DNA of 64,000 nt from Strigamia acuminata (lineage: Eukaryota > Arthropoda > Chilopoda > Geophilomorpha > Linotaeniidae), in contig OX442324.1 in assembly GCA_949358305.1 (NCBI GenBank), forward strand, positions 3,850,001 to 3,914,000. The letters run 5' to 3'. Both the position numbers and the translations under genes were made by a program. Shown in pieces: positions 1-64,000 of the stretch. Each line of letters opens with the position of its first letter. Position 1 is the first letter of the stretch. The notes beneath the pieces are model-generated. The model searched no databases and had not been told where the DNA came from. It saw nothing but the letters and a program-made list of their open reading frames with translations.

Positions 1-801
1 TTGGATTCATAGAAAGACGCAAGCGAGCCATCCAACTTCCGCTGATGAGCCCCACAGCGAAAAGCACACCGTAAGAACGACGAGTATTGTCTTCAGCCAA
101 GAAATCAATGGACGGATAAAGAGATCCCCTGCTTTCCCCAAAAGAAAGCCGTGAAATAAAATAATATAAAAAAAAAAATAAAGAAAAAAAAAAAAAAACT
201 GTCACCGACTTTCAGTTGCCAAGCGTGACACTTCCATAAGGAATTACTTCGCGATGGGGGATGCGTCAATTCTCTTTTTCCATCGCATCATTGCCTTTAT
301 AAACCCGCTGGAGTTAAATTCAATTAAAAGCGAGTGCAAGTTGAAGTTAAAACGCGCTCCTAATAAGATCCGTTTTAACCTTAATTCTACTCCTTTATGT
401 TCAATCAGTCGTCACTTGTATATCCAAATTATGAGTAACTCAATAACACGGTCAACTGGCATTCAAACTTGGCGTTTCGAATCAAAATCGCTCCTTTTTA
501 GGACATAAAATATCATTTATTTGTATATATCTTATAGGAAAAATCAGTGCGTGTCGTCACCTGCTGCATGCAGAAGTAAAGAATCGAATTGACAAATTTC
601 ACATCTGTCCTCTCTCTTTCGCCGTTATTATCGAATCGTGCCGGTAAAAGTGAATTTCCTTGTTTTTGTTAGTCATTCATCCATTCACTTAGGAGTAACC
701 GTATGGCAGTTCCATTTGCCATGTCTCTTTCCCTTCTCATCAATGTGCATCACTATTTAAACTCAAGATACGTTGCAGTTTAAATATACTGTATGCAGTA
801 C

Positions 802-971
802 AGCTGCATTCGAATAGCGTGTTTAAAATTGCAGCTTAACATGGTCTGTTGTTTGAGAGCTGTGCGCATGCCCGCTGCGACTCAATCCGTACTGAATCAG
901 CGCCATTTTTTAAAGTTAGATGGCGACAGCCCAAAGTTAAACGCAAAATATTTTCCTTTTTGAATGCGGCT
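802..971. mobile_element. MITE-like element, AGCTGCATTCGAA family, copy 1
   Basis: The segment starts with AGCTGCATTCGAA and ends with the near inverse TTTTTGAATGCGGCT. Its interior (GCGCATGCCCGCTGCGACT, then AGTTAGATGGCGACAG) is the reverse complement of interiors near 35040-35090 and 36590-36620. Short length, inverted ends and dispersed copies suggest a non-autonomous DNA transposon. The family is not identified. Confidence 0.55.
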
Positions 972-983
972 AGTGTTTGTGAC

Positions 984-1057
984 CAATTTAGACATTTATT
1001 TTAGCCAGTTTGTTCAATTTAGACATTTATTTTAGCCAGTTTGTTCAATTTAGACAT
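984..1057. repeat. 31-bp tandem duplication, about 2.4 copies
   Basis: Two 31-bp units are perfect copies (984-1014 and 1015-1045), each beginning CAATTTAGACATTTATTTTA, followed by a partial third copy. This is a local tandem duplication with no coding potential. Confidence 0.9.
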
Positions 1058-4000
1058 TGAATCAAGTCGTTTTGATCAATTCAGACCCGCGTTGTAATAG
1101 AAATCCCGTGTTCTCTAAAGCCTGCTTCACGCTTGCGTACACGCAGCTCAAAATGGCGTCACTTCCTGTTAAAACGCGAATTTTCTGCACATTTTGAAAC
1201 TTGGAACCAGTGATTTAAAAAAATGTTGTTTAGTCTAAATGACTTTTCGAATGCAGCAAAGCCGAGGCCAAGGGTTTTCGCTAGATCTCGTCTAATCAAT
1301 AAAAAAGGTTCGAAATCCAATATCAAATATTTACATCCGACGATTATGTTTACTCCGACACAATAATACAACAATACAGCTTATTGCAGAGGCTTTCTAG
1401 TGATTGAGTGGAGAAGAAATAGCCGCTTTCCATCAATAACCCTGGATCAAGCTATACAAGCAAATATATGCGCTCGAAATCTTAGCTTTCAACAATTCCC
1501 ACAAGATCGCATATACTTCTGCTAAAAGTACCTATCACGTTCCCCACGGACCAACAATGGTCAGCACAACCGAACATTTCAATACAACAGCATCTTAAGT
1601 ATCTTTTGGCTGGCAAATTTGGCCTTTCTTTAGGAATTAGCCGAAAGAAAAACACTTCGTGGTCTCTTTTCTCCCTTTTCGATTTGTCTTAAGCCGGAAT
1701 TGCAATTTGCGCGTGCATAATAGCTCGTCATTAGTGACTTTTCCATCTCCATTGCCTCGTTGCAAAGTAGAATGCACTTCTATTTGTCACAGTCAACTAG
1801 AAATTGACTTATTTTAATTATCAGACATCCAACCTTGTATCAAAAATGTATAAGGGACTTTCTAAGCCTCGGCTATCATTCTTCATCATAAAAGGCATTA
1901 AAAATTAATTAACTAGCCATTAACTAACATGACTTGGACATTCCTTTCTCATCATCTGTCGTCCACTCGTAATATTGACAAAACTAAAAATCTATTAATA
2001 AATTAATTCGAATGTTAAAAATCTCATTTTCCTTTTTTTTAAAAAAGACGGAAACAAAAAAAAAATCGAATTGTATTTTGTCATTTATCAATAGAAATGC
2101 ATTATTGATGAGCTCTCAAAACCTCTCGCAGACTTTACACCCCTACCTTATTTATCAGCGCCAACATGGCCGTCAATAGCCGCCTGGAGACGATGCGCGC
2201 CAACTGGTGACCGCTAACGACGCTCAGTTTATCTGTATGGATTCTCGCGGTAAATTCTCAATAGTGCCATTCTGATTACAAATGAGGAAGAAGCAAAATT
2301 CAATGGTGCGAGAAAAACCAATTCTTTTCTCTCACACGTTTTTCTCGCATATATATTTTTTCTCTTCCTCCTCCTCCTCCTCTTCTTCTTTTAAAAACTC
2401 CACCAATTTACATTTAGAAAAATCCGATTTTATTTTTTCTAATGCATTTATTTTCGTCGTGTGTACCAAACCGACAAAAAAAAAATAAGTGGGAAAAATT
2501 AATCTAACAACATGTTGAAATTACATTAAGATCTATTTTTAGAATATTCAATTCTGTTGTCACTCGCAACTCTTTTCACCATTTCCAAACCGAAGGACAT
2601 GAAATTGTTCAATTTGCTCAATGTATTAAACCCACAGCATCTGGTATTTAAAGATTAGCGAATATATTGTACTGTAATTAATTATCAAGACCGGATGTCC
2701 TGTCTCATTAGCGGCTTTGCAGCTCCAATAACATCCAAACTATATCATTTGAGATGCATCTACAAATCACAATAAACAGGAAAAGTATAAAATGAAATGA
2801 AAATCGATATCTTTAAAACTCAAATTTCGCTAACACGCAATTAGATATAAAAATATTTATAAAAAAATATATATAAAAAAAAAAAAAAACTTTTTCGTTC
2901 CGTTATGTTTACCTAGAACTAACAGCACAGAACAGGACGTTTCTGCCCTACCCAAATGTAAATCAATACCTAGTCTTATTTGCATACTTTTCTCAGTAAA
3001 CAAAAACAACATTTATTTATTTTTTCCTCTCTTTTTGGTTTGTTGCACAAATATCAAACAAACGGAAAAATGCTGAAAAACAAAATAAATCCATCTAGAA
3101 CCAGAAGTGGTGAAATGTCCATCAAGAGTGATCCAAGTGTCCACCAGGGGCTGCGAGTATGGTTCCCTAGGGCGATAGTAATCGGAAGTTGGCTTAATTG
3201 CTTTGCCAATTCGAGTATCAAGCAATTACGAGTGTCATGTGACAGTGGAAATTCCGAAGCTGCCACCTGATGCAAAAGACAGAACCAATCAGAGTCACAT
3301 CCAATCAACATTTCTCCCAAAACCCCTCATAAACAACATTTCTCTCTACGTTACAAACATTTTATTTATCTATTTTACCTTCTTGCAAATCAAACTTTAA
3401 ATTCTAAACCGAAAAAAAAAAAATGTAAGCCATTAATTTGAATTACGGTTTTCAAAACTTCCCACTTTTAATCCTCTATTATTCCTTCATTAATCCTCCA
3501 TAAAACAAATAGCCCACATACCACACTAACTCAGGTGATTTAACTCAAATAAGTGGGCAGTTTTTAAAGGACTTTGACCCAAGCTGGATAAGCTACTTGT
3601 AGGTACAAGTAAATGTGTTTCCAGCATCCATTAGAAAAGAGACACCTGGGATAGTTCAAGGGCCCCGTGTCTAATGAGGCAGTAATTAACTCGATTGCAA
3701 TGTGAGCCGAGACAGACACAAGCTGAGTCGAGTCGGCAAGGGGCATGTGATAAGATTTGCAAGGTGTAAAGTGTCACACAGGTGTCAATTTAGTTGTTAC
3801 TCTGATTGTAGCTTATTAGCATCATTTACCTGGTGAGAATTGGTGTCGATTTTCTCATTCGAGCTTGTGTATCTTATTCGATGTTACATGTTGGGTAAAG
3901 TCGAACAAACAGAGCACCACACCATACTGTACAGGCCCCCACGTGTCGCGTCCTACTTCGTATAAGTATTAATACTACTTAAGTGAGCTAGCGTGGTTTA

Positions 4001-6268
4001 CTTTACCTGTGATCGTTTGATTAGACCCAAATGAATACTAAATGTATGTAAATGAACAAGTAATTTATTCAATAGGCTTTATGCCTTAAAATATACTCAG
4101 TAATAATTCTAGAGTCGACTTGGTCAGAGTCGAACATAGGATTTCTCAAATACAGCTATGGCATTATGACTTTTAAGATGCAAAAAAAATTCATTTGCAT
4201 TATTTCATCTAAAAATTGTTGTAATTAGAACAGTCGCTTCAATGAAATTATTGCTGCTGAAGTACGCTTTAATCTTTAATAGTAAAAACTACTAAACCGA
4301 CGAGTTTAGCTACTTCCTCTTTACACAGTGTCTGCACCAATGTAAAGCCATTTAAACTCCATTCAGTATTAGCATAGACATTGCTAAAGACATGTTGTGG
4401 TTCCTCATCCTCATAATAAGAAGCGAGTCCTGAATTACAAAACTGGCGATCCCTCTTGGAAATCAGGAATGTTTGACAATCAAAAACGCCAGCTGCCATT
4501 ATTTTTTGACATTTTCGACCGACTATCGAGCACATTCGACATTCCTGCATTCGAGTTGCTAAGAAAACCTATACAATATTTGTTAACATTCTTCTCCGTC
4601 TGGCTTTTGAAGCTTCGAGGTGTATTTACAATGCAATTCTCCTTTACTTGACTTATTCATTCGAAATACTTTCCCTATTAAACATACATGACTCAAACAA
4701 TGCAATTGCATTCTTGTCGAATTAAGTTCCTCGGATATAAAAATAAAATAGCCAATAAAAATAATGATAATGTTTGCAGCGCTATGTCCGCCGTGTTTGT
4801 TAGCAGTTAACTAATACGTCATTCTAAAAGCCAATACAAACAATTTACAAATGTACAAGATTCGTTACTTAGATGAAAAATTCATTTTCTAATAAATAAT
4901 TAATACACACGCGAATTAAATTATCGCGAGTAAAGATCTTTTTTCATTTTTTAAAAAGCACATATAGCGTACTGTGAGTTTTTTTTATATTTTTAATATG
5001 ACAATAATTGCGCATGTGCGTATCAGTAAAAATATCTATTTTCATAAAAAGGACAAGGAGGCGGGACATTCGTGTGCAAATAGTGACCGGTTGAAAAAGT
5101 CCTCTCTTTGTGTTTTTTCAAACGACTTTTGCAATTTTGACCTTTCGTTGCCTATCACATAAGACAAAAATCGACTTTCCCGTCCTACTTAAATTAAACA
5201 GTCTCATTTCCCCCTTAGTTTTTACAGCCCGAATGAATTCACAAACTGCTTTGCAATTCGCATTTCAAATTTAAATTTTGAAAAATGGAAAATCCAGTTT
5301 ATAAACACAACTAAAAAAAAAAAAAAGTGCGTGCTTAAAACCACACAGTAGAAGTGAAATTTCTCGACTTATTCCAAATTACCAAGTATATATTCCGTGC
5401 TTCTGTTTGAAAATATAGTTAGGCCCATAACCACGGAAACCAACAAAATCAAGAATATGACGTCACTATAATGGCGTCCTCAATTCGAAAATAGATCGTT
5501 AACACCAAATATCACATGTAAAACATGATATTAACTTTATCAATTGTCCCAAAAGAAGCTTAACTTAAAAAAAATAGTATATATAAAATAAATAAATACG
5601 ATATTTAATTACATTTAAAATTTATCACCAACTACGAATGAATTGCAAATGTATCCTTATAAAATTAGCGGCCCTTTGACCCCCAAACTAATAACTATTT
5701 GCATATATTTCCATGATTAATACAGTGATTTCAATGTGATTTAACTACACATGTATATCACACAAGTTGAAGCTGGTCTTGACTGTTGTCATCTGGCATT
5801 TCGAAAAATAACGAGCAAATTTTAATTAAATTCCCTCTCGTTGCCAACTAACAAGCATTAAGCTACACCTATATCTATCTATTGATCACAACTGTCAAAA
5901 TCAATTTTCTTGTAAATCCACAAATCCAGACAACTCTTTAGCTGTCCCTACCTCCACAAAGGCAATAAAATTTCCTCATCTAACAACACATGTAGCGAGG
6001 AAACGGGAAAAAATGTTCCAATCAGAACAAGGCCACTTGGGGAATGCAATGCAATGCAAGCTAGGCCGTCTCTTGCCTCGCATTCAACAAGCAAATTTTT
6101 CTCCAGCTTGTTTACGCACTTCAAATCAAGTGAAATAAAGTTTGAATAAACACGGTCTCGACTGGGCAAGGCGAAATGCGACTGCCGCTGCCACTTCCGG
6201 TGAATCATCACCGTCTATTGAGTGCGAAAATCTGTCGTAAGCAACAAGAAATGCCTCCTACGCTCGGC

Positions 6269-6308
6269 TTATAAAATAAAATAAAATAAAATAAAATAAA
6301 ATAAAAAT
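6269..6308. repeat. (AAAAT)n microsatellite
   Basis: About seven or eight AAAAT units in a row. It is a simple repeat in presumed intronic sequence. Confidence 0.9.
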
Positions 6309-7972
6309 AAAAAGTGTTTGAAACAAAAGGTTAAGTAAGGTTCGATAAAAATTAAACCCGTCAAATACCTGTAGGAGGAGGAAGGAATGGAGGATGTTTC
6401 ATTCACGATTTAAAGGTTTAAGGTCGACTTTTCCCTTTTTCTCCATCAAAATTTTATAAAATAAAAAGAATTGGTCAAAAAAGTGAATAAACTTGCGCCG
6501 AAATTATTTATAGCTACCTAACTTACCTTTCAAGTGATAAAAGCTAAAATGACAGGAAATCAATGATAAATTGTTGATGACAGTAAAAATTGTATAAGAC
6601 GGTAGGCTATACTGTCACCAAATCACATTATTGGTCGGCAATCCCGCAAAAAAAAGGAGAGCCTTTAAAGTTTGCTTTACCTATCCAATTATTAATCGAG
6701 GAACTTGTTAAATTTACATAGATCCCGGACAGATTGCGACACTCAGTTGCAAATGCACGTCCTACACATGAGGGATAAACAGCTAAAAGGGAAAAACTAC
6801 AAACAAAAACAAAACAAAAGAGAAGAGATCCAAAATCCAAGTCACACGGAAGCAAAATGTGAAGGAAATCGAAAGTCACGCATCTATAATTCATCACCGA
6901 CACGAGAAATAACTTCGACAGTTCTTTTAAGAGGGTAAAAGGACTTTAAAAGTTTTTTTTTTTTTTTTTTACGTTTTCTCTTTTTTCCTTTTAACATAAG
7001 AAGAAGAAAAAAAAGTTTTCAACCATGTGGGTCTTAAGTTTCTAGAAAATTTCGCCAAGGTGGTTATTACTACTTCTTTTTTACAAAACATGAGAGAAAA
7101 GTAAAAAGAAAAAAAAAAAAGAAAAAACATTTAATAATTTAATTTCCCCTTCAAATTTATTTTTCCTTCAAATCTATTTCTTTTTAAACAAATCCATCAC
7201 TGACAAGAAATTTTGCCACTGCCATTTCTTTTTCTTTTTCTTCTTTTTCTTTTTGGGTACAAGTTTCAGTTGAATTTGAAATTGACTTTAGGTGGCGTAA
7301 GAAAAGTCATCATTCAGCATCGGATCGCAGGAAATTATGAAAAATGTTTGTCAGTAAATTGAATCGCGAGCAAAAATCTTCATTTTGTTTTTGTTTTTGT
7401 ACAAAGAAAAGTTTAGTCAGATTCGTAGGAAGCATCTTATGTATGGTACATGTCTTAATCCGCATTCCTGGCATCTAACCATTTTACTGCAGATGAAGTG
7501 CCAGTTTATAGTTGGAAAGGGGTGCGTGAAAACCTTTCAAAGTGGTCCTTCAAACATGCGCCTTGACATTAAGGTACGCAGTGCAAACAACCAAAGGACA
7601 TTGATTTCTTCAACTAAAAGATTGTTTTGCCAGTCGCCACACAGTGTGCAATGCAAGAATAAAGCTCAACTTTTAGTAAAAACTCAACAAAAAAAAATTA
7701 AGTAAATAAAAGGTGCAATAATCGTAAATTACGTCCACTAAAAAATGACATTTAATGGCAAATCAATACCTAAAAACCACTAATTTTTATTTAATAAAAT
7801 GGTTTTCGTTATCTTTATTATCTCAAAAGAATAATTCACATTTACAGATGTGAAACCCCTAAATGACGCCCATTTCCTGCCACAAAATGTCAACTTTTGC
7901 TACAATTGAAACCATTTTTGAAATTTCCAATTTCTTCTTTTCTTCAAGAAATTCCAAAATGGTTAAAGAAGA

Positions 7973-8037
7973 AAAATAAATAAATAAACAAACAAATAAA
8001 TAAATAAATAAATGAATAAATAAATAAATAAATAAAC
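7973..8037. repeat. (AAAT)n microsatellite
   Basis: An imperfect run of AAAT units with AAAC and GAAT interruptions. Confidence 0.9.
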
Positions 8038-10829
8038 AAGGACGTTAATACTTTATGAAAGAAGTTGAGAAAATAAATCTATATTGCAAGGAGAAGTAAA
8101 TAAATAATTTGATCAAACTGCAAACGGATTTTTATCCGTTTTGTTTGTCATTTGAACATTATCCATTATCACGTCAACAGCGCGGTGCATGAAAATTACA
8201 GCACGACATTGTGATGAAACACTATTGTACTGTGTCTCAGTGTGCAAACACACACACAAATCGATGTGAGACGTTGCTGCATCACTTCCCTTTCCTCTTT
8301 AAATTATTTCGCTCTCGAATATTTCTCACTGCCGCCCGCTACCGCCTTGAAACGGCGCGTGGTCCACAAGAATTCATTTTTAAAGCAAATGGACTCTTTT
8401 CCACGTTACAATGAACCTCAAAACCTCATTACACCCAAAACCGACACTTTTTCTCTATTAAAGATGATGCAAACCCCGTTTTATCTGTTTATTCTTCAAA
8501 TCCATTCAAATCAAAATCACTCTTATTCTCTCACTCTCAATATGCGATTAATTATATTGATTACGGCAAACATCAATCTAAAATTGCAATTAATAATATT
8601 TTTTTTTCTCTTAAAACCAAATTCTCATTTGCATTAATCAGGAGACAATAATTCAACCACTTTTTTTCTGATTTAAAAATTCCCCTTACAAATTACCAAT
8701 TTCCATTTTCCTTTTTAATTAAAAAAAAAAATAAAAAAAAGAGTTCAAGATGTGAAATTGAAATTAAAAAAATCAATTATGGTCTATTTTAAATCTTATT
8801 TGTTTAAGAAATAGTTTAAAAAAAAATTAAACCATAACTACACTATCAAATAAAAGAAAATAAATTGTCCACACTTTTTAATAAATATTTTTCACTAAAA
8901 TTATCAAATTTCAACAACTTTAATAGTTGCGTTAAAAAAAAATAAAAAAGTTGATTGAAACTTTTTAAAACTTTAAAAGCACCATCTTTTTCTGAGATAA
9001 TAAAAAAAAATAAAAACCTTCCCAATCCTCTTCCAGGAAAAAAAAAAAAATCGAAACTCTAAAAACCAATTTTCGACTCCAAAATGGTTGCTACAAAGTC
9101 GTAGTGATAAGATATGAACCCAGCAAATAAATTCAATGCAGTTTCAACATTTATGAATACTCGAGTCACACTTTTATTTTTAACTTTTCTCCCCCCGCAA
9201 AACAAAATAATTCACACATAAAAATACAAATATATTTCATTTACCTACAAAAATCAAAAAAATCAAAAAAAAAATTAAATTTACATTTAAAAATAAAAAA
9301 AAAAATCAATATTTACGATCAGTGAAACCTCACCACAATTTTTTTTTATTATCAGCATAAAAAAAAAATAAAATAAAAAAATAAAAAAATAATACTTTAC
9401 ATAAAATCCCAAACACCTCATTTGCCTCAACATGTAATATTCAAGAAACTAAAAAAAAAAAAACGTAGTAAACATAAATTAATCACTCCCTCGTCCAATT
9501 ACCACTTTAGACATGGCTCGTGTACACACAATCTCAAGACGAGATGCCCATGGGATAAGGAGGAAAACCTTCAAAATGGCCGCTCCAAAGCCACAAGGCA
9601 ACCCAAGAGGTTGCATCAAAGACTTCTCAAATTAGACTTTTTTTTCCCTTTCTGTTGCAATCAAAACTAGACATATTTCACAACTCAAACTTAGCATTCC
9701 ATAAATAAAACATCCAAACCCCTTTTAAAGGATGAATATATTGGAAAACGACTCAATTTTTTAATACACATCTTCATATCTGCAATTTCCCAGCCTAACC
9801 AACAGTTGTTGTGCAATATTTCACATGTACTAATTAGACGACGCCATTTTTTAACCCTAAAAAAAATCTGTCTTTAATCGATAGATTCGTTTGTATACCG
9901 GAAAGTGAAAACTGAATAATGAGAGCCTGATGTTTATAGTTTCCTGTAATGTTGTAACCAATGCATCACGCAATGGATACGTATACTGTAAATATGGAAC
10001 GTGTGCTTTTTTTCCGCCGTCCCTTTTTGTATCAGCACACAGCATGTGCCGGCAATTGTCAATGTAAACAAGCACCGATATCTGTATTTATTTAAAAACG
10101 TGCTGTCCTCCCTCAGAGCAAAATATACAGCGGGTGCATTCGAAAATAGTTCACGTTCCGAGTTTATCTTTGAAACGAAACCTTGTAAAAACACACGCTG
10201 CAGATACAACAACACACAAGAAACCTGTTAAAACAAAACGCGCTTTGTCACTTGCAACTTATCTCGCTCGAACCTGTGACAAGTGGCGCCTTAGTCGCAT
10301 GACTAATGACTCGTCTTAATCCGAAACTAGGCAAGCTGTAACAAATTGTACATACACAAAAACACCACAAGTGTGTGTTGTCAAATCACAAGCAAATATC
10401 ACCATAGAAACAACAAAAAGTACACTCAAAGTAAAAACACACTCTAATATTAGTGTTGGAATATTCAGAAACTGTTTATTTCATTTCCCACTTCGAATCT
10501 TACATTTTTCGCTTAAATTTCACAACTTACTACTTTAGACACTTGAAATGATTGATTAAACAAAAAGTCTATTCGTAAGAAGTAGATCTAAATCACTTGA
10601 AGCAGCAGAACGACAAGTCATGAAGTCAAGGTTTTCAAATAAGATAAGGTGGTCTGCCATGGAACAGAATGATTAAACAAACTAGAACTAAACTCTTTGC
10701 CAGGACGCTTTGCAATGTGCAATAAAAGCTGGTAATGCATGTTAATGGACATGTGATCTTTGGGGCCAATTATTTATGATTTACAATACTAGTTGCAGAA
10801 AAATTGTCTTATTTACAACGTCAATTTAC

Positions 10830-11428
10830 GACGAGCAATGTAAATGTAAATTTATAAGTGCAATAAAATGTACATTTATGATCTACAATGTAAATGTGAT
10901 ACTTACCCTGTACACATCCGTGATTTACATTGTATATCTATGATCTACAATGCAAATTTGATATTTACACTGTACATCCGTGATTTCCAGTGCAATTTAT
11001 TATTTACAGTGTACATTTGTGATTTCCAGTGCAATTTATTATTTACAGTGCAATTTTGTTATTTGCAGTGCAAATTTATTTTTTGCAATGCGAATTTATA
11101 ATTTGCAGTGCAAATTTATTCTTTGCAGTGCAAGTTCATTATTTGCAGTGCAAATTTATTCTTTGCAGTGCAAATTTGTTATTTACAGTGCAAATTTATT
11201 ATTCACAGCGCAAATTTATTATTTACAGTGCAAATTTATTATTTACAATGTAAATTTATAATTTACAGTATAAATTTATGATTTGCAATGTAAATTTATG
11301 ATTTGCAATGCAAGTTTATGATTTGCAATGCAAGTTTATGATTTACAATGTAAGTTTATGATTTACAATGTTAGTTTATTATTTACAATGTTAGTTTATT
11401 ATTTACAATGTAAATTTATTATTTACAG
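10830..11428. repeat. 20-bp minisatellite array (main block)
   Basis: The sequence has a 20-bp period, clearest at 11041-11260, with a unit close to ATTTGCAGTGCAAATTTATT. There are variants with TACAATGTAAAT. Roughly thirty units are present and they diverge toward the ends. Each unit carries a small inverted repeat of the TTTGCA...TGCAAA kind, so the array could form many short hairpins. The open frames across it are by-products of the repeat. Confidence 0.9.
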
Positions 11429-11569
11429 TAAGCACATTTATAAAGTTATGTAAACGAATGTAAAACGTCTTTACGCGTGCAAGTAACTTGTTTTACATGT
11501 TTAAAAAAAGCAATTTGCACCTGCCGAAATGTTTTACACTTCCATAAATGACTAAATCTGCTTCGTGTA

Positions 11570-11744
11570 AATTCATGATTTACAGTATAAATTTATGATT
11601 TGTTATCTGCAATGTTAATTTACGAGTTGCAATGTAAATTCAAGTCTTGCAATGCAAATTCACCAGTTGCAATGCAAATTTACGAGTTGCAATGTAAAAA
11701 TTTATGATTTGCAATGTGAAAATTTATGCTTTACATCGTACGTT
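11570..11744. repeat. 20-bp minisatellite array (second block)
   Basis: More diverged copies of the TTGCAATGTAAATTTA-type unit found at 10830-11428, separated from the main block by about 140 bp of non-repeat sequence. Confidence 0.75.
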
Positions 11745-12439
11745 TAGGATTTACTGAAGGCGCGTCCATTTCCCATCGTCATTTCAACAAGTGTAAAACA
11801 TATTAACGAGTTCAAATCGCTTATTTTAACGAGCAAAACAAGCAATTTGCGTATGAATGTTTTAGACTCCTTTAAATAACTCATGAACGCCACCTCAAGT
11901 AAATTCCCAATTGACAGTATTAAATTGACGATCGAATCCTTTCCAAAAAATTGTAGAAAACAGTTCCATTTTGAAAACGACGAGCAGTTCAGCCAGGAAA
12001 AGAAATCATCTGTACCAGGGTTCGTCTGCATGCAGCCAAATGGGATTACTATCAACTTTTATTCAACACTTAAATTGCTCCTCAATTCTGCACACCTCGA
12101 GCCGCTTCCTCCGATTTCGAATCTCCCATCTTGTAACCATCCATTTTGCACACTCACTGTTCAAAATGTGAAATACTAACCAGTTTCCGAATACCCCACC
12201 TGACAATTGAAATGCAAGAGTTGCGCCGCACCACAACTCTCCGCAACGTCAAAAGCCAAACCACATAATCCTAAATTGCAAACTGTTTATTGATTCTGGT
12301 ATTTTCTCCTACAGACTCGTAATGATAATTATTCCGTTCTGTCCAAATAAAATTCCACCCCCATGTAAACTAAAATTCCTACACAAATTCCTCTTGCGCT
12401 CATTTCATCATCAATAAAATAGAAAATTAAGTGGCGTAC

Positions 12440-12487
12440 CTGATATACCATCGTAGGTCCACCATTCTTCCCAGCTTGCATCAGCGC
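12440..12487 (-). CDS. Carbonic anhydrase-related protein (CA10/CA11 type), exon 2
   Basis: A 48-nt minus-strand exon, bounded by a TTATTTACAG acceptor and a CAG|GTACGCC donor. It encodes ADASWEEWWTYDGIS plus one base on each side. The WEEWWTYDGISG block is characteristic of the region just before the carbonic anhydrase fold in the catalytically inactive CARP X/XI group, as in insect CARP genes. The exon needs one base from upstream, and exon 1 (22943-22868) ends with exactly one spare G, giving a glycine codon at the join. It also ends with one spare base. CARP proteins are secreted or cell-surface relatives of carbonic anhydrase that lack zinc-binding histidines; that is family knowledge, since the fold itself is not in the window. 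A receptor tyrosine phosphatase carbonic anhydrase domain is the main alternative, but this short N-terminus fits CA10/CA11 better. Confidence 0.85.
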
Positions 12488-13829
12488 CTGTAAATAAAAT
12501 CAAATAAATAAATTAAATAAATAAATAAATAAAAAGTAGATTAAATTTTCATTAATTTAAAAAAAAAAAACTAAATTCTCGGAATAACAAACATCAATTT
12601 ACGCTGTGATAAGATGTCCACCCACACAGGAAAAAAGAGCGCAAAAAAAAATGTAAAGTAAATATTTAAAAACAGTCGTGACACATTAATCAATTGATTT
12701 CACGACCTGAAAAGCTCCCCCTTCATCTCGGCTTCACGCACTGCACCACGCGCGAACGGTGAAGCCAATCGCGTTCAAGAAGGGGTAAAATTAAATAAGG
12801 AGCTTTGAAAATTATGAGGCAAGGTCACACAGTTCACGTGTTTCAAGACAAGACACCGAAAAGCGTCAGCTCTAATTGCTTCCGGTGATTCGAAAAAGTA
12901 AAAAAAAAGAAAAAGAGAAAACAAGGAAACAGCACATGTTTCCATCTCGACATGCAAATAAGGAAAAGGGTTACGCAACAGGGTCAGTTTAACACCTCAA
13001 ACAACGCACTTGCCTATTAATCACAGAACTTGTTCCAATTTCACCCTTTTTTTAATTAAACACAAACATATATTTCTTTTTCATTACGTACTACTTTTTT
13101 AATTAGGCCTAAAAACGGAAATTAAACCTTTTTTCTTTTTTTCCCCCTTTAGATTAAATCCTATTACTTTACTTAAAGATCAATTTCAATCTGACAGTTA
13201 AATTATATCCAATTAAATATTCGATCAATATTCATAGTATACCTTTTCACTTCCAAATAAATAAGTCATGAAAACTCCCTTCGCCTTCGTCCCATACAAA
13301 AATCAACTAATCCATAACGTACACGACCAACAGAGAAGAAAAAAAAAAAAACATAACATACAAATAAAAATCCAATACCTTGTTTTACCGAATACTTGTC
13401 TCCCACCTTTATTAAAATTAAAACGTCAACCCAACAATTCAAAGATAATAAAAATAAAAAAAAATAAAAAATTTAAATTTCTAAATTTTGCTTTTGAGAA
13501 ACATAAATATTGAATAACTTATAAAATTTATTGGCGAGGGTAAAAAATATAATTATAGCGAGATCGAGGTTCTATACGTCCGTATAAATGCCACATGAGA
13601 GTTGACAGAACTGACATAGAATCTATGTAGCTGTTATATAGAATTGTCGTCGCCAGGTCGCGATTTCGACATGATAGAATCTACCGATATGATTCAAAAA
13701 TATATTTCACAATATATATATATAGCTTTTCACTTTTAGTATTTCGCGGAAGTAAGTATATTACCTTACTAGCTGTTCACCCGCAGAATGATAAATCAGA
13801 CAAATGTGTACAGCCATTTTTGCTTAAAC

Positions 13830-13900
13830 CACACAATTGTTTCCGTATTTAACCTAAAAATGGCAGTTTTGAATAAGAGCCGCGGCTTTTCGTCTTTCGT
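13830..13900. mobile_element. Possible relic of the TACCGTATTTT MITE family
   Basis: The string TTTTGAATAAGAGCCGCGGC and the nearby TTTCCGTATTTAA and AATGGCAG strings resemble inner parts of the elements at 27741-27960 and 40539-40742. The terminal repeats are missing, so this would be a decayed fragment. Confidence 0.35.
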
Positions 13901-15376
13901 AATACAATTTAAAAAATACAGCACGCAAAAATGTATTACAAAATGCAAATGTGTTACTAGTATATAGAAATCTTGAGCGCTGCAACGTAGATTCGTTCCT
14001 CGACTCGTAAAAAAGCATCATATAAAAAAAAATGGTGGTCGGATTGGGCATTATATATTTACCAAAGATGCATTTGCATTACCAATATCCATTGAGACTG
14101 CGAATAAGAGGTTAAGGGAGTGAATCGTTGGCCACGCTTGGTCTGTTTTTGTTTGCCAGACCTCACTAGAGGCTCGCTCAACTGATAGTAAGAAGCTACA
14201 ATTCACCGAGAAAGTGTTCAAATTGAGGAAAATAGAATGATAAGTCCCAACCCTCTTGATATCTGCTGGAAATGCAGAAGAGGCGGCTTTTCCTCTTCAG
14301 ACATTCAACCGAGAAGAAGCGAAAGATATGGCCTGGTGCCAATGATTGCACACGGCTATCATCTTGGAGCGCAACTGGCCATCAACACAAATCAATAAAC
14401 AAAGAGCAAACAAAATTCTATTTGCTCAAAACTTTGTCAGAATTGACGCTTGCCGCAGAAATGGAACCAACATGTGGAAACAATCAAATAAGTCACTAGC
14501 AGGTAAATGGATTAACCAAGGTGCTGGTTTGCACGCCTTCCTTCCATCTCTCGCTTCATTCCTATTCTACACACAACATCATTGTGTTAAATAGTTGTAC
14601 TAAGACCACGCATCATGCATTTTTAGTGTTCAAAGTCTTTTCTTCCGTTTTAATGCTTTTAAGTGCACCTCTTATTAAATAAAAAGAAAGGAAAAAGCAG
14701 AAAAGAAAGAAAAAATAAATTTGCAAATTCAATTTTCTTGCTACAAAAATCGTAATAAGTCATCGAGACCGATTTAAACAACTTTTAAACAACTACATTT
14801 TGAATTTAAACAGAAAAACTCTGCTGCTTCCCTAGAAATTAATGGGTGAGCGTCAACCTCCAATTTAAATTTACATATCACCAAGTTTAAACTGGTCAAG
14901 TGGTCATATGGCCATTATAAACTCAATAGATATCGCTACACTTTGGAAAGTGTCCAGCTGATGAGTTAGTATCAATTTTTATTAAATCAAGTTTAATTCA
15001 TTTACAGATAATCGATCTACCACAACAATCACTAAACCTCTCCAGCAGTAGGTTGCCCTGCTAACAAGAAGTGAGCAAATAAATCTGTTCCACTAAAGTT
15101 TACTACTTGTTGAGCCCAAACATGGCCAAGCCAGTAGTGTCCAGGTACGTCTGTGACTAGACTGCACTATTGACTCACAGCAGATTACTGTTTTCGTCTA
15201 TTACACGTCATCACCCATCAAACTGAATATATTGTGCGGTATGATAACATTATGGAACAACTCCTCCAGCTGATCACCCGTTCCCATTAAAACACACAAG
15301 TTAAGCGGCATTGGGCCTGGTCAGTACTTGGATAGATGACCTGCTGAATATCCCAGTTGTTTTTCAATCCATGTCT

Positions 15377-15500
15377 GACCTACAGTACGCACCCGGTATC
15401 TTCACGCTGAATTGGTACTGAGCATCCCATTCTCCGCAGACGATTTTCTAATTCCAGTTGTTATTTAACAGTATTAAGCCTAATATTAAACCTAATGCTA
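15377..15500. repeat. Dispersed repeat family A, copy 1
   Basis: The segment running from GACCTACAGTACGCACCCGG through CCCATTCTCCGCAGACGATT and TAATTCCAGTTGTTATTTAA matches the reverse complement of 26074-26171 with scattered differences. Its first part matches 25738-25790. It is probably a transposable-element remnant of unidentified family. Confidence 0.6.
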
Positions 15501-16188
15501 GCTCATAATTATAAAAAAAAATAAAATTTGATTCTTTAAAATCCCTATAGTCAATTAATAATTGATGATTTGACCTTGCAATCTTTTTTTTCTATTTTTT
15601 CCTAATTCTACAGAAAGTAATTTCATTTATTTTATCATCCATTTTTAACAATACAAACCAAATAAATGGGAATAAACGTCAAAGGTTTCTCGTTATTGCA
15701 AGATAGCAGAACAACTTAGCTGAATTGAAGTATAGAGCTAGACCAACGTTGGTAACGTTTGATTTTTGGCTACACCGAAAACAAATGCCCTAAAATGGCA
15801 TCAATACATGATTCAATAACCTTGCACTAACATTATCACAGCAAAGAGAACTCACTCAAATAATAAGCTTAACGATAACAGACTTGGCGAGGCTGGAAGT
15901 CACACGAATTTCAATGAGTGCATTCAATTTTCAAAAGAAAAAAAATCACTTATCCTTTTATTCCTATTCCACAAGTCACTTATGAATGAACGCATTCATT
16001 TGACAACCGAATGCCCATCGATGACTTAGGATAATTTCCAAAATGGCTGCCGATCAAACTCGCAAAGCGTATAAGTCTTTTCTACGAGGAAATTATACTT
16101 TGCTAAAAAATTGATCATGTAAACACGAGTTTAGTGCTAATTCGAAAAACAAAATTCCATTTTCGGGAGATAGATTTTTGGTGTTTTA

Positions 16189-16295
16189 GGAAATTGCCCT
16201 TTGCTAGTCACACACACACTCACACACGACATCATGTTTACCAGAGAACTGACGCCATGTAAACACACACAGTTTACCAGAAAAATAAAATTTCA
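16189..16295. repeat. Dispersed repeat family B, copy 1
   Basis: The segment AAATTGCCCTTTGCTAGTCA ... ACATCATGTTTACCAGAGAA ... is closely repeated at 31367-31466. Neither copy has clear terminal repeats or a long open frame. Confidence 0.6.
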
Positions 16296-19274
16296 CTCAT
16301 CTGGAAAACTGTCTCCGTGTAAACATTGCTTTTATAAGTCGGAACGAAAATGTCGACACTTCCGCAGCATTCTACGAGTCATTTAAGGCGAATAAGTACC
16401 GGAACCATTTGTAGTTTTTGATGTGAATAACAACGTCCTGTCCTGCCTCTTCAACAAGTTTATTTCTACTAAACTAATTAACAATATAACAAACAATCTG
16501 CTCTTTGCCGATTGGTCAGAACAGACAAATCAGGCTTGTCTTTTGCATCCCCCGAGGAAAGAAGAGGAAAACATGTTTTCATTTTAACAGCAAAGTTATA
16601 ATTGTGTCTATAAATCGCCAAATTCGGCAAAATCCCTATTAGCGATAACTCCCGCCTATGTACATATCTGCAAGCTACAGTTTGCGATTGCATTTCCAGT
16701 TTGATGTATCACTGCCATTTTCAATGTCAATTATTAAACAATAAACAAATAAAACTCGTTTTCCCATTCCATTTATCAAACTCCCTCAAACGGTTTGAAA
16801 AACTTTTTCAAACGGTTATCATTTCGAGCATTTAAATTCACCGTTAGATAATTTATTTCTGGTGCTTAAAAGTGGATCGATTGAAAAATGGCGTAGCGCA
16901 TCACATGATCTCCGGCTGATTTCCAAGGCATGTGCAGCTCTAATTCGAAACTTAGTGCTGATAAACTAATAAACAGTTTTCTGCTTCTAATTTGCACAAC
17001 ATCCGCTTAAATTTCAAAGAAAAAGCTGCTCATTTTTTTTCTCTTTTCTTTTTCTCTTCTTCTTCGTTTTTTTTTTGCCAGCTAGCTTCGGATGAGTTTC
17101 CGCTCGCATGCAAACGCAGCTCCAGACTCCCGTCGCCGCCCCAAACGCGAAAAATGCTTTAAGTAATAATTTCAAAGCCAATAACCAAGATCTTTCGAAT
17201 ATTATTTCCAAATTAAATGCCACAAATCCTGATTTGAAATGCATCATCAGCACTAATTCGCTCGCCATGCATCCATCCATCTCTTAACGAATTCGCATTT
17301 CAAGAGCACGCTTTAATGAGGCGCACTTCCGAGGAAGCAAATACCACATATCAATTTCGTATTCATCAGAAATTCAAGATTCAGATCGAGAAATGACGCA
17401 CTCGACTCGAGCAGAAGCAGAATCCCAGCTCAAACCTGTGCATTGCATTATGGGTACTTGGTATACAATCAACTGCTGCACACACACATACACACGAGCT
17501 TTAATATCGATCTTATGTCACCATCCCACAATGCACTGTTCAACGAGACAATATATAAATCTATTAGAGCGCACACACTTTCAAACTTCCAACCGATCTG
17601 GGCATTCAATCAAACAGCGTCGCATTTATTAGCGCAAATAATGAATAGCAATAAGCATGCACCTTTTATCCACCTTTTACATACCAATTGGTTTACTTAC
17701 GATAAAATTCAATTCATGTAAATCCAATTACATTCATAAAGGATCCACTTTCCTTTCTTTTCCACTGTACACAGCCATTCGCAGCTGCATCGGCGAAGTG
17801 GGTATCGTGTGACAAAATTTTACCATTTCCCTCCTTAATCTTCCTCTAACATTTCACCCAGGCGACATTTAGAAAGAAAGGGAACAAATCCCCGTCAATC
17901 CAATTTGCCAACGATTAGGACGAACACATCAAATGGAAAATAATAAAAAAAAAAAAAAAAAAGAAAAAAGAAAAAAAAAGAAAGAAAAAAAAATAACAAA
18001 TCCCACACTTCTCACGAGCAGCTATGATCGGCTTGAGCGCCATCTCCACTCTAAATCCGATTGGTCCATCGGTTAACAAAAGAAGAAATCCTCTCCCAAA
18101 CCGTGCCTAAAAATCTTTTTTCTTTCCCTCTCCCTTTTTTTTATACACTTACACGATTTAACCTCCTGATATCTATCGTATATACGAATTCCTAACCTCC
18201 TAATACCCAAGTTTTTAATAATGCGGACTAGACACTTCGCACCTCCGCAAGAACATTACCGAAACATCGCGAGAGAAATCAAACAAAAATGAGTTCGGAT
18301 CCCAACGTTTGCCTAGTTGTGACACGATGCCATTTATTTCAATCCCATTTCTATGTTTTATTTCATTTTCCAGTGATTATTAAGCATTTATAAGCAATGA
18401 TTAAAAATCAAATGTTGCCTTGCATCCGAAAAAGGAAAAAAGAAATAAAAAATGGAGGGGAAAATTTATCGACTCAACATCACGCAATCACTTGCAAAAT
18501 AACAAGCCCAGTGACATAGAAATATTTCACATGCCACCTAGGGCGAATCAACTTCACTTGATTTAGTCTACCATTTCATTTCTTTTTAGACTTATTCACT
18601 TGATTGCAATCAATCACCCGAATAACGGGATAAAATTAGAGTTTACCACAAAGATCCGAGGACCAAAGAGCATCCATCTTATTGACTTAACTGTCAAGAG
18701 AGGAAAGGCAACAAAAAAATTGTTTCGGCTCACAAACCTGTTATTATACGTAACGTTTCAAATGCACACATTTTTATATTTAATTTGAACTAATAATAAA
18801 ATAAATTATTAGCGAAAGCGAAGAAAAAAGGGGAGCTATTTTGGTTGTATGTACGGTATGTATGTTGCTAAATTGGATGTATGCGTGACGCACAGGATAA
18901 TTACCTCGTTATGTATATCGCATAATGTTCATCTTCAAAATAAAATAAATAAACATAATGGTCGACAGTTTGGCAATATGTGCGGTATTCAAGTAGCAAA
19001 TTATGGTCAGATCGACATTTATTTCGGGTTTGATTGATTATCTCTTTAATACAAGTGTTGACAAAGTTACTCGAATGAAACCAATTGGAAATAATCATTC
19101 ACTAACCCGTCTTCAAGTGGATATTTTTTTAAATCGTTCAATTTTGCAATAAGTTTCAACACTTTTATTTTTTAGAATTGTTGAAATACACCAGAACGAG
19201 ACTGGAGCCAGTGCGTTGCTAAGATCGGATTCTACAATAGTTGAGAGCATTACAATAAATAAAAAAAATAATTA

Positions 19275-19311
19275 AATTCACTTTACTGTGAATATCACAG
19301 TAAAGTGAATT
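19275..19311. repeat. 37-nt perfect hairpin
   Basis: Two perfectly complementary 17-nt arms (AATTCACTTTACTGTGA and its inverse) are separated by the 3-nt loop ATA. It has no obvious coding or terminator context and may be a tiny palindromic insertion or a cruciform-prone site. Confidence 0.9.
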
Positions 19312-19412
19312 ATGGTAAATCGTCAAAACCAGATTTTTTCCCTTCAAATTTCAAAAGCTGTTTATCAACAATTGTTTTTCTACAATTTTTCAATTTTTCT
19401 CCTTTTTTTATA

Positions 19413-19417
<5 letters not shown>

Positions 19418-19497
<80 letters not shown>

Positions 19498-19504
19498 ACA
19501 AACA
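19418..19504. repeat. (TAAA)n microsatellite, about 20 units
   Basis: A nearly perfect TAAA run. Read on the minus strand it makes a false LFIYLFIY-type peptide. Confidence 0.95.
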
Positions 19505-20904
19505 AAAAAACATTTCAATTTTCAATATACACACAACTGCTATGTTAGTCGAAGTTTAATTGAATTCGCAAGTTTGCATTACAGGAAAAATCAATTGTCA
19601 CAAACCCATGTCCATCTGCAATTGAAGAGAAACATCACAAACAACCGAAAAACTCCACATCAAATCAATCCTTTCCACCAAAGAAGAAAAAAAAAAGATT
19701 TAAAAAAAAAAAAATTTAAAAAATTTAAAAAAATATTATTTTTTTTCCTTTTAAAATTAAAAATAAAAGAAAAAAAAAACTAATAATAATAGCCGAAACA
19801 TTTGTCATTTCGTCAAACAAGAAAGCAAAAAAAAAAATCAAACAAAAAATTAAACCCCTTAACTATTGACTTTCCTTCATCCCATTTGAAAATGACACAA
19901 GACACAAATTTATTTCACAAACTGCAATGCACAAACATATCGCATTATGATACAGAGCGTATCAACTGTATTAAAGAGGGATGTAACTGTCAAAAGTGAA
20001 ATCTTATTATAAACTTGCACCGGAGATGCAAAGTCTTAAGTCACAATCGAATTTATGGTAAAAAAAAATCACACACACACAGAAAGGGCGTAAAAAAATA
20101 AATTAAAAATGTTCAAAACCCGAATAATTTTAGATATCTAAACGCGAGTGCGAAAATTTAAATTTTCTTTTTTCTTTTTCTTATCTCTTCGTGTAATTTA
20201 TTTATTTCGTGTGTGGAATAACTATATTGTCTGAGTAATGTGTATGTGCATCGAAATTATTAAATGGATTCCAGAATGGATGTGCAAATTTTTCTTTCTT
20301 TTTTCTTTCTTTTTTCTTTTCAATTTGAGTAAAAATTTCAGGAGAAAACCGCAACATTGTCTTGATCAAAACAGGGGGGGTTTTGAATGACATCAATTAA
20401 CATAAAATCGATAAAAACTAAAGATCATCATTTCTTCTTAAAAGGAAAATAATAACGCAACAAAAAAAAATTAAAAAAATTAAATTAGTGTTATATTTTT
20501 AACAAGATAAATGCATTTATAGTTCAATTTCAGTGTTCCCTACCCCAATAAAATTAAAAATTAAAAATACAATTTTCCACACTATAAAAAATTTAAAAAA
20601 AGAAAGAAAAAAAAAACACCCGCATTAAAAACAAACTTTCCCTCAAACTACACACACAAATTGCATAATTAACTCGAATTAAATCTTAAAATTTATTACC
20701 ACCCAATTTTATTACACTTGAATCCAAGTTCAAATTTAATCTTTGCATTTTAAATGTGTTAAAAAACCAATAAATAATAATTTACGACACTTCGAGACAA
20801 ACGCAAAAAGATTTTCAAAAAAAAATTAATTAATTAATTAATTACTTAAAAAAAAAAAGAAAATATATATATTTCGCAATAAAAACCAAAAAGAAAATTC
20901 AAAA

Positions 20905-21430
20905 CGCGTGTCCATTTGGCGCCGTTTTGCACGCAGCTTCGTTCGCCGAAGCAAATACAAATCTCCGTCACCATCACACCAACCATGGGAATGTGTGGAT
21001 CAAAAGGGCGCGCAGGATTCAGTCTGGCGCGTCATGAATACCATCCAGATTGGTGCGCGAATCCCGGAAGGAAGGATATATATCACTATCTCACTGCCGC
21101 CTCCCATCGCCCTTATTCCCCATGGCTACGAAAGCTCTCTCACGCGAGAGACCGTTTCATCAGGAAAGGAGAGCGAGCGAGAGAGAGAGAGGGTCTCCTT
21201 CACATGCCTTCTTAGGACAGCTTCCGTTTCTGGCGAGCAACTCGGGCGGAGCAGAGTCGATCGCGCGCAAACCGCAAAAGGACCTCGGGCAGGAGTGCTG
21301 CACGCGCCCGTCTCCGCCCAACCCATATACCCAGACCCCAGTTCCTCGCGATGCTCTAGGCAGAATGAGAACAGATGGAAAAGTGGTCCGGTTTAAATTG
21401 AGCTCCTCACTTGAGCACAAACTTCCGTAA
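20905..21430. promoter_or_regulatory. GC-rich, CpG-containing block inside CARP intron 1
   Basis: This block stands out from AT-rich surroundings by many CG dinucleotides (GGCGCCG, TCGATCGCGCGC, CGGGCAGG), a GAGAGA run near 21175-21195 and a TATATATC string near 21078. Several frames stay open across it on both strands, which is expected from the composition. No frame matches a family I know. It could be an alternative promoter or first exon for CARP, or an unmethylated regulatory island. I cannot decide between these from sequence alone. Confidence 0.35.
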
Positions 21431-22336
21431 TAAAATAGTTTGATATTTATATTGTGCAGAGGGGGAAAATATATATTCATGTAAACAGAAGAAGAACACA
21501 GTAACTGTCACGGAAATAAATAGAAACTTTTTTTCTTAAAAAAAAATAAAAAAATAAAAAATAAAAATAAAGAGAAAATTTGAAATTGTAAATTTATTTT
21601 TGAATAAGTGATGCACTTTGATGTTATCACGAAAGATGCCAATCTTGAGAATAAATTGACCAGAGCCATATCTAGAATTTGAATGGCTGATATGTGGGCA
21701 ATCTTGGAAATGCACAACTGAAACAGATCAAAGAGCTGAAGCTTGAGGGAAAGGTAAACATTGAATGCGTCAACTTATACATGCAAATCGCACGCCCCGG
21801 TTCAAATTAATCAGTTTTTTTCCTTCCCCGACTTTTCCTGTGTGTGTGTAGTCGTAATGATGTATCAATAATGTAAGAGATGAAGCAATTCACCTTTTTA
21901 ATCATCTAAATCGCCATCAAATGACAATTTCGAACGACAAAACCGTCTCTTAACCTAATTGTTCCGAGTCGTAATTAACTGACACGCAGAAAGAAAGGTT
22001 GGATTTTATCATTTCACGTATTCTTTTGTTCGTGCTAGACACCACTTGATCGCTCACTAATCCCCGCCCCTCACCTGACTGAGTGCCAGGTGCACAAGAC
22101 AGACAAATGCGTTTCTCATATATTTCAACACGTTCAATCCAAATTCTTGAAAATTTTTCCATTATACCTGAAATCATTTCTCATCCAATTTTCAATTCAA
22201 CTTCCTATTTTATGAATCAAATCATTTTCTACGACTTTTTCTTGCTCATTCTCATTCTACAAATTCCAACACAATTCTATAATGCCATTTTTCTACTAAC
22301 ATCACCAATATTTATTACTCAAAAAAAAAATAATAA

Positions 22337-22617
22337 TACCGTATTTTCGCGATTAAAAACCACTTTCAGCCGCGGCTATTAATCGAGTGCGGCTCTAATT
22401 TCAAATAGTGGCCGATATCAATGTTGCTTTCATTGAACGTTCGTCATATTTGCTCTACGTTTATTATATTTACCATATATTTAAGTCATTTTGTGCGTAT
22501 TGGTTCCCATTACACTAGTAACAATAACCTCTTATATCAAATCGCCTCTCACAGTCGCGGCTCTTATTCGAGGGCGGCTACAATTCAAGAGCGACTCTTA
22601 ATCGGTAAAATACGGTA
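22337..22617. mobile_element. MITE, TACCGTATTTT family (281 bp)
   Basis: The element begins TACCGTATTTTCGCGATTAA and ends AATCGGTAAAATACGGTA, an imperfect terminal inverted repeat with TA at both outer ends. Just inside are CCGCGGCTATTAATCGAGTG and TTCGAGGGCGGCTACAATTC, shared with the other copies. There is no open frame, so it would be a non-autonomous DNA transposon. It lies just downstream of CARP exon 1. Confidence 0.8.
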
Positions 22618-22651
22618 ATTAAATTAAATTAAATTAAATTAAATTAAATAA
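22618..22651. repeat. (AATTA)n microsatellite
   Basis: About six tandem 5-bp units directly abutting the end of the MITE at 22617. It may have grown from the element's tail or target site. Confidence 0.85.
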
Positions 22652-22867
22652 ATAAATATTGAAATTTTTTTCTCGTCAAAACGACAACAAATTTTTAAAA
22701 ATTTAAAATAAAATAAACAAATATTTCAACTAATAAAAAATCAATTACATTTTTTTTTTAAGAAAGAAAAAAAAATATGTAAGCTTATATCTAAACATAC
22801 TGTATACAAGTTTCTGTTATCATGAAAAAACATTCGAATTTTGCAACACATAAAAGTGTCCTCTTAC

Positions 22868-22943
22868 CTGTAGCCAGGAGTAACATGTGCAGCAAGAGAG
22901 GCAGCCAACACGCAGGGGCTAAGACAACCCGCAATTCAACCAT
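22868..22943 (-). CDS. Carbonic anhydrase-related protein (CA10/CA11 type), exon 1 with signal peptide
   Basis: The coding part of exon 1 is 76 nt: 25 codons plus one base, then the donor GTAAGAGG. The peptide starts MVELRVVLA and continues into a strongly hydrophobic stretch (PLLLHMLLLA) ending Ala-Thr. This is a typical cleavable secretion signal without a long basic n-region. ATG at 22943 is the first ATG of this frame; longer versions of the frame need a TTG start. The spare G pairs with the first two bases of exon 2, so the predicted protein passes from signal peptide straight into the WEEWWTYDGISG block, as expected for secreted CARP proteins. The link between these exons, 10 kb apart, rests on phase and protein sense. 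Confidence 0.8.
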
Positions 22944-22989
22944 GACTCGATGCAAGAGTGTAAACAAAGCATAAGACAGGTGCCACCAT
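22936..22989 (-). promoter_or_regulatory. 17-codon uORF overlapping the CARP start codon
   Basis: In the presumed 5' leader an ATG at 22989 opens a 17-codon frame, out of frame with CARP. Its stop TGA (22938-22936) lies inside the first CARP codons, so stop and main start overlap within 8 nt. If the transcript begins upstream of 22989, this uORF would be expected to lower or condition CARP translation. Confidence 0.55.
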
Positions 22990-23560
22990 AATCCCAAAGA
23001 TGGGAGATGGGCAAAACCGAACTCGAACGACCGACTCCCGCACAGTCCCGCTCACTTCCACGACCAACACGAGACTGCAGCAACCGTGCGCGCGTTTCTC
23101 TGGGTCTCCGTCAGCCTCCTTCCCTATTGGCCCGCCAGAGCCCGTTAACGGCCAATCACGCGACGGGACGAGAAGCGACGGAAGGAGGACACCGGTCACC
23201 AAACACAGGTAAATAAAACGATATGTCAAGTTCAGGTGAGAAACCCAAATTCGATGCTAACAACTTTTACTGCCTTTCACAACACCCACTTACCACCCTC
23301 CCCCACCCCCACCCAACCCCCACCCCACCTCCCAAACTCACCATTTAATTACTAATATAATTCAACTTCAATTTTAATCTTATCCACCGCCTAAAAGCAC
23401 CGCCCGAAGAGGTTGCTTTGCCGCGGAGCAAACTACACTTGCCGGCAAAACGATCAATACATGCAGTTGCTCGCAGCCGAGGTGGTACTTGTCGCACCGA
23501 TGGAAATCCTCCCATCGTTGCAAGTCACTCATCTACCCTCCCTTTACAGCCAATCTATCT
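22990..23560 (-). promoter_or_regulatory. GC-rich promoter candidate for CARP
   Basis: Directly upstream of CARP exon 1, 23000-23215 is clearly richer in G, C and CpG than the surrounding DNA. A second GC-rich patch lies at 23390-23530, with a C-rich tract (23280-23335) between them. This is the natural place for the CARP transcription start. I see no convincing TATA box. Confidence 0.5.
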
Positions 23561-25737
23561 CTTCTTCTAAGGAGCTGCCAATGTAGCATCAAAACTACAA
23601 TTTTCCACGGATAATCCCCCATTTTCTGCTTTCACAAAAAAATCTCTTTTCACAAAATCAAAAAAAAAAAATAACTTATTTATTTTATTTATTAAAAAAT
23701 ATTTACAATTTCAAAAAAAAATTATTTTTTTTAAAAAAAAATTAAAGTTGTCCCTCACCGAGCAATTTTCTTGACATCTCGAATTGAGCTGAATGAGAAA
23801 CCAGGCAAAACTTAATTACATCTCCCCTTTCCTTCACCTTCCCTGAATCCGAGCACAATTTCCTTTCACAGAAATTATTTTCGGGGGCCTAAAAAATGGC
23901 GGAATCGTATGAAATTACAGACAGAATAATTGTTTAGTCGATGCCATAATGCTACAAAATTAGCGGAGTGCCAAAGTAACTGCTTCAAATTCACTTCCCG
24001 TGACCCCGGTGTGACAAGCGATTCTCAAGCGGCACGCGCTGTTCATTGCAGATCCATTAAAACGACGGCCATCTTGCATAACTTTTGTGTGCCAGCACAC
24101 GTATCCCCTAGCATTTCCGTGCATGCGCACAAGGAAAAAAAAAAAAAACAAGTATTACCATTAAAAATAATCCAATTCTTTGCCTTCTGCATCATTTATT
24201 CTTCAAACTCGAACCTAAGACTCAATCACCTCATTGCAATAACAAAACGGCGTTGCGAGGGCGGTTACACGTGACAAAGACTAAAACGGAAACCTCAACC
24301 ACCCCTCCTTCCTTTCCCCATCGATTCGTCACTTCTGGTCACGAAAGCCGCACCCTTCTTGACTCACACCCACACACTTGTCACCCACAATCCAGAATCT
24401 CACCAAAAGCGATCGTCAAATTAACTCGTCCGACATCTGGTGGCAGATTTTTAATTCATTTTTCTTCCCCACACTTTTTCGAAACGCCAAATTTCAAACT
24501 TCCAATCGTTTCAACACTTTTTACACTCAGAAATAACACTAAATGATTCCCTTCCATTCTTTTTAGTACCTAACTTCAACTCAAATCGTTTTTTCCCATC
24601 ATTAAAGCATTCATTAGCCAAGACAAAGTCACTCATAACTATCAAATTACAACCAAGGGAAGAATCAAACATGGCATCCACCATTAAAACTCTACTAAAA
24701 TCCGCTCCTAACAACTATTATTTCATTAAAATTAATCTCTTTTTTTTACCCTCTCTCTTTTTTATTTTTTTTTATTTATTTATTTTTTTCAAGACACACA
24801 ACAATCATGAAAATGGCGACCAAATCGAAAATCACAAAGACCAGATAATTCACTTTATATCAAATTTTCACAGCTTGCAACCAAAATGACCCCATTGTTT
24901 TCATTTATTTCTGCAATTCTAATTAAGTGAGTTGTTGAATACAGGCGACGATATTAATTTATTGCGCACACCTAAATTACGACCGAAAGCGATATTTCAC
25001 TTATGATCTATTGCCATTTGTCCACGATAGTGCTATCCTACTCACACCCTCTACACTTTACTCATAAATGCAATACAATTCAATTCACTTCTTGAGGCTA
25101 AATGCAATATGCAATGTGAATGCAAATGTGTATCGGATTTTCATTGTACCGCTCCAGACCGCGCTTGCAAGTGAGAAAATTCACGAGCACATTTTTGTAC
25201 CACGTACCCGTCAACTTACTCAAATTTCCCCAACTCCCCACCATTGTATAGTTTGACATGTTTGTAAACCTCGCTATCACAACGTCCAGTTTATTGTCAA
25301 CAATTCCAAAAAGTGGAACCAACTCAACACAACCACTGTTTTGTTTGAACGTGATGAATGAAGTGGCCTTTTTGTTCTCTCCTCGTTTAGGCAAGTGTTG
25401 CTTAGCAACGCACAACTCATTAGGCCTCCATACACACAATTTTAACTTACTGAAATTAAGGCTTTAATCCAGCCATTCATTTACACTGATTTTTAGCTAA
25501 GACGTCTTTTATACATCCGAGCAATTCCTCTCCGTTGGAAAGACATAACTTCTCAACTCTCTTTGAATGGGAACCAAAGATTTTCAATTTGGGATCTCAT
25601 CACCAATCCAAGCTGTCAATCTTATTACTCAACGTCCACTGTTTCGTCCACATGTGGTAAAAGTCTTGCTAGGGAATTATTTTATCACTCATCGCCAAGA
25701 GGACATGCTCTAATGTGCCAATGCAAACTTCGCAACT

Positions 25738-25790
25738 GACCTACAGTTCGTGCCCAATATCTTGATGCCAAATTCAAACTGCGCATGCGC
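25738..25790. repeat. Dispersed repeat family A, copy 2 (fragment)
   Basis: The segment GACCTACAGTTCGTGCCCAA followed by TATCTTGATGCCAAA matches the start of the copy at 15377 and, inverted, the end of the copy at 26074-26171. Together with the latter it forms a large imperfect palindrome around the MITE at 25940. Confidence 0.55.
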
Positions 25791-25939
25791 ATTCATTTAA
25801 CATGGCGATTGTCGAGCTTGTTGCACACAAAAGAAATAAAGCAGCAATATTTCAGCACCATGCTGTAAATTACTTTTGTTAATGAGTAGTTTATTCGTTA
25901 TTTACTTTATTTTAGCATTATTAGGCCTAATATTAGGCT

Positions 25940-26073
25940 TACCGTATTTCTTCGATTCTAAGACGCACCCGATTTTTTACAGATGTTAATATGGAGATTA
26001 AAAAACGCACCGGTATTTAAAAATGCTTACATGGGTAATAAAAAGTGCATCTTAGAATCGAAGAAATACGATA
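25940..26073. mobile_element. MITE, TACCGTATTTC subfamily (134 bp)
   Basis: Its ends are TACCGTATTTCTTCGATTCT and AGAATCGAAGAAATACGATA, nearly perfect inverted repeats of over 20 bp, with GACGCACC and GTGCATC just inside. The TA-bounded TACCGTATTT end is shared with the other copies but the interior differs, so it is a sister subfamily. Confidence 0.85.
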
Positions 26074-26171
26074 ATACTGCTAAACAACAACTGGAATTAG
26101 GAAATCATCTGCGCAGAATGGGATGTGCAATATGAGTTTGGCATCAAGATATCGGGCGCGAACTGTACACA
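26074..26171. repeat. Dispersed repeat family A, copy 3 (inverted)
   Basis: The segment AACAACTGGAATTAGGAAAT to GATATCGGGCGCGAACTGTA is the reverse complement of most of 15377-15480. It directly follows the MITE end. Confidence 0.6.
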
Positions 26172-27230
26172 CTTGCTGGAGATGGAGGATTACACCCATT
26201 ATCTCTCTTCCGTGGATACTTAACGGTCCGATTAATCAAGTCAGGCAAATTTCTTCCCGTGCATTGCCCCTCTGAGGATTCATGAACATGGATTCGTCAC
26301 TAAATATGACATTTTCCCATTTTCCAATAATCCCTCCAAAATGTAGGTATTTTCTTGCCCGTTGTAATTGTTTTCGTCATTCCGTTCTGTTTACTTTTTG
26401 GATATAATGCTATTAAACCAAGTTTTCTTCTAAAAGCTTTTAAAAATAGAAGAAAAAAAATCGTGTAAGAGCAAACATTTGTTGTTTGAAATGTTCAAGT
26501 AATACTATATAGTCTCTTTTTGTGTTGTTCAAATGTGTGCATTGTTTTACTTGACAAATTTGCCAACTGCACACTACATAGTCACTTCTCAAACCAAGTA
26601 ATTACAAGATGCAAACTGGCCACACAGATTTATAAATAAAATTTAACCGAATAAAAATATCCATTAGTACATTACTATGCATTAAATCAATTCAATCAAT
26701 TGCAACTTATTCCTAAGAGTCTGCATCATCTTTAAGTAAATATTTGCAGTTCAACATTTTCTATTTAGTTTTATCAGATTGGATAGCATTAGTCGAAAAT
26801 TTAACAAATTATTTGTTCAGCTGCCCTGAGCTTTGCCGCATTGCTTTGTTTACACACACTGCAATTACAAAATACTTTCCTATACACACAGCAAGACCTT
26901 CAATACATCATTGAAAAACATTCATTTTCAGAGTCGCCTTACATTTTCCCTATTCTTTAATTCAGTTGCTTTAGAAACCAAAGACCAAACACTAAACTGT
27001 TGAAGACGACCTTCTGGAAAGACGGCAAACTCTGGTTCTGGACATTTCTACCATTGATGGATGTCAATCTTGTTTTTATCTAGGAAATATTCCAACGTAT
27101 ATACTCTTTAATTTCTATTCACAAAACCCTTTCCAACATCTACTGCTATGTCATTTGTCTTCTCTCTAGATGGATATTGCATGTCATTTCCTATGTCTGT
27201 TAAGCGCTTGCTGTCTGTGTTCTAGTGGAG

Positions 27231-27300
27231 TCCTGGATAGCGTAATGGTCAGTGCACCTGTCCGGTAAATGGAAACCAGCAGTCCAATTCCCAGTCATGA
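27231..27300 (+). repeat. tRNA-like relic (tRNA pseudogene or SINE head)
   Basis: The string TAGCGTAATGGTCAGTGC fits the polymerase III A box and D-arm pattern of tRNA genes. About 35 nt later AGTCCAATTCCC is a weak B-box or T-arm match. The acceptor and anticodon stems do not pair well, so it is not a working tRNA. A tRNA-derived SINE head or an old tRNA pseudogene is the best reading. Confidence 0.35.
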
Positions 27301-27740
27301 ATTTCTTCTAGTTCCAAAATGTTTGCTTTTTTCAGTCATATCCAAGATTATAGATATGGATTTCAATCTCACTACAGTCTTTTCTCTGTTTTTAAATACA
27401 ATTTAGAAGTGGATTTTCTTTTCCCTTAACAAAAGTTGCATTTCAAAAACAAATTTCTTTTGGAACTCAAATTTTTCTTCTTTTAAAAAAAAAAAATATA
27501 AAAGGTGCTATAGTAAATCTAGTATTATTGCTGGCGAAAATAGAAATCCCGGTATTTTTAATTCTATTGCTGTTATCACCACCTGCATTGACAACACATG
27601 TTGAATCGCGAATCGATTCACTTTTCAATCGATTCTTTGTGGTGAACGTGTAACACTACAAACGATCTTCAATAATCGTTGGCAGTTGGCATGCGCACAA
27701 TTCTTTTTTTCAAAAATTCGGTCTTGACCAAAATTTGAAA

Positions 27741-27960
27741 TACCGTATTTTATCGATTAAGAGCCGCGGCTCTTATTCAAAACTGCCATTTTTGTCAGCA
27801 ATTACAATTTCGGTTTTTCGTTTGTTACATTTGTTTAATGTTCATCGTTCGTGCGGTTAAATACAGAAACAATAACGTACTTTTGCAAAAAATACGGTAT
27901 TCTTGGTGTGTTAGCCGCGGCTACTATTCGAGGGCGACTCTTAATCAGTAAAATACGATA
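27741..27960. mobile_element. MITE, TACCGTATTTT family (220 bp)
   Basis: It begins TACCGTATTTTATCGATTAA and ends TTAATCAGTAAAATACGATA. The interior includes CGGTTTTTCGTTTGTTACAT and GTTAAATACAGAAACAATA, which recur inverted in the element at 40539-40742. The GAGCCGCGGC and GCCGCGGC strings near each end are family marks. Confidence 0.85.
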
Positions 27961-29700
27961 TTTAAAAAATACCCAATTGCTAATCGACAGTCAAAAACGC
28001 CCAAAAAGCTAAATAAATAAATCGCATAAATCAAAATGTAAACATTTGACATCACCTGTTCTGAGAGAATAGGAGGGGCGAGGATTGCTCATTGTGGTCG
28101 CCAGGAATGGTCAGTGGTTCCATTACTGGGCAGCCACATGGAAGAAGAGCAAGTTAACATGATTATTAACTACAATTACACGAGAAGCTCAACTTAAGAA
28201 ATAACCTTCAGGCTGAGCCGGGTCAATTTGGGAAGGACCACAAAGAAGTCCATCAGAAATGCATTGGCCTCGAGGAGGTTAGATAGGGATGCGGAATCTG
28301 CCTATTTGCAAGCGTCACAACACATTTGATTTATGCAATGCACAGAACCGCGTTCAAATGCCTGCAGACATCAAAGGAAAAGAAAAGAGTAATTACTGTC
28401 AAAAGTTTGTACAACTCTCGTTACAATGAACACTTGGATTGAAGTTAATTAGTAGTGGTTTTATGTGTGATAGCGCAAATTAGGTGGAACTAACATTTCA
28501 ACAAGACGGAAAAAAAATTAAAATAAACTTGTCAATTGAATAAAATCTAAAATCCACGTTCCAAAACGTGTGTACATTTTGACTTGAAAATTAAAGGATT
28601 TCTCTGCACACTCCCATTAGTCGAGCTCGGTTAAACGAGTAATTTTTTATATATAAAACGACAAAAAAGCGCGTCGTTTTGTGTTTGAAGAAAAATTCTT
28701 CCGAGGGCAGAATCAGAGTAAACACTCGACAAAACCACCTTTCGTGCGAATTATTTCAATTAAAGAGGAAGTGGCATACAAACTAAAAATATTTTTAGTG
28801 TTCCCAAACAATAAAATAATCACTTTTATTCCCAATAATGACAGCAATCGAGTCTGACCTTAGCTATAACGTACACAATGTACATAAAAAATATTGCTAC
28901 AACTATTTTCATCTTCTTCTATTCACTGTATCAAAAGCAGCTTGGTGTGTCATTTTAATTCAATGAATAACGTCTCTTTCATCATTCATGTAACTAAAAA
29001 AAGATGGAATTTAAACGCCTCAATGAAAATTTTAATGGACGCGAAAATTGTTTATTTGGTCAATTACATATGTGGAAACTAATGATGATATGGTGTCATC
29101 AACATACCTTGCTAATGATAAAACAACCCATCATTTTTGTGATGCAATGGTCAAAACTCTGTGAACCAAACCATTTCCTATTTAAATAAAAAAAGAAAAA
29201 CAAGTTTCTCTCATGCGCAACACGATTATACACAACAGAAAATAGCTTTCTCAGTTTGATTCAGTTTTCTGGCCGATCTAACTCAGCATGCAAAATAGCC
29301 TCGATAAAATATTTCTCAATTTTTAAATTTCATCGTCGACCAATTCCCACTTGCTTTCGTCCCTTTTTTTCCGTTTCTTTTAAAGGTAACTCGATGCACT
29401 CTGCCTCGAGGTACCATCGAAGTTGGGAGTGAAGTCTGTGCTGGAGGAGGGAAAAGCAAATTGTTTATTGATTCGCCTAGGATGTTGTGTCGGAGTGATT
29501 TGTCGCCGGATGCGAGTATCTCCGTCCACGGCTTCTCTTGGTCGATTCCCTCGCACGACAAGAGACTGACGAGTCCAAATGCAGCTTCCACTTGGCTTTG
29601 GAAACTTGGCTACAACACATCCCTCGTGTGTGATAACCACAACACATTCCACTTAATATTTCACCAACTTATTTTTATTGCTCGCCTTTTGTTCTCATTC

Positions 29701-29862
29701 TCTTAAGCGCCGTTGCATTTTTCTCGCCCTCAAAATTATCTTCACATTACAACACGCCACTTTATCTCGACCTAAAATCCAAATAAATTAGTATTTAATG
29801 CTCAAACCTTTTATTTCTTACTAGATGGCGCTACAAACCGGAAGTTGACAATGTAAACAAAA
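29701..29862 (+). promoter_or_regulatory. AGA upstream region with two tiny uORFs
   Basis: The 160 bp before the AGA start contain ACCGGAAGT (an ETS-like site) and two upstream ATGs. One opens a 7-codon frame with stop at 29825-29848, which also contains the ETS-like site. The other, at 29851-29856, is a minimal start-stop ATGTAA only 6 nt before the AGA ATG. The main start context (ACAAAAATGGCC) has G at +4 and A at -3. Whether the uORFs are transcribed depends on an unknown start site. Confidence 0.45.
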
Positions 29863-30013
29863 ATGGCCTTCAATGGCGAGGCGCTGCTTGCTTTTCTTTC
29901 TCTTTTCGCTTCCATTTCCTCGCTTCAAACCGATTCAAATCATGTACCAACCGACAATAATGCATGGCCAATTGTTGTAAACACTTGGGCATTTCAAGAA
30001 GCGGCAGAAAAAG
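29863..30013 (+). CDS. AGA: Aspartylglucosaminidase, exon 1 (signal peptide and first strand)
   Basis: Coding starts at ATG 29863 and runs 50 codons plus one base to the donor GGTAAGAT. The first 20 residues (MAFNGEALLAFLSLFASISS) form a secretion signal, as expected for a lysosomal hydrolase. The PIVVNTWAFQEAAEK segment matches the first beta strand of the mature alpha subunit in the family (P-[LI]-V-V-N-T-W). AGA is an N-terminal nucleophile hydrolase that cleaves the GlcNAc-asparagine bond during lysosomal glycoprotein breakdown. Exon 2 supplies the last two bases of the split codon, making alanine. An open frame continues past the donor only as lysine-rich intron sequence. Confidence 0.9.
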
Positions 30014-31366
30014 GTAAGATGATAAAAAAAAGAAAAGAAAAAAAAAACAAACATACACGAAATATAAAGCACGAAAAGAGATAGATTCGAGAGAAACATT
30101 CCGTACTCGTACTCTTATCACCTCGGAGCAAAGCGATCGTTTTCCCCATGTTATCGATTGAACTCAACTACGATGTGGTCTGTGTGTCACACGAACGTGT
30201 GCTGAATCGAATGGGACACTGGAACACGCAGACAGGAAACAATATGGATGATAACAACTCGCTCAGAAATACACACCCCGACAATTTTAGCATGAAAAAT
30301 GCAACTCCCGCTAATCTTTCCACGTGTATCACGTTCAAATTCCTTTCACTTATCAATTTCAATTCGACTTTGACTTCTCCGAGTGCAAAATAAAAAAAAA
30401 ATAACAAAAAATAAATAAAAAGCGAGAGACATGATTAAAACTTGTTCATTTCCTCTCAATTTCATCGTGGGCGCCGCCCTGGTGTCGGGCGAATCACATT
30501 AGTAAGCAGGCAAAGAGTTGCCTGTGCAATTGTATTCTATAATCACATGCATTATTCATAGTCGTGCAAGATCCATCCGTCACACAGATTAAAATTGAAT
30601 CCTTAGACTCTTTCTCGACTTCCTTAGAAATGGTCTGATTGGAAGACAGTCGACGTTCACGACATCTGGGGACGTAATTTGCCTCACACGTGCCACTGCC
30701 CCTCTTCAATGATTGCTATCTGAATCCATTCAGAAATAAGTTAAAGTCAAAGGAAGATGCACAGAAATTGGCTCACTCAGCACAATTCCTACAGGATACT
30801 TCCCGTTTCGCATGACAATTTTCCGAGCACCTTTCATTTCATATCACAGAGAAGACAAGCTCAATATCAATGCTGCATATCTTTTTTCACTCAAACATTT
30901 TATCCTCTTTCAATTAATTCATTCCATTTCAATCTAACACAATTTAACACAAGATCTTCGTGCAAAATCTTATTTTCACCCTCGTGGCACTACAAAAATA
31001 GCTCCACCTCTGGAGGGTCATCTAACGGTTGTCCAACGAGTTTCGTCGTGTTTCCAGGCAATTTTTAGACATGAGAATCATGTGTTAATACTGAGCTATC
31101 TTGTTACATTCAAGAACATCAACTCCTGCTACAGATAGTGCTAATTCTTACCCAAAATATAACACCATCATTACAACACTAAAAGTTTGAAGAAAACAGT
31201 GCATAGTAATGTGGGAAATTGTATTTAAAAATTAATAAAAGCAATACAAATTTATTTGTATCCATTTATAGATACCTTAAGCGTTTATAAATAAAAAATA
31301 AAAAGTAATTTGCAGAAATTACAATTAAATTACGATATAGTCTAGTAGAATTTTTAATGTTTTGCG

Positions 31367-31466
31367 CAATTGCCATTTGCTAGTCACCCACACAAGACAT
31401 CATGTTTACCAGAAAACTAATGCCACATATACTGTACACATCCGGTATTCCATAAAAATAAAATCC
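31367..31466. repeat. Dispersed repeat family B, copy 2
   Basis: The segment AATTGCCATTTGCTAGTCAC ... ACATCATGTTTACCAGAAAA matches 16189-16295 in the same orientation. Confidence 0.6.
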
Positions 31467-33288
31467 TATTTTTAAACTTAGGAATTGTTTACATTTTCCC
31501 AAAATGAAAACATTCCTGCATGTAAACGGATGTTAAAGATGATGATAGTAATAATGATGTCTCCCAAACTTCAACTAAGCATTAGTCTCAAAATAGGCCT
31601 GCACGATGGGAAACACATTCAATCATTTTGATTACGCCTAATAAGAAAAAACAAATGGAAAAAGATTACTAACTTACCATGTTAAACAAACGGGGATAAG
31701 TAGAATCCCTGCCATTTTCTTGGATGAGATTTTTTAAGTTACGAGATGGCTAAAAATCACAAGACATTGAAATTTGAAAAAAATAAAAAAATTATATCTT
31801 TTCTTTTCCATACTCTCGTATTGAATGGTCCCAACTCCCAATCGAGACTTTTTTTTACTCTCACGTAATAACGTAATAACGACTTTAAACGCGCATTCGC
31901 GACCAAATCATGCAAGACCGACAGACAAACACACACGGCATCTTGAATGCAACTCGCGCTAGAAGATAGCACAAGTGTTAACACGAGATTCTTCTTTAGT
32001 GAATGCACCTAGTGTCAATTGCCATTTTAATTGACAACAAAACTAGATGCACTTGACCTTTAAACTCGCAATAAACAAATTTCGCTGGAACATGTCCATT
32101 AATTGACCCAAAATTGATCAGGCAATCATACCGTGGGTTAAATGAGTCGTAACTATCTCGCTCGTCTCCTAAGACCTTTAAATTACAGCAAACTCGAAGA
32201 TTGTCATTATCAATATTCCACAAGAATGCAATTAATTTGCATACCTTAACGACTTTGCCGTGGGTTTGCAATGTTTGTGCAATGTGCCATCAGAGGGCAA
32301 TCTGCTCACACGCTGTAATGGTCTTTTGTCCATGTCATTTGACATATGCCAAGAGGTGGAGTCGACTATATTCTTTTTTCTGTGTGTTGTGGCTGCAGGG
32401 AACACAAAGATCATTGTCTCAAAGATGATTAACCTTTAGGCCTTGATGGAAGGAATGGCATTTCGCGACAAATGAACGTTACAATAATGTCACAATACTT
32501 TCCCTCCCTATGTAGTCACCAGGGGGCTGTAAATAAAATTGAACAAATAAATCATCACTGGTGTAAATAACTTTTCCCCCCTCCTATCACAAAACTTTCA
32601 TTAATTTAAAACTTCGCTTTTCTAATTAATACTAAACAATTTTTATCATTGTTTTCCCCTCGCTGATTGTTTTATGTGCTAGCAAACAAACAAACTAACT
32701 AACAAAAAATCCTTTCCATTCTTTAAAACTTAAATTCACTAAATGGGAAAAGCTTGATCTATGAGAATCCGCCCAATGCCTTTCTTCAATAGCGAGTAAT
32801 ATGGAACAAAACATGCCTTAAATTCCATAAAACCGACCTTTATTACAGTACATACACACGCCTACCTCTTCCTCTATGGCTTCAGTTCCTGCCTTAACAG
32901 TTTGAATTAGAGCTTACTACATATCACTATCAGATATGCGTAAACCACATACTGTACTACAGCTCAAATTATTATTATTATTATTTTAATTAAAACAGCT
33001 TAAACTGTTGTATCCTATGGGGGCCCTCTGCTAGACAGAATTTCAAGGCCCCCTAACATAAATTTGCATAAAATTTCAGTACAAATAAAATCATTTTTTG
33101 CAAATTTTTTGCCTAATAGACGCTGAAATGATTTTTTTTTAAATTTCCTTGCGCACCCACATCAATATGCCCCTGTATTCAAAAAGTGGTTTTAAATGTT
33201 TGTGTTTTTATTTTTGTATTTTTAACATCACAAAACAAAAATGCAAACACTTAAAACATTTGTGTTGTGTCCATACCAACACATACAT

Positions 33289-33600
33289 TAAGAGGTTTCA
33301 TAAATGATGCGCTAAAAATAAAATAAATAATTTCAATAATCACAAATCGCTGTATTATTGAAGACCCACGCTAGGTGGTGCCAGGTCCAATTGATTATAC
33401 TACTATCACATGACTTCCGGTTATGTTATGTTATGTGTTAAGCATGAAAAGCTCCTTTTTCAGTGATTATAAATAAGCGCTGAAACACTGAAGCGATTAT
33501 TCATGTGATTGGCCCACGCAAGTCACATGATTATCGCTTCAGCAGAATAATCGTCATAATCGCTTCAGCGCCTTCAGTGCATCATTTATGAAACCCCCTA
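33289..33600. mobile_element. TIR element (MITE-like), GGTTTCATAAATGATGC ends
   Basis: Perfect 17-bp inverted ends (33294-33310 and 33579-33595) are enclosed by TA at both sides if the repeat is extended imperfectly to TAAGAGG and CCCCCTA. The right interior has internal inverted copies of AATAATCG and CGCTTCAG. No open frame of note. A non-autonomous DNA transposon is the simplest reading. Confidence 0.75.
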
Positions 33601-34984
33601 TTGTAAAATTGAGTAAAGAATTCAATCGGAAACCATTTTCATATTTTTGTCGTCTGCTCGAATACTCTTATTATCAGCTGTGTCAGGTTTATTGTTCTAG
33701 TTATACAATTGATTTACGTACACTTTGTTATCAAGCTTTTGTTCGCACGTTATTGAAACAATAATATTAATATGAAGCAAACTGTTAAGTCTAAACACAG
33801 CAATTTGCAACATGACATTTTGAATGCAGCTACTAGACTATAGTTTGAACAAAAATATCGTTGCATATAGACTTCCATGTTAGACCGAAAGCGATCAAAG
33901 TGGGCTTCACTGTGCTGTCGAGTCGACCAATGATCACATAATCCATTGTTAAAATGGAACAATTTCCACAATTTTTGACTGAAACCTTGAAATGCTGATC
34001 CATCTTTTTAAAGCATATGTCATTTTATTTGCTGCAACAGTAGAAGCAGTGATTTATCTGTTTTTATTATTTTTTTTAGCTAAACAACTCAAATTCTAGA
34101 AATCCTTCACAATAAATTTCTAAACATCTCCCCATTTCCTGGTGACATTCACTGTCAACATACAGAAAAGCTGCTAATAACTTTTTTCTCGCTTTCCACG
34201 TGCTATTCTCACTTCGATCACTCCCCAATAGGTGCGTTCAATTCTGGACAGATAAGTGACTTATCTCCCATAAATGCCTTTTAGAAGGCGGAAGTGCTGA
34301 AACTTTCATCAAAACTTACAAAAGTCGAGCTTCAAGGAGCTATTTATGCACTACACAGCATTTTTAAACAACATACAATGGCTCCTCTACTTATGATTAT
34401 AAACGAGATCGGTTCCGAGAACTTGTTCTTAACCCTCGAAGACATAAGAGTAAAATGTGCAGTTTTGGTATAAGGCATTACGCATTTAGGGACAGTTTTC
34501 AGGCCAATTAGTTAATGCGCCGTTTAGGTTTTTTTTTAGTTCGTAAACAATAAAAATAAATAAGTTCGAACCATCTGGTGGTGGTTTTAAACACTACTGG
34601 TAAAAGCCAAAAGCTGTTAACTGAGGCGCTCTTTACTAATGCAGTAAAGCCAGCTTAAAAGTTATGCTGGAGCTTTAAGGGGCAGAAAATTTGCAAGTAG
34701 AATATCTAATTACATAAATGATGAATCACTCCAAACCTCACCAGAGATATAGTTTTCAGGGAAAAAAATCAATAGAAAAGAATTTTTCCTATTCAAGTAA
34801 GTCGTTGTCCCTAAACGCGTTTAGCCTCCAAGGGTTAACTCCAATTATTCTTAAGTCCAGGAAAAGTGTACAATGTGGGAAAAAAAATTTTTCTCTTTTT
34901 TATTATAAATTAATAAAGGTTTATATTAAACAACATTAAACAACAATAAGAGTGTGGGTTTTGCACTCCGCCGAATACCCCAAA

Positions 34985-35147
34985 TTCGTATCTGTATTTA
35001 AACTGCCTGACTAAAGGTTGTCTCGATCTAACTTTTAAAAATGGCGGCTGATTTAGTCTGCTTTCAGTCGCAGTGGGCATGCGCACAGCATTTATAAACA
35101 GAAAAACACGTTTAACCGCAATTTTAAACCAACTTTACGAATGCAGT
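34985..35147. mobile_element. MITE-like element, AGCTGCATTCGAA family, copy 2 (degenerate)
   Basis: The interior (CTGACTAAAGGTTGTCTCGA, then AATGGCGGCTGATTTAGTCT and GGGCATGCGCACAGC) matches copies at 802-971 (inverted) and 36531-36669. The right end ACGAATGCAGTT resembles the family terminus. The left end is unclear. Confidence 0.5.
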
Positions 35148-36139
35148 TAGTGAAAAAGTAAATAGATCAATGGCAAACAAAATCCATAGTTTAAACTATG
35201 TAAACATTTAAAGAAGAAAAAAGAAAAAAGAGAAAAAAATCGCCTAAAATCAATAGGACCTAAATACTACGTGATCCATAAATTTGCATTTCTAACTACT
35301 GGATTAATTCGAATAAATTAATATTGTAAATTTCCAAAACAATGTCGGGTTGCTCATTATATTCCCTCCGACTGTCCTCCAATAATCCAAGTTGTTTTGA
35401 TATTTTTTTTTGAAAATCCTTTAAAACGATTAACATTTAAAGACTTACATTAAGATAATTATAAATTTTCATTTGTTTAAATGCTAAGAGCTTGATTACA
35501 AATTGCAGTAAGCGGATTTGAAATACAAAAAAAAAAAAGAAGAGAAAAAAAAAAAAGAAAAAAATCATTCTAAAGTTGGGATAAAAATTTATCTGTTTTA
35601 AATGAGTTTTTAAATTGTGTTGCATTTTTATTCCCTTTTCCTCACAGAACAGAACAAGGAAAAATTTAATTTTCTCACTCTTCCCCTGGCTTTGCTTTTA
35701 AATTCTGCAAAAAGGAACTAATTAATTAACCAAGAAAGAAGGCAGAAGAAAATAACCAGAAGACGAGAGGAAAACTAACCACACTTGCTCGCCTAATTTG
35801 GGTTCTCTTGCTCATGAATTTGAGAAGGGAATGGGCTAAGTTGAATCGGTTGTGGATCCATGAACACTCACCTGAGGGTAATTGGTGGACGAAATGCTTC
35901 AATTTCACAAGAAAAGAAACAAAACAGGAATGAAGTTGGCAAGAAGGAATTTATTCCTTTCCTACTCTAGTAAGATATGCATAAAGTTGCATTTCTTTGA
36001 CTGCAAGTATTCAGAAATTCCTTTTTCAAATTTTTTTGCTTCATGTGTACAAAATTTAAAAAATTAAATTCAAATCAATTTGTTCCGTCTTCATTTTCAA
36101 AAAACTATGAATAGATTCAGATCTTTCTTTTAAAAAATA

Positions 36140-36530
36140 AATGCCGTCACCAACAGCGTCACCCATCTACAGTTTGCACCATCTAACATCTAACGCTTCG
36201 GTGTTCTCTCCGAGTTCATCTGTATGGCGATTGATAGCGGCCCAATTGGATTCTGGAAACTTCGTTTTGACCATCCAAACATTTGTCCTGGTCAGTGTCT
36301 TCGGGGTGCTGCGAGGTCTAAGTCTTTCTTCTTTCCTTTTTGCTTTCTTTTCTCTTTATCGGGCTTCTCGCAGTTGAATGAACAATGTCCGATTTCGTCG
36401 CAATTCCAACATTGCATAGTGGACATGCCCATTCCCGATGTGTAGATACTCTAGATAGCTCTCTCGTTGCGGCCATAGCTAGTCTGCTTCGTTTCTGCTT
36501 GTCCCTCAATTATTTTCAGTAGCTTGCATT
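36140..36530 (-). pseudogene. Gag-like relic with a CCHC zinc knuckle
   Basis: On the minus strand 36411-36370 encodes CWNCDEIGHCSFNC, an exact C-X2-C-X4-H-X4-C zinc knuckle, followed by a Lys/Arg-rich tail. Upstream (36530-36460) the same frame reads LLKIIEGQAETKQTSY before a stop at about 36453. Downstream the frame is also stopped. This looks like the nucleocapsid end of a retroelement Gag, broken by stops. Part of the same relic may continue beyond the MITE at 36531-36669 (36670-36780). Its element family cannot be named. It is unrelated in sequence to the knuckles of the two intact elements in this window. Confidence 0.6.
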
Positions 36531-36669
36531 CGAAAAATCATTTATTTAGACTAAACAGCATTTTTAAACTGCTTGACAGAGGGTTGTCTCTATCTAACTT
36601 AAAAAATGGTGGCTGATTTAGCCTGCTTTCGGAGCATTTAAAGTTTAAACTGAATTTTCGAATGCAGCT
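36531..36669. mobile_element. MITE-like element, AGCTGCATTCGAA family, copy 3
   Basis: It begins AGCTTGCATTCGAAAAATCA and ends GAATTTTCGAATGCAGCT, a good inverted pair. The interior TTGACAGAGGGTTGTCTCTA and ATGGTGGCTGATTTAGCCTG match copy 2. It interrupts the Gag-like relic, so it inserted into an already resident retroelement. Confidence 0.7.
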
Positions 36670-36911
36670 GGTCTTTCCGGCCATTTCTTGCATCGAGTTC
36701 CTGATTTTCTTTACATCGCCGCTGTGGACGACTTCACAGGCACCAGATGCACGACAGCAGATTAGATGTGTTCAATGTTAAATGGATTTCTTTGATTTCG
36801 CTGATTATTTTGATTTTCTTGATTTCTGGAGACGTGAAGTGATAATTTTTACGTCATCAAATGAAAATCTGACTTCAGGTAATCGAATTTCTGAAGATCC
36901 ACGTGTAGGGT

Positions 36912-37439
36912 CGATTTTCTTAATTTTCAAGTTGATTTTCTTGGTTTTCAAGTTGATTTTCTCGATTTTCAAGTTGATTTTCTCGATTTTCAAGTTGATT
37001 TTCTTCATTTTCAAGTTGATTTTCTTCATTTTCAAGTTGATTTTCTTCATTTTCAAGTTGATTTTCTTCATTTTCAAGTTGATTTTCTTCATTTTCAAGT
37101 TGATTTTCTTCATTTTCAAGTTGATTTTCTTCATTTTCAAGTTGATTTTCTTCATTTTCAAGTTGATTTTCTTCATTTTCAAGTTGATTTTCTTCATTTT
37201 CAAGTTGATTTTCTTCATTTTCAAGTTGATTTTCTTAATTTTTTTGATTTTCAAGTTGATTTTCTTCATTTTCAAGTTGATTTTCTTCATTTTCAAGTTG
37301 ATTTTCTTCATTTTCAAGTTGATTTTCTTCATTTTCAAGTTGATTTTCTTCATTTTCAAGTTGATTTTCTTGTTTTTCAAGTTGATTTTCTCGATTTTCA
37401 AGTTGATTTCCTTGATTTTCAAGCTGATTTTCTTGATTT
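36912..37439. repeat. 21-bp minisatellite, about 25 copies
   Basis: The unit is close to ATTTTCAAGTTGATTTTCTTC, very regular in the centre and drifting at both ends, with one 12-bp irregularity near 37234-37245. Because 21 is a multiple of three, frames stay open on both strands: an FIFKLIF heptad on the plus strand and an MKKINLK-type heptad on the minus strand. No start context, splice sites or family match supports a gene. Confidence 0.9.
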
Positions 37440-40020
37440 CACTTCTATCGTGTGGTCTGACGCATACTAATTTTACTTCTCTTAAGAATCTTTAGCATCT
37501 AGACATCAGAAATAGATTTTGCATACGGTACACTGATGAATACACTGAATTGTAACATGTCCTAACTAATCTCTTAGCATCTCGTACGGTTATCTCAATC
37601 GCACCATGTTCGCTAACTAGTTTACTACTGAACTTACACACGTTTACACAATGGTGTTCCGCTCGTACATAATGGTTGCTGTAATTGATCATTGGTTAGT
37701 GGGCAAGGTTCAGCAGACATTGATCTGATTATAAATAAATTAAAAATTAAAATGAATGATTCAGGACAAACATGGCACACACATGCCGAATCCCACACAT
37801 CCCAACTTATGATAAATATTTGCAATTTATTTTTAACATTATATTTGCACTGCAATCAACATAATGATGAAATTTCAGTTCAAACCTGAACAAAACTCTG
37901 GGTCAACACTGTCTGCTTTAATTTTTTTCTTATTAGGATAGAAATTCTAAAATTACTTGTGTAATTTCATTTAATTTATAAATTTAAAACTTAAAATTAA
38001 ATTTTAATCACAAATTTTGATACGTTTGTTTTTGCGTCAATTAAAAAAACATTATGGTAATTGCCAAAACTTCGAACCAAGATGCAAACACACGAACTTG
38101 CAATCTTGTCTATAAGATATCCTTTTAAAAAAAATATAAACATGTTACGTCCAAAAATCGCTTTAAAATTTCCATTTATATTTTTATGAGTTTTCAAAAA
38201 TAAAAATTTAAAAGAAAAAATTAAAATAACAAAAAAAAATAATAATAAGAAAAAAATAAACCTTACAACATGAGAGCCCTAATAGTTGTCAATCATTAAT
38301 GCAAAGTCTGTCTAACTTAATCTATTGTATATTAAACGCAAAATTACCATTCATTTTTTCCCCCAAAAGCAGAAAAGAAAAAAAAAGAATTAAAAAAAGT
38401 AACTTTTGACAATAATTAATTGATGATAGTAACAGTTGCAATTCATCCGCAGCTGCAGATATGTCAGTGTACAACATTTTGTCATTCTTTTCTTCTGGAA
38501 AAGAAAGCAGAAAAAAGTAAAGACTATTTTCCTTTTTTTCTCTTAAGGTTTCATCGCTTTGTCTCCGTCCTCCACACGCAAGTTGTGAGTGATGGCAGGT
38601 CAGTGGCACCATGGAAAAAAAATCTCTCCAGAGATTGGCTCCAGTTGCAGCAAATTCCACGGTGCACTGACGGTAGAGTAGCCAACCTCAACTGAATTAT
38701 ACACTTGTAACCTCTTTACCTCATGCTCACCTCGCTGCTGACACTGAAAAGTCAATCAAAAGGGCATAAGAAATGAAATGGTGGAAAGTGATATATTGTT
38801 AATGATATGGAGAAAAAGATAAAAACGTTCAAACGCTATTTCGATCTGCTGTAAACTCAAAGTTCCAAGGATAGAAGCAAATTAACACGTTTAATACGTG
38901 ATCTTTCCGTCACGAATAAATTATTTCACTTAGTAATGGAAAACTCCCACAAAACATCTGTTTGACGCATTCAAATTCCCCCTATTACATTTTTTTTAAA
39001 ATTTTATTTAAATGTTGTCTACGTGTGTTGTATAATTCACAATTCACTTCAGGTTAAGGGATTTTTATAATTAAAAATTAAATTTATAAGTATTCCCATC
39101 CTGATCCCATTTCGGCTTGTCAGTTACGTGTTTGTCGTGTAGGATAAACTCATAAAAATGCTGGTGGGAAAAAGAGAGATCCAAAAGCAAAAATTTTTTT
39201 TCCTTCAAATTAGACATTCGAAGGTTGTTGACCAACTCCATTTTATCGGTTTTGATTTCGATATTTTTAATGTGTTCTTCAAGTTGGACACACAAGATAA
39301 AACGATGATGGTTAAAAAGCAGCCATTTGTTACGGTGGAATTTACATAACTGTTTATTTGCATAAATTTACAGAGGGCGCTGCGAATGCACGCGCGTCAT
39401 AAAATAACAACGAATTAAAAGATGGAGTTGAAACACTCCATTTTTCGTGAACAAATTGAGCATACCCCAAACGCATTAATATTTACTGTTCAAAAATACC
39501 ATAAACTGTCACGGCCCAGGTTTTCATCGTAATCGCGCGTAATTCAAAACGCAGTTTTTCTCCATCATAAACAACTCTTGAAAAATAAAATTTCAAAGAA
39601 ATAAAATAAAAATAAAATGATCGGGACGCGTCAGTTGTGAGAAACTAAATTTTCCCACTCCAAGTGTGTGTGTGTGACCAGCGACCAAGCAATCAAATCG
39701 AAAACCAAGTTCATTCCTTTCGAAAATTTATCCTCACTACGCAACGACACATCAAACTCGCAAAGTTTCTAGCATCCAACTATTACTAAAAATTCCCCAT
39801 AATGCATTCCATTCTAACTTGCAATCCGAGTTGACATGTTTACGTTTTTCAGTTGATGCTAACTGACATTTTCTGGTGACAGAACGTCCACATTTTATTA
39901 TCTCCAACCAGAAACGAAAATAATTTCACACAATATGAATATAAACCCACCTAAACAACAAATTCTTTTGTAAAAAAAAAAATCAAAACTAAAAAAAAAA
40001 TTTTTTTTTATTTTTTCCAG

Positions 40021-40174
40021 CTTGGTCTATTTTGAAGCAAAATGGTTCCGCCTTAGACGCCGTAGAGAAAGGATGTGCCACGTGTGAACAGTTGCAGTGC
40101 GACGGAACAGTGGGCTACGGTGGCAGTCCAGATGAAAATGGAGAAACGACACTCGATGCCATGATAATGGACGG
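40021..40174 (+). CDS. AGA: Aspartylglucosaminidase, exon 2
   Basis: A 154-nt exon between a TTTTTTCCAG acceptor and a GG|GTAAAA donor. It encodes [18 protein letters not shown], then [18 protein letters not shown], then [13 protein letters not shown]. The [20 protein letters not shown] and [10 protein letters not shown] blocks are hallmarks of glycosylasparaginases, and the cysteines correspond to conserved disulphide positions near the N-terminus. The exon starts with two bases completing an alanine codon from exon 1. It ends with two bases completing glycine with exon 3. Confidence 0.96.
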
Positions 40175-42034
40175 GTAAAAAAAAAAAACACTTTCTCGTT
40201 TGTGTCCTTCGTCCTTATTCCACCTTTTACTTATTAACCAGCAAAGCCATCAAGCGAGCAAATTGAGAACTAATCTGACCGAGGGCAGTGCCTTAATGTC
40301 AAGCATCTAGTCCAAAACTTGGTTAATTCAATCAGCGACCTCTTGACGCCACCTTAGGCCACTTAAATATCGATTCATAAAAGTGCCTATGTCACCTAGA
40401 TAAGGAAAAATGACACTCAGTGACAAACAGTTCGTAATTTACTCATCAATTAACAAAGAGTATTCAGAACAACGAAAAAAAATTGGACATAGCCGAGTGA
40501 ACCGATAAGCATTCTTAATTATTCCACTCTTGAAAAGTTACCGTATTTTACCGATTAAGAGTCGCCCGCGGCTGAGACACCAAGAATACCGTATTGTTTC
40601 TGTATTTAACGATGAACGTACGCTTCGTTTGTGACGTTCAGACTTCGTTAGTTACATTAAACAAATTTAACAAACGAAAAACCGAAATTGTAATTGCTGA
40701 CAAAAATGGCATTTTTGAATACGGTATTGATAAAATACGGTATTTACTTTTCCCCTGCAATACCTGTAGTTTATTCAGTGGTGTTACCCAGCCACAATTA
40801 AGACGGAGGCTATTTATTTTGTCATTTATGGTGTACAAAATAAAATTTCTGAGGCATTAAAAAAATTTATAGAGGGTTTTTGGTGGGAAAAAAGTGATAA
40901 GAACCTATTAGGATTCTTGACCAGCATCTTCAGGAAGGTTGGGTCAAGCCCATTCTTGGCGTTTGATCAATTAAGACATTTCTGCACACACCTGGGCAAA
41001 AAGCCAATGTGTGAAAAGTCTTGCTGACCTGGAAGTCTTAGACCACTTAGAACGATGGATGTGTCAAAAAAAATTATTTTTTTTAGTGTTCAGCAACAAT
41101 ATTTAGGTATTCAAATCTGAAAATATAGAAACTACTTTCATTTCTATTTTCATACATTTTTAAAAAAAATTATTTATTTATTTTCACATTTAATCTTTTC
41201 GTTATTTATTGTTTTTCTTTTTTCTTTTCTTCTTTTTTAAGTGTTAAGAGCCATTTGTCATGGTTTAAACTTAGAAATGGCACTTTCTGGTTTAAAACGA
41301 CAGCAATCTCCTTTGAAAATGGATGTCACTAGCAAACCGGAAATGAGTACAAACACAAAAACGAACATCCAGCATGTAAGGGGTGCTGGAAATGAAATCA
41401 TTTCCAACTCATTTGCAGAGTACTCATTTCTAGAAAAGAGAAACTTTCACTCGGTCGACTGCTCAACCCACTGGGGGGTTGCTGGGGTTTTGGTTGGATG
41501 TTGAGTCCTGACAACCAATTCAACACTTGCCCAATGGCGGAAATAGTTCCAAAGAGCGGAGAGAATGAATGGAATCTTTTGTACTTTATTCACTCCTACA
41601 CAACTCAAACAGGTGGAGAAAAAAATTACCACCGAAAAAAAATATATCTGGACAAAATCAGACCCATTCTTCGACACAAAAATAATCAAAGTATAGTAGT
41701 GCATGCTACAATGCTTCAAATTCAAGACGGAATAACCAGAATCTCCTTACGTTTCAAATCCCCTTTATTTTTTTAAGCTTCAAATCAACATTTAAACCAC
41801 TTACAGTGATCGATCGCTCGAAAAATTTACCTTCATCTTCCTTACAAGTAAATCTCAATCACGTGACTAACTTTCCAAACAAGATAAAAAAAAAATCCCC
41901 GCCATTTTTTTAAATTTTTTTTATTAACAGAAAATTCCGAGAAAAAAAAATCAATAAAATTATTCATTTCTTTTAGCTTGCATGCAAAAACTCATTGCAA
42001 TATTTCATAATAATTCCAAACTCATTTCCAGAAA
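40175..42034 (+). other. AGA intron 2, part upstream of the copia insertion
   Basis: Intronic DNA with one MITE (40539-40742) and T-rich tracts. The short frames seen here, including one at 41241-41504, have no family resemblance. With the copia element and its duplicated target removed, intron 2 would be about 2.6 kb instead of 7.4 kb. Confidence 0.8.
40539..40742. mobile_element. MITE, TACCGTATTTT family (204 bp)
   Basis: It begins TACCGTATTTTACCGATTAA and ends TTGATAAAATACGGTA. The interior AACAAACGAAAAACCGAAAT is the inverse of that in the 27741 copy. It has TA at both outer ends and no gene inside. Confidence 0.85.
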
Positions 42035-42039
42035 TAAAG

Positions 42040-42245
42040 TGTTAAGTTATGTTAATGTGATGTTGAGTTCATTGTTAAGAACGTGTTACTGCTATATCAT
42101 ACTGTTACATTGTTGTAAAAGCGTTACCATGACAATTTTGTATTACTCCTCACTTGCTTGTATTTTACCCACGAGTAAAGACGTGTGTTTTGTTTTCCAC
42201 TTTAAAAACCTCTCCTTTATTTCAACGTGATGCCCCAGCATAACA
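42040..42245 (+). repeat. Copia 5' LTR (206 bp)
   Basis: It starts TGTTAAGTTATG and ends CCAGCATAACA, with the canonical TG...CA ends. It matches 46687-46892 with no difference that I can see. It should hold the promoter and the RNA start. Confidence 0.97.
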
Positions 42246-42249
42246 AATT

Positions 42250-42264
42250 GGTTATGGGTCCAGG
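42250..42264 (+). other. Copia primer-binding site (initiator tRNA-Met, internal)
   Basis: GGTTATGGGTCCAGG starts 4 nt after the 5' LTR. It is close to the complement of the anticodon stem-loop region of initiator tRNA-Met (which reads CCCATAACC around the CAU anticodon), not of the tRNA 3' end. Drosophila copia is known to prime from a half-tRNA-iMet cut at the anticodon loop, and this site fits that mode. Confidence 0.75.
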
Positions 42265-42788
42265 ACGTTAAGCAGCGCGGGTGTGTCCAACGAATATCGG
42301 GAAGGTAGACGAACGTTTCGACGACACGACGAGACGATACGAACGTCAGACGGACGTTTCGAACGAGTGGAATCGAGCGGAATCGAACGTGTGGCAAGAC
42401 GGGCCTAAAATCGAACGAGGACGCGTAGCAAAGAACGAGGTCGGGAACTGTGAGTTATTTTCGACTAGTAATTAGCTTCATGAGCCATAAGGGACGAAAG
42501 GCATAATTTTCAACGAGTTTGCAACGAACGGGATTCGAACGACGCCATTTTCGAACTGCACGTGCAACCGAAACAAGAAGAAAACGACGCCATTATTGAA
42601 GCAAAACGAACTATTTGTGCATGCAATTGTTTAAAACTTGTATTGTTAGGATCTGCGCAACGAAGCTTTGTTGTAGTTTTAAGATACAATTAAGTTTGTT
42701 TCAATTGTTGTTGCTATTTTGGGGGAAAATTGTTTGAAACTGACAACAGTCTGTGCTATTTGCAATTTTGAAAATTTTCCGAGACAAG
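42265..42788 (+). other. Copia untranslated leader
   Basis: About 520 nt between the primer site and the Gag-Pol ATG. It is full of ACGAACG/GAACGTTTCGA-like strings (42290-42560), which make imperfect repeats and hairpins and may include the packaging signal. No long frame. Confidence 0.6.
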
Positions 42789-45700
42789 ATGACGACTGAG
42801 ACTTCATCTAGCATTACTTCCTACGGGATAGAAAAAATGGATGGTACCAACTATTTGTCTTGGGCATTCAGTGTCAAGCTTCTATTAACCGAGAAGAAAC
42901 TTTGGAAAGTAGTAGACGGGACAGAAACTGAAGCCGATGCAACGAAATTGGCTGATTTGACAAATAAAGCTTTTTCAATAATTGGTTTGACAATCAAAAC
43001 ACAACAGCAATCACATATACGGGGATTGCAAAGTCCAAAAGAAGCTTGGGATCGACTGAAAGAAGTCTACGAACCGACGAACTCGTTACGCATCGTCCAA
43101 CTTCGCCGAGAACTTTACTCAACAGTGAAGCAAACCGGTGAAAATATGGACAAGTATCTCATGAGAGTGTCCGAATGCTCCGAGAGATTAACGAATGCGG
43201 GCCAAACGGTCGGGGACACAGATTTGGCTTGGGCCATGTTATGTGGTTTGACCAAAGAATACGAAGGACTGATTACGTCAGTACACACGATTGCAAAAGC
43301 GGATTTCACGTCGAACAAAATAAAAGACATGATATTGGCGGAGTCTTCAAGAAGAGAGACTTCAGACAATACCAAACGGGATTCGGCTGTGCTAATTGCG
43401 AACAAGATTCCACAGCAACGTGATCTTAAAAAGATCAAATGTTACAATTGTAACAAATTTGGCCATTATGCGCGGGACTGCCACAAGCCCAAGAAGGAAA
43501 GAAGCGCTGAGTCCAAGAATTCCAGTGACCACAAGAAGGCCAATGTTATGTCGGCATTTGCGGCGCGAGCGGATAAGGACGTTTGGGTGATCGATTCAGG
43601 AGCGAGTCATCACATGACAGCGCAGAAAGGGAAATTTTTGGAACTTCAAAATCCCAAAGTGGCGGAAATAAATATCGCAAACGGAAAGAAGGTCAAAGTA
43701 GAAGCTCAAGGGGACATCAACGTAGATTTCGTGTACGATGGGCAGACAGTACCAACGATTTTAAAAGAAGTACTTTACGTGCCGGAAGTGACGATGAATT
43801 TACTCTCCGTCGCGCAACTGGAAGCAAAAGGCTACTGGTTGTCATTCAAGAACGGATTTTGCAACGTGATGAATTCAAAGGATGTCGTGATTCTTCGAGC
43901 GAAGAGAGAAAACAGAATGTATCTGGTCAACGAGGCGTCACATCACGGGATGACGGCGACAACGGAAGCGACCAAAAACGAAATTTGGCATCAAAGATAC
44001 ATGCACGTGTCTTTGGACAGTCTACAAAAGATGGCCGAAAAAGACAAAGTCAGGGGATTGGAGATCAACAAAGATGCAATCAGCAAATGTGATTCATGTC
44101 TCCAAGGAAAATCCACCCGAAAACCATTCAACAAGGAAGAACGGAAGTTGGCATCCGAAGTACTGGATTTGATCCATTCGGACATTGCGGGTCCACTTCA
44201 AACAAAGAGCAAGGGAGGGCATCGTTACTACATTACGTTTATTGATGATAAGTCAAGGAAAATAGATGTCTACTTTCTGACCCACAAATCTGAAGCGCTT
44301 GAAAAATTTCAAGATTACATGACGAGAATGGAGAGAAAAACGGGGAAGAAAATAAAAGCCTTGCGAACGGATAACGGGCTCGAATACTGCAACGAAGAAT
44401 TTGACCGTTTCCTGAAGGAGAAAGGAATTTCTCATCAACGCACCGCAGTGTACACCCCAGAACAAAATGGAATTTCTGAGAGATTAAACCGGACATTGCT
44501 GGATCTGGTGCGGTCAAGTTTGATCCAAACGCAATTGGGTGCAGATTTTTGGGCTGAAGCAGTCAATACTGCAGTTTACGTGAGAAACCGGACAGTGACA
44601 CAAATCACTGGGAAAACGCCGTATGAAGTTTGGTACGGGCGAACGCCATCCGTGAAACACTTAAGAGTGTTTGGCTGCAATGCAGTGATGCACGTTCCCG
44701 CGGCCAAAAGAAGAAAATTGGACAATCGCGGAGAAAAATGCATATTTCTTGGGTATTCAGCCGGGGAGAAGACATATCGGTTGTGGAATACCAAGAAAAG
44801 AAAAGTGATGACTTCACGTGACGTCGTGTTCAAAGAAAATGAATTCGGATTCAACGAAACGGATGAACTGGACGCGAAGGAAGTAATGACTCTCACTTTC
44901 GACGAACCGAAACAAGTTCCGCCAGCGGCAAAACCAAAACGTGGACGACCGACAAAAGCTGAAGCCGTTCAAAAACAGTACGAACCAACAAAGATGATTC
45001 TCCGAAGTCAGGTGCAACAACAAGCGGAACCGGAAGTTGCAGAAACGGAAGATGCTGAGGAGGAAGATGAAGAGGATTTGATAGGAACAGCAATGTTTTG
45101 TCATTTTGAAGAACCTTCTACCTACCAAGAGGCATTGAATTCCAAGGACGCAACGAAATGGCAAACCGCAATAGATGACGAATTAAACAGCTTACACAAG
45201 AATGAAACATGGGAGATTACGGATTTACCAAAAGACAGCAAAGCGATTGGCTGTAAATGGGTGTTTCGAGTCAAACAAAACCCAGATGGTTCAGTTGAGC
45301 GGTATAAAGCGCGCTTAGTTGCCAAAGGATTTACACAGCGCTACGGTCATGATTATACCGAGACATATTCTCCAGTGGCCGGAATTGCGACAATGCGACT
45401 CATAATTGCTATAGCTGTAATTTTGGGTTGGGTGTTGGAACAAGTTGATGTAACGACAGCATACTTAAATGGTATACTCGAAGAAGAAGTCTACATGGAA
45501 ATTCCCGAAGGCTTAGTGGGAAAATGGAAAAACAAAGTGTGCAGACTAATCAAGTCGTTATACGGATTAAAACAATCAGGACGTGCGTGGAATGACAAGT
45601 TGGACGAGGAACTCGAGAAACAGGGTTTCAAACGTTGTTTTTCCGACGCGTGTGTTTATTGGATTCAAATAGGAAACGAACGCGGAATTATCGGGGTTTA

Positions 45701-46667
45701 CGTCGACGACATGGTGATAGCCGGACAATCAGAAAACATGTGTCGAGAAATCAAAAAGAGACTGCGTAAATGTTTTGAAATCAAAGAACTTGGAACTCTG
45801 AAGTACATGTTAGGAATCGAATTTGGACGGGATAAAAACGGAAACATGTTTTTAACGCAAGAAAAATATGTTGAGAAAATCCTGAAGAGATTCAACATGA
45901 CTGATTCAAAACCAATGGCGACACCAATGGTGAAATGTACTGACAACAATAAGAAAGAGCCAGAAGAATTTGAAGATCTGACGGTCGAGCCTTATAGAGA
46001 GGTAATTGGCTGCTTATCTTACTTGGCCAACAGTACGAGACCGGACATTTCACACGCTGTAAATGTGTTAGCACAATTTAACAGCAAACCAAAAACCAAT
46101 CACTGGCAAATGGCCAAACGCATTCTACGATATCTGTCGGGAACCAAGAAACACGGATTGGTTTACAATGAGAATAAAGGATTTTTGACTGCATTCGCAG
46201 ACGCAGATTGGGCGAATTGCAAGATTAACCGAAGATCTTACAGCGGAACTTTGCTGAAACTAGCCGAGAATTTAGTAATATGGCAGAGCAGCAAGCAGAA
46301 GGTCGTAGCCACCAGCAGCATGGAAGCCGAGTACATCTCGATGTGCAATTGTTCGAAAGACATTGTATGGATGCGACGACTGATCGAAGAGTTGGATTTG
46401 TCAACGTTGATCGGAGGACCAACAATCATGAGATGCGACAACCAACCAGCTAAAGTTTTTGCACAAAGCAATGTGGAGAACCGGAGATCAAAACATATTG
46501 ATGTCCGGTACCACTACATCAGAGAACAGATAAAGGCGAAACGAGTCAAATTGGAATTTGTTCCAACCGAGAACAATGAAGCTGATTTATTGACAAAGCC
46601 TTTAGATAAAGTGAAATTAAGTAATTTCAGAGAATTATTAGGTGTGAAACCAATTATCAGGGCATAA
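42789..46667 (+). CDS. Copia Gag-Pol polyprotein (1292 aa, intact)
   Basis: The single frame starts at ATG 42789; an upstream GTG in frame is not needed. Domain order is that of Ty1/copia. A Gag of the UBN2-type family (GTNYLSWAFSVKLLL) comes first, with a CCHC knuckle at about residues 218-231 (CYNCNKFGHYARDC). The aspartic protease follows (VIDSGASHHM, D269), then the GAG-pre-integrase zinc region with CDSCLQGK. The integrase core has D465, D528 and E564 (35 residues between the last two). Next comes reverse transcriptase with YVDD at 971-974 and the KARLVAKGFTQ block. RNase H has DADW at about 1138 and the SSMEAEY glutamate at 1179. Integrase before reverse transcriptase is diagnostic of copia. 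No stop or frameshift is seen, so Gag must be made in excess by some other means, for example splicing as in Drosophila copia. Confidence 0.98.
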   Translation: MTTETSSSITSYGIEKMDGTNYLSWAFSVKLLLTEKKLWKVVDGTETEADATKLADLTNKAFSIIGLTIKTQQQSHIRGLQSPKEAWDRLKEVYEPTNSLRIVQLRRELYSTVKQTGENMDKYLMRVSECSERLTNAGQTVGDTDLAWAMLCGLTKEYEGLITSVHTIAKADFTSNKIKDMILAESSRRETSDNTKRDSAVLIANKIPQQRDLKKIKCYNCNKFGHYARDCHKPKKERSAESKNSSDHKKANVMSAFAARADKDVWVIDSGASHHMTAQKGKFLELQNPKVAEINIANGKKVKVEAQGDINVDFVYDGQTVPTILKEVLYVPEVTMNLLSVAQLEAKGYWLSFKNGFCNVMNSKDVVILRAKRENRMYLVNEASHHGMTATTEATKNEIWHQRYMHVSLDSLQKMAEKDKVRGLEINKDAISKCDSCLQGKSTRKPFNKEERKLASEVLDLIHSDIAGPLQTKSKGGHRYYITFIDDKSRKIDVYFLTHKSEALEKFQDYMTRMERKTGKKIKALRTDNGLEYCNEEFDRFLKEKGISHQRTAVYTPEQNGISERLNRTLLDLVRSSLIQTQLGADFWAEAVNTAVYVRNRTVTQITGKTPYEVWYGRTPSVKHLRVFGCNAVMHVPAAKRRKLDNRGEKCIFLGYSAGEKTYRLWNTKKRKVMTSRDVVFKENEFGFNETDELDAKEVMTLTFDEPKQVPPAAKPKRGRPTKAEAVQKQYEPTKMILRSQVQQQAEPEVAETEDAEEEDEEDLIGTAMFCHFEEPSTYQEALNSKDATKWQTAIDDELNSLHKNETWEITDLPKDSKAIGCKWVFRVKQNPDGSVERYKARLVAKGFTQRYGHDYTETYSPVAGIATMRLIIAIAVILGWVLEQVDVTTAYLNGILEEEVYMEIPEGLVGKWKNKVCRLIKSLYGLKQSGRAWNDKLDEELEKQGFKRCFSDACVYWIQIGNERGIIGVYVDDMVIAGQSENMCREIKKRLRKCFEIKELGTLKYMLGIEFGRDKNGNMFLTQEKYVEKILKRFNMTDSKPMATPMVKCTDNNKKEPEEFEDLTVEPYREVIGCLSYLANSTRPDISHAVNVLAQFNSKPKTNHWQMAKRILRYLSGTKKHGLVYNENKGFLTAFADADWANCKINRRSYSGTLLKLAENLVIWQSSKQKVVATSSMEAEYISMCNCSKDIVWMRRLIEELDLSTLIGGPTIMRCDNQPAKVFAQSNVENRRSKHIDVRYHYIREQIKAKRVKLEFVPTENNEADLLTKPLDKVKLSNFRELLGVKPIIRA

Positions 46668-46675
46668 TGGGTTTC

Positions 46676-46683
46676 AGGGGAAG
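46676..46683 (+). other. Copia polypurine tract
   Basis: AGGGGAAG lies 3 nt before the 3' LTR and right after the Gag-Pol stop. It is the expected plus-strand primer. Confidence 0.75.
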
Positions 46684-46686
46684 TAA

Positions 46687-46892
46687 TGTTAAGTTATGTT
46701 AATGTGATGTTGAGTTCATTGTTAAGAACGTGTTACTGCTATATCATACTGTTACATTGTTGTAAAAGCGTTACCATGACAATTTTGTATTACTCCTCAC
46801 TTGCTTGTATTTTACCCACGAGTAAAGACGTGTGTTTTGTTTTCCACTTTAAAAACCTCTCCTTTATTTCAACGTGATGCCCCAGCATAACA
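46687..46892 (+). repeat. Copia 3' LTR (206 bp)
   Basis: Matches the 5' LTR in length and, by eye, at every base. It is followed by the TAAAG duplication. Confidence 0.97.
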
Positions 46893-46897
46893 TAAAG

Positions 46898-47616
46898 ATT
46901 AAAAACAAACAAAACCAAACTCCAAACACGACACAAAATAAATAAGCAAAGAAAGAAAGAAAAAAAAAACATAATAAAAAAAATAAGCAAAATTGCAAAA
47001 TGCAATGATTACTTTATGACGCCACTCTTCCCTGGGTTTAAGAGTGCTTGAGTGAGGCGCTTTAAGAGGTGTATCGGACATAAGGTTCGCTAGTACCACG
47101 AAAGGGAACACAGCTAGTGGAATGGGTGTTGATAAGGGAAGATTTCGAGAACCGTCTATTGCATGTCGGCCATTTTTTTCTCCTCAATAAATCGAGGCAT
47201 TGCACTGGATTTGGGCAAAGTAGGTAATAAAAAATTTCTAAACACATCATGAAAACGAGAAAGCAAAACGGCTTACTGTATACCAACGCCTTTTTATTGA
47301 ACTTGGTTTTCAAAAGAGAGAAGAAGAAAAAAAAAAAAAAAGAAAAAAAAAATCTTTCTGCTTACTGACAAAATTTCCCCCGTCCCAACTCTTGAAAATT
47401 CTCACATTTGTACGCTTTATGACCATAACCATATTTTCCCCAAACTGAACATTGTGCCAAAAGAGAGAGGGATATCTTTTTAGGATGTTATCTACCTTTT
47501 GGAAGGATATAAAAATAAAAACTTTATGAATGGGATTTATAGAATTTTTCTTGGGTTACAAATATATTGATAGAATTAAATGTTTTCTATTTTTTTTTTT
47601 TTTCAAAATTCCACAG
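46898..47616 (+). other. AGA intron 2, part downstream of the copia insertion
   Basis: AT-rich DNA with A-rich runs, ending in a long T tract and the acceptor CCACAG at 47616. No gene. Confidence 0.85.
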
Positions 47617-47729
47617 GGTGACTCACAAAGCCGGAGCAGTGGGTGCACTAAGGAGGATAAAAAACGCCATTTCGGTCGCTAGACACGTCATGGAGTACAC
47701 CGACCACACCATGTTAGTCGGAGATCAAG
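47617..47729 (+). CDS. AGA: Aspartylglucosaminidase, exon 3
   Basis: A 113-nt exon from acceptor CACAG to donor CAAG|GTTAGT. It encodes [20 protein letters not shown] followed by [17 protein letters not shown]. The [22 protein letters not shown] pattern is the conserved stretch directly after MIMDG in glycosylasparaginases. The first base completes the glycine codon left by exon 2 and one base is left for exon 4. Exons 1-3 total 418 nt, giving 139 residues, all of the alpha subunit's N-terminal half. The autocatalytic Asp-Thr cleavage site and the catalytic threonine belong to later exons outside the window. Confidence 0.96.
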
Positions 47730-50700
47730 GTTAGTGCAAAACCAAAATATTTTCGCCAACACTTGTCCATTTTCGTGGCCTACAAGTGACCAGAGCTTTT
47801 GAAACCTCACCCCCTTTGTGTCAGAGCAGGATCGCTTTAAATTCCCAACATTTTGTTGTTTAAAGCTTTTAAATTCTCGCCCGTCGGCATTTTTCCTATA
47901 AAACGCCCCCCCAAACTTGTATAGAAACCTAAACTGTGAAGTTTCTTGGAAATTCTTCTTCTTTGCGCGACTAATGGACCCCACTAGCAAACTCTTCAAA
48001 CACACTTGAAAACTCCTTGAGTTGCATCATCCATTTCTCGTGGCACCGACATCAGCTTCCGTTCCCCCACTTAGATTTATGCGTGTTTGGTCCAACAGTC
48101 CCCAGATGTCGTTTCTCTTTCGAAACTGAAAGCTGCGGCTTGTATTGTCCAAGCGTGGGAATGGCATTATCGAACGTCTTTCACCCGTCCAGCGACAAGA
48201 TATGTGAAGGACATTTCGATTGTCACGATGGGCGGCGTCTACAAAATCCAATATGGCGACACCCCCCTTCCCATCCTCGTATGAAATGATTGAAAACCAA
48301 CAAAGATATAACAAATGGAAAATATAGATTTCACGCGACTTTTACACGCACAAACGTAAAGTCTGCGTTGCAATCAATATATTCTTGTCATATGAAATCT
48401 TTAAAAATACTTTGACAGCATTAATTCCATTTAATAAAAAAAAAAACACAAAAAATACAAAATAATAATAATAAAAAAAAAAAATATTTATAAAAAATTC
48501 GACAGGAAACATATGACATTTCTTTTTTTTAAATTTTTTTTTAGTGTTGCCATGAGCAAACATTGCTAATTGGTTTCAAATACCTTGGGATTAGCTCCAT
48601 GTTGAGTTTGATCTTCAGCTTTCAAATTATAATATATTTTTTTTATCATCGTTTTCATCACACAAGAAAGTGTGTTGCAATTAACTATATGTACTAACTT
48701 ACTACTTATGATGAACTAAGTAAAGAACTGCTCAATTCCCATCAGCAATTAGTTCAGTTCCCACTTTAAATTCATCATCAAAATTATTGTGAAAATTAGA
48801 AACCGCTCTCTTTACATAGAGAGAGAGAGACATCAAATATTTTAAATTTTCATTCCAAAAAGAAAAAAGAAAAAAAGAAAAAGATTTGAAACCAGCACTG
48901 AGGCTTTCTCGAATGACTGCTTTTCTAATAAAAGTTCAAATTAAATTATCATTTTTTTCATTACAAAAGGCTTCCCTTAAACAGAATCAATCAATCTGAT
49001 ACAATATTTGGTCATTCCCATTGACTACCATGCTCCAACAATGACAGGGCTGGACCACTGGCTGCAGTGATAACGAGCTGACCATCATCCGATTGATTTT
49101 GGACGCAAAGATAGAAAATTTGTCTTTTTCAATAAAAAAAAAATTACCAAAATTCCCTTGTGCTGATATTTCTGCTTGCATTCAAGAATAAATTATAAGC
49201 GCAAAGTGTAGAAAAGTTAGTTTGCAATTACTCATCCAAGATGACGCGAGACGTTGCGTACATCATCCTAAGATTTAATAACCAAGCACCAAACTTGCTC
49301 TAATCAAACTAATGCAAAGTTAACGTCACTAAATGTGATTAAAACTTAAACTAACTTGTAAGTTAAACCCTTCACAGGTTTCGTTTCAGCCGCCTAAAAG
49401 TGAAACCAACTTTCTCTTGGAGCCAAGTCCAACCCAAATGCCGAAAACCATTAAAACCAAACTCGTTCATCAGAAATTCAAAACTTGGGACCCGAAAAAA
49501 AGAAATTCAAATAAAATATAAATTGTGACATAAAAAAGTAAATTCGCATAAAGCGTAATCCCAAATTGGCATGAGGCCCAGAATGCAATGGGAGGAAATG
49601 CTTTAGTTTGCAAAGTCCATGGACCTTGAGTGGGCACATGCCAATTGGCGAAGAATGTTGGTGCATGAGGTCGTTCAAACTGATTAGTCTAATGCAGGAG
49701 CAGTGTTGGGATCAATAGTATAAAAGGAGGAAGCTCTTTGTTGTTTGAAAGCCATTCTTACCTTGAAAAGAGAAGTTTGCACAAGGAGGGGAAACAACAC
49801 CTGACCAGAATGAATAAGTAGTTGCCACACGTTTGGCCATCATCACCGCAAACTTGGCTCGCAGCACTCAAATTATATAATTGCAAAACAGTTGGATAAT
49901 TAAGTTTGCACGTTAATTACTCTCTACCAAGTTGGTAATTAGCGATAAATGGACAGACTTTGTAGCTACTTTTGGAGAAAGAAAAAAAAATTATTTTTTC
50001 TATTTCGAACTAAGTCTTTACCAAAAGTGCCTTAATTACAAAGTTATTTTAATTTTCTATATTTCTAAACCAACTGATTGTTTTAAATAATCTGAAATTA
50101 CAGTAGTGCCCAACGTACAACTATACTCTGTCTGACCTTAAGAATAGAGAAAACTCCCATTGGTCAAGACCTTTTCACTGGTGTAGTGATACCTAAAAGT
50201 AGAACAATACGACTACACCAGGTTCTAATAATACATCAGGTTTTATTAAACACTTCGTTGTTGTTTTTAATGGAATTCTTTGCGATCACAGTAAGGAGTA
50301 ATAAGACTGGAGTTTTCTCTATTCTTAAGATCAGACAGAGTGTAGGTTGTTTCTTGTGTTTTTATTGTTGATGGGAATCGTTTTCCATCACCATTTCCGT
50401 CCCTGGCGCTGGTCTCCATTTCCGTTTCCAAGATTGACCTGTTAAGACGTAGTTCTACGTAAAAACCACGTGTCTCCTCATTTAACTACTGCAGTAAAAT
50501 TAGGCTGCGAATCAGATTCCTGGATAGACAAAGCCCTCCCCCGTCTCTCTTTATTATATATTAAAGCACTAGATTTATTAACATTATTGGACAAGCCTTA
50601 AGTTGACAACATTTATTGCCAAGATGACATAAGCTTATAATTAATAAATTTCGTTCCCGCAACCTTTAACTTCACTTAAACCCTTCCACCAAATGCATCC

Positions 50701-53091
50701 TCCTATACTGCGCGAGTTAATGCGTTGGTCCCCATTATTGCTAACTGGGACTACCAAATTACACCAGTTTCGCCCAAGGACCCCCTATTTGTTTCCGCGC
50801 ACCCACACTATTCCACAAGGCACTTTTATTTTCCACTGACGTCAATACCTTTCCCAGTATACCTCAGGCCCAAGCTTGCTCTTCCAAAATCCCCAGCGAG
50901 ATGGTCATAACGAAGATAATAAAATAAAAAAAATAAAAATTTCAGAAATTCACATAAAATTAAACTAGAAATTAAATGTCAACAAATTTCGTCGCGCATT
51001 TCCCTTCCGCCCCTTCTGCAACGGCATCCATTAACCCGCAATAAGTATCACTGTATAGTATACGATTATTGTTTTACAACTCGGAGCAAAGCTCTCGTCC
51101 GCTTTAATCTCTCATTTAGAAAATCCGACCCCATGTATAGCGGAATTTGACGATCACTCCATACCAATTAGTTTAACGTTTCTCAAGTCGATGACACTTT
51201 TGTCTCTAATAATGTAATGAATATGGGTGCCTCGTATTATTGTGGTGGCTCGAAACAGGAGCGCCGCTATACTAGCTTGAAGACAAATTAATAACCCACT
51301 CTGCACATCTCTCTCAACTATCGTGATGGCTATACTTTTGCTCGCCAAACACACCTCGTTGACAGGGCCATTGTGACATTGTCGGCTTGGCTCGTCGACT
51401 AAACTTTATAATCATTATCCTATAGGCACAGAACTCGTATATTTAACTAGGCTTAAACACACACTTCCGAATAAATCACAATTCGCGTTAAAGTGATGCG
51501 ACACTCTTCTCGCACGTTTAAAAACGTCGCAAAGACTCACTGTTAACGCCTCGTCTCGAACGGTAATAGAAATAGATCGCAGATTATAAATGTGCTTATT
51601 TCGACCAAAAATAGCGACTTGCTGGAAATGACAACTTCGCAGACCCCGAGTAAGTTGAATAAAAATCGATTGCCGAAAATCCCACAATGCACTCTCACAA
51701 TTTTATATACTTTGCTCCGCCGAAGTCGAGCCATTCCCCACGTTTAGCCCTAAAACTCGACAAAGAAAAGCATCGAAAACACATGGACAAACAACTGTCT
51801 CTTAAATAATATTCAGTGTATTAGGACACGCAGCAAATAAAAACGAAAATGCTCGTTCGAGTCGTTACAATTGACAATTGCCATGCGAGATTAGGCCTAA
51901 CTCGAAACGAGAATGACCACCACGAACAAAATTGAGTCAAGACTAAATTTACACGACTTTTACCGATGTTTTACCATTTTTCCACTACTCCCAACTCATA
52001 ATCTCGTTAGCAACAGAAAATATCTGGCGACAGCAAAGCACGTACACTATAAAAATATAAAACAATGGCCCCGAATGGCACACCTTTCAGTACAATGTTT
52101 AGATGCAAATGTGCATCTTAAAGCGCAACTTAATGCCAGTCGGGTGTGTAAAAAAAAAAGAAAAAAGAAAAAAAAGACTTAACACCGTTACAACTTTCGG
52201 TGCACACCCTGGGACAACTTTACGCCTAATTATACTTAATTTTACAAATCACATTTGTCAGTGCGCAGAGCTGTCTTGTGTAACCCTGACAGATGGAATA
52301 CATAAAATGACAGAAAAAAAAATTGTTTTTCTGCACCAAATAAATAAAAAAAAACACCAAAAACTCAATTTCCATGCATGAAATCCACCTATGACCGCAA
52401 AAAACCATTAGAAATCAATCGTTAGTCTAAAAAACGATGCAATTAAGTGCAAAGTTGTCACACGCTTTTTTTTCATCCACTCGTGATTGGTGTGGTGAAA
52501 AGCGGCACTTTAAGGCGCACACTCGCACTTAACAAGCGCATTTTTGGCAGCTTAAAAAGTGTTTCTCGGCCAAAAAACGCCACTTTTGCATCGAAAAGAG
52601 TACATTTGGGACACTGTTTCACACGTAAAAACACATCTTTTATTTCCTTACGATTGCAACCATTAAGCAAACGCAGCCGATAATTTACAACCGTTCGACG
52701 TTATTAATTAGAACGCGCCACGTCGGTGCGTGCCAGGCCCCAAACACGAGCGAATAAAAATGAACACAAGTCTGAGGAAACACAATTGATCCATTTATGA
52801 AAACAATTCAGCATACGTTTCCCTTCTGACACAGTTCGCATTGCATGAACATCTTCCAATCTCCTCACTCCCTACAAAGAATCAATCGACGATATTGATT
52901 TGCACGCGGAGGCACACCTGGCACCGCATCTCGTCTCTTCACAGCCTCCCACGCCCCACCCACCATCCATGATGCATGAGCCTTTCGTCCAACTCATCTA
53001 CAAGGGACAAAGGCACCACCTGCTGGCTATTCACACCTCAACCAAATGTGAATCATCCCTACCTTTTCCTTGTTTCTATAGCAACAAACGT
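47730..53091 (+). other. AGA intron 3, part before the gypsy element
   Basis: Starts with GTTAGT. I looked for exon 4 (family pattern around an MGF-type helix and a CQPNYW block) and did not find it, so intron 3 exceeds 16 kb and ends beyond the window. It contains the TIR element at 50117-50349 and A/T-rich simple repeats. The frames at 48017-48314 and 52447-52683 match nothing I know. Confidence 0.75.
50117..50349. mobile_element. TIR element (MITE-like) with 33-bp inverted repeats
   Basis: 50125-50157 (ACTCTGTCTGACCTTAAGAA...) and 50309-50341 are inverted copies differing at one of 33 positions, with weaker similarity extending outward (ACAACTATA and TGTAGGTTGT). The interior is non-coding and AT-rich. 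It is a non-autonomous element of unidentified family. Confidence 0.8.
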
Positions 53092-53509
53092 TGTCGTAAC
53101 CTTGATTCCGGTAAATAAACTTACACAATATCTTACAATAATAACCTTTTATTTCACACTTGTAATATAATACAAATATACTTAACAATGTTGTGGTCTC
53201 GGATCCTTGTCGGCGGATACGATTTGTTGCTGCACGGCAGTCTTACACGTGGTTTCTGTTGTCTAGGGTAATGGCGTCTGGCGAAACACGTGTTCGCAAA
53301 CGCTTCGCTTCGGTAGATATTACTATCGTAGTATTGCTACGATAAATATCTGTGACTGTGATTTATAGATGAATTTGGCAACGGGCATCGATCCTCTATC
53401 AATCCGGTAAACGGCCTGACGGTGAGGTGGTGATGCTAATGTTGCTCTGGTATCTATAAAGTGGGGGTTTCCGGTCAGATACGGGTTTAAATAGTGGCTG
53501 GACCGGAAA

Positions 53510-53564
53510 TGACGTATTTGCATAAATTCGGGGAATTATGCAAATCTATGACGTTGTCACGTCA
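53510..53564. promoter_or_regulatory. LTR enhancer-like cluster: two octamers and three CRE half-sites
   Basis: ATTTGCAT (53516-53523) and ATGCAAAT (53538-53545) are perfect inverted octamer motifs of the POU-factor type. Around them lie TGACGT at 53510 and 53549 and ACGTCA at 53559. The cluster sits some 20-70 bp upstream of the TATTTAAA box on the element strand, in U3, where an enhancer would be expected. Confidence 0.55.
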
Positions 53565-53580
53565 GTCCCGCAGAAACGGT

Positions 53581-53601
53581 AAAACTAGTATAGCTAGTTT
53601 T
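53581..53601. repeat. 21-nt inverted repeat in the LTR
   Basis: AAAACTAG and CTAGTTTT are perfect 8-nt arms around TATAG. Possible protein-binding palindrome in U3. Confidence 0.8.
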
Positions 53602-53700
53602 CCCGCAATAATCTGACAATCATTTTACTATCAATATTAAAATTACTATTTATTAAGTTATGATTAATTAAAACACTTTTGTGACCTCGTGGTCACCACA

Positions 53701-53713
53701 CGTCCCCTCCTCA
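53701..53713 (-). other. Polypurine tract of the gypsy-type element
   Basis: On the element strand TGAGGAGGGGACG directly precedes the 3' LTR, as required of the plus-strand primer. Confidence 0.85.
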
Positions 53714-53773
53714 GCAATGTTGTTGGGGGATTTACAATAAAACAACAAACATTGCGAAAACTCAAAGTTAGAT

Positions 53774-56344
53774 TTAGTTCGCTTCCTTTTCAGATGATCC
53801 CTGAGGAACGTCCGGAGGCGGAGGTGGAGGTAATTCTTCGGTTACAGGTGGTTTAGCCATCTCCGGAGTTGCTGGAGTCGTTGGTTCGGCGATCGGCAAA
53901 ATCGAGGTGAGACGTGATGAACGATCGCTCGGGTCTTCAAACTCCCCGATGAAGTATCGATCGTGGCCGCCAACTGGTTCGTAGGGGGCGCCGACTCGTT
54001 CATGTACCCAGATACGCGAGAGGAAGGGGGCCAGGCCTTGATTGGTATGGTGGATCTTCTGGGCTTCGGCCGGATTCTTCGGGGCGCGGTGTGCACGCAG
54101 CAGACGTTGGTGCTGAATGAAATCGACGCCTGGACCTGCCTCTAGAGTTCGCTCCATCCATAAGTAGAGCGAGTGGCCGTGGTCGCTCGATCGCTTGATC
54201 TGGTTCTTCGTCTTCTGGGTCATCGTCAAACTCGGGTAGTAGTGTTTGAGTTGTGCGTCGATCGGAGGCAAAGGTTTCGGCTCTAATTTTCTCTTGGGCC
54301 GCAGGATCTTTGGTTTTGTCTTCGTCTTCCGGACGACTACTTTCACGCCTTCGATCGGAACCAGTCCTTCGGGGAACTTTATCGTCTCCTCTGGAGTGAC
54401 TGCTGGGACTGTCTGGCTCGCCGGAGTCTCAGGAAGGGGTTTGTTGGTTAGTACGACCGGTTCGCTTTGTGGTACAGCCACAGCTCGGACTACCTGGTAT
54501 GATCGTTCTGGGTCGGCATCTTCTGCAATTAATTGCGCGCGGACCTGGATACAGGAAGGAACCAATTTTAGCCATCGCTCGACGAGAGCGGGAGGCAGCT
54601 GAAAACTTTCATGTGCGACGACCGCCCAGGCTGCCAGTGCCACACGGGCGTTTCTAAACGTAGATGCGGCCAGCACTAGCGACATCATGTCGGTGATTAC
54701 GACTGTCGTTCGTGCCATTCGTGACGGGTGATCTCGTCCAGGGCTGTTGGTGAACTCGATGGCCGCGCTTCGGATATTCGTCACGGCGATCTGCATCGTT
54801 CTGGCTTGGTAGTCATCGATGTCGGACACCATCTCTTTTGCTTGCTCGATCGTGGTTGTATCGAGGAACGACTGTAATTCACACGATGTTGGATCAAACT
54901 GGGTTGTGGCTCGAGTGTCCGAAGATCTGTTATTGGGGGGTGGTCTTGAAGGCGTTTGATTGCTTTCGTCGACTCTAACTACGGTATCTTGTCTTGAGTT
55001 AATTAAAACTCGTTGAACATCGGGTTCGGGCTCATCCCAAACAATCGGTGTTCTCAACGTAGAAGTCTCGCTTCGCGTTTCTTCCGGTACGGCTGGGAAA
55101 ATTGGTCCAAAACGATCTTGTCGTCGTTTGAGTTGTTCAAAGGGACTCAGCGATGTCGGGGCTCCGATGACCACAGTTTTTCGGAATGCGCTGGGCAGAC
55201 TAGAAGGCACGCTGGTGGCTGGCTTTGTCGGTGTTTTGATGAACACACTTGGCACCGAAGTTATGCTCATTTCGATCGATTTAGTCGGCCGGTAGACAGG
55301 CTTCGATTGTTCATTTTTGGCCTTCAGGACTGCTGCTACCATGTCGGCTTCGGTATATTTTCTCTCTTGTTCCGGTACGATCATCGGCTCTGCCGATTGT
55401 TCGTGTTCGATCGTTAATGGCACTTCTTGTCGAACTTCCACTTGCAAAGTCTCTACCTCATCGACTTCACGTGATCTCTCAAAGCGTCCCCATGTTTCTG
55501 CTCGTGGCCTTGATAACCTGAGGCATCCGCGTTGGTTCGGTCGATTTCTGGAGTAGCGGTATGTCTCGACCTCCCGTGGCTTCTCGACTCTGGGCTCTCG
55601 TCGCGGCGAGGGTTCTCGAGCGTGTCGGTAATAAACTCGAGGATGAGACTGCGATCGATCGTGCGTGTTGTACGACGTGCTTGGCTGATCCAGGCGTCGT
55701 CGCTTGTTGTCGTGTGTGTGATTTAATAATTCGCTCGAGAGTCGCTTCTCCGCTTTCTGTCGCTTGCGCCCAAAGATGCCCAGGTAGTGGAGCTGGTGCA
55801 TTGCTTTCTGTGAGGTAATAAATCCGTGTTCGGGCCGCCAGTTGGGAACGTCTGGTCTTTCTCCTCGAACCTGGCTTAACCAAGTTTTTATCTCATCTGT
55901 CGAATACCCTGCTGGTTTCAGTATTTTGAAGAGATCTCGATACGCCGTCCGTCTGACTTCGTTGTAATAGTCTCTGTGTATTTGTCGGCGCTCTTCGTCT
56001 GTAGCGGCGTTTTGCCACCTCTCGAGGACAGCCCACTCTTCGGGCTCGCTTGGATAGTCCTTTTCCAAAAACTTGTTTGGGAGTGGTGCTGGTGCGTCGT
56101 CGCGTTCTGGAATTTCAGTCCTCAGTGCGTCGCGCATCTTTTCTGGGAAGTAGTGTATCAGGGTCTCCTGACTTGCCCAAAATCGCGATCGGGCTCGGGA
56201 TGAAGTGAGCCGAATTTTCCATGGTCCGGTGTCGACGTCGTCCTCTAACGCTCTTCGAAATGGGGTCGGAATTTCGCTTCTCCAGAGTGTACCCGAAGAC
56301 ACGTTTTGTGGATCGATGGGTCCCCACGTAAGTTGGTGTTCCGG
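53774..56344 (-). CDS. Third gene of the gypsy-type element, main exon (unknown function, 856 codons)
   Basis: The frame opens right after the acceptor TCATTCCTCAG and runs to TAA at 53774. No in-frame ATG occurs in roughly its first 70 codons, which nevertheless read like protein (LTWGPIDPQNVSSGTLWRSE), so it almost certainly needs an upstream exon for its start. Visible parts are an N-terminal Trp/Arg/Glu-rich region, then a basic segment that could be a bipartite nuclear signal (GRKRQKAEKR ... NKRRRLD), then a long Arg/Pro/Ser-rich low-complexity middle. After that comes a helical, fairly hydrophobic but not membrane-like block (TTTIEQAKEMVSDIDDYQAR to VVRAVAVP), a Lys/Pro-rich linker and a C-terminus with PPPPPP. 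There is no signal peptide, transmembrane segment, furin site or cysteine pattern of an envelope protein. I do not recognise the family. Confidence 0.8.
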   Translation of the reverse strand, partial: PEHQLTWGPIDPQNVSSGTLWRSEIPTPFRRALEDDVDTGPWKIRLTSSRARSRFWASQETLIHYFPEKMRDALRTEIPERDDAPAPLPNKFLEKDYPSEPEEWAVLERWQNAATDEERRQIHRDYYNEVRRTAYRDLFKILKPAGYSTDEIKTWLSQVRGERPDVPNWRPEHGFITSQKAMHQLHYLGIFGRKRQKAEKRLSSELLNHTHDNKRRRLDQPSTSYNTHDRSQSHPRVYYRHAREPSPRREPRVEKPREVETYRYSRNRPNQRGCLRLSRPRAETWGRFERSREVDEVETLQVEVRQEVPLTIEHEQSAEPMIVPEQERKYTEADMVAAVLKAKNEQSKPVYRPTKSIEMSITSVPSVFIKTPTKPATSVPSSLPSAFRKTVVIGAPTSLSPFEQLKRRQDRFGPIFPAVPEETRSETSTLRTPIVWDEPEPDVQRVLINSRQDTVVRVDESNQTPSRPPPNNRSSDTRATTQFDPTSCELQSFLDTTTIEQAKEMVSDIDDYQARTMQIAVTNIRSAAIEFTNSPGRDHPSRMARTTVVITDMMSLVLAASTFRNARVALAAWAVVAHESFQLPPALVERWLKLVPSCIQVRAQLIAEDADPERSYQVVRAVAVPQSEPVVLTNKPLPETPASQTVPAVTPEETIKFPEGLVPIEGVKVVVRKTKTKPKILRPKRKLEPKPLPPIDAQLKHYYPSLTMTQKTKNQIKRSSDHGHSLYLWMERTLEAGPGVDFIQHQRLLRAHRAPKNPAEAQKIHHTNQGLAPFLSRIWVHERVGAPYEPVGGHDRYFIGEFEDPSDRSSRLTSILPIAEPTTPATPEMAKPPVTEELPPPPPPDVPQGSSEKEAN

Positions 56345-56560
56345 CTGAGGAATGAATACATAAAAATTAGATTTTTGTTAAATTCCGAATTTGGATTCAA
56401 GATGGCGCCATGGTCGACCATGTGCTTTTTACACGTGTTGAATTTTAAATAATGGCTCGTGTCATTTTTCGTTTGTTGACATAAAGATGTTTTCTTTTAT
56501 GAATCTTGTTTCACGTATTTTCGTGGTTTAGCCACAAATTAAATTCTTTGTTATTTTTAC
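56345..56560 (-). other. Predicted 216-nt intron in the third gene
   Basis: Element strand: donor AAAAG|GTAAAAATAAC, acceptor TCATTCCTCAG|CCGG, and a CTAAT branch-like site about 24 nt before the AG. The interval is AT-rich with several stops, unlike both flanks. Removal joins two coding-like frames in phase 0. As 216 is divisible by three, both exons are in the same genomic frame and only the stops in the intron separate them. Confidence 0.7.
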
Positions 56561-56868
56561 CTTTTCGTTTCCATCGGGCTTTTCCCGATTTTCTTCCGGT
56601 TCAACCTCGTCCCATCTTGCGGGATCGTTCCATTCGTCTTCGCTTGGGTCCCGATCCATTTCTTCCTCTTCGTTGTCGGGTGATTGCTTCCAGTTTCTTC
56701 GCATTTTTGATTCGATTTGTTGGTTGCGATTTTTGTCAAGCACCTGTTGTCGTCGTGACAGAACGCGGAGTGCAAAGTTGAAAGGGTAGTCGAGGTTAAG
56801 TATCTTGATTGGCTTTCGTATGTAATACGTAGTTGATTGTTGGAGTCTCCTTGTGATTGTTTTTGTCC
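56561..56868 (-). CDS. Third gene of the gypsy-type element, small acidic exon
   Basis: The frame is open from just after a TGA near 56895 to the donor at 56561. It reads TITRRLQQSTTYYIRKPIKI, a short middle part, then ALRVLSRRQQVLDKNRNQQI and an acidic tail (DNEEEEMDRDPSEDEWND). The left limit is set by a possible acceptor CTCCTAG|GGACA at 56868. The only in-frame ATG is at 56704; starting there would give 48 codons from this exon and a 904-residue protein with the main exon. Protein-like sequence before that ATG suggests translation starts further upstream, in another exon. Family unknown. Confidence 0.6.
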
Positions 56869-56950
56869 CTAGGAGGTCGGGGTAATTACGTCATATTGTT
56901 TTATCGCTTTTGATTGGTTATGCCAACCATTTTGGATTTTTCTTGCTTTA

Positions 56951-59900
56951 TCATGTCCTCCCGGTGATTTTACCGTCCTTTATAAACGGGTTTGGTGCCT
57001 TTTTTCTTGTACTTTGTCGTGTTATAGGTTTCGGTATTTTACTTCTCGATCGTGTGGATCTTTTAGTAATCTCTTTTTCTTTTTCAGGAGTTTTAGGAGT
57101 TTCTTTGTTAACTGCTGCTTCCTCCCCTCCTAAATTTCCATCTGGGGCGCTAGTTAGTTCGGCGCTGTCTGGAGTTGCGTGAGTCGTATTTTCGTTCAAG
57201 TCTGAAACAGTGGCGATGTCGTCGAACATATCTCGTATTGTGGGCGATGGAGATGGCTGCGTTTGGTCCTCGGCCCATTCTTCTTGTGGAAATTCCGGCA
57301 AGTAAGGCGTCAGTTCTCGAGCGTGGATTGATCGAAAATTTACATTATCGGCCAAACGTTGCAGAGAAAATGCGTTCCCGCCGTGGGCCTTGGTAATTAC
57401 GTATGGGCCGTCTCGTTTGTCGGCTAAGCCGGCATGAATCCCTTTATCTGCACTGGATAAAATGTGAGTGTCCTTCCATACGAGATCGTTGATTTTGAAA
57501 TTACAAAATTGTGTGTTCTTTTCAGACTTTTTCACTCGTTCGCGCATGTCAAACACATGTGACATCATATGTTGGTAGGTTGCCGAAATTGCTTGTTCTA
57601 ATTGATGTACGTAAATGTGAGGATTTTTTGGATCGACTTTTCGAATTCCTTCTGGGATGCGTGGATCCCAGGGCACTCGTAGCTCTCGAGCGAAGTTGAG
57701 ATAAGCCGGGGAAAAGCCGCGGTTTCTCGAAATGGTCGTTCGGATGCTAAATGCTATTTCTTTAAGGAACTCGTCCCACTTGGAATGTACGTCTGTGAAA
57801 ATAGCAAGCGCATATTTTATGTCGCGGTTGAGTCGCTCCACGGGATTAGCCCGTGGGTTATACGTTGAAGTAAATGATGGTTGAATGTCGAATTGATTGC
57901 AGAAATCCTTGTATAACCTTGATGCGAATTGTGGGCCATTATCGGAAATTAATTTTCGCGGGAAGCCAAAATGTAACGCGACTTCGTAGAGGCACTGGAT
58001 TATTTTCTGCTTAGTCGGGTGGGCCATCGGATACAACTCTGGCCATCCTGTTGCGACATCCATGATCACGAGTATGTATTTGTGGCTATTTGCACTTGTT
58101 ATCTTAGGACCCATAAGGTCTACGCTCCAACAATCAAAAGGGGCGAACGGTCCAAGTGATAAATTCTCGTAGTTAGCCTTATTCCGAGGCTTGCAGGCTT
58201 GGCATCGTGGACAGTGTCGTATGAATCGTACGATGTCCCTTCTCATTTCGGGCCAATAGTACAGTTGACTGGCCCGGTAGAGAGTCCTTGCCACGCCGGC
58301 GTGTCCGGCTAGAGGGTGGCCGTGTACCATCCACAGAATTTGTGTTCGAACTTTTCTCGGAATTACGACTTTAATTGAACTCCCTGACTCTGTCAAGTCG
58401 TCCCGAAAGTTCGGATGGTACTTTAAAAGTAGGCCATCGTCTATCAGATAAGCGGAAGCCTTAATTTTGAACTCTTCTCTGGATTCTCTGCTGTAGACGT
58501 CGCCAGGGAAAGTCTCGTTGGTCAAGTAGTCATAGAACCTTTTACAGAAGGCGGTGTCGTTCTTCTGAGCTTCGACGAGTTCCTCGCGAGTAGGTGGGAC
58601 ACAGTTCGTGCCTTTACTCACGTGTGTAACGAAAGCTCGCACAAATTTATCCGAGACTCTGGGTTCGATGGATAAGTCGTAATTTGGTCTGGCATCTTTT
58701 GCCGATTGATATGCCCTCATCCAATATCCGACGTATTTTTCATCGGAAGATTCCAACTTTTCTTTCGGCAGTTCATTCTGTTTTCTGAATTCCCACTTCC
58801 TGATCGGGGTGGGACAGTAAGCTATCCGAGAATCGTCGTCGCCGTCGTCGTCTGGCTCGTCGGGTTCTGAGGCGGGAGCTCTAGAGAGCGCGTCGGCGAC
58901 TGTGTTATACTTCCCTGGCTTGTACTCGATTTGTAAGTCGTAAGCCATGAGCTCTAATTGCCATCGAGCCATCCGGCCCGAAGGTTCTTTCAGGCCCATG
59001 AACCACCTTAAAGCCTGATGGTCGGTCTGGACGGTAAATTTTGTAAACTCGAGGTAAGGCCTGAATTTACGAACTGCCCATACGATTGCCAAGCATTCGA
59101 GCTCTGTCGCTGAGTAATTTTTCTCGGCGGCTTGAATTTTCCGGCTGATAAAGATCGTGGGTACTTCTTGATGTATGCCGTCGATTTCGTGCATTTGCAT
59201 CAACGCAGCCCCCAATCCGATTTTACTCGCATCCGTATGTAAGATAAATTCGCGATTCAAGTCGGGGAGAGGGATGGTTTTGGTGTCGATTAGCATTTGT
59301 TTGATTTTGTCAAACGCTGCTTCGCAATGGCTGGTCCAGTTAAATTTGATTTCGGGGTCTTTCGGCGGGTCCTCCTTTGGATTTATTTTCTGGACAGTCT
59401 TTAAAAGATCGGTGATTGGGGCCGCGACTTCCGCTAAATGTGGTAGGAGTCGGCCGAAGAAATTTACCATTCCTAAAAAACGTTGTACTCCTTTCACGTC
59501 CGTAGGAGCCGGAAAATTGGTGATTGCTCGTACTTTCTTTGGGTCTATGGATAAGCCATTGACTCCAACTTTGTATCCAAGAAACGCAAGTTCTTTTCGG
59601 CAAAACTGGCTCTTTCCGGGGTGTATGTGGAGTCCGGCTTCTGCTAAACGACGTATTACTTCGTCGATATGTCTGATGTGTTCGTCAAAAGTCTGGGAGA
59701 CAATAATAATATCGTCCAGATACGCCCAGGCGTATTTATGTAGCGCGTCGCCCAAAACTTTTTCGATTAAACGTTGAAATGTTGCCGGGGCATTTACTAG
59801 GCCAAATGGCATGACATTAAACATTAACCTGCCCATCGGGGACCAGAAAGCGGTTTTTTCTTTGTCTTCGGCACGGAGTTCGACCTGCCAATATCCTTTC

Positions 59901-61279
59901 GACAGATCCATCGTTGTTACCCAATTAAATGGGGCTAATTCTCGAAGAATGGCTTCGATTGATGGCATCTGGACGGGGTCAATAACGGTAATGGCGTTTA
60001 GAGGTCGATAATCGATGCACAGTCTGGGTTCCGATCCTGCACGCATGACGAGCACGATTCTCATCGCATATTCTCCTAATGCCTCGGACACTATCCCCTT
60101 GTCCAGTAAGTCTTGACAGATCGTCTTGACGATTTCGCGTTTTTGGGGGTTCATGCCCTTGAATGGAACTCGTACTGGCTTATCCGTACTTAATTCTATT
60201 TCGTGTTTTACGTAATTTGTCTTTCCCGGTTCTTTAGTCAGGATTTTTCGATGTTTTTGTAGCATTTCTTCAAGTAATTTAGTCTGGGTTTCTCCTAGGT
60301 TCGCGTCCATGGCCAAATTGTGAGCCAAATTTCCTTCTTGGAGTCGGGCGTTAAAAGATTTGAAATCGTAATCTTGTACGAATTGCTTCAAATTTCCGCC
60401 TTTCCATTCGTCCTCTTCGTCGTTCGAATCTAGGAGTTCGGTAGGTACTGTCATTAGTCGGGGGTCCTCGCGTTTATCGATATAGTTCCAGGACCTCGTT
60501 ATGGGGTTGGGCTGGATCTCCATTATGGCCATGATGTCCATACCCAAGAGTAGGACCGTGTCGTAGGTTGGTAAAACGATGAAAGGATGGGTTATTACGC
60601 CTCCCTCCCATATGACTTTTGTTGTCAGTACTCCTACTGGACGCACTTCTCCAGCAGCGGTTTTTACGGCCACATTTTCGCTTATTCCCCGTAGTTTGTC
60701 GCGTTGTTTTTTGTCCAACGACTCGTATAGATCTGAAGAGATAAAGGACCGGTCGGCTCCCGAATCCAACAAACCGATGAATTTTTTGTCGTTAAACTTG
60801 ATTGTTAACATTGCGAGTGAGTCCTTCCGCTCTTTAGCCAAATTACAATGTAAAATGCGTTTCTTTCGAGGTGGGGCCTCCTCGTAGGCGTGAGGTAATT
60901 CTTGGAATGTTTCGGCTATTTTTTCGCCGTCCGCCGTATTAGTGGTTGGGCCACTATATTCGCGTTTTTCTGTGGTGAAGTAAGCCGTAGTGAAATAAAC
61001 GACCTTTTTCTGTAATTCTTTTATTTGTTTTTCTAACCAATTGGTGTTTATCCATTTGGCTTTTAATTCGTCTTCCGAACTTGAGTCGCTAATTTCTTTA
61101 TTATTCGTTTCAATTTCTTTCGATTTTTTCTCTTTTAATTCGAGTTTTAATTTGACTACTTCTTCCGTAATTACTTCGTTAATTGCCTGGTTAATTGTCG
61201 TATTCGTGGTAAATTTTGGGGTTTGGTCTTCCGGGCGTGCAGACAGATTTATTATTTTTTCTCTGTCTGCTTTAACCAG
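56951..61279 (-). CDS. Gypsy-type Pol (made by -1 frameshift from gag)
   Basis: The frame after the slip runs 1442 codons to a TGA followed at once by TAA. Numbering in the Gag-Pol fusion (about 2280 aa): aspartic protease LLDSGADRSF with D1010; reverse transcriptase with LCIDYRPLNAIT, MPFGLVNAPATFQ and YLDD at 1358-1361; RNase H starting HTDASKIGLGAAL (D1521) with the TDHQALRW block. Integrase has an HHCC finger (HGHPLAGHAG ... CPRCQACK, about 1815-1860), catalytic D1892, D1951 and E1986, and a C-terminal GPY/F module (RDGPYVITKAHGG). No chromodomain is visible. Integrase after RNase H places it in the Ty3/gypsy group. The frame also runs upstream into gag, to a TTG at 61378, which is not a start. 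No inactivating change is seen. Confidence 0.97.
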   Translation of the reverse strand: MVKADREKIINLSARPEDQTPKFTTNTTINQAINEVITEEVVKLKLELKEKKSKEIETNNKEISDSSSEDELKAKWINTNWLEKQIKELQKKVVYFTTAYFTTEKREYSGPTTNTADGEKIAETFQELPHAYEEAPPRKKRILHCNLAKERKDSLAMLTIKFNDKKFIGLLDSGADRSFISSDLYESLDKKQRDKLRGISENVAVKTAAGEVRPVGVLTTKVIWEGGVITHPFIVLPTYDTVLLLGMDIMAIMEIQPNPITRSWNYIDKREDPRLMTVPTELLDSNDEEDEWKGGNLKQFVQDYDFKSFNARLQEGNLAHNLAMDANLGETQTKLLEEMLQKHRKILTKEPGKTNYVKHEIELSTDKPVRVPFKGMNPQKREIVKTICQDLLDKGIVSEALGEYAMRIVLVMRAGSEPRLCIDYRPLNAITVIDPVQMPSIEAILRELAPFNWVTTMDLSKGYWQVELRAEDKEKTAFWSPMGRLMFNVMPFGLVNAPATFQRLIEKVLGDALHKYAWAYLDDIIIVSQTFDEHIRHIDEVIRRLAEAGLHIHPGKSQFCRKELAFLGYKVGVNGLSIDPKKVRAITNFPAPTDVKGVQRFLGMVNFFGRLLPHLAEVAAPITDLLKTVQKINPKEDPPKDPEIKFNWTSHCEAAFDKIKQMLIDTKTIPLPDLNREFILHTDASKIGLGAALMQMHEIDGIHQEVPTIFISRKIQAAEKNYSATELECLAIVWAVRKFRPYLEFTKFTVQTDHQALRWFMGLKEPSGRMARWQLELMAYDLQIEYKPGKYNTVADALSRAPASEPDEPDDDGDDDSRIAYCPTPIRKWEFRKQNELPKEKLESSDEKYVGYWMRAYQSAKDARPNYDLSIEPRVSDKFVRAFVTHVSKGTNCVPPTREELVEAQKNDTAFCKRFYDYLTNETFPGDVYSRESREEFKIKASAYLIDDGLLLKYHPNFRDDLTESGSSIKVVIPRKVRTQILWMVHGHPLAGHAGVARTLYRASQLYYWPEMRRDIVRFIRHCPRCQACKPRNKANYENLSLGPFAPFDCWSVDLMGPKITSANSHKYILVIMDVATGWPELYPMAHPTKQKIIQCLYEVALHFGFPRKLISDNGPQFASRLYKDFCNQFDIQPSFTSTYNPRANPVERLNRDIKYALAIFTDVHSKWDEFLKEIAFSIRTTISRNRGFSPAYLNFARELRVPWDPRIPEGIRKVDPKNPHIYVHQLEQAISATYQHMMSHVFDMRERVKKSEKNTQFCNFKINDLVWKDTHILSSADKGIHAGLADKRDGPYVITKAHGGNAFSLQRLADNVNFRSIHARELTPYLPEFPQEEWAEDQTQPSPSPTIRDMFDDIATVSDLNENTTHATPDSAELTSAPDGNLGGEEAAVNKETPKTPEKEKEITKRSTRSRSKIPKPITRQSTRKKAPNPFIKDGKITGRT

Positions 61280-61285
61280 TTTTTT
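61239..61285 (-). promoter_or_regulatory. -1 ribosomal frameshift signal between gag and pol
   Basis: On the element strand the gag frame reads ACA AAA AAC at 61287-61279, giving the canonical slippery heptamer A AAA AAC (61285-61279). After an 8-nt spacer (TGGTTAAA) follows a perfect 9-bp stem, GCAGACAGA (61270-61262) with TCTGTCTGC (61247-61239). The 14-nt loop contains the gag stop TAA (61254-61252). A -1 slip here enters the pol frame exactly. Confidence 0.93.
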
Positions 61286-63792
61286 GTCAGTTCTTCGAAT
61301 TTGGCTGTTAGCTTTTCTAACAATGCGTCGTTTTTGGCGGCTTCCTTCTCTTCTTTCCTCTTCTTTCGTTTTGGACAATCTCTTCTCCAGTGTCCCACCT
61401 CGTTACAATAATTACAAGGTTTTGTGGTGGAGTTATCTGTTTTCGGGTACGGTCGTCTCACGAACTCTTTTTTCTCGTAGGGTTTGTCGCTTTTTGGATT
61501 GTGGTGCTCCGTTTTATTCGCGGTCTTCATTCGGGGTCGGTAGCTTGGGGCGATTTCTTTCCCCATGTTAGCGTGGAGAGTCTCTTCTTCTTGTTGGCTA
61601 TCGCTGGTATCCCCTCCTGAGTTTTGCTCGGAGTTATTGTCTTCACTTTCCCTCCCTTCTTCGAGATTAGTTGCGTCGGAGTTTGTACTGGCTTTGTAAG
61701 CTTTTGGAGCCGGTATCGGGTTCGAGGTGGCTTTATCGTTCGCCTTTTTCGGAGGTGCGGCCTCGATTTCCCCGTTCAGGAAGCTACGCGACTGGATCAG
61801 TCTCCCTGCGTCATGATTTTTCGCATGGATACGCTGTATGCGGAGTTGCGTTTGTGTCCTCTGTTCGGGCGTCAGGGCTTCCGTATAACGATCGTCTACT
61901 TCTTCGTGATAGTCATTTACAAATTTTAGCAGCTGTTCGAAACTATCTGCTGTGGGAGCGTTCATATCTCTCAGTACTTTCTTTGAGGTGTCGTTTAACC
62001 CCTTTTCGAAAATCACGTTTTGCGCATATTCGTCGAGTGGCGTATCCAACTCGTTGAACAAACTTTTCGCTCGTCGGAAATAGGCTCGTAACTCTTCTCC
62101 TGCGGCTTGTAGCATGAGACTGACTCTCTGTCTAATTTCTTTTTGGGTCTCGCCGTACTGACTGTTGAAAGCGACGACAAACTGTTCCCAAGTTTTTAAT
62201 TTTGCTTCCACATACCAGGCTCTGGCTTCCCCTATTAACATTTCGGGTAGCCCTTTTGTTACCATCTCGTCGGGTTCGGCTCCGAGTCGTGAAATGGTGA
62301 GTGCCACTTCGTCTAAGAAGTTATTGCCGGCCCTCCAGGTTCCGTCGAATCTCATCAGTCGCAACTGTGACCATTTTATGTTTCGGTCCTTTTGTTCTAA
62401 AGCCCATTGATCGGCGGAATATTTTCGAAGAAGGCTCTCGTTTTGTCTTGGGCGATTTCTCAGATTTCGATTTTGGTTGACCTGGGAGTCGGCGCGTGCT
62501 CGTTCCTCGAGTGCTCTTAATCTAGCTTCCATTATGGGATCGGCTTGGTATTGATTCCCACAGTTCGGGGACGTAGCTCCATTTTGGGGCGCAAATCGTT
62601 GGAAATTACCGTTGGTTGAGTTCGGGTCGGTCAAGGTCGGTGTTGTCGAGTTTGGCTGCGACTCGGTCAGTTGTGTTCCGGGGGGGAAAATTCCGTTTAT
62701 GGCTGTTCCATTTAGGACCCCGTTCTTCTGTCCGATCAAAATGGTCGACCCTCTCCCGCCGTAAAGTTGTGTCTTTAGTCTTGCGGCTTCTCGGTCGACT
62801 TCGTTGGCGGCTTGTATTTTAATTCTTTCCGCCTCGTTTGCGGCTTCGACGTTGGCTTGTACCGTCTGGATATCTTCGAGGCTTGGCATTGCCAACCTGT
62901 TCCGTCCTTGCTGGTTTCTGAGGTGGTTTCGCTGATTTATCAGTCTAATCATCTCTGCGTTAGGGTCCTTTGGGGTTTGACTGGTGTGGCCAGCTCTCGT
63001 AGCAAAGGATTGGGCGATTGCCCACGACTGTTGACCCTTATTATTTCGACGGTCCTGCTGGAAGGCTTCCAGGAATTCGTTCTGGATTTCGACTGGCTCG
63101 TCCACTATACTATCCCATCCTTGAACGTTGATTCCTTTCGAGCTGAGGGAATCGGCCTCGCTTTCGTCGTCGGCGTCGGATGTTCGGGTGGAATCATAGG
63201 AGTCCGTCGTTTGGTTATTCGTTTTTTGACGTTTTACGTTTTTTCGACCTCTTCTAAGGGCTCGTTTTTCCGCTCGCTCTTTGGCAAGACGAATGATCAT
63301 GTTCATCTGTGCTAGCGGGTCCCCTTCTTCGTTGTAAGGGATTCCCTCCAGTCGAGCGAGTTCGTACGCTTCTTTACAGCTATCGATCTGGGATTTCTTC
63401 GAATTATAACCGTGTGTGATCGTGACACGATTACTCTGGCGATTATCCTGATTGTCGAATAGGTTATACCCGTTCTGACTTTGTTCGGATTCTTCTTCTT
63501 CCTCTTCGACTTCTTCTTCGATTCGCTGATTTATCGGCGTTTTATTGGTTGGGTTTTTGCTAGCGGGTACTTTACTAGCCGGCGTTTTTCCGGTCGGCAC
63601 ATTCTCGGGTGGTTTTTCCGCGTGGTTTTCGTTGACTGGTGTCTTTCCAGTCGTCTTTTCCCTCGTCGGCTCCGGTGGCTGCTTTTCTAACGCTGGACTA
63701 GCTAATGCTTCGGCCCTTGCCTTGGCGGATTCCATGGCTTTTCTTCGGGCGCTTGCGGTTGAAGGGTTTCGATTTTTCCCGCTTTTCGTCAT
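61252..63792 (-). CDS. Gypsy-type Gag (846 aa)
   Basis: ATG at 63792 starts the frame, about 70 nt after the primer site; longer versions need a TTG. The first 450 or so residues are an unusual Lys/Pro/Thr/Asn/Gln-rich extension with an acidic run (EEEVEEEEEESEQ) and no recognised fold. A retrotransposon Gag capsid domain follows at about 470-635 (MRFDGTWRAGNNFLDEVALT, LPEMLIGEARAWYVEAKLKT, WEQFVVAFNSQYGETQKEI). A CCHC knuckle lies at 793-806 (CNYCNEVGHWRRDC), with a basic tail KRKKRKEEKEAAK. The frame ends 26 nt after the slippery site. Most Ty3/gypsy Gags are 250-500 residues, so this one is long because of its N-terminal extension. Confidence 0.95.
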   Translation of the reverse strand: MTKSGKNRNPSTASARRKAMESAKARAEALASPALEKQPPEPTREKTTGKTPVNENHAEKPPENVPTGKTPASKVPASKNPTNKTPINQRIEEEVEEEEEESEQSQNGYNLFDNQDNRQSNRVTITHGYNSKKSQIDSCKEAYELARLEGIPYNEEGDPLAQMNMIIRLAKERAEKRALRRGRKNVKRQKTNNQTTDSYDSTRTSDADDESEADSLSSKGINVQGWDSIVDEPVEIQNEFLEAFQQDRRNNKGQQSWAIAQSFATRAGHTSQTPKDPNAEMIRLINQRNHLRNQQGRNRLAMPSLEDIQTVQANVEAANEAERIKIQAANEVDREAARLKTQLYGGRGSTILIGQKNGVLNGTAINGIFPPGTQLTESQPNSTTPTLTDPNSTNGNFQRFAPQNGATSPNCGNQYQADPIMEARLRALEERARADSQVNQNRNLRNRPRQNESLLRKYSADQWALEQKDRNIKWSQLRLMRFDGTWRAGNNFLDEVALTISRLGAEPDEMVTKGLPEMLIGEARAWYVEAKLKTWEQFVVAFNSQYGETQKEIRQRVSLMLQAAGEELRAYFRRAKSLFNELDTPLDEYAQNVIFEKGLNDTSKKVLRDMNAPTADSFEQLLKFVNDYHEEVDDRYTEALTPEQRTQTQLRIQRIHAKNHDAGRLIQSRSFLNGEIEAAPPKKANDKATSNPIPAPKAYKASTNSDATNLEEGRESEDNNSEQNSGGDTSDSQQEEETLHANMGKEIAPSYRPRMKTANKTEHHNPKSDKPYEKKEFVRRPYPKTDNSTTKPCNYCNEVGHWRRDCPKRKKRKEEKEAAKNDALLEKLTAKFEELTKNWLKQTEKK

Positions 63793-63858
63793 TTCGATAG
63801 TTTGCAAAGTTCAAACCGTAAGATATGTTTATTTAAAATAGTTTGAATGTTCAAAACT

Positions 63859-63876
63859 ATCCCGGACAGACCCCCA
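63859..63876 (-). other. Primer-binding site, tRNA-Pro-like
   Basis: On the element strand TGGGGGTCTGTCCGGGAT starts 2 nt after the 5' LTR. It begins with TGG, complementary to the tRNA CCA end, and differs at three internal positions from the classical tRNA-Pro primer site of mammalian C-type retroviruses. An invertebrate tRNA-Pro is the likely primer. Confidence 0.75.
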
Positions 63877-63878
63877 CG

Positions 63879-64000
63879 TGTCGTAACCTTGATTCCGGTA
63901 AATAAACTTACACAATATCTTACAATAATAACCTTTTATTTCACACTTGTAATATAATACAAATATACTTAACAATGTTGTGGTCTCGGATCCTTGTCGG
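63879..64000 (-). repeat. Gypsy-type element 5' LTR (partial, window edge)
   Basis: The 122 bases here equal 53092-53213 with no difference that I can see. They are the U5 end of the 5' LTR on the element strand; the rest lies outside the window. Confidence 0.95.

Follow-up and report, generated by a model that had tools for sequence, protein, structure and literature searches.

Envelope genes of the insect Gypsy clade are expressed by splicing. A gene in the same position but of another kind is CERV, carried by the Gypsy/Ty3 element Cer1 of C. elegans, which is described as spliced, nuclear and needed for export of the genomic RNA; it encodes 517 aa in five exons, exons 1–3 lying in the gag frame, and the same account describes genes in the env position that have no known homologue as frequent among LTR elements and for the most part lacking an explanation (PMC10309623). 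The plant LTR elements Bagy2 and Athila are described as carrying env-like additional ORFs, some with transmembrane domains, and splicing is reported for that of Bagy2 (PMC7264820), while foamy virus is reported to use a single 5′ splice site in the LTR and to regulate the splicing of env (PMC5294762). Here we analysed a 64,000-nucleotide stretch of Strigamia acuminata DNA (the window) that contains a retrotransposon with a large gene downstream of pol, ORF3. Both ORF3 and CERV lie between pol and the 3′ LTR and are expressed by splicing, in the case of ORF3 on genomic evidence.

The host element consists of the following features.

LTRs ending at 53092 and 63879, minus strand: host element of ORF3, a young Gypsy-type LTR retrotransposon
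53092..53700, minus strand: 3′ LTR, 609 bp, TG..CA
56951..61402, minus strand: pol frame, open, with protease, RT, RNase H and integrase by Pfam
61252..63810, minus strand: gag frame, open, with Retrotrans_gag and a CCHC knuckle in Pfam
63906..63911, minus strand: GTAAGT within U5 of the 5′ LTR, a candidate splice donor, use predicted

The named relatives of pol, among the 120 of 723 matches listed, are from animals and share 34–40% identity. The 5′ LTR has its 3′ end at 63879 and its start outside the window; it is identical to the 3′ LTR, and a 4-bp target duplication, ACGT, flanks this copy. A gag with CCHC knuckle, the order protease-RT-RNase H-integrase and the two LTRs place the element in Ty3/Gypsy.

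After gag and pol, ORF3 forms a genuine third gene in this Gypsy-type LTR retrotransposon, with the following parts.

56705..56743, minus strand: exon 1, presumed 5′ UTR, which follows a candidate acceptor and holds frame-shifting indels
56561..56704, minus strand: coding part of exon 1, 48 codons from the ATG at 56704 (MRRNWKQSP...GNEK), with a similar first exon in family 2
56345..56560, minus strand: intron of 216 nt, GT..AG, phase 0, exactly absent in three copies
53774..56344, minus strand: exon 2, 856 codons and stop

The initial annotation had proposed two open stretches on either side of a 216-nt gap with stops, and these are present, as are the donor AAAAG/GTAAAA (exon end 56561; the slash marks the junction), the pyrimidine-rich CAG acceptor TTCCTCAG/CCGG (exon start 56344) and the phase-0 join that it described. 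The product of 904 residues (48 + 856) and the lack of a methionine before residue 70 of the main exon also agree with what had been claimed; exon 1 has a net charge of −11. The upper limit given for the gene, 56868, was too wide. In the aligned copies, indels of 1, 2 and 4 nt shift the frame in the stretch from ∼56744 to the ATG at 56704, and the segment from this ATG to the donor is free of them. This confines the coding part of exon 1 to 56704–56561, and its extension up to 56868 is rejected. Just upstream of exon 1 lies a candidate subgenomic acceptor, ACAACAG/G, with its AG at 56745–56744, and no ATG occurs between 56744 and 56704. As putative partner on the 5′ side, the U5 GTAAGT is retained by 8 of 9 aligned copies, L025 having a T inserted within it, and a second candidate U5 donor, GTAAGA (63923–63918), is intact in 9 of 9.

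Our material is the genomic sequence of a single genome, and copy counts are lower bounds. A telomere-like pattern had 16 scattered matches, compared with 4 for its control. Exon 2 as query against the 237.5-Mb genome gave at least 53 scored matches, the window copy included, with 86–100% identity, and 49 of the 53 scored have no stop within the matched part. We read 28 loci (8 and 20 more; L007 is the window copy), and three of these, L009, L010 and L011, are without exactly the predicted intron, reading GAAAAG/CCGGAACACC across the junction. The spliced 19-mer occurs genome-wide at these three places and at no others. In the ORF3 region the nine pairs formed by the intronless copies with the intron-bearing L020, L021 and L022 are 1–9 nt apart, and the nearest intron-bearing copy is 1–4 nt from each intronless one. 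Target duplications, compared in L009 and L010 as the 5′ end of L011 was only partly read, are particular to each copy (AACG and ATCT, respectively), and the two LTRs differ at 0 positions in L009 and at 1 in L010. The gag frame is open in all three copies; pol is open over the part read in L009 and L010, and in L011 an insertion interrupts it. We infer that RNA spliced at the ORF3 intron, with gag and pol still aboard, was reverse transcribed and inserted, and that the intronless copies are the genomic record of this internally spliced, otherwise long RNA. Removal of the intron is shown because three natural copies lack exactly that intron, and we regard the architecture and splicing of ORF3 as close to certain.

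The number of intron losses can be read in two ways. L010 and the intron-bearing L021 have two ORF3 sites in common, L010 and L011 share another, and at one pol site L010 goes together with L020 and L022; a single loss followed by recombination and repeated losses both fit. L006 was also considered as a spliced retrocopy, and its sequence upstream of 56610 is unmatched to the element; it is read as a truncated insertion that departs from the element upstream of that point. In foamy virus, spliced pregenomic RNA yields proviruses without the bel-1 intron, a loss that damages the transactivator, whereas the intronless copies described here keep ORF3 open.

A more diverged set of copies shows the same organisation. 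Residues 487–803 of exon 2 gave at least 125 scored genome matches (at least 150 with a shorter query), of which 121 of the 125 scored are without internal stop, the later ones having 49–54% identity. From this family 2 we read three loci, L063, L064 and L065, whose exon 2 is 49–50% identical to that of the window. Exon 1, the intron position and the phase are kept in two of the three: exon 1 starts with an ATG (MKRNDWKK in L063, MRNDWKK in L064) and is followed after ...PD by a GTAAGT donor, an intron of 267 or 275 nt, respectively, and a phase-0 acceptor; L065 no longer has exon 1 or the end of pol. Genome-wide, the exon-1 motif lies upstream of 74 of 82 family-2 acceptors at a spacing of 408–438 nt and is missing within 2 kb for the other 8. 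Taken modulo 3, the spacing between exons 1 and 2 divides 27/24/23, so that all three frames are occupied; these counts use 100 of 103 exon-1 places, and the copies are often close kin and so non-independent. Three-frame spacing speaks against read-through of exon 1 into exon 2. A spliced family-2 junction was not found in the genome with the single pattern tried.

We compared ORF3 across copies for signs of selection. The set comprised 25 of 28 rows (the window sequence and L007 being the same copy), and L006 had been excluded at the outset because it is truncated. L016, L024 and L027 failed a strict end test, their matches ending at residue 854 with no internal stop, and their ORF3 seems to end slightly early. 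In 17 divergent family-1 rows dN/dS against the window copy is 0.10–0.16 (dS ≤0.45), seven further rows being too similar, and in three family-2 pairs it is 0.10–0.12. It is ≤0.31 in every 60-codon window of ORF3 (11 copies). For gag the values are 0.07–0.17 and for pol 0.06–0.18 (five copies). ORF3 is thus shown to be under purifying selection, its constraint about equal to that on gag and pol. Between the window copy and L064 substitutions at codon positions 1/2/3 number 319/266/531, synonymous sites being saturated between the families. These results bear on two further explanations. ORF3 might be a passenger or a decaying remnant with a coincidental splice-like junction, for which nothing speaks beyond the absence of a known family; it is contradicted by the 49 of 53 matches without internal stop, the low dN/dS, the exact absence of the intron and an architecture common to two families, and is hardly tenable. 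Alternatively, ORF3 could counter host silencing of the element, whether by small RNAs or by chromatin, as would suit a gene whose relatives were found only within the element families and which has many recent copies; an arms race would predict positive selection, however, and with dN/dS low in all 60-codon windows we consider this quite improbable. The spliced env-position gene first put forward from the window stands on the intronless copies, on the same structure in a diverged family and on purifying selection.

Exon 2 is also a mosaic, in that 150-nt blocks with up to 42 differing bases in some copies are near-identical in others, and L028 has a dS of 0.45 in ORF3 and of 0.09 in pol. Both observations point to recombination between lineages.

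The ORF3 protein is of unknown family, as had been claimed. No convincing relative of exon 2 was found among ∼5.8 billion proteins by phmmer and profile searches, which require shared 5-residue words and scored 8000 candidates, so that distant relatives may be missed, and Pfam, NCBIfam and PDB sequences gave nothing above threshold for it, the best in Pfam being DUF6235 and TetR_C_6 (E 0.16–0.28, below their cut-offs). For exon 1 the search covered Pfam. Three further matches were set aside: a mitochondrial ribosomal protein chain in the PDB search (E 0.43) was weak and discounted, an RNase E match made by one of six members (E 0.02) is read as a charged-region match, and a kinesin-associated model matched the exon-1 stretch below its cut-off in Pfam (E 0.037). 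A derivation of ORF3 from gag is not favoured by a profile comparison that gave 0.6% probability, a weak test with a single sequence on one side. The basic segments, the polyproline tail and the lack of a recognised domain are as first described. The basic segment GRKRQKAEKRLS is identical across six aligned sequences, in which TFRNARVA-AAW-VVAHE and FIQHQRLLRAHRAP...IHHTNQG are further invariant stretches, and ORF3 also has a lysine-rich stretch and a charged R/E-rich part. There are 3 cysteines in 904 residues, 0 of them among the invariant columns, and 10 loose export-signal patterns, counted with no control set. A single-sequence model of exon 2 residues 487–803 makes the first 137 mostly helix, at a confidence too low for further use (pLDDT 39).

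Since it occupies the env position, reaches this size and is expressed by splicing as an env would be, ORF3 could be a structural or virion protein, namely an additional capsid or matrix protein or an envelope of non-standard type. In line with the initial claim of no membrane segments, the highest 19-residue hydropathy is 1.27 and no transmembrane-like stretch is found by hydropathy; the N terminus MRRNWKQSPDNEEEE is hydrophilic, judged by eye, and an upstream spliced start would alter it. Pfam gave no Env model match to ORF3 and there is no gag family match, nor did the weak profile comparison above match ORF3 to the gag of this element. We conclude that ORF3 is very probably not an envelope and that a structural role in general is improbable.

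The account that we put forward, by analogy and at a probability of roughly 0.45, is that ORF3 is a third gene expressed from a spliced mRNA whose nuclear protein aids the unspliced RNA of the element. The transcript of the LTR would either be left unspliced, as genome and gag-pol mRNA, or be spliced into ORF3 mRNA, with at least the 216-nt intron removed and a donor in the LTR or leader probably joined to the acceptor upstream of exon 1. The protein may then enter the nucleus via GRKRQKAEKRLS, use its charged R/E-rich part and its helical domains to bind, or assemble on, unspliced element RNA, and promote export or protection of this intron-containing RNA; gag-pol mRNA and genome would thereby reach the cytoplasm. 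Among the functional ideas first suggested, namely nuclear targeting, RNA handling or a second structural protein, RNA handling in the nucleus is preferred because of the analogy with CERV, and that ORF3 is a nuclear regulator of element RNA is a tentative proposal, somewhat less likely than not. Several observations count against it: homology was detected neither to CERV nor to any known family of RNA-binding proteins, a conserved cysteine-rich loop as in CERV is missing, basic segments are common, the export-signal patterns had no control, the better U5 donor is disrupted in L025, and the stretch from pol to exon 1 in the window copy is ordinary in its RNA fold (z −0.35). In L064 a longer stretch, reaching through exon 1 into the intron, gave z −3.10, and the intron of the window copy gave z −1.94. 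The conserved basic segment and lysine-rich stretch, together with conserved and probably helical regions, would also suit a protein whose nuclear target is DNA or chromatin, in import of the pre-integration complex or tethering of integration. However, integrase is already present in pol, and a spliced regulator is closer to known precedent; to our knowledge most Gypsy elements manage without a gene for nuclear import or tethering. We hold a role on DNA unlikely.

The intron itself contains a conserved element.

56398..56429, minus strand: 32-nt intronic block, AAAAGCACATGGTCGACCATGGCGCCATCTTG, conserved between families

The block is identical at 30 of 32 positions between the window copy and L064, while the remaining intron aligns poorly, and its score of 28 exceeds that of all 300 base shuffles, the highest of which reached 18. 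A degenerate 28-mer derived from the block has 151 matches in the genome (reversed control 0), and among the matches listed it precedes an ORF3 acceptor or match at 98 of 100 places. Within it lies CGCCATCTTG, which we take to be the reverse complement of a YY1/Pho-type core. ORF3 might on this basis be an independently evolved regulator of the Rev/CERV type with its own intron in the circuit, where the block would exert control at the level of DNA or RNA, for example as an internal promoter or a splicing switch, and couple the ORF3 level to unspliced RNA, and the intronless derivatives would escape the switch and still spread; this extension of our account is distinctly unlikely. The block is not absolutely required because the intronless copies lost it and yet still inserted.

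Finally, we compared ORF3 with the known systems. It shares its position with the insect Gypsy-clade env genes, and unlike them it has no membrane segment by hydropathy and no Env match. The ORFs of Bagy2 and Athila are likewise sense ORFs between pol and the 3′ LTR, whereas ORF3 lacks a transmembrane domain by hydropathy and has an internal intron of its own. CERV and ORF3 are alike in being large and in the env position, with element-restricted sequence, a candidate basic nuclear signal and no envelope features. They differ in that ORF3 has 904 aa with both identified exons downstream of pol, where in both families it has an ATG exon of its own, which a leader exon derived from gag may yet precede. 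The conserved cysteine-rich loop of CERV was not found in ORF3, and a six-member exon-2 profile gave no match at E ≤1 among the 8000 candidates scored, a comparison that is not one-to-one with CERV. ORF3 would at best work like CERV, homology not being demonstrable, as it fails on the cysteine loop and on sequence similarity. In our searches of the open-access literature CERV was the sole env-position gene of this kind with a shown function. ORF3 adds another case, which seems to be unrelated to the first and has over 100 mostly open copies in two diverged families, and its natural contrast between intron-present and intron-absent copies makes the role of the gene, and the need for a dedicated RNA-export protein, directly testable.

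Within the third gene of the Gypsy-type element (ORF3), the second exon is a mosaic: in the window (55450-53800, minus strand) and in loci read elsewhere in the same genome (L012-L028), divergent blocks are shuffled among copies. This pattern suggests that lineages have recombined with one another. The ORF3 intron carries a short block that is conserved across two families, listed here with other features of the window.

56429-56398, minus strand: 32-nt block in the ORF3 intron, conserved across two families
42744-46667, plus strand: open Copia-type polyprotein of 1307 aa (Pfam)
36782-37495, both strands: repetitive stretch with several open frames (IFKLIFF / KMKKINL repeats)

The intronic block has a YY1/Pho-like core, and a genome search with a degenerate 28-mer derived from the block found 151 places.

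In one deletion derivative, L066 (G000:C1:42877300-42881800), pol is joined at about residue 949 in frame to ORF3 at about residue 503, giving an open frame of 1309 aa, and another match, at C1:56000194, has a 1296-aa frame. In the family-2 copy L065 (G000:C1:56763600-56767500) the end of pol and ORF3 exon 1 are missing; exon 2 is open there and still has its acceptor.

The pol sequence (L039) of L011, a family-1 copy without the ORF3 intron, contains a ~310-bp insertion, starting at about base 6333, with inverted ends CAGAGAATAACAT / ATGTTATTCTCTG and a target duplication of roughly 8 bp (GTCCTAAG); from its appearance it is a hAT-like MITE. Just inside the 5′ LTR (window 63878-63860, minus strand), CG is followed by TGGGGGTCTGTCCGGGA, a stretch that resembles a tRNA-Pro primer site.
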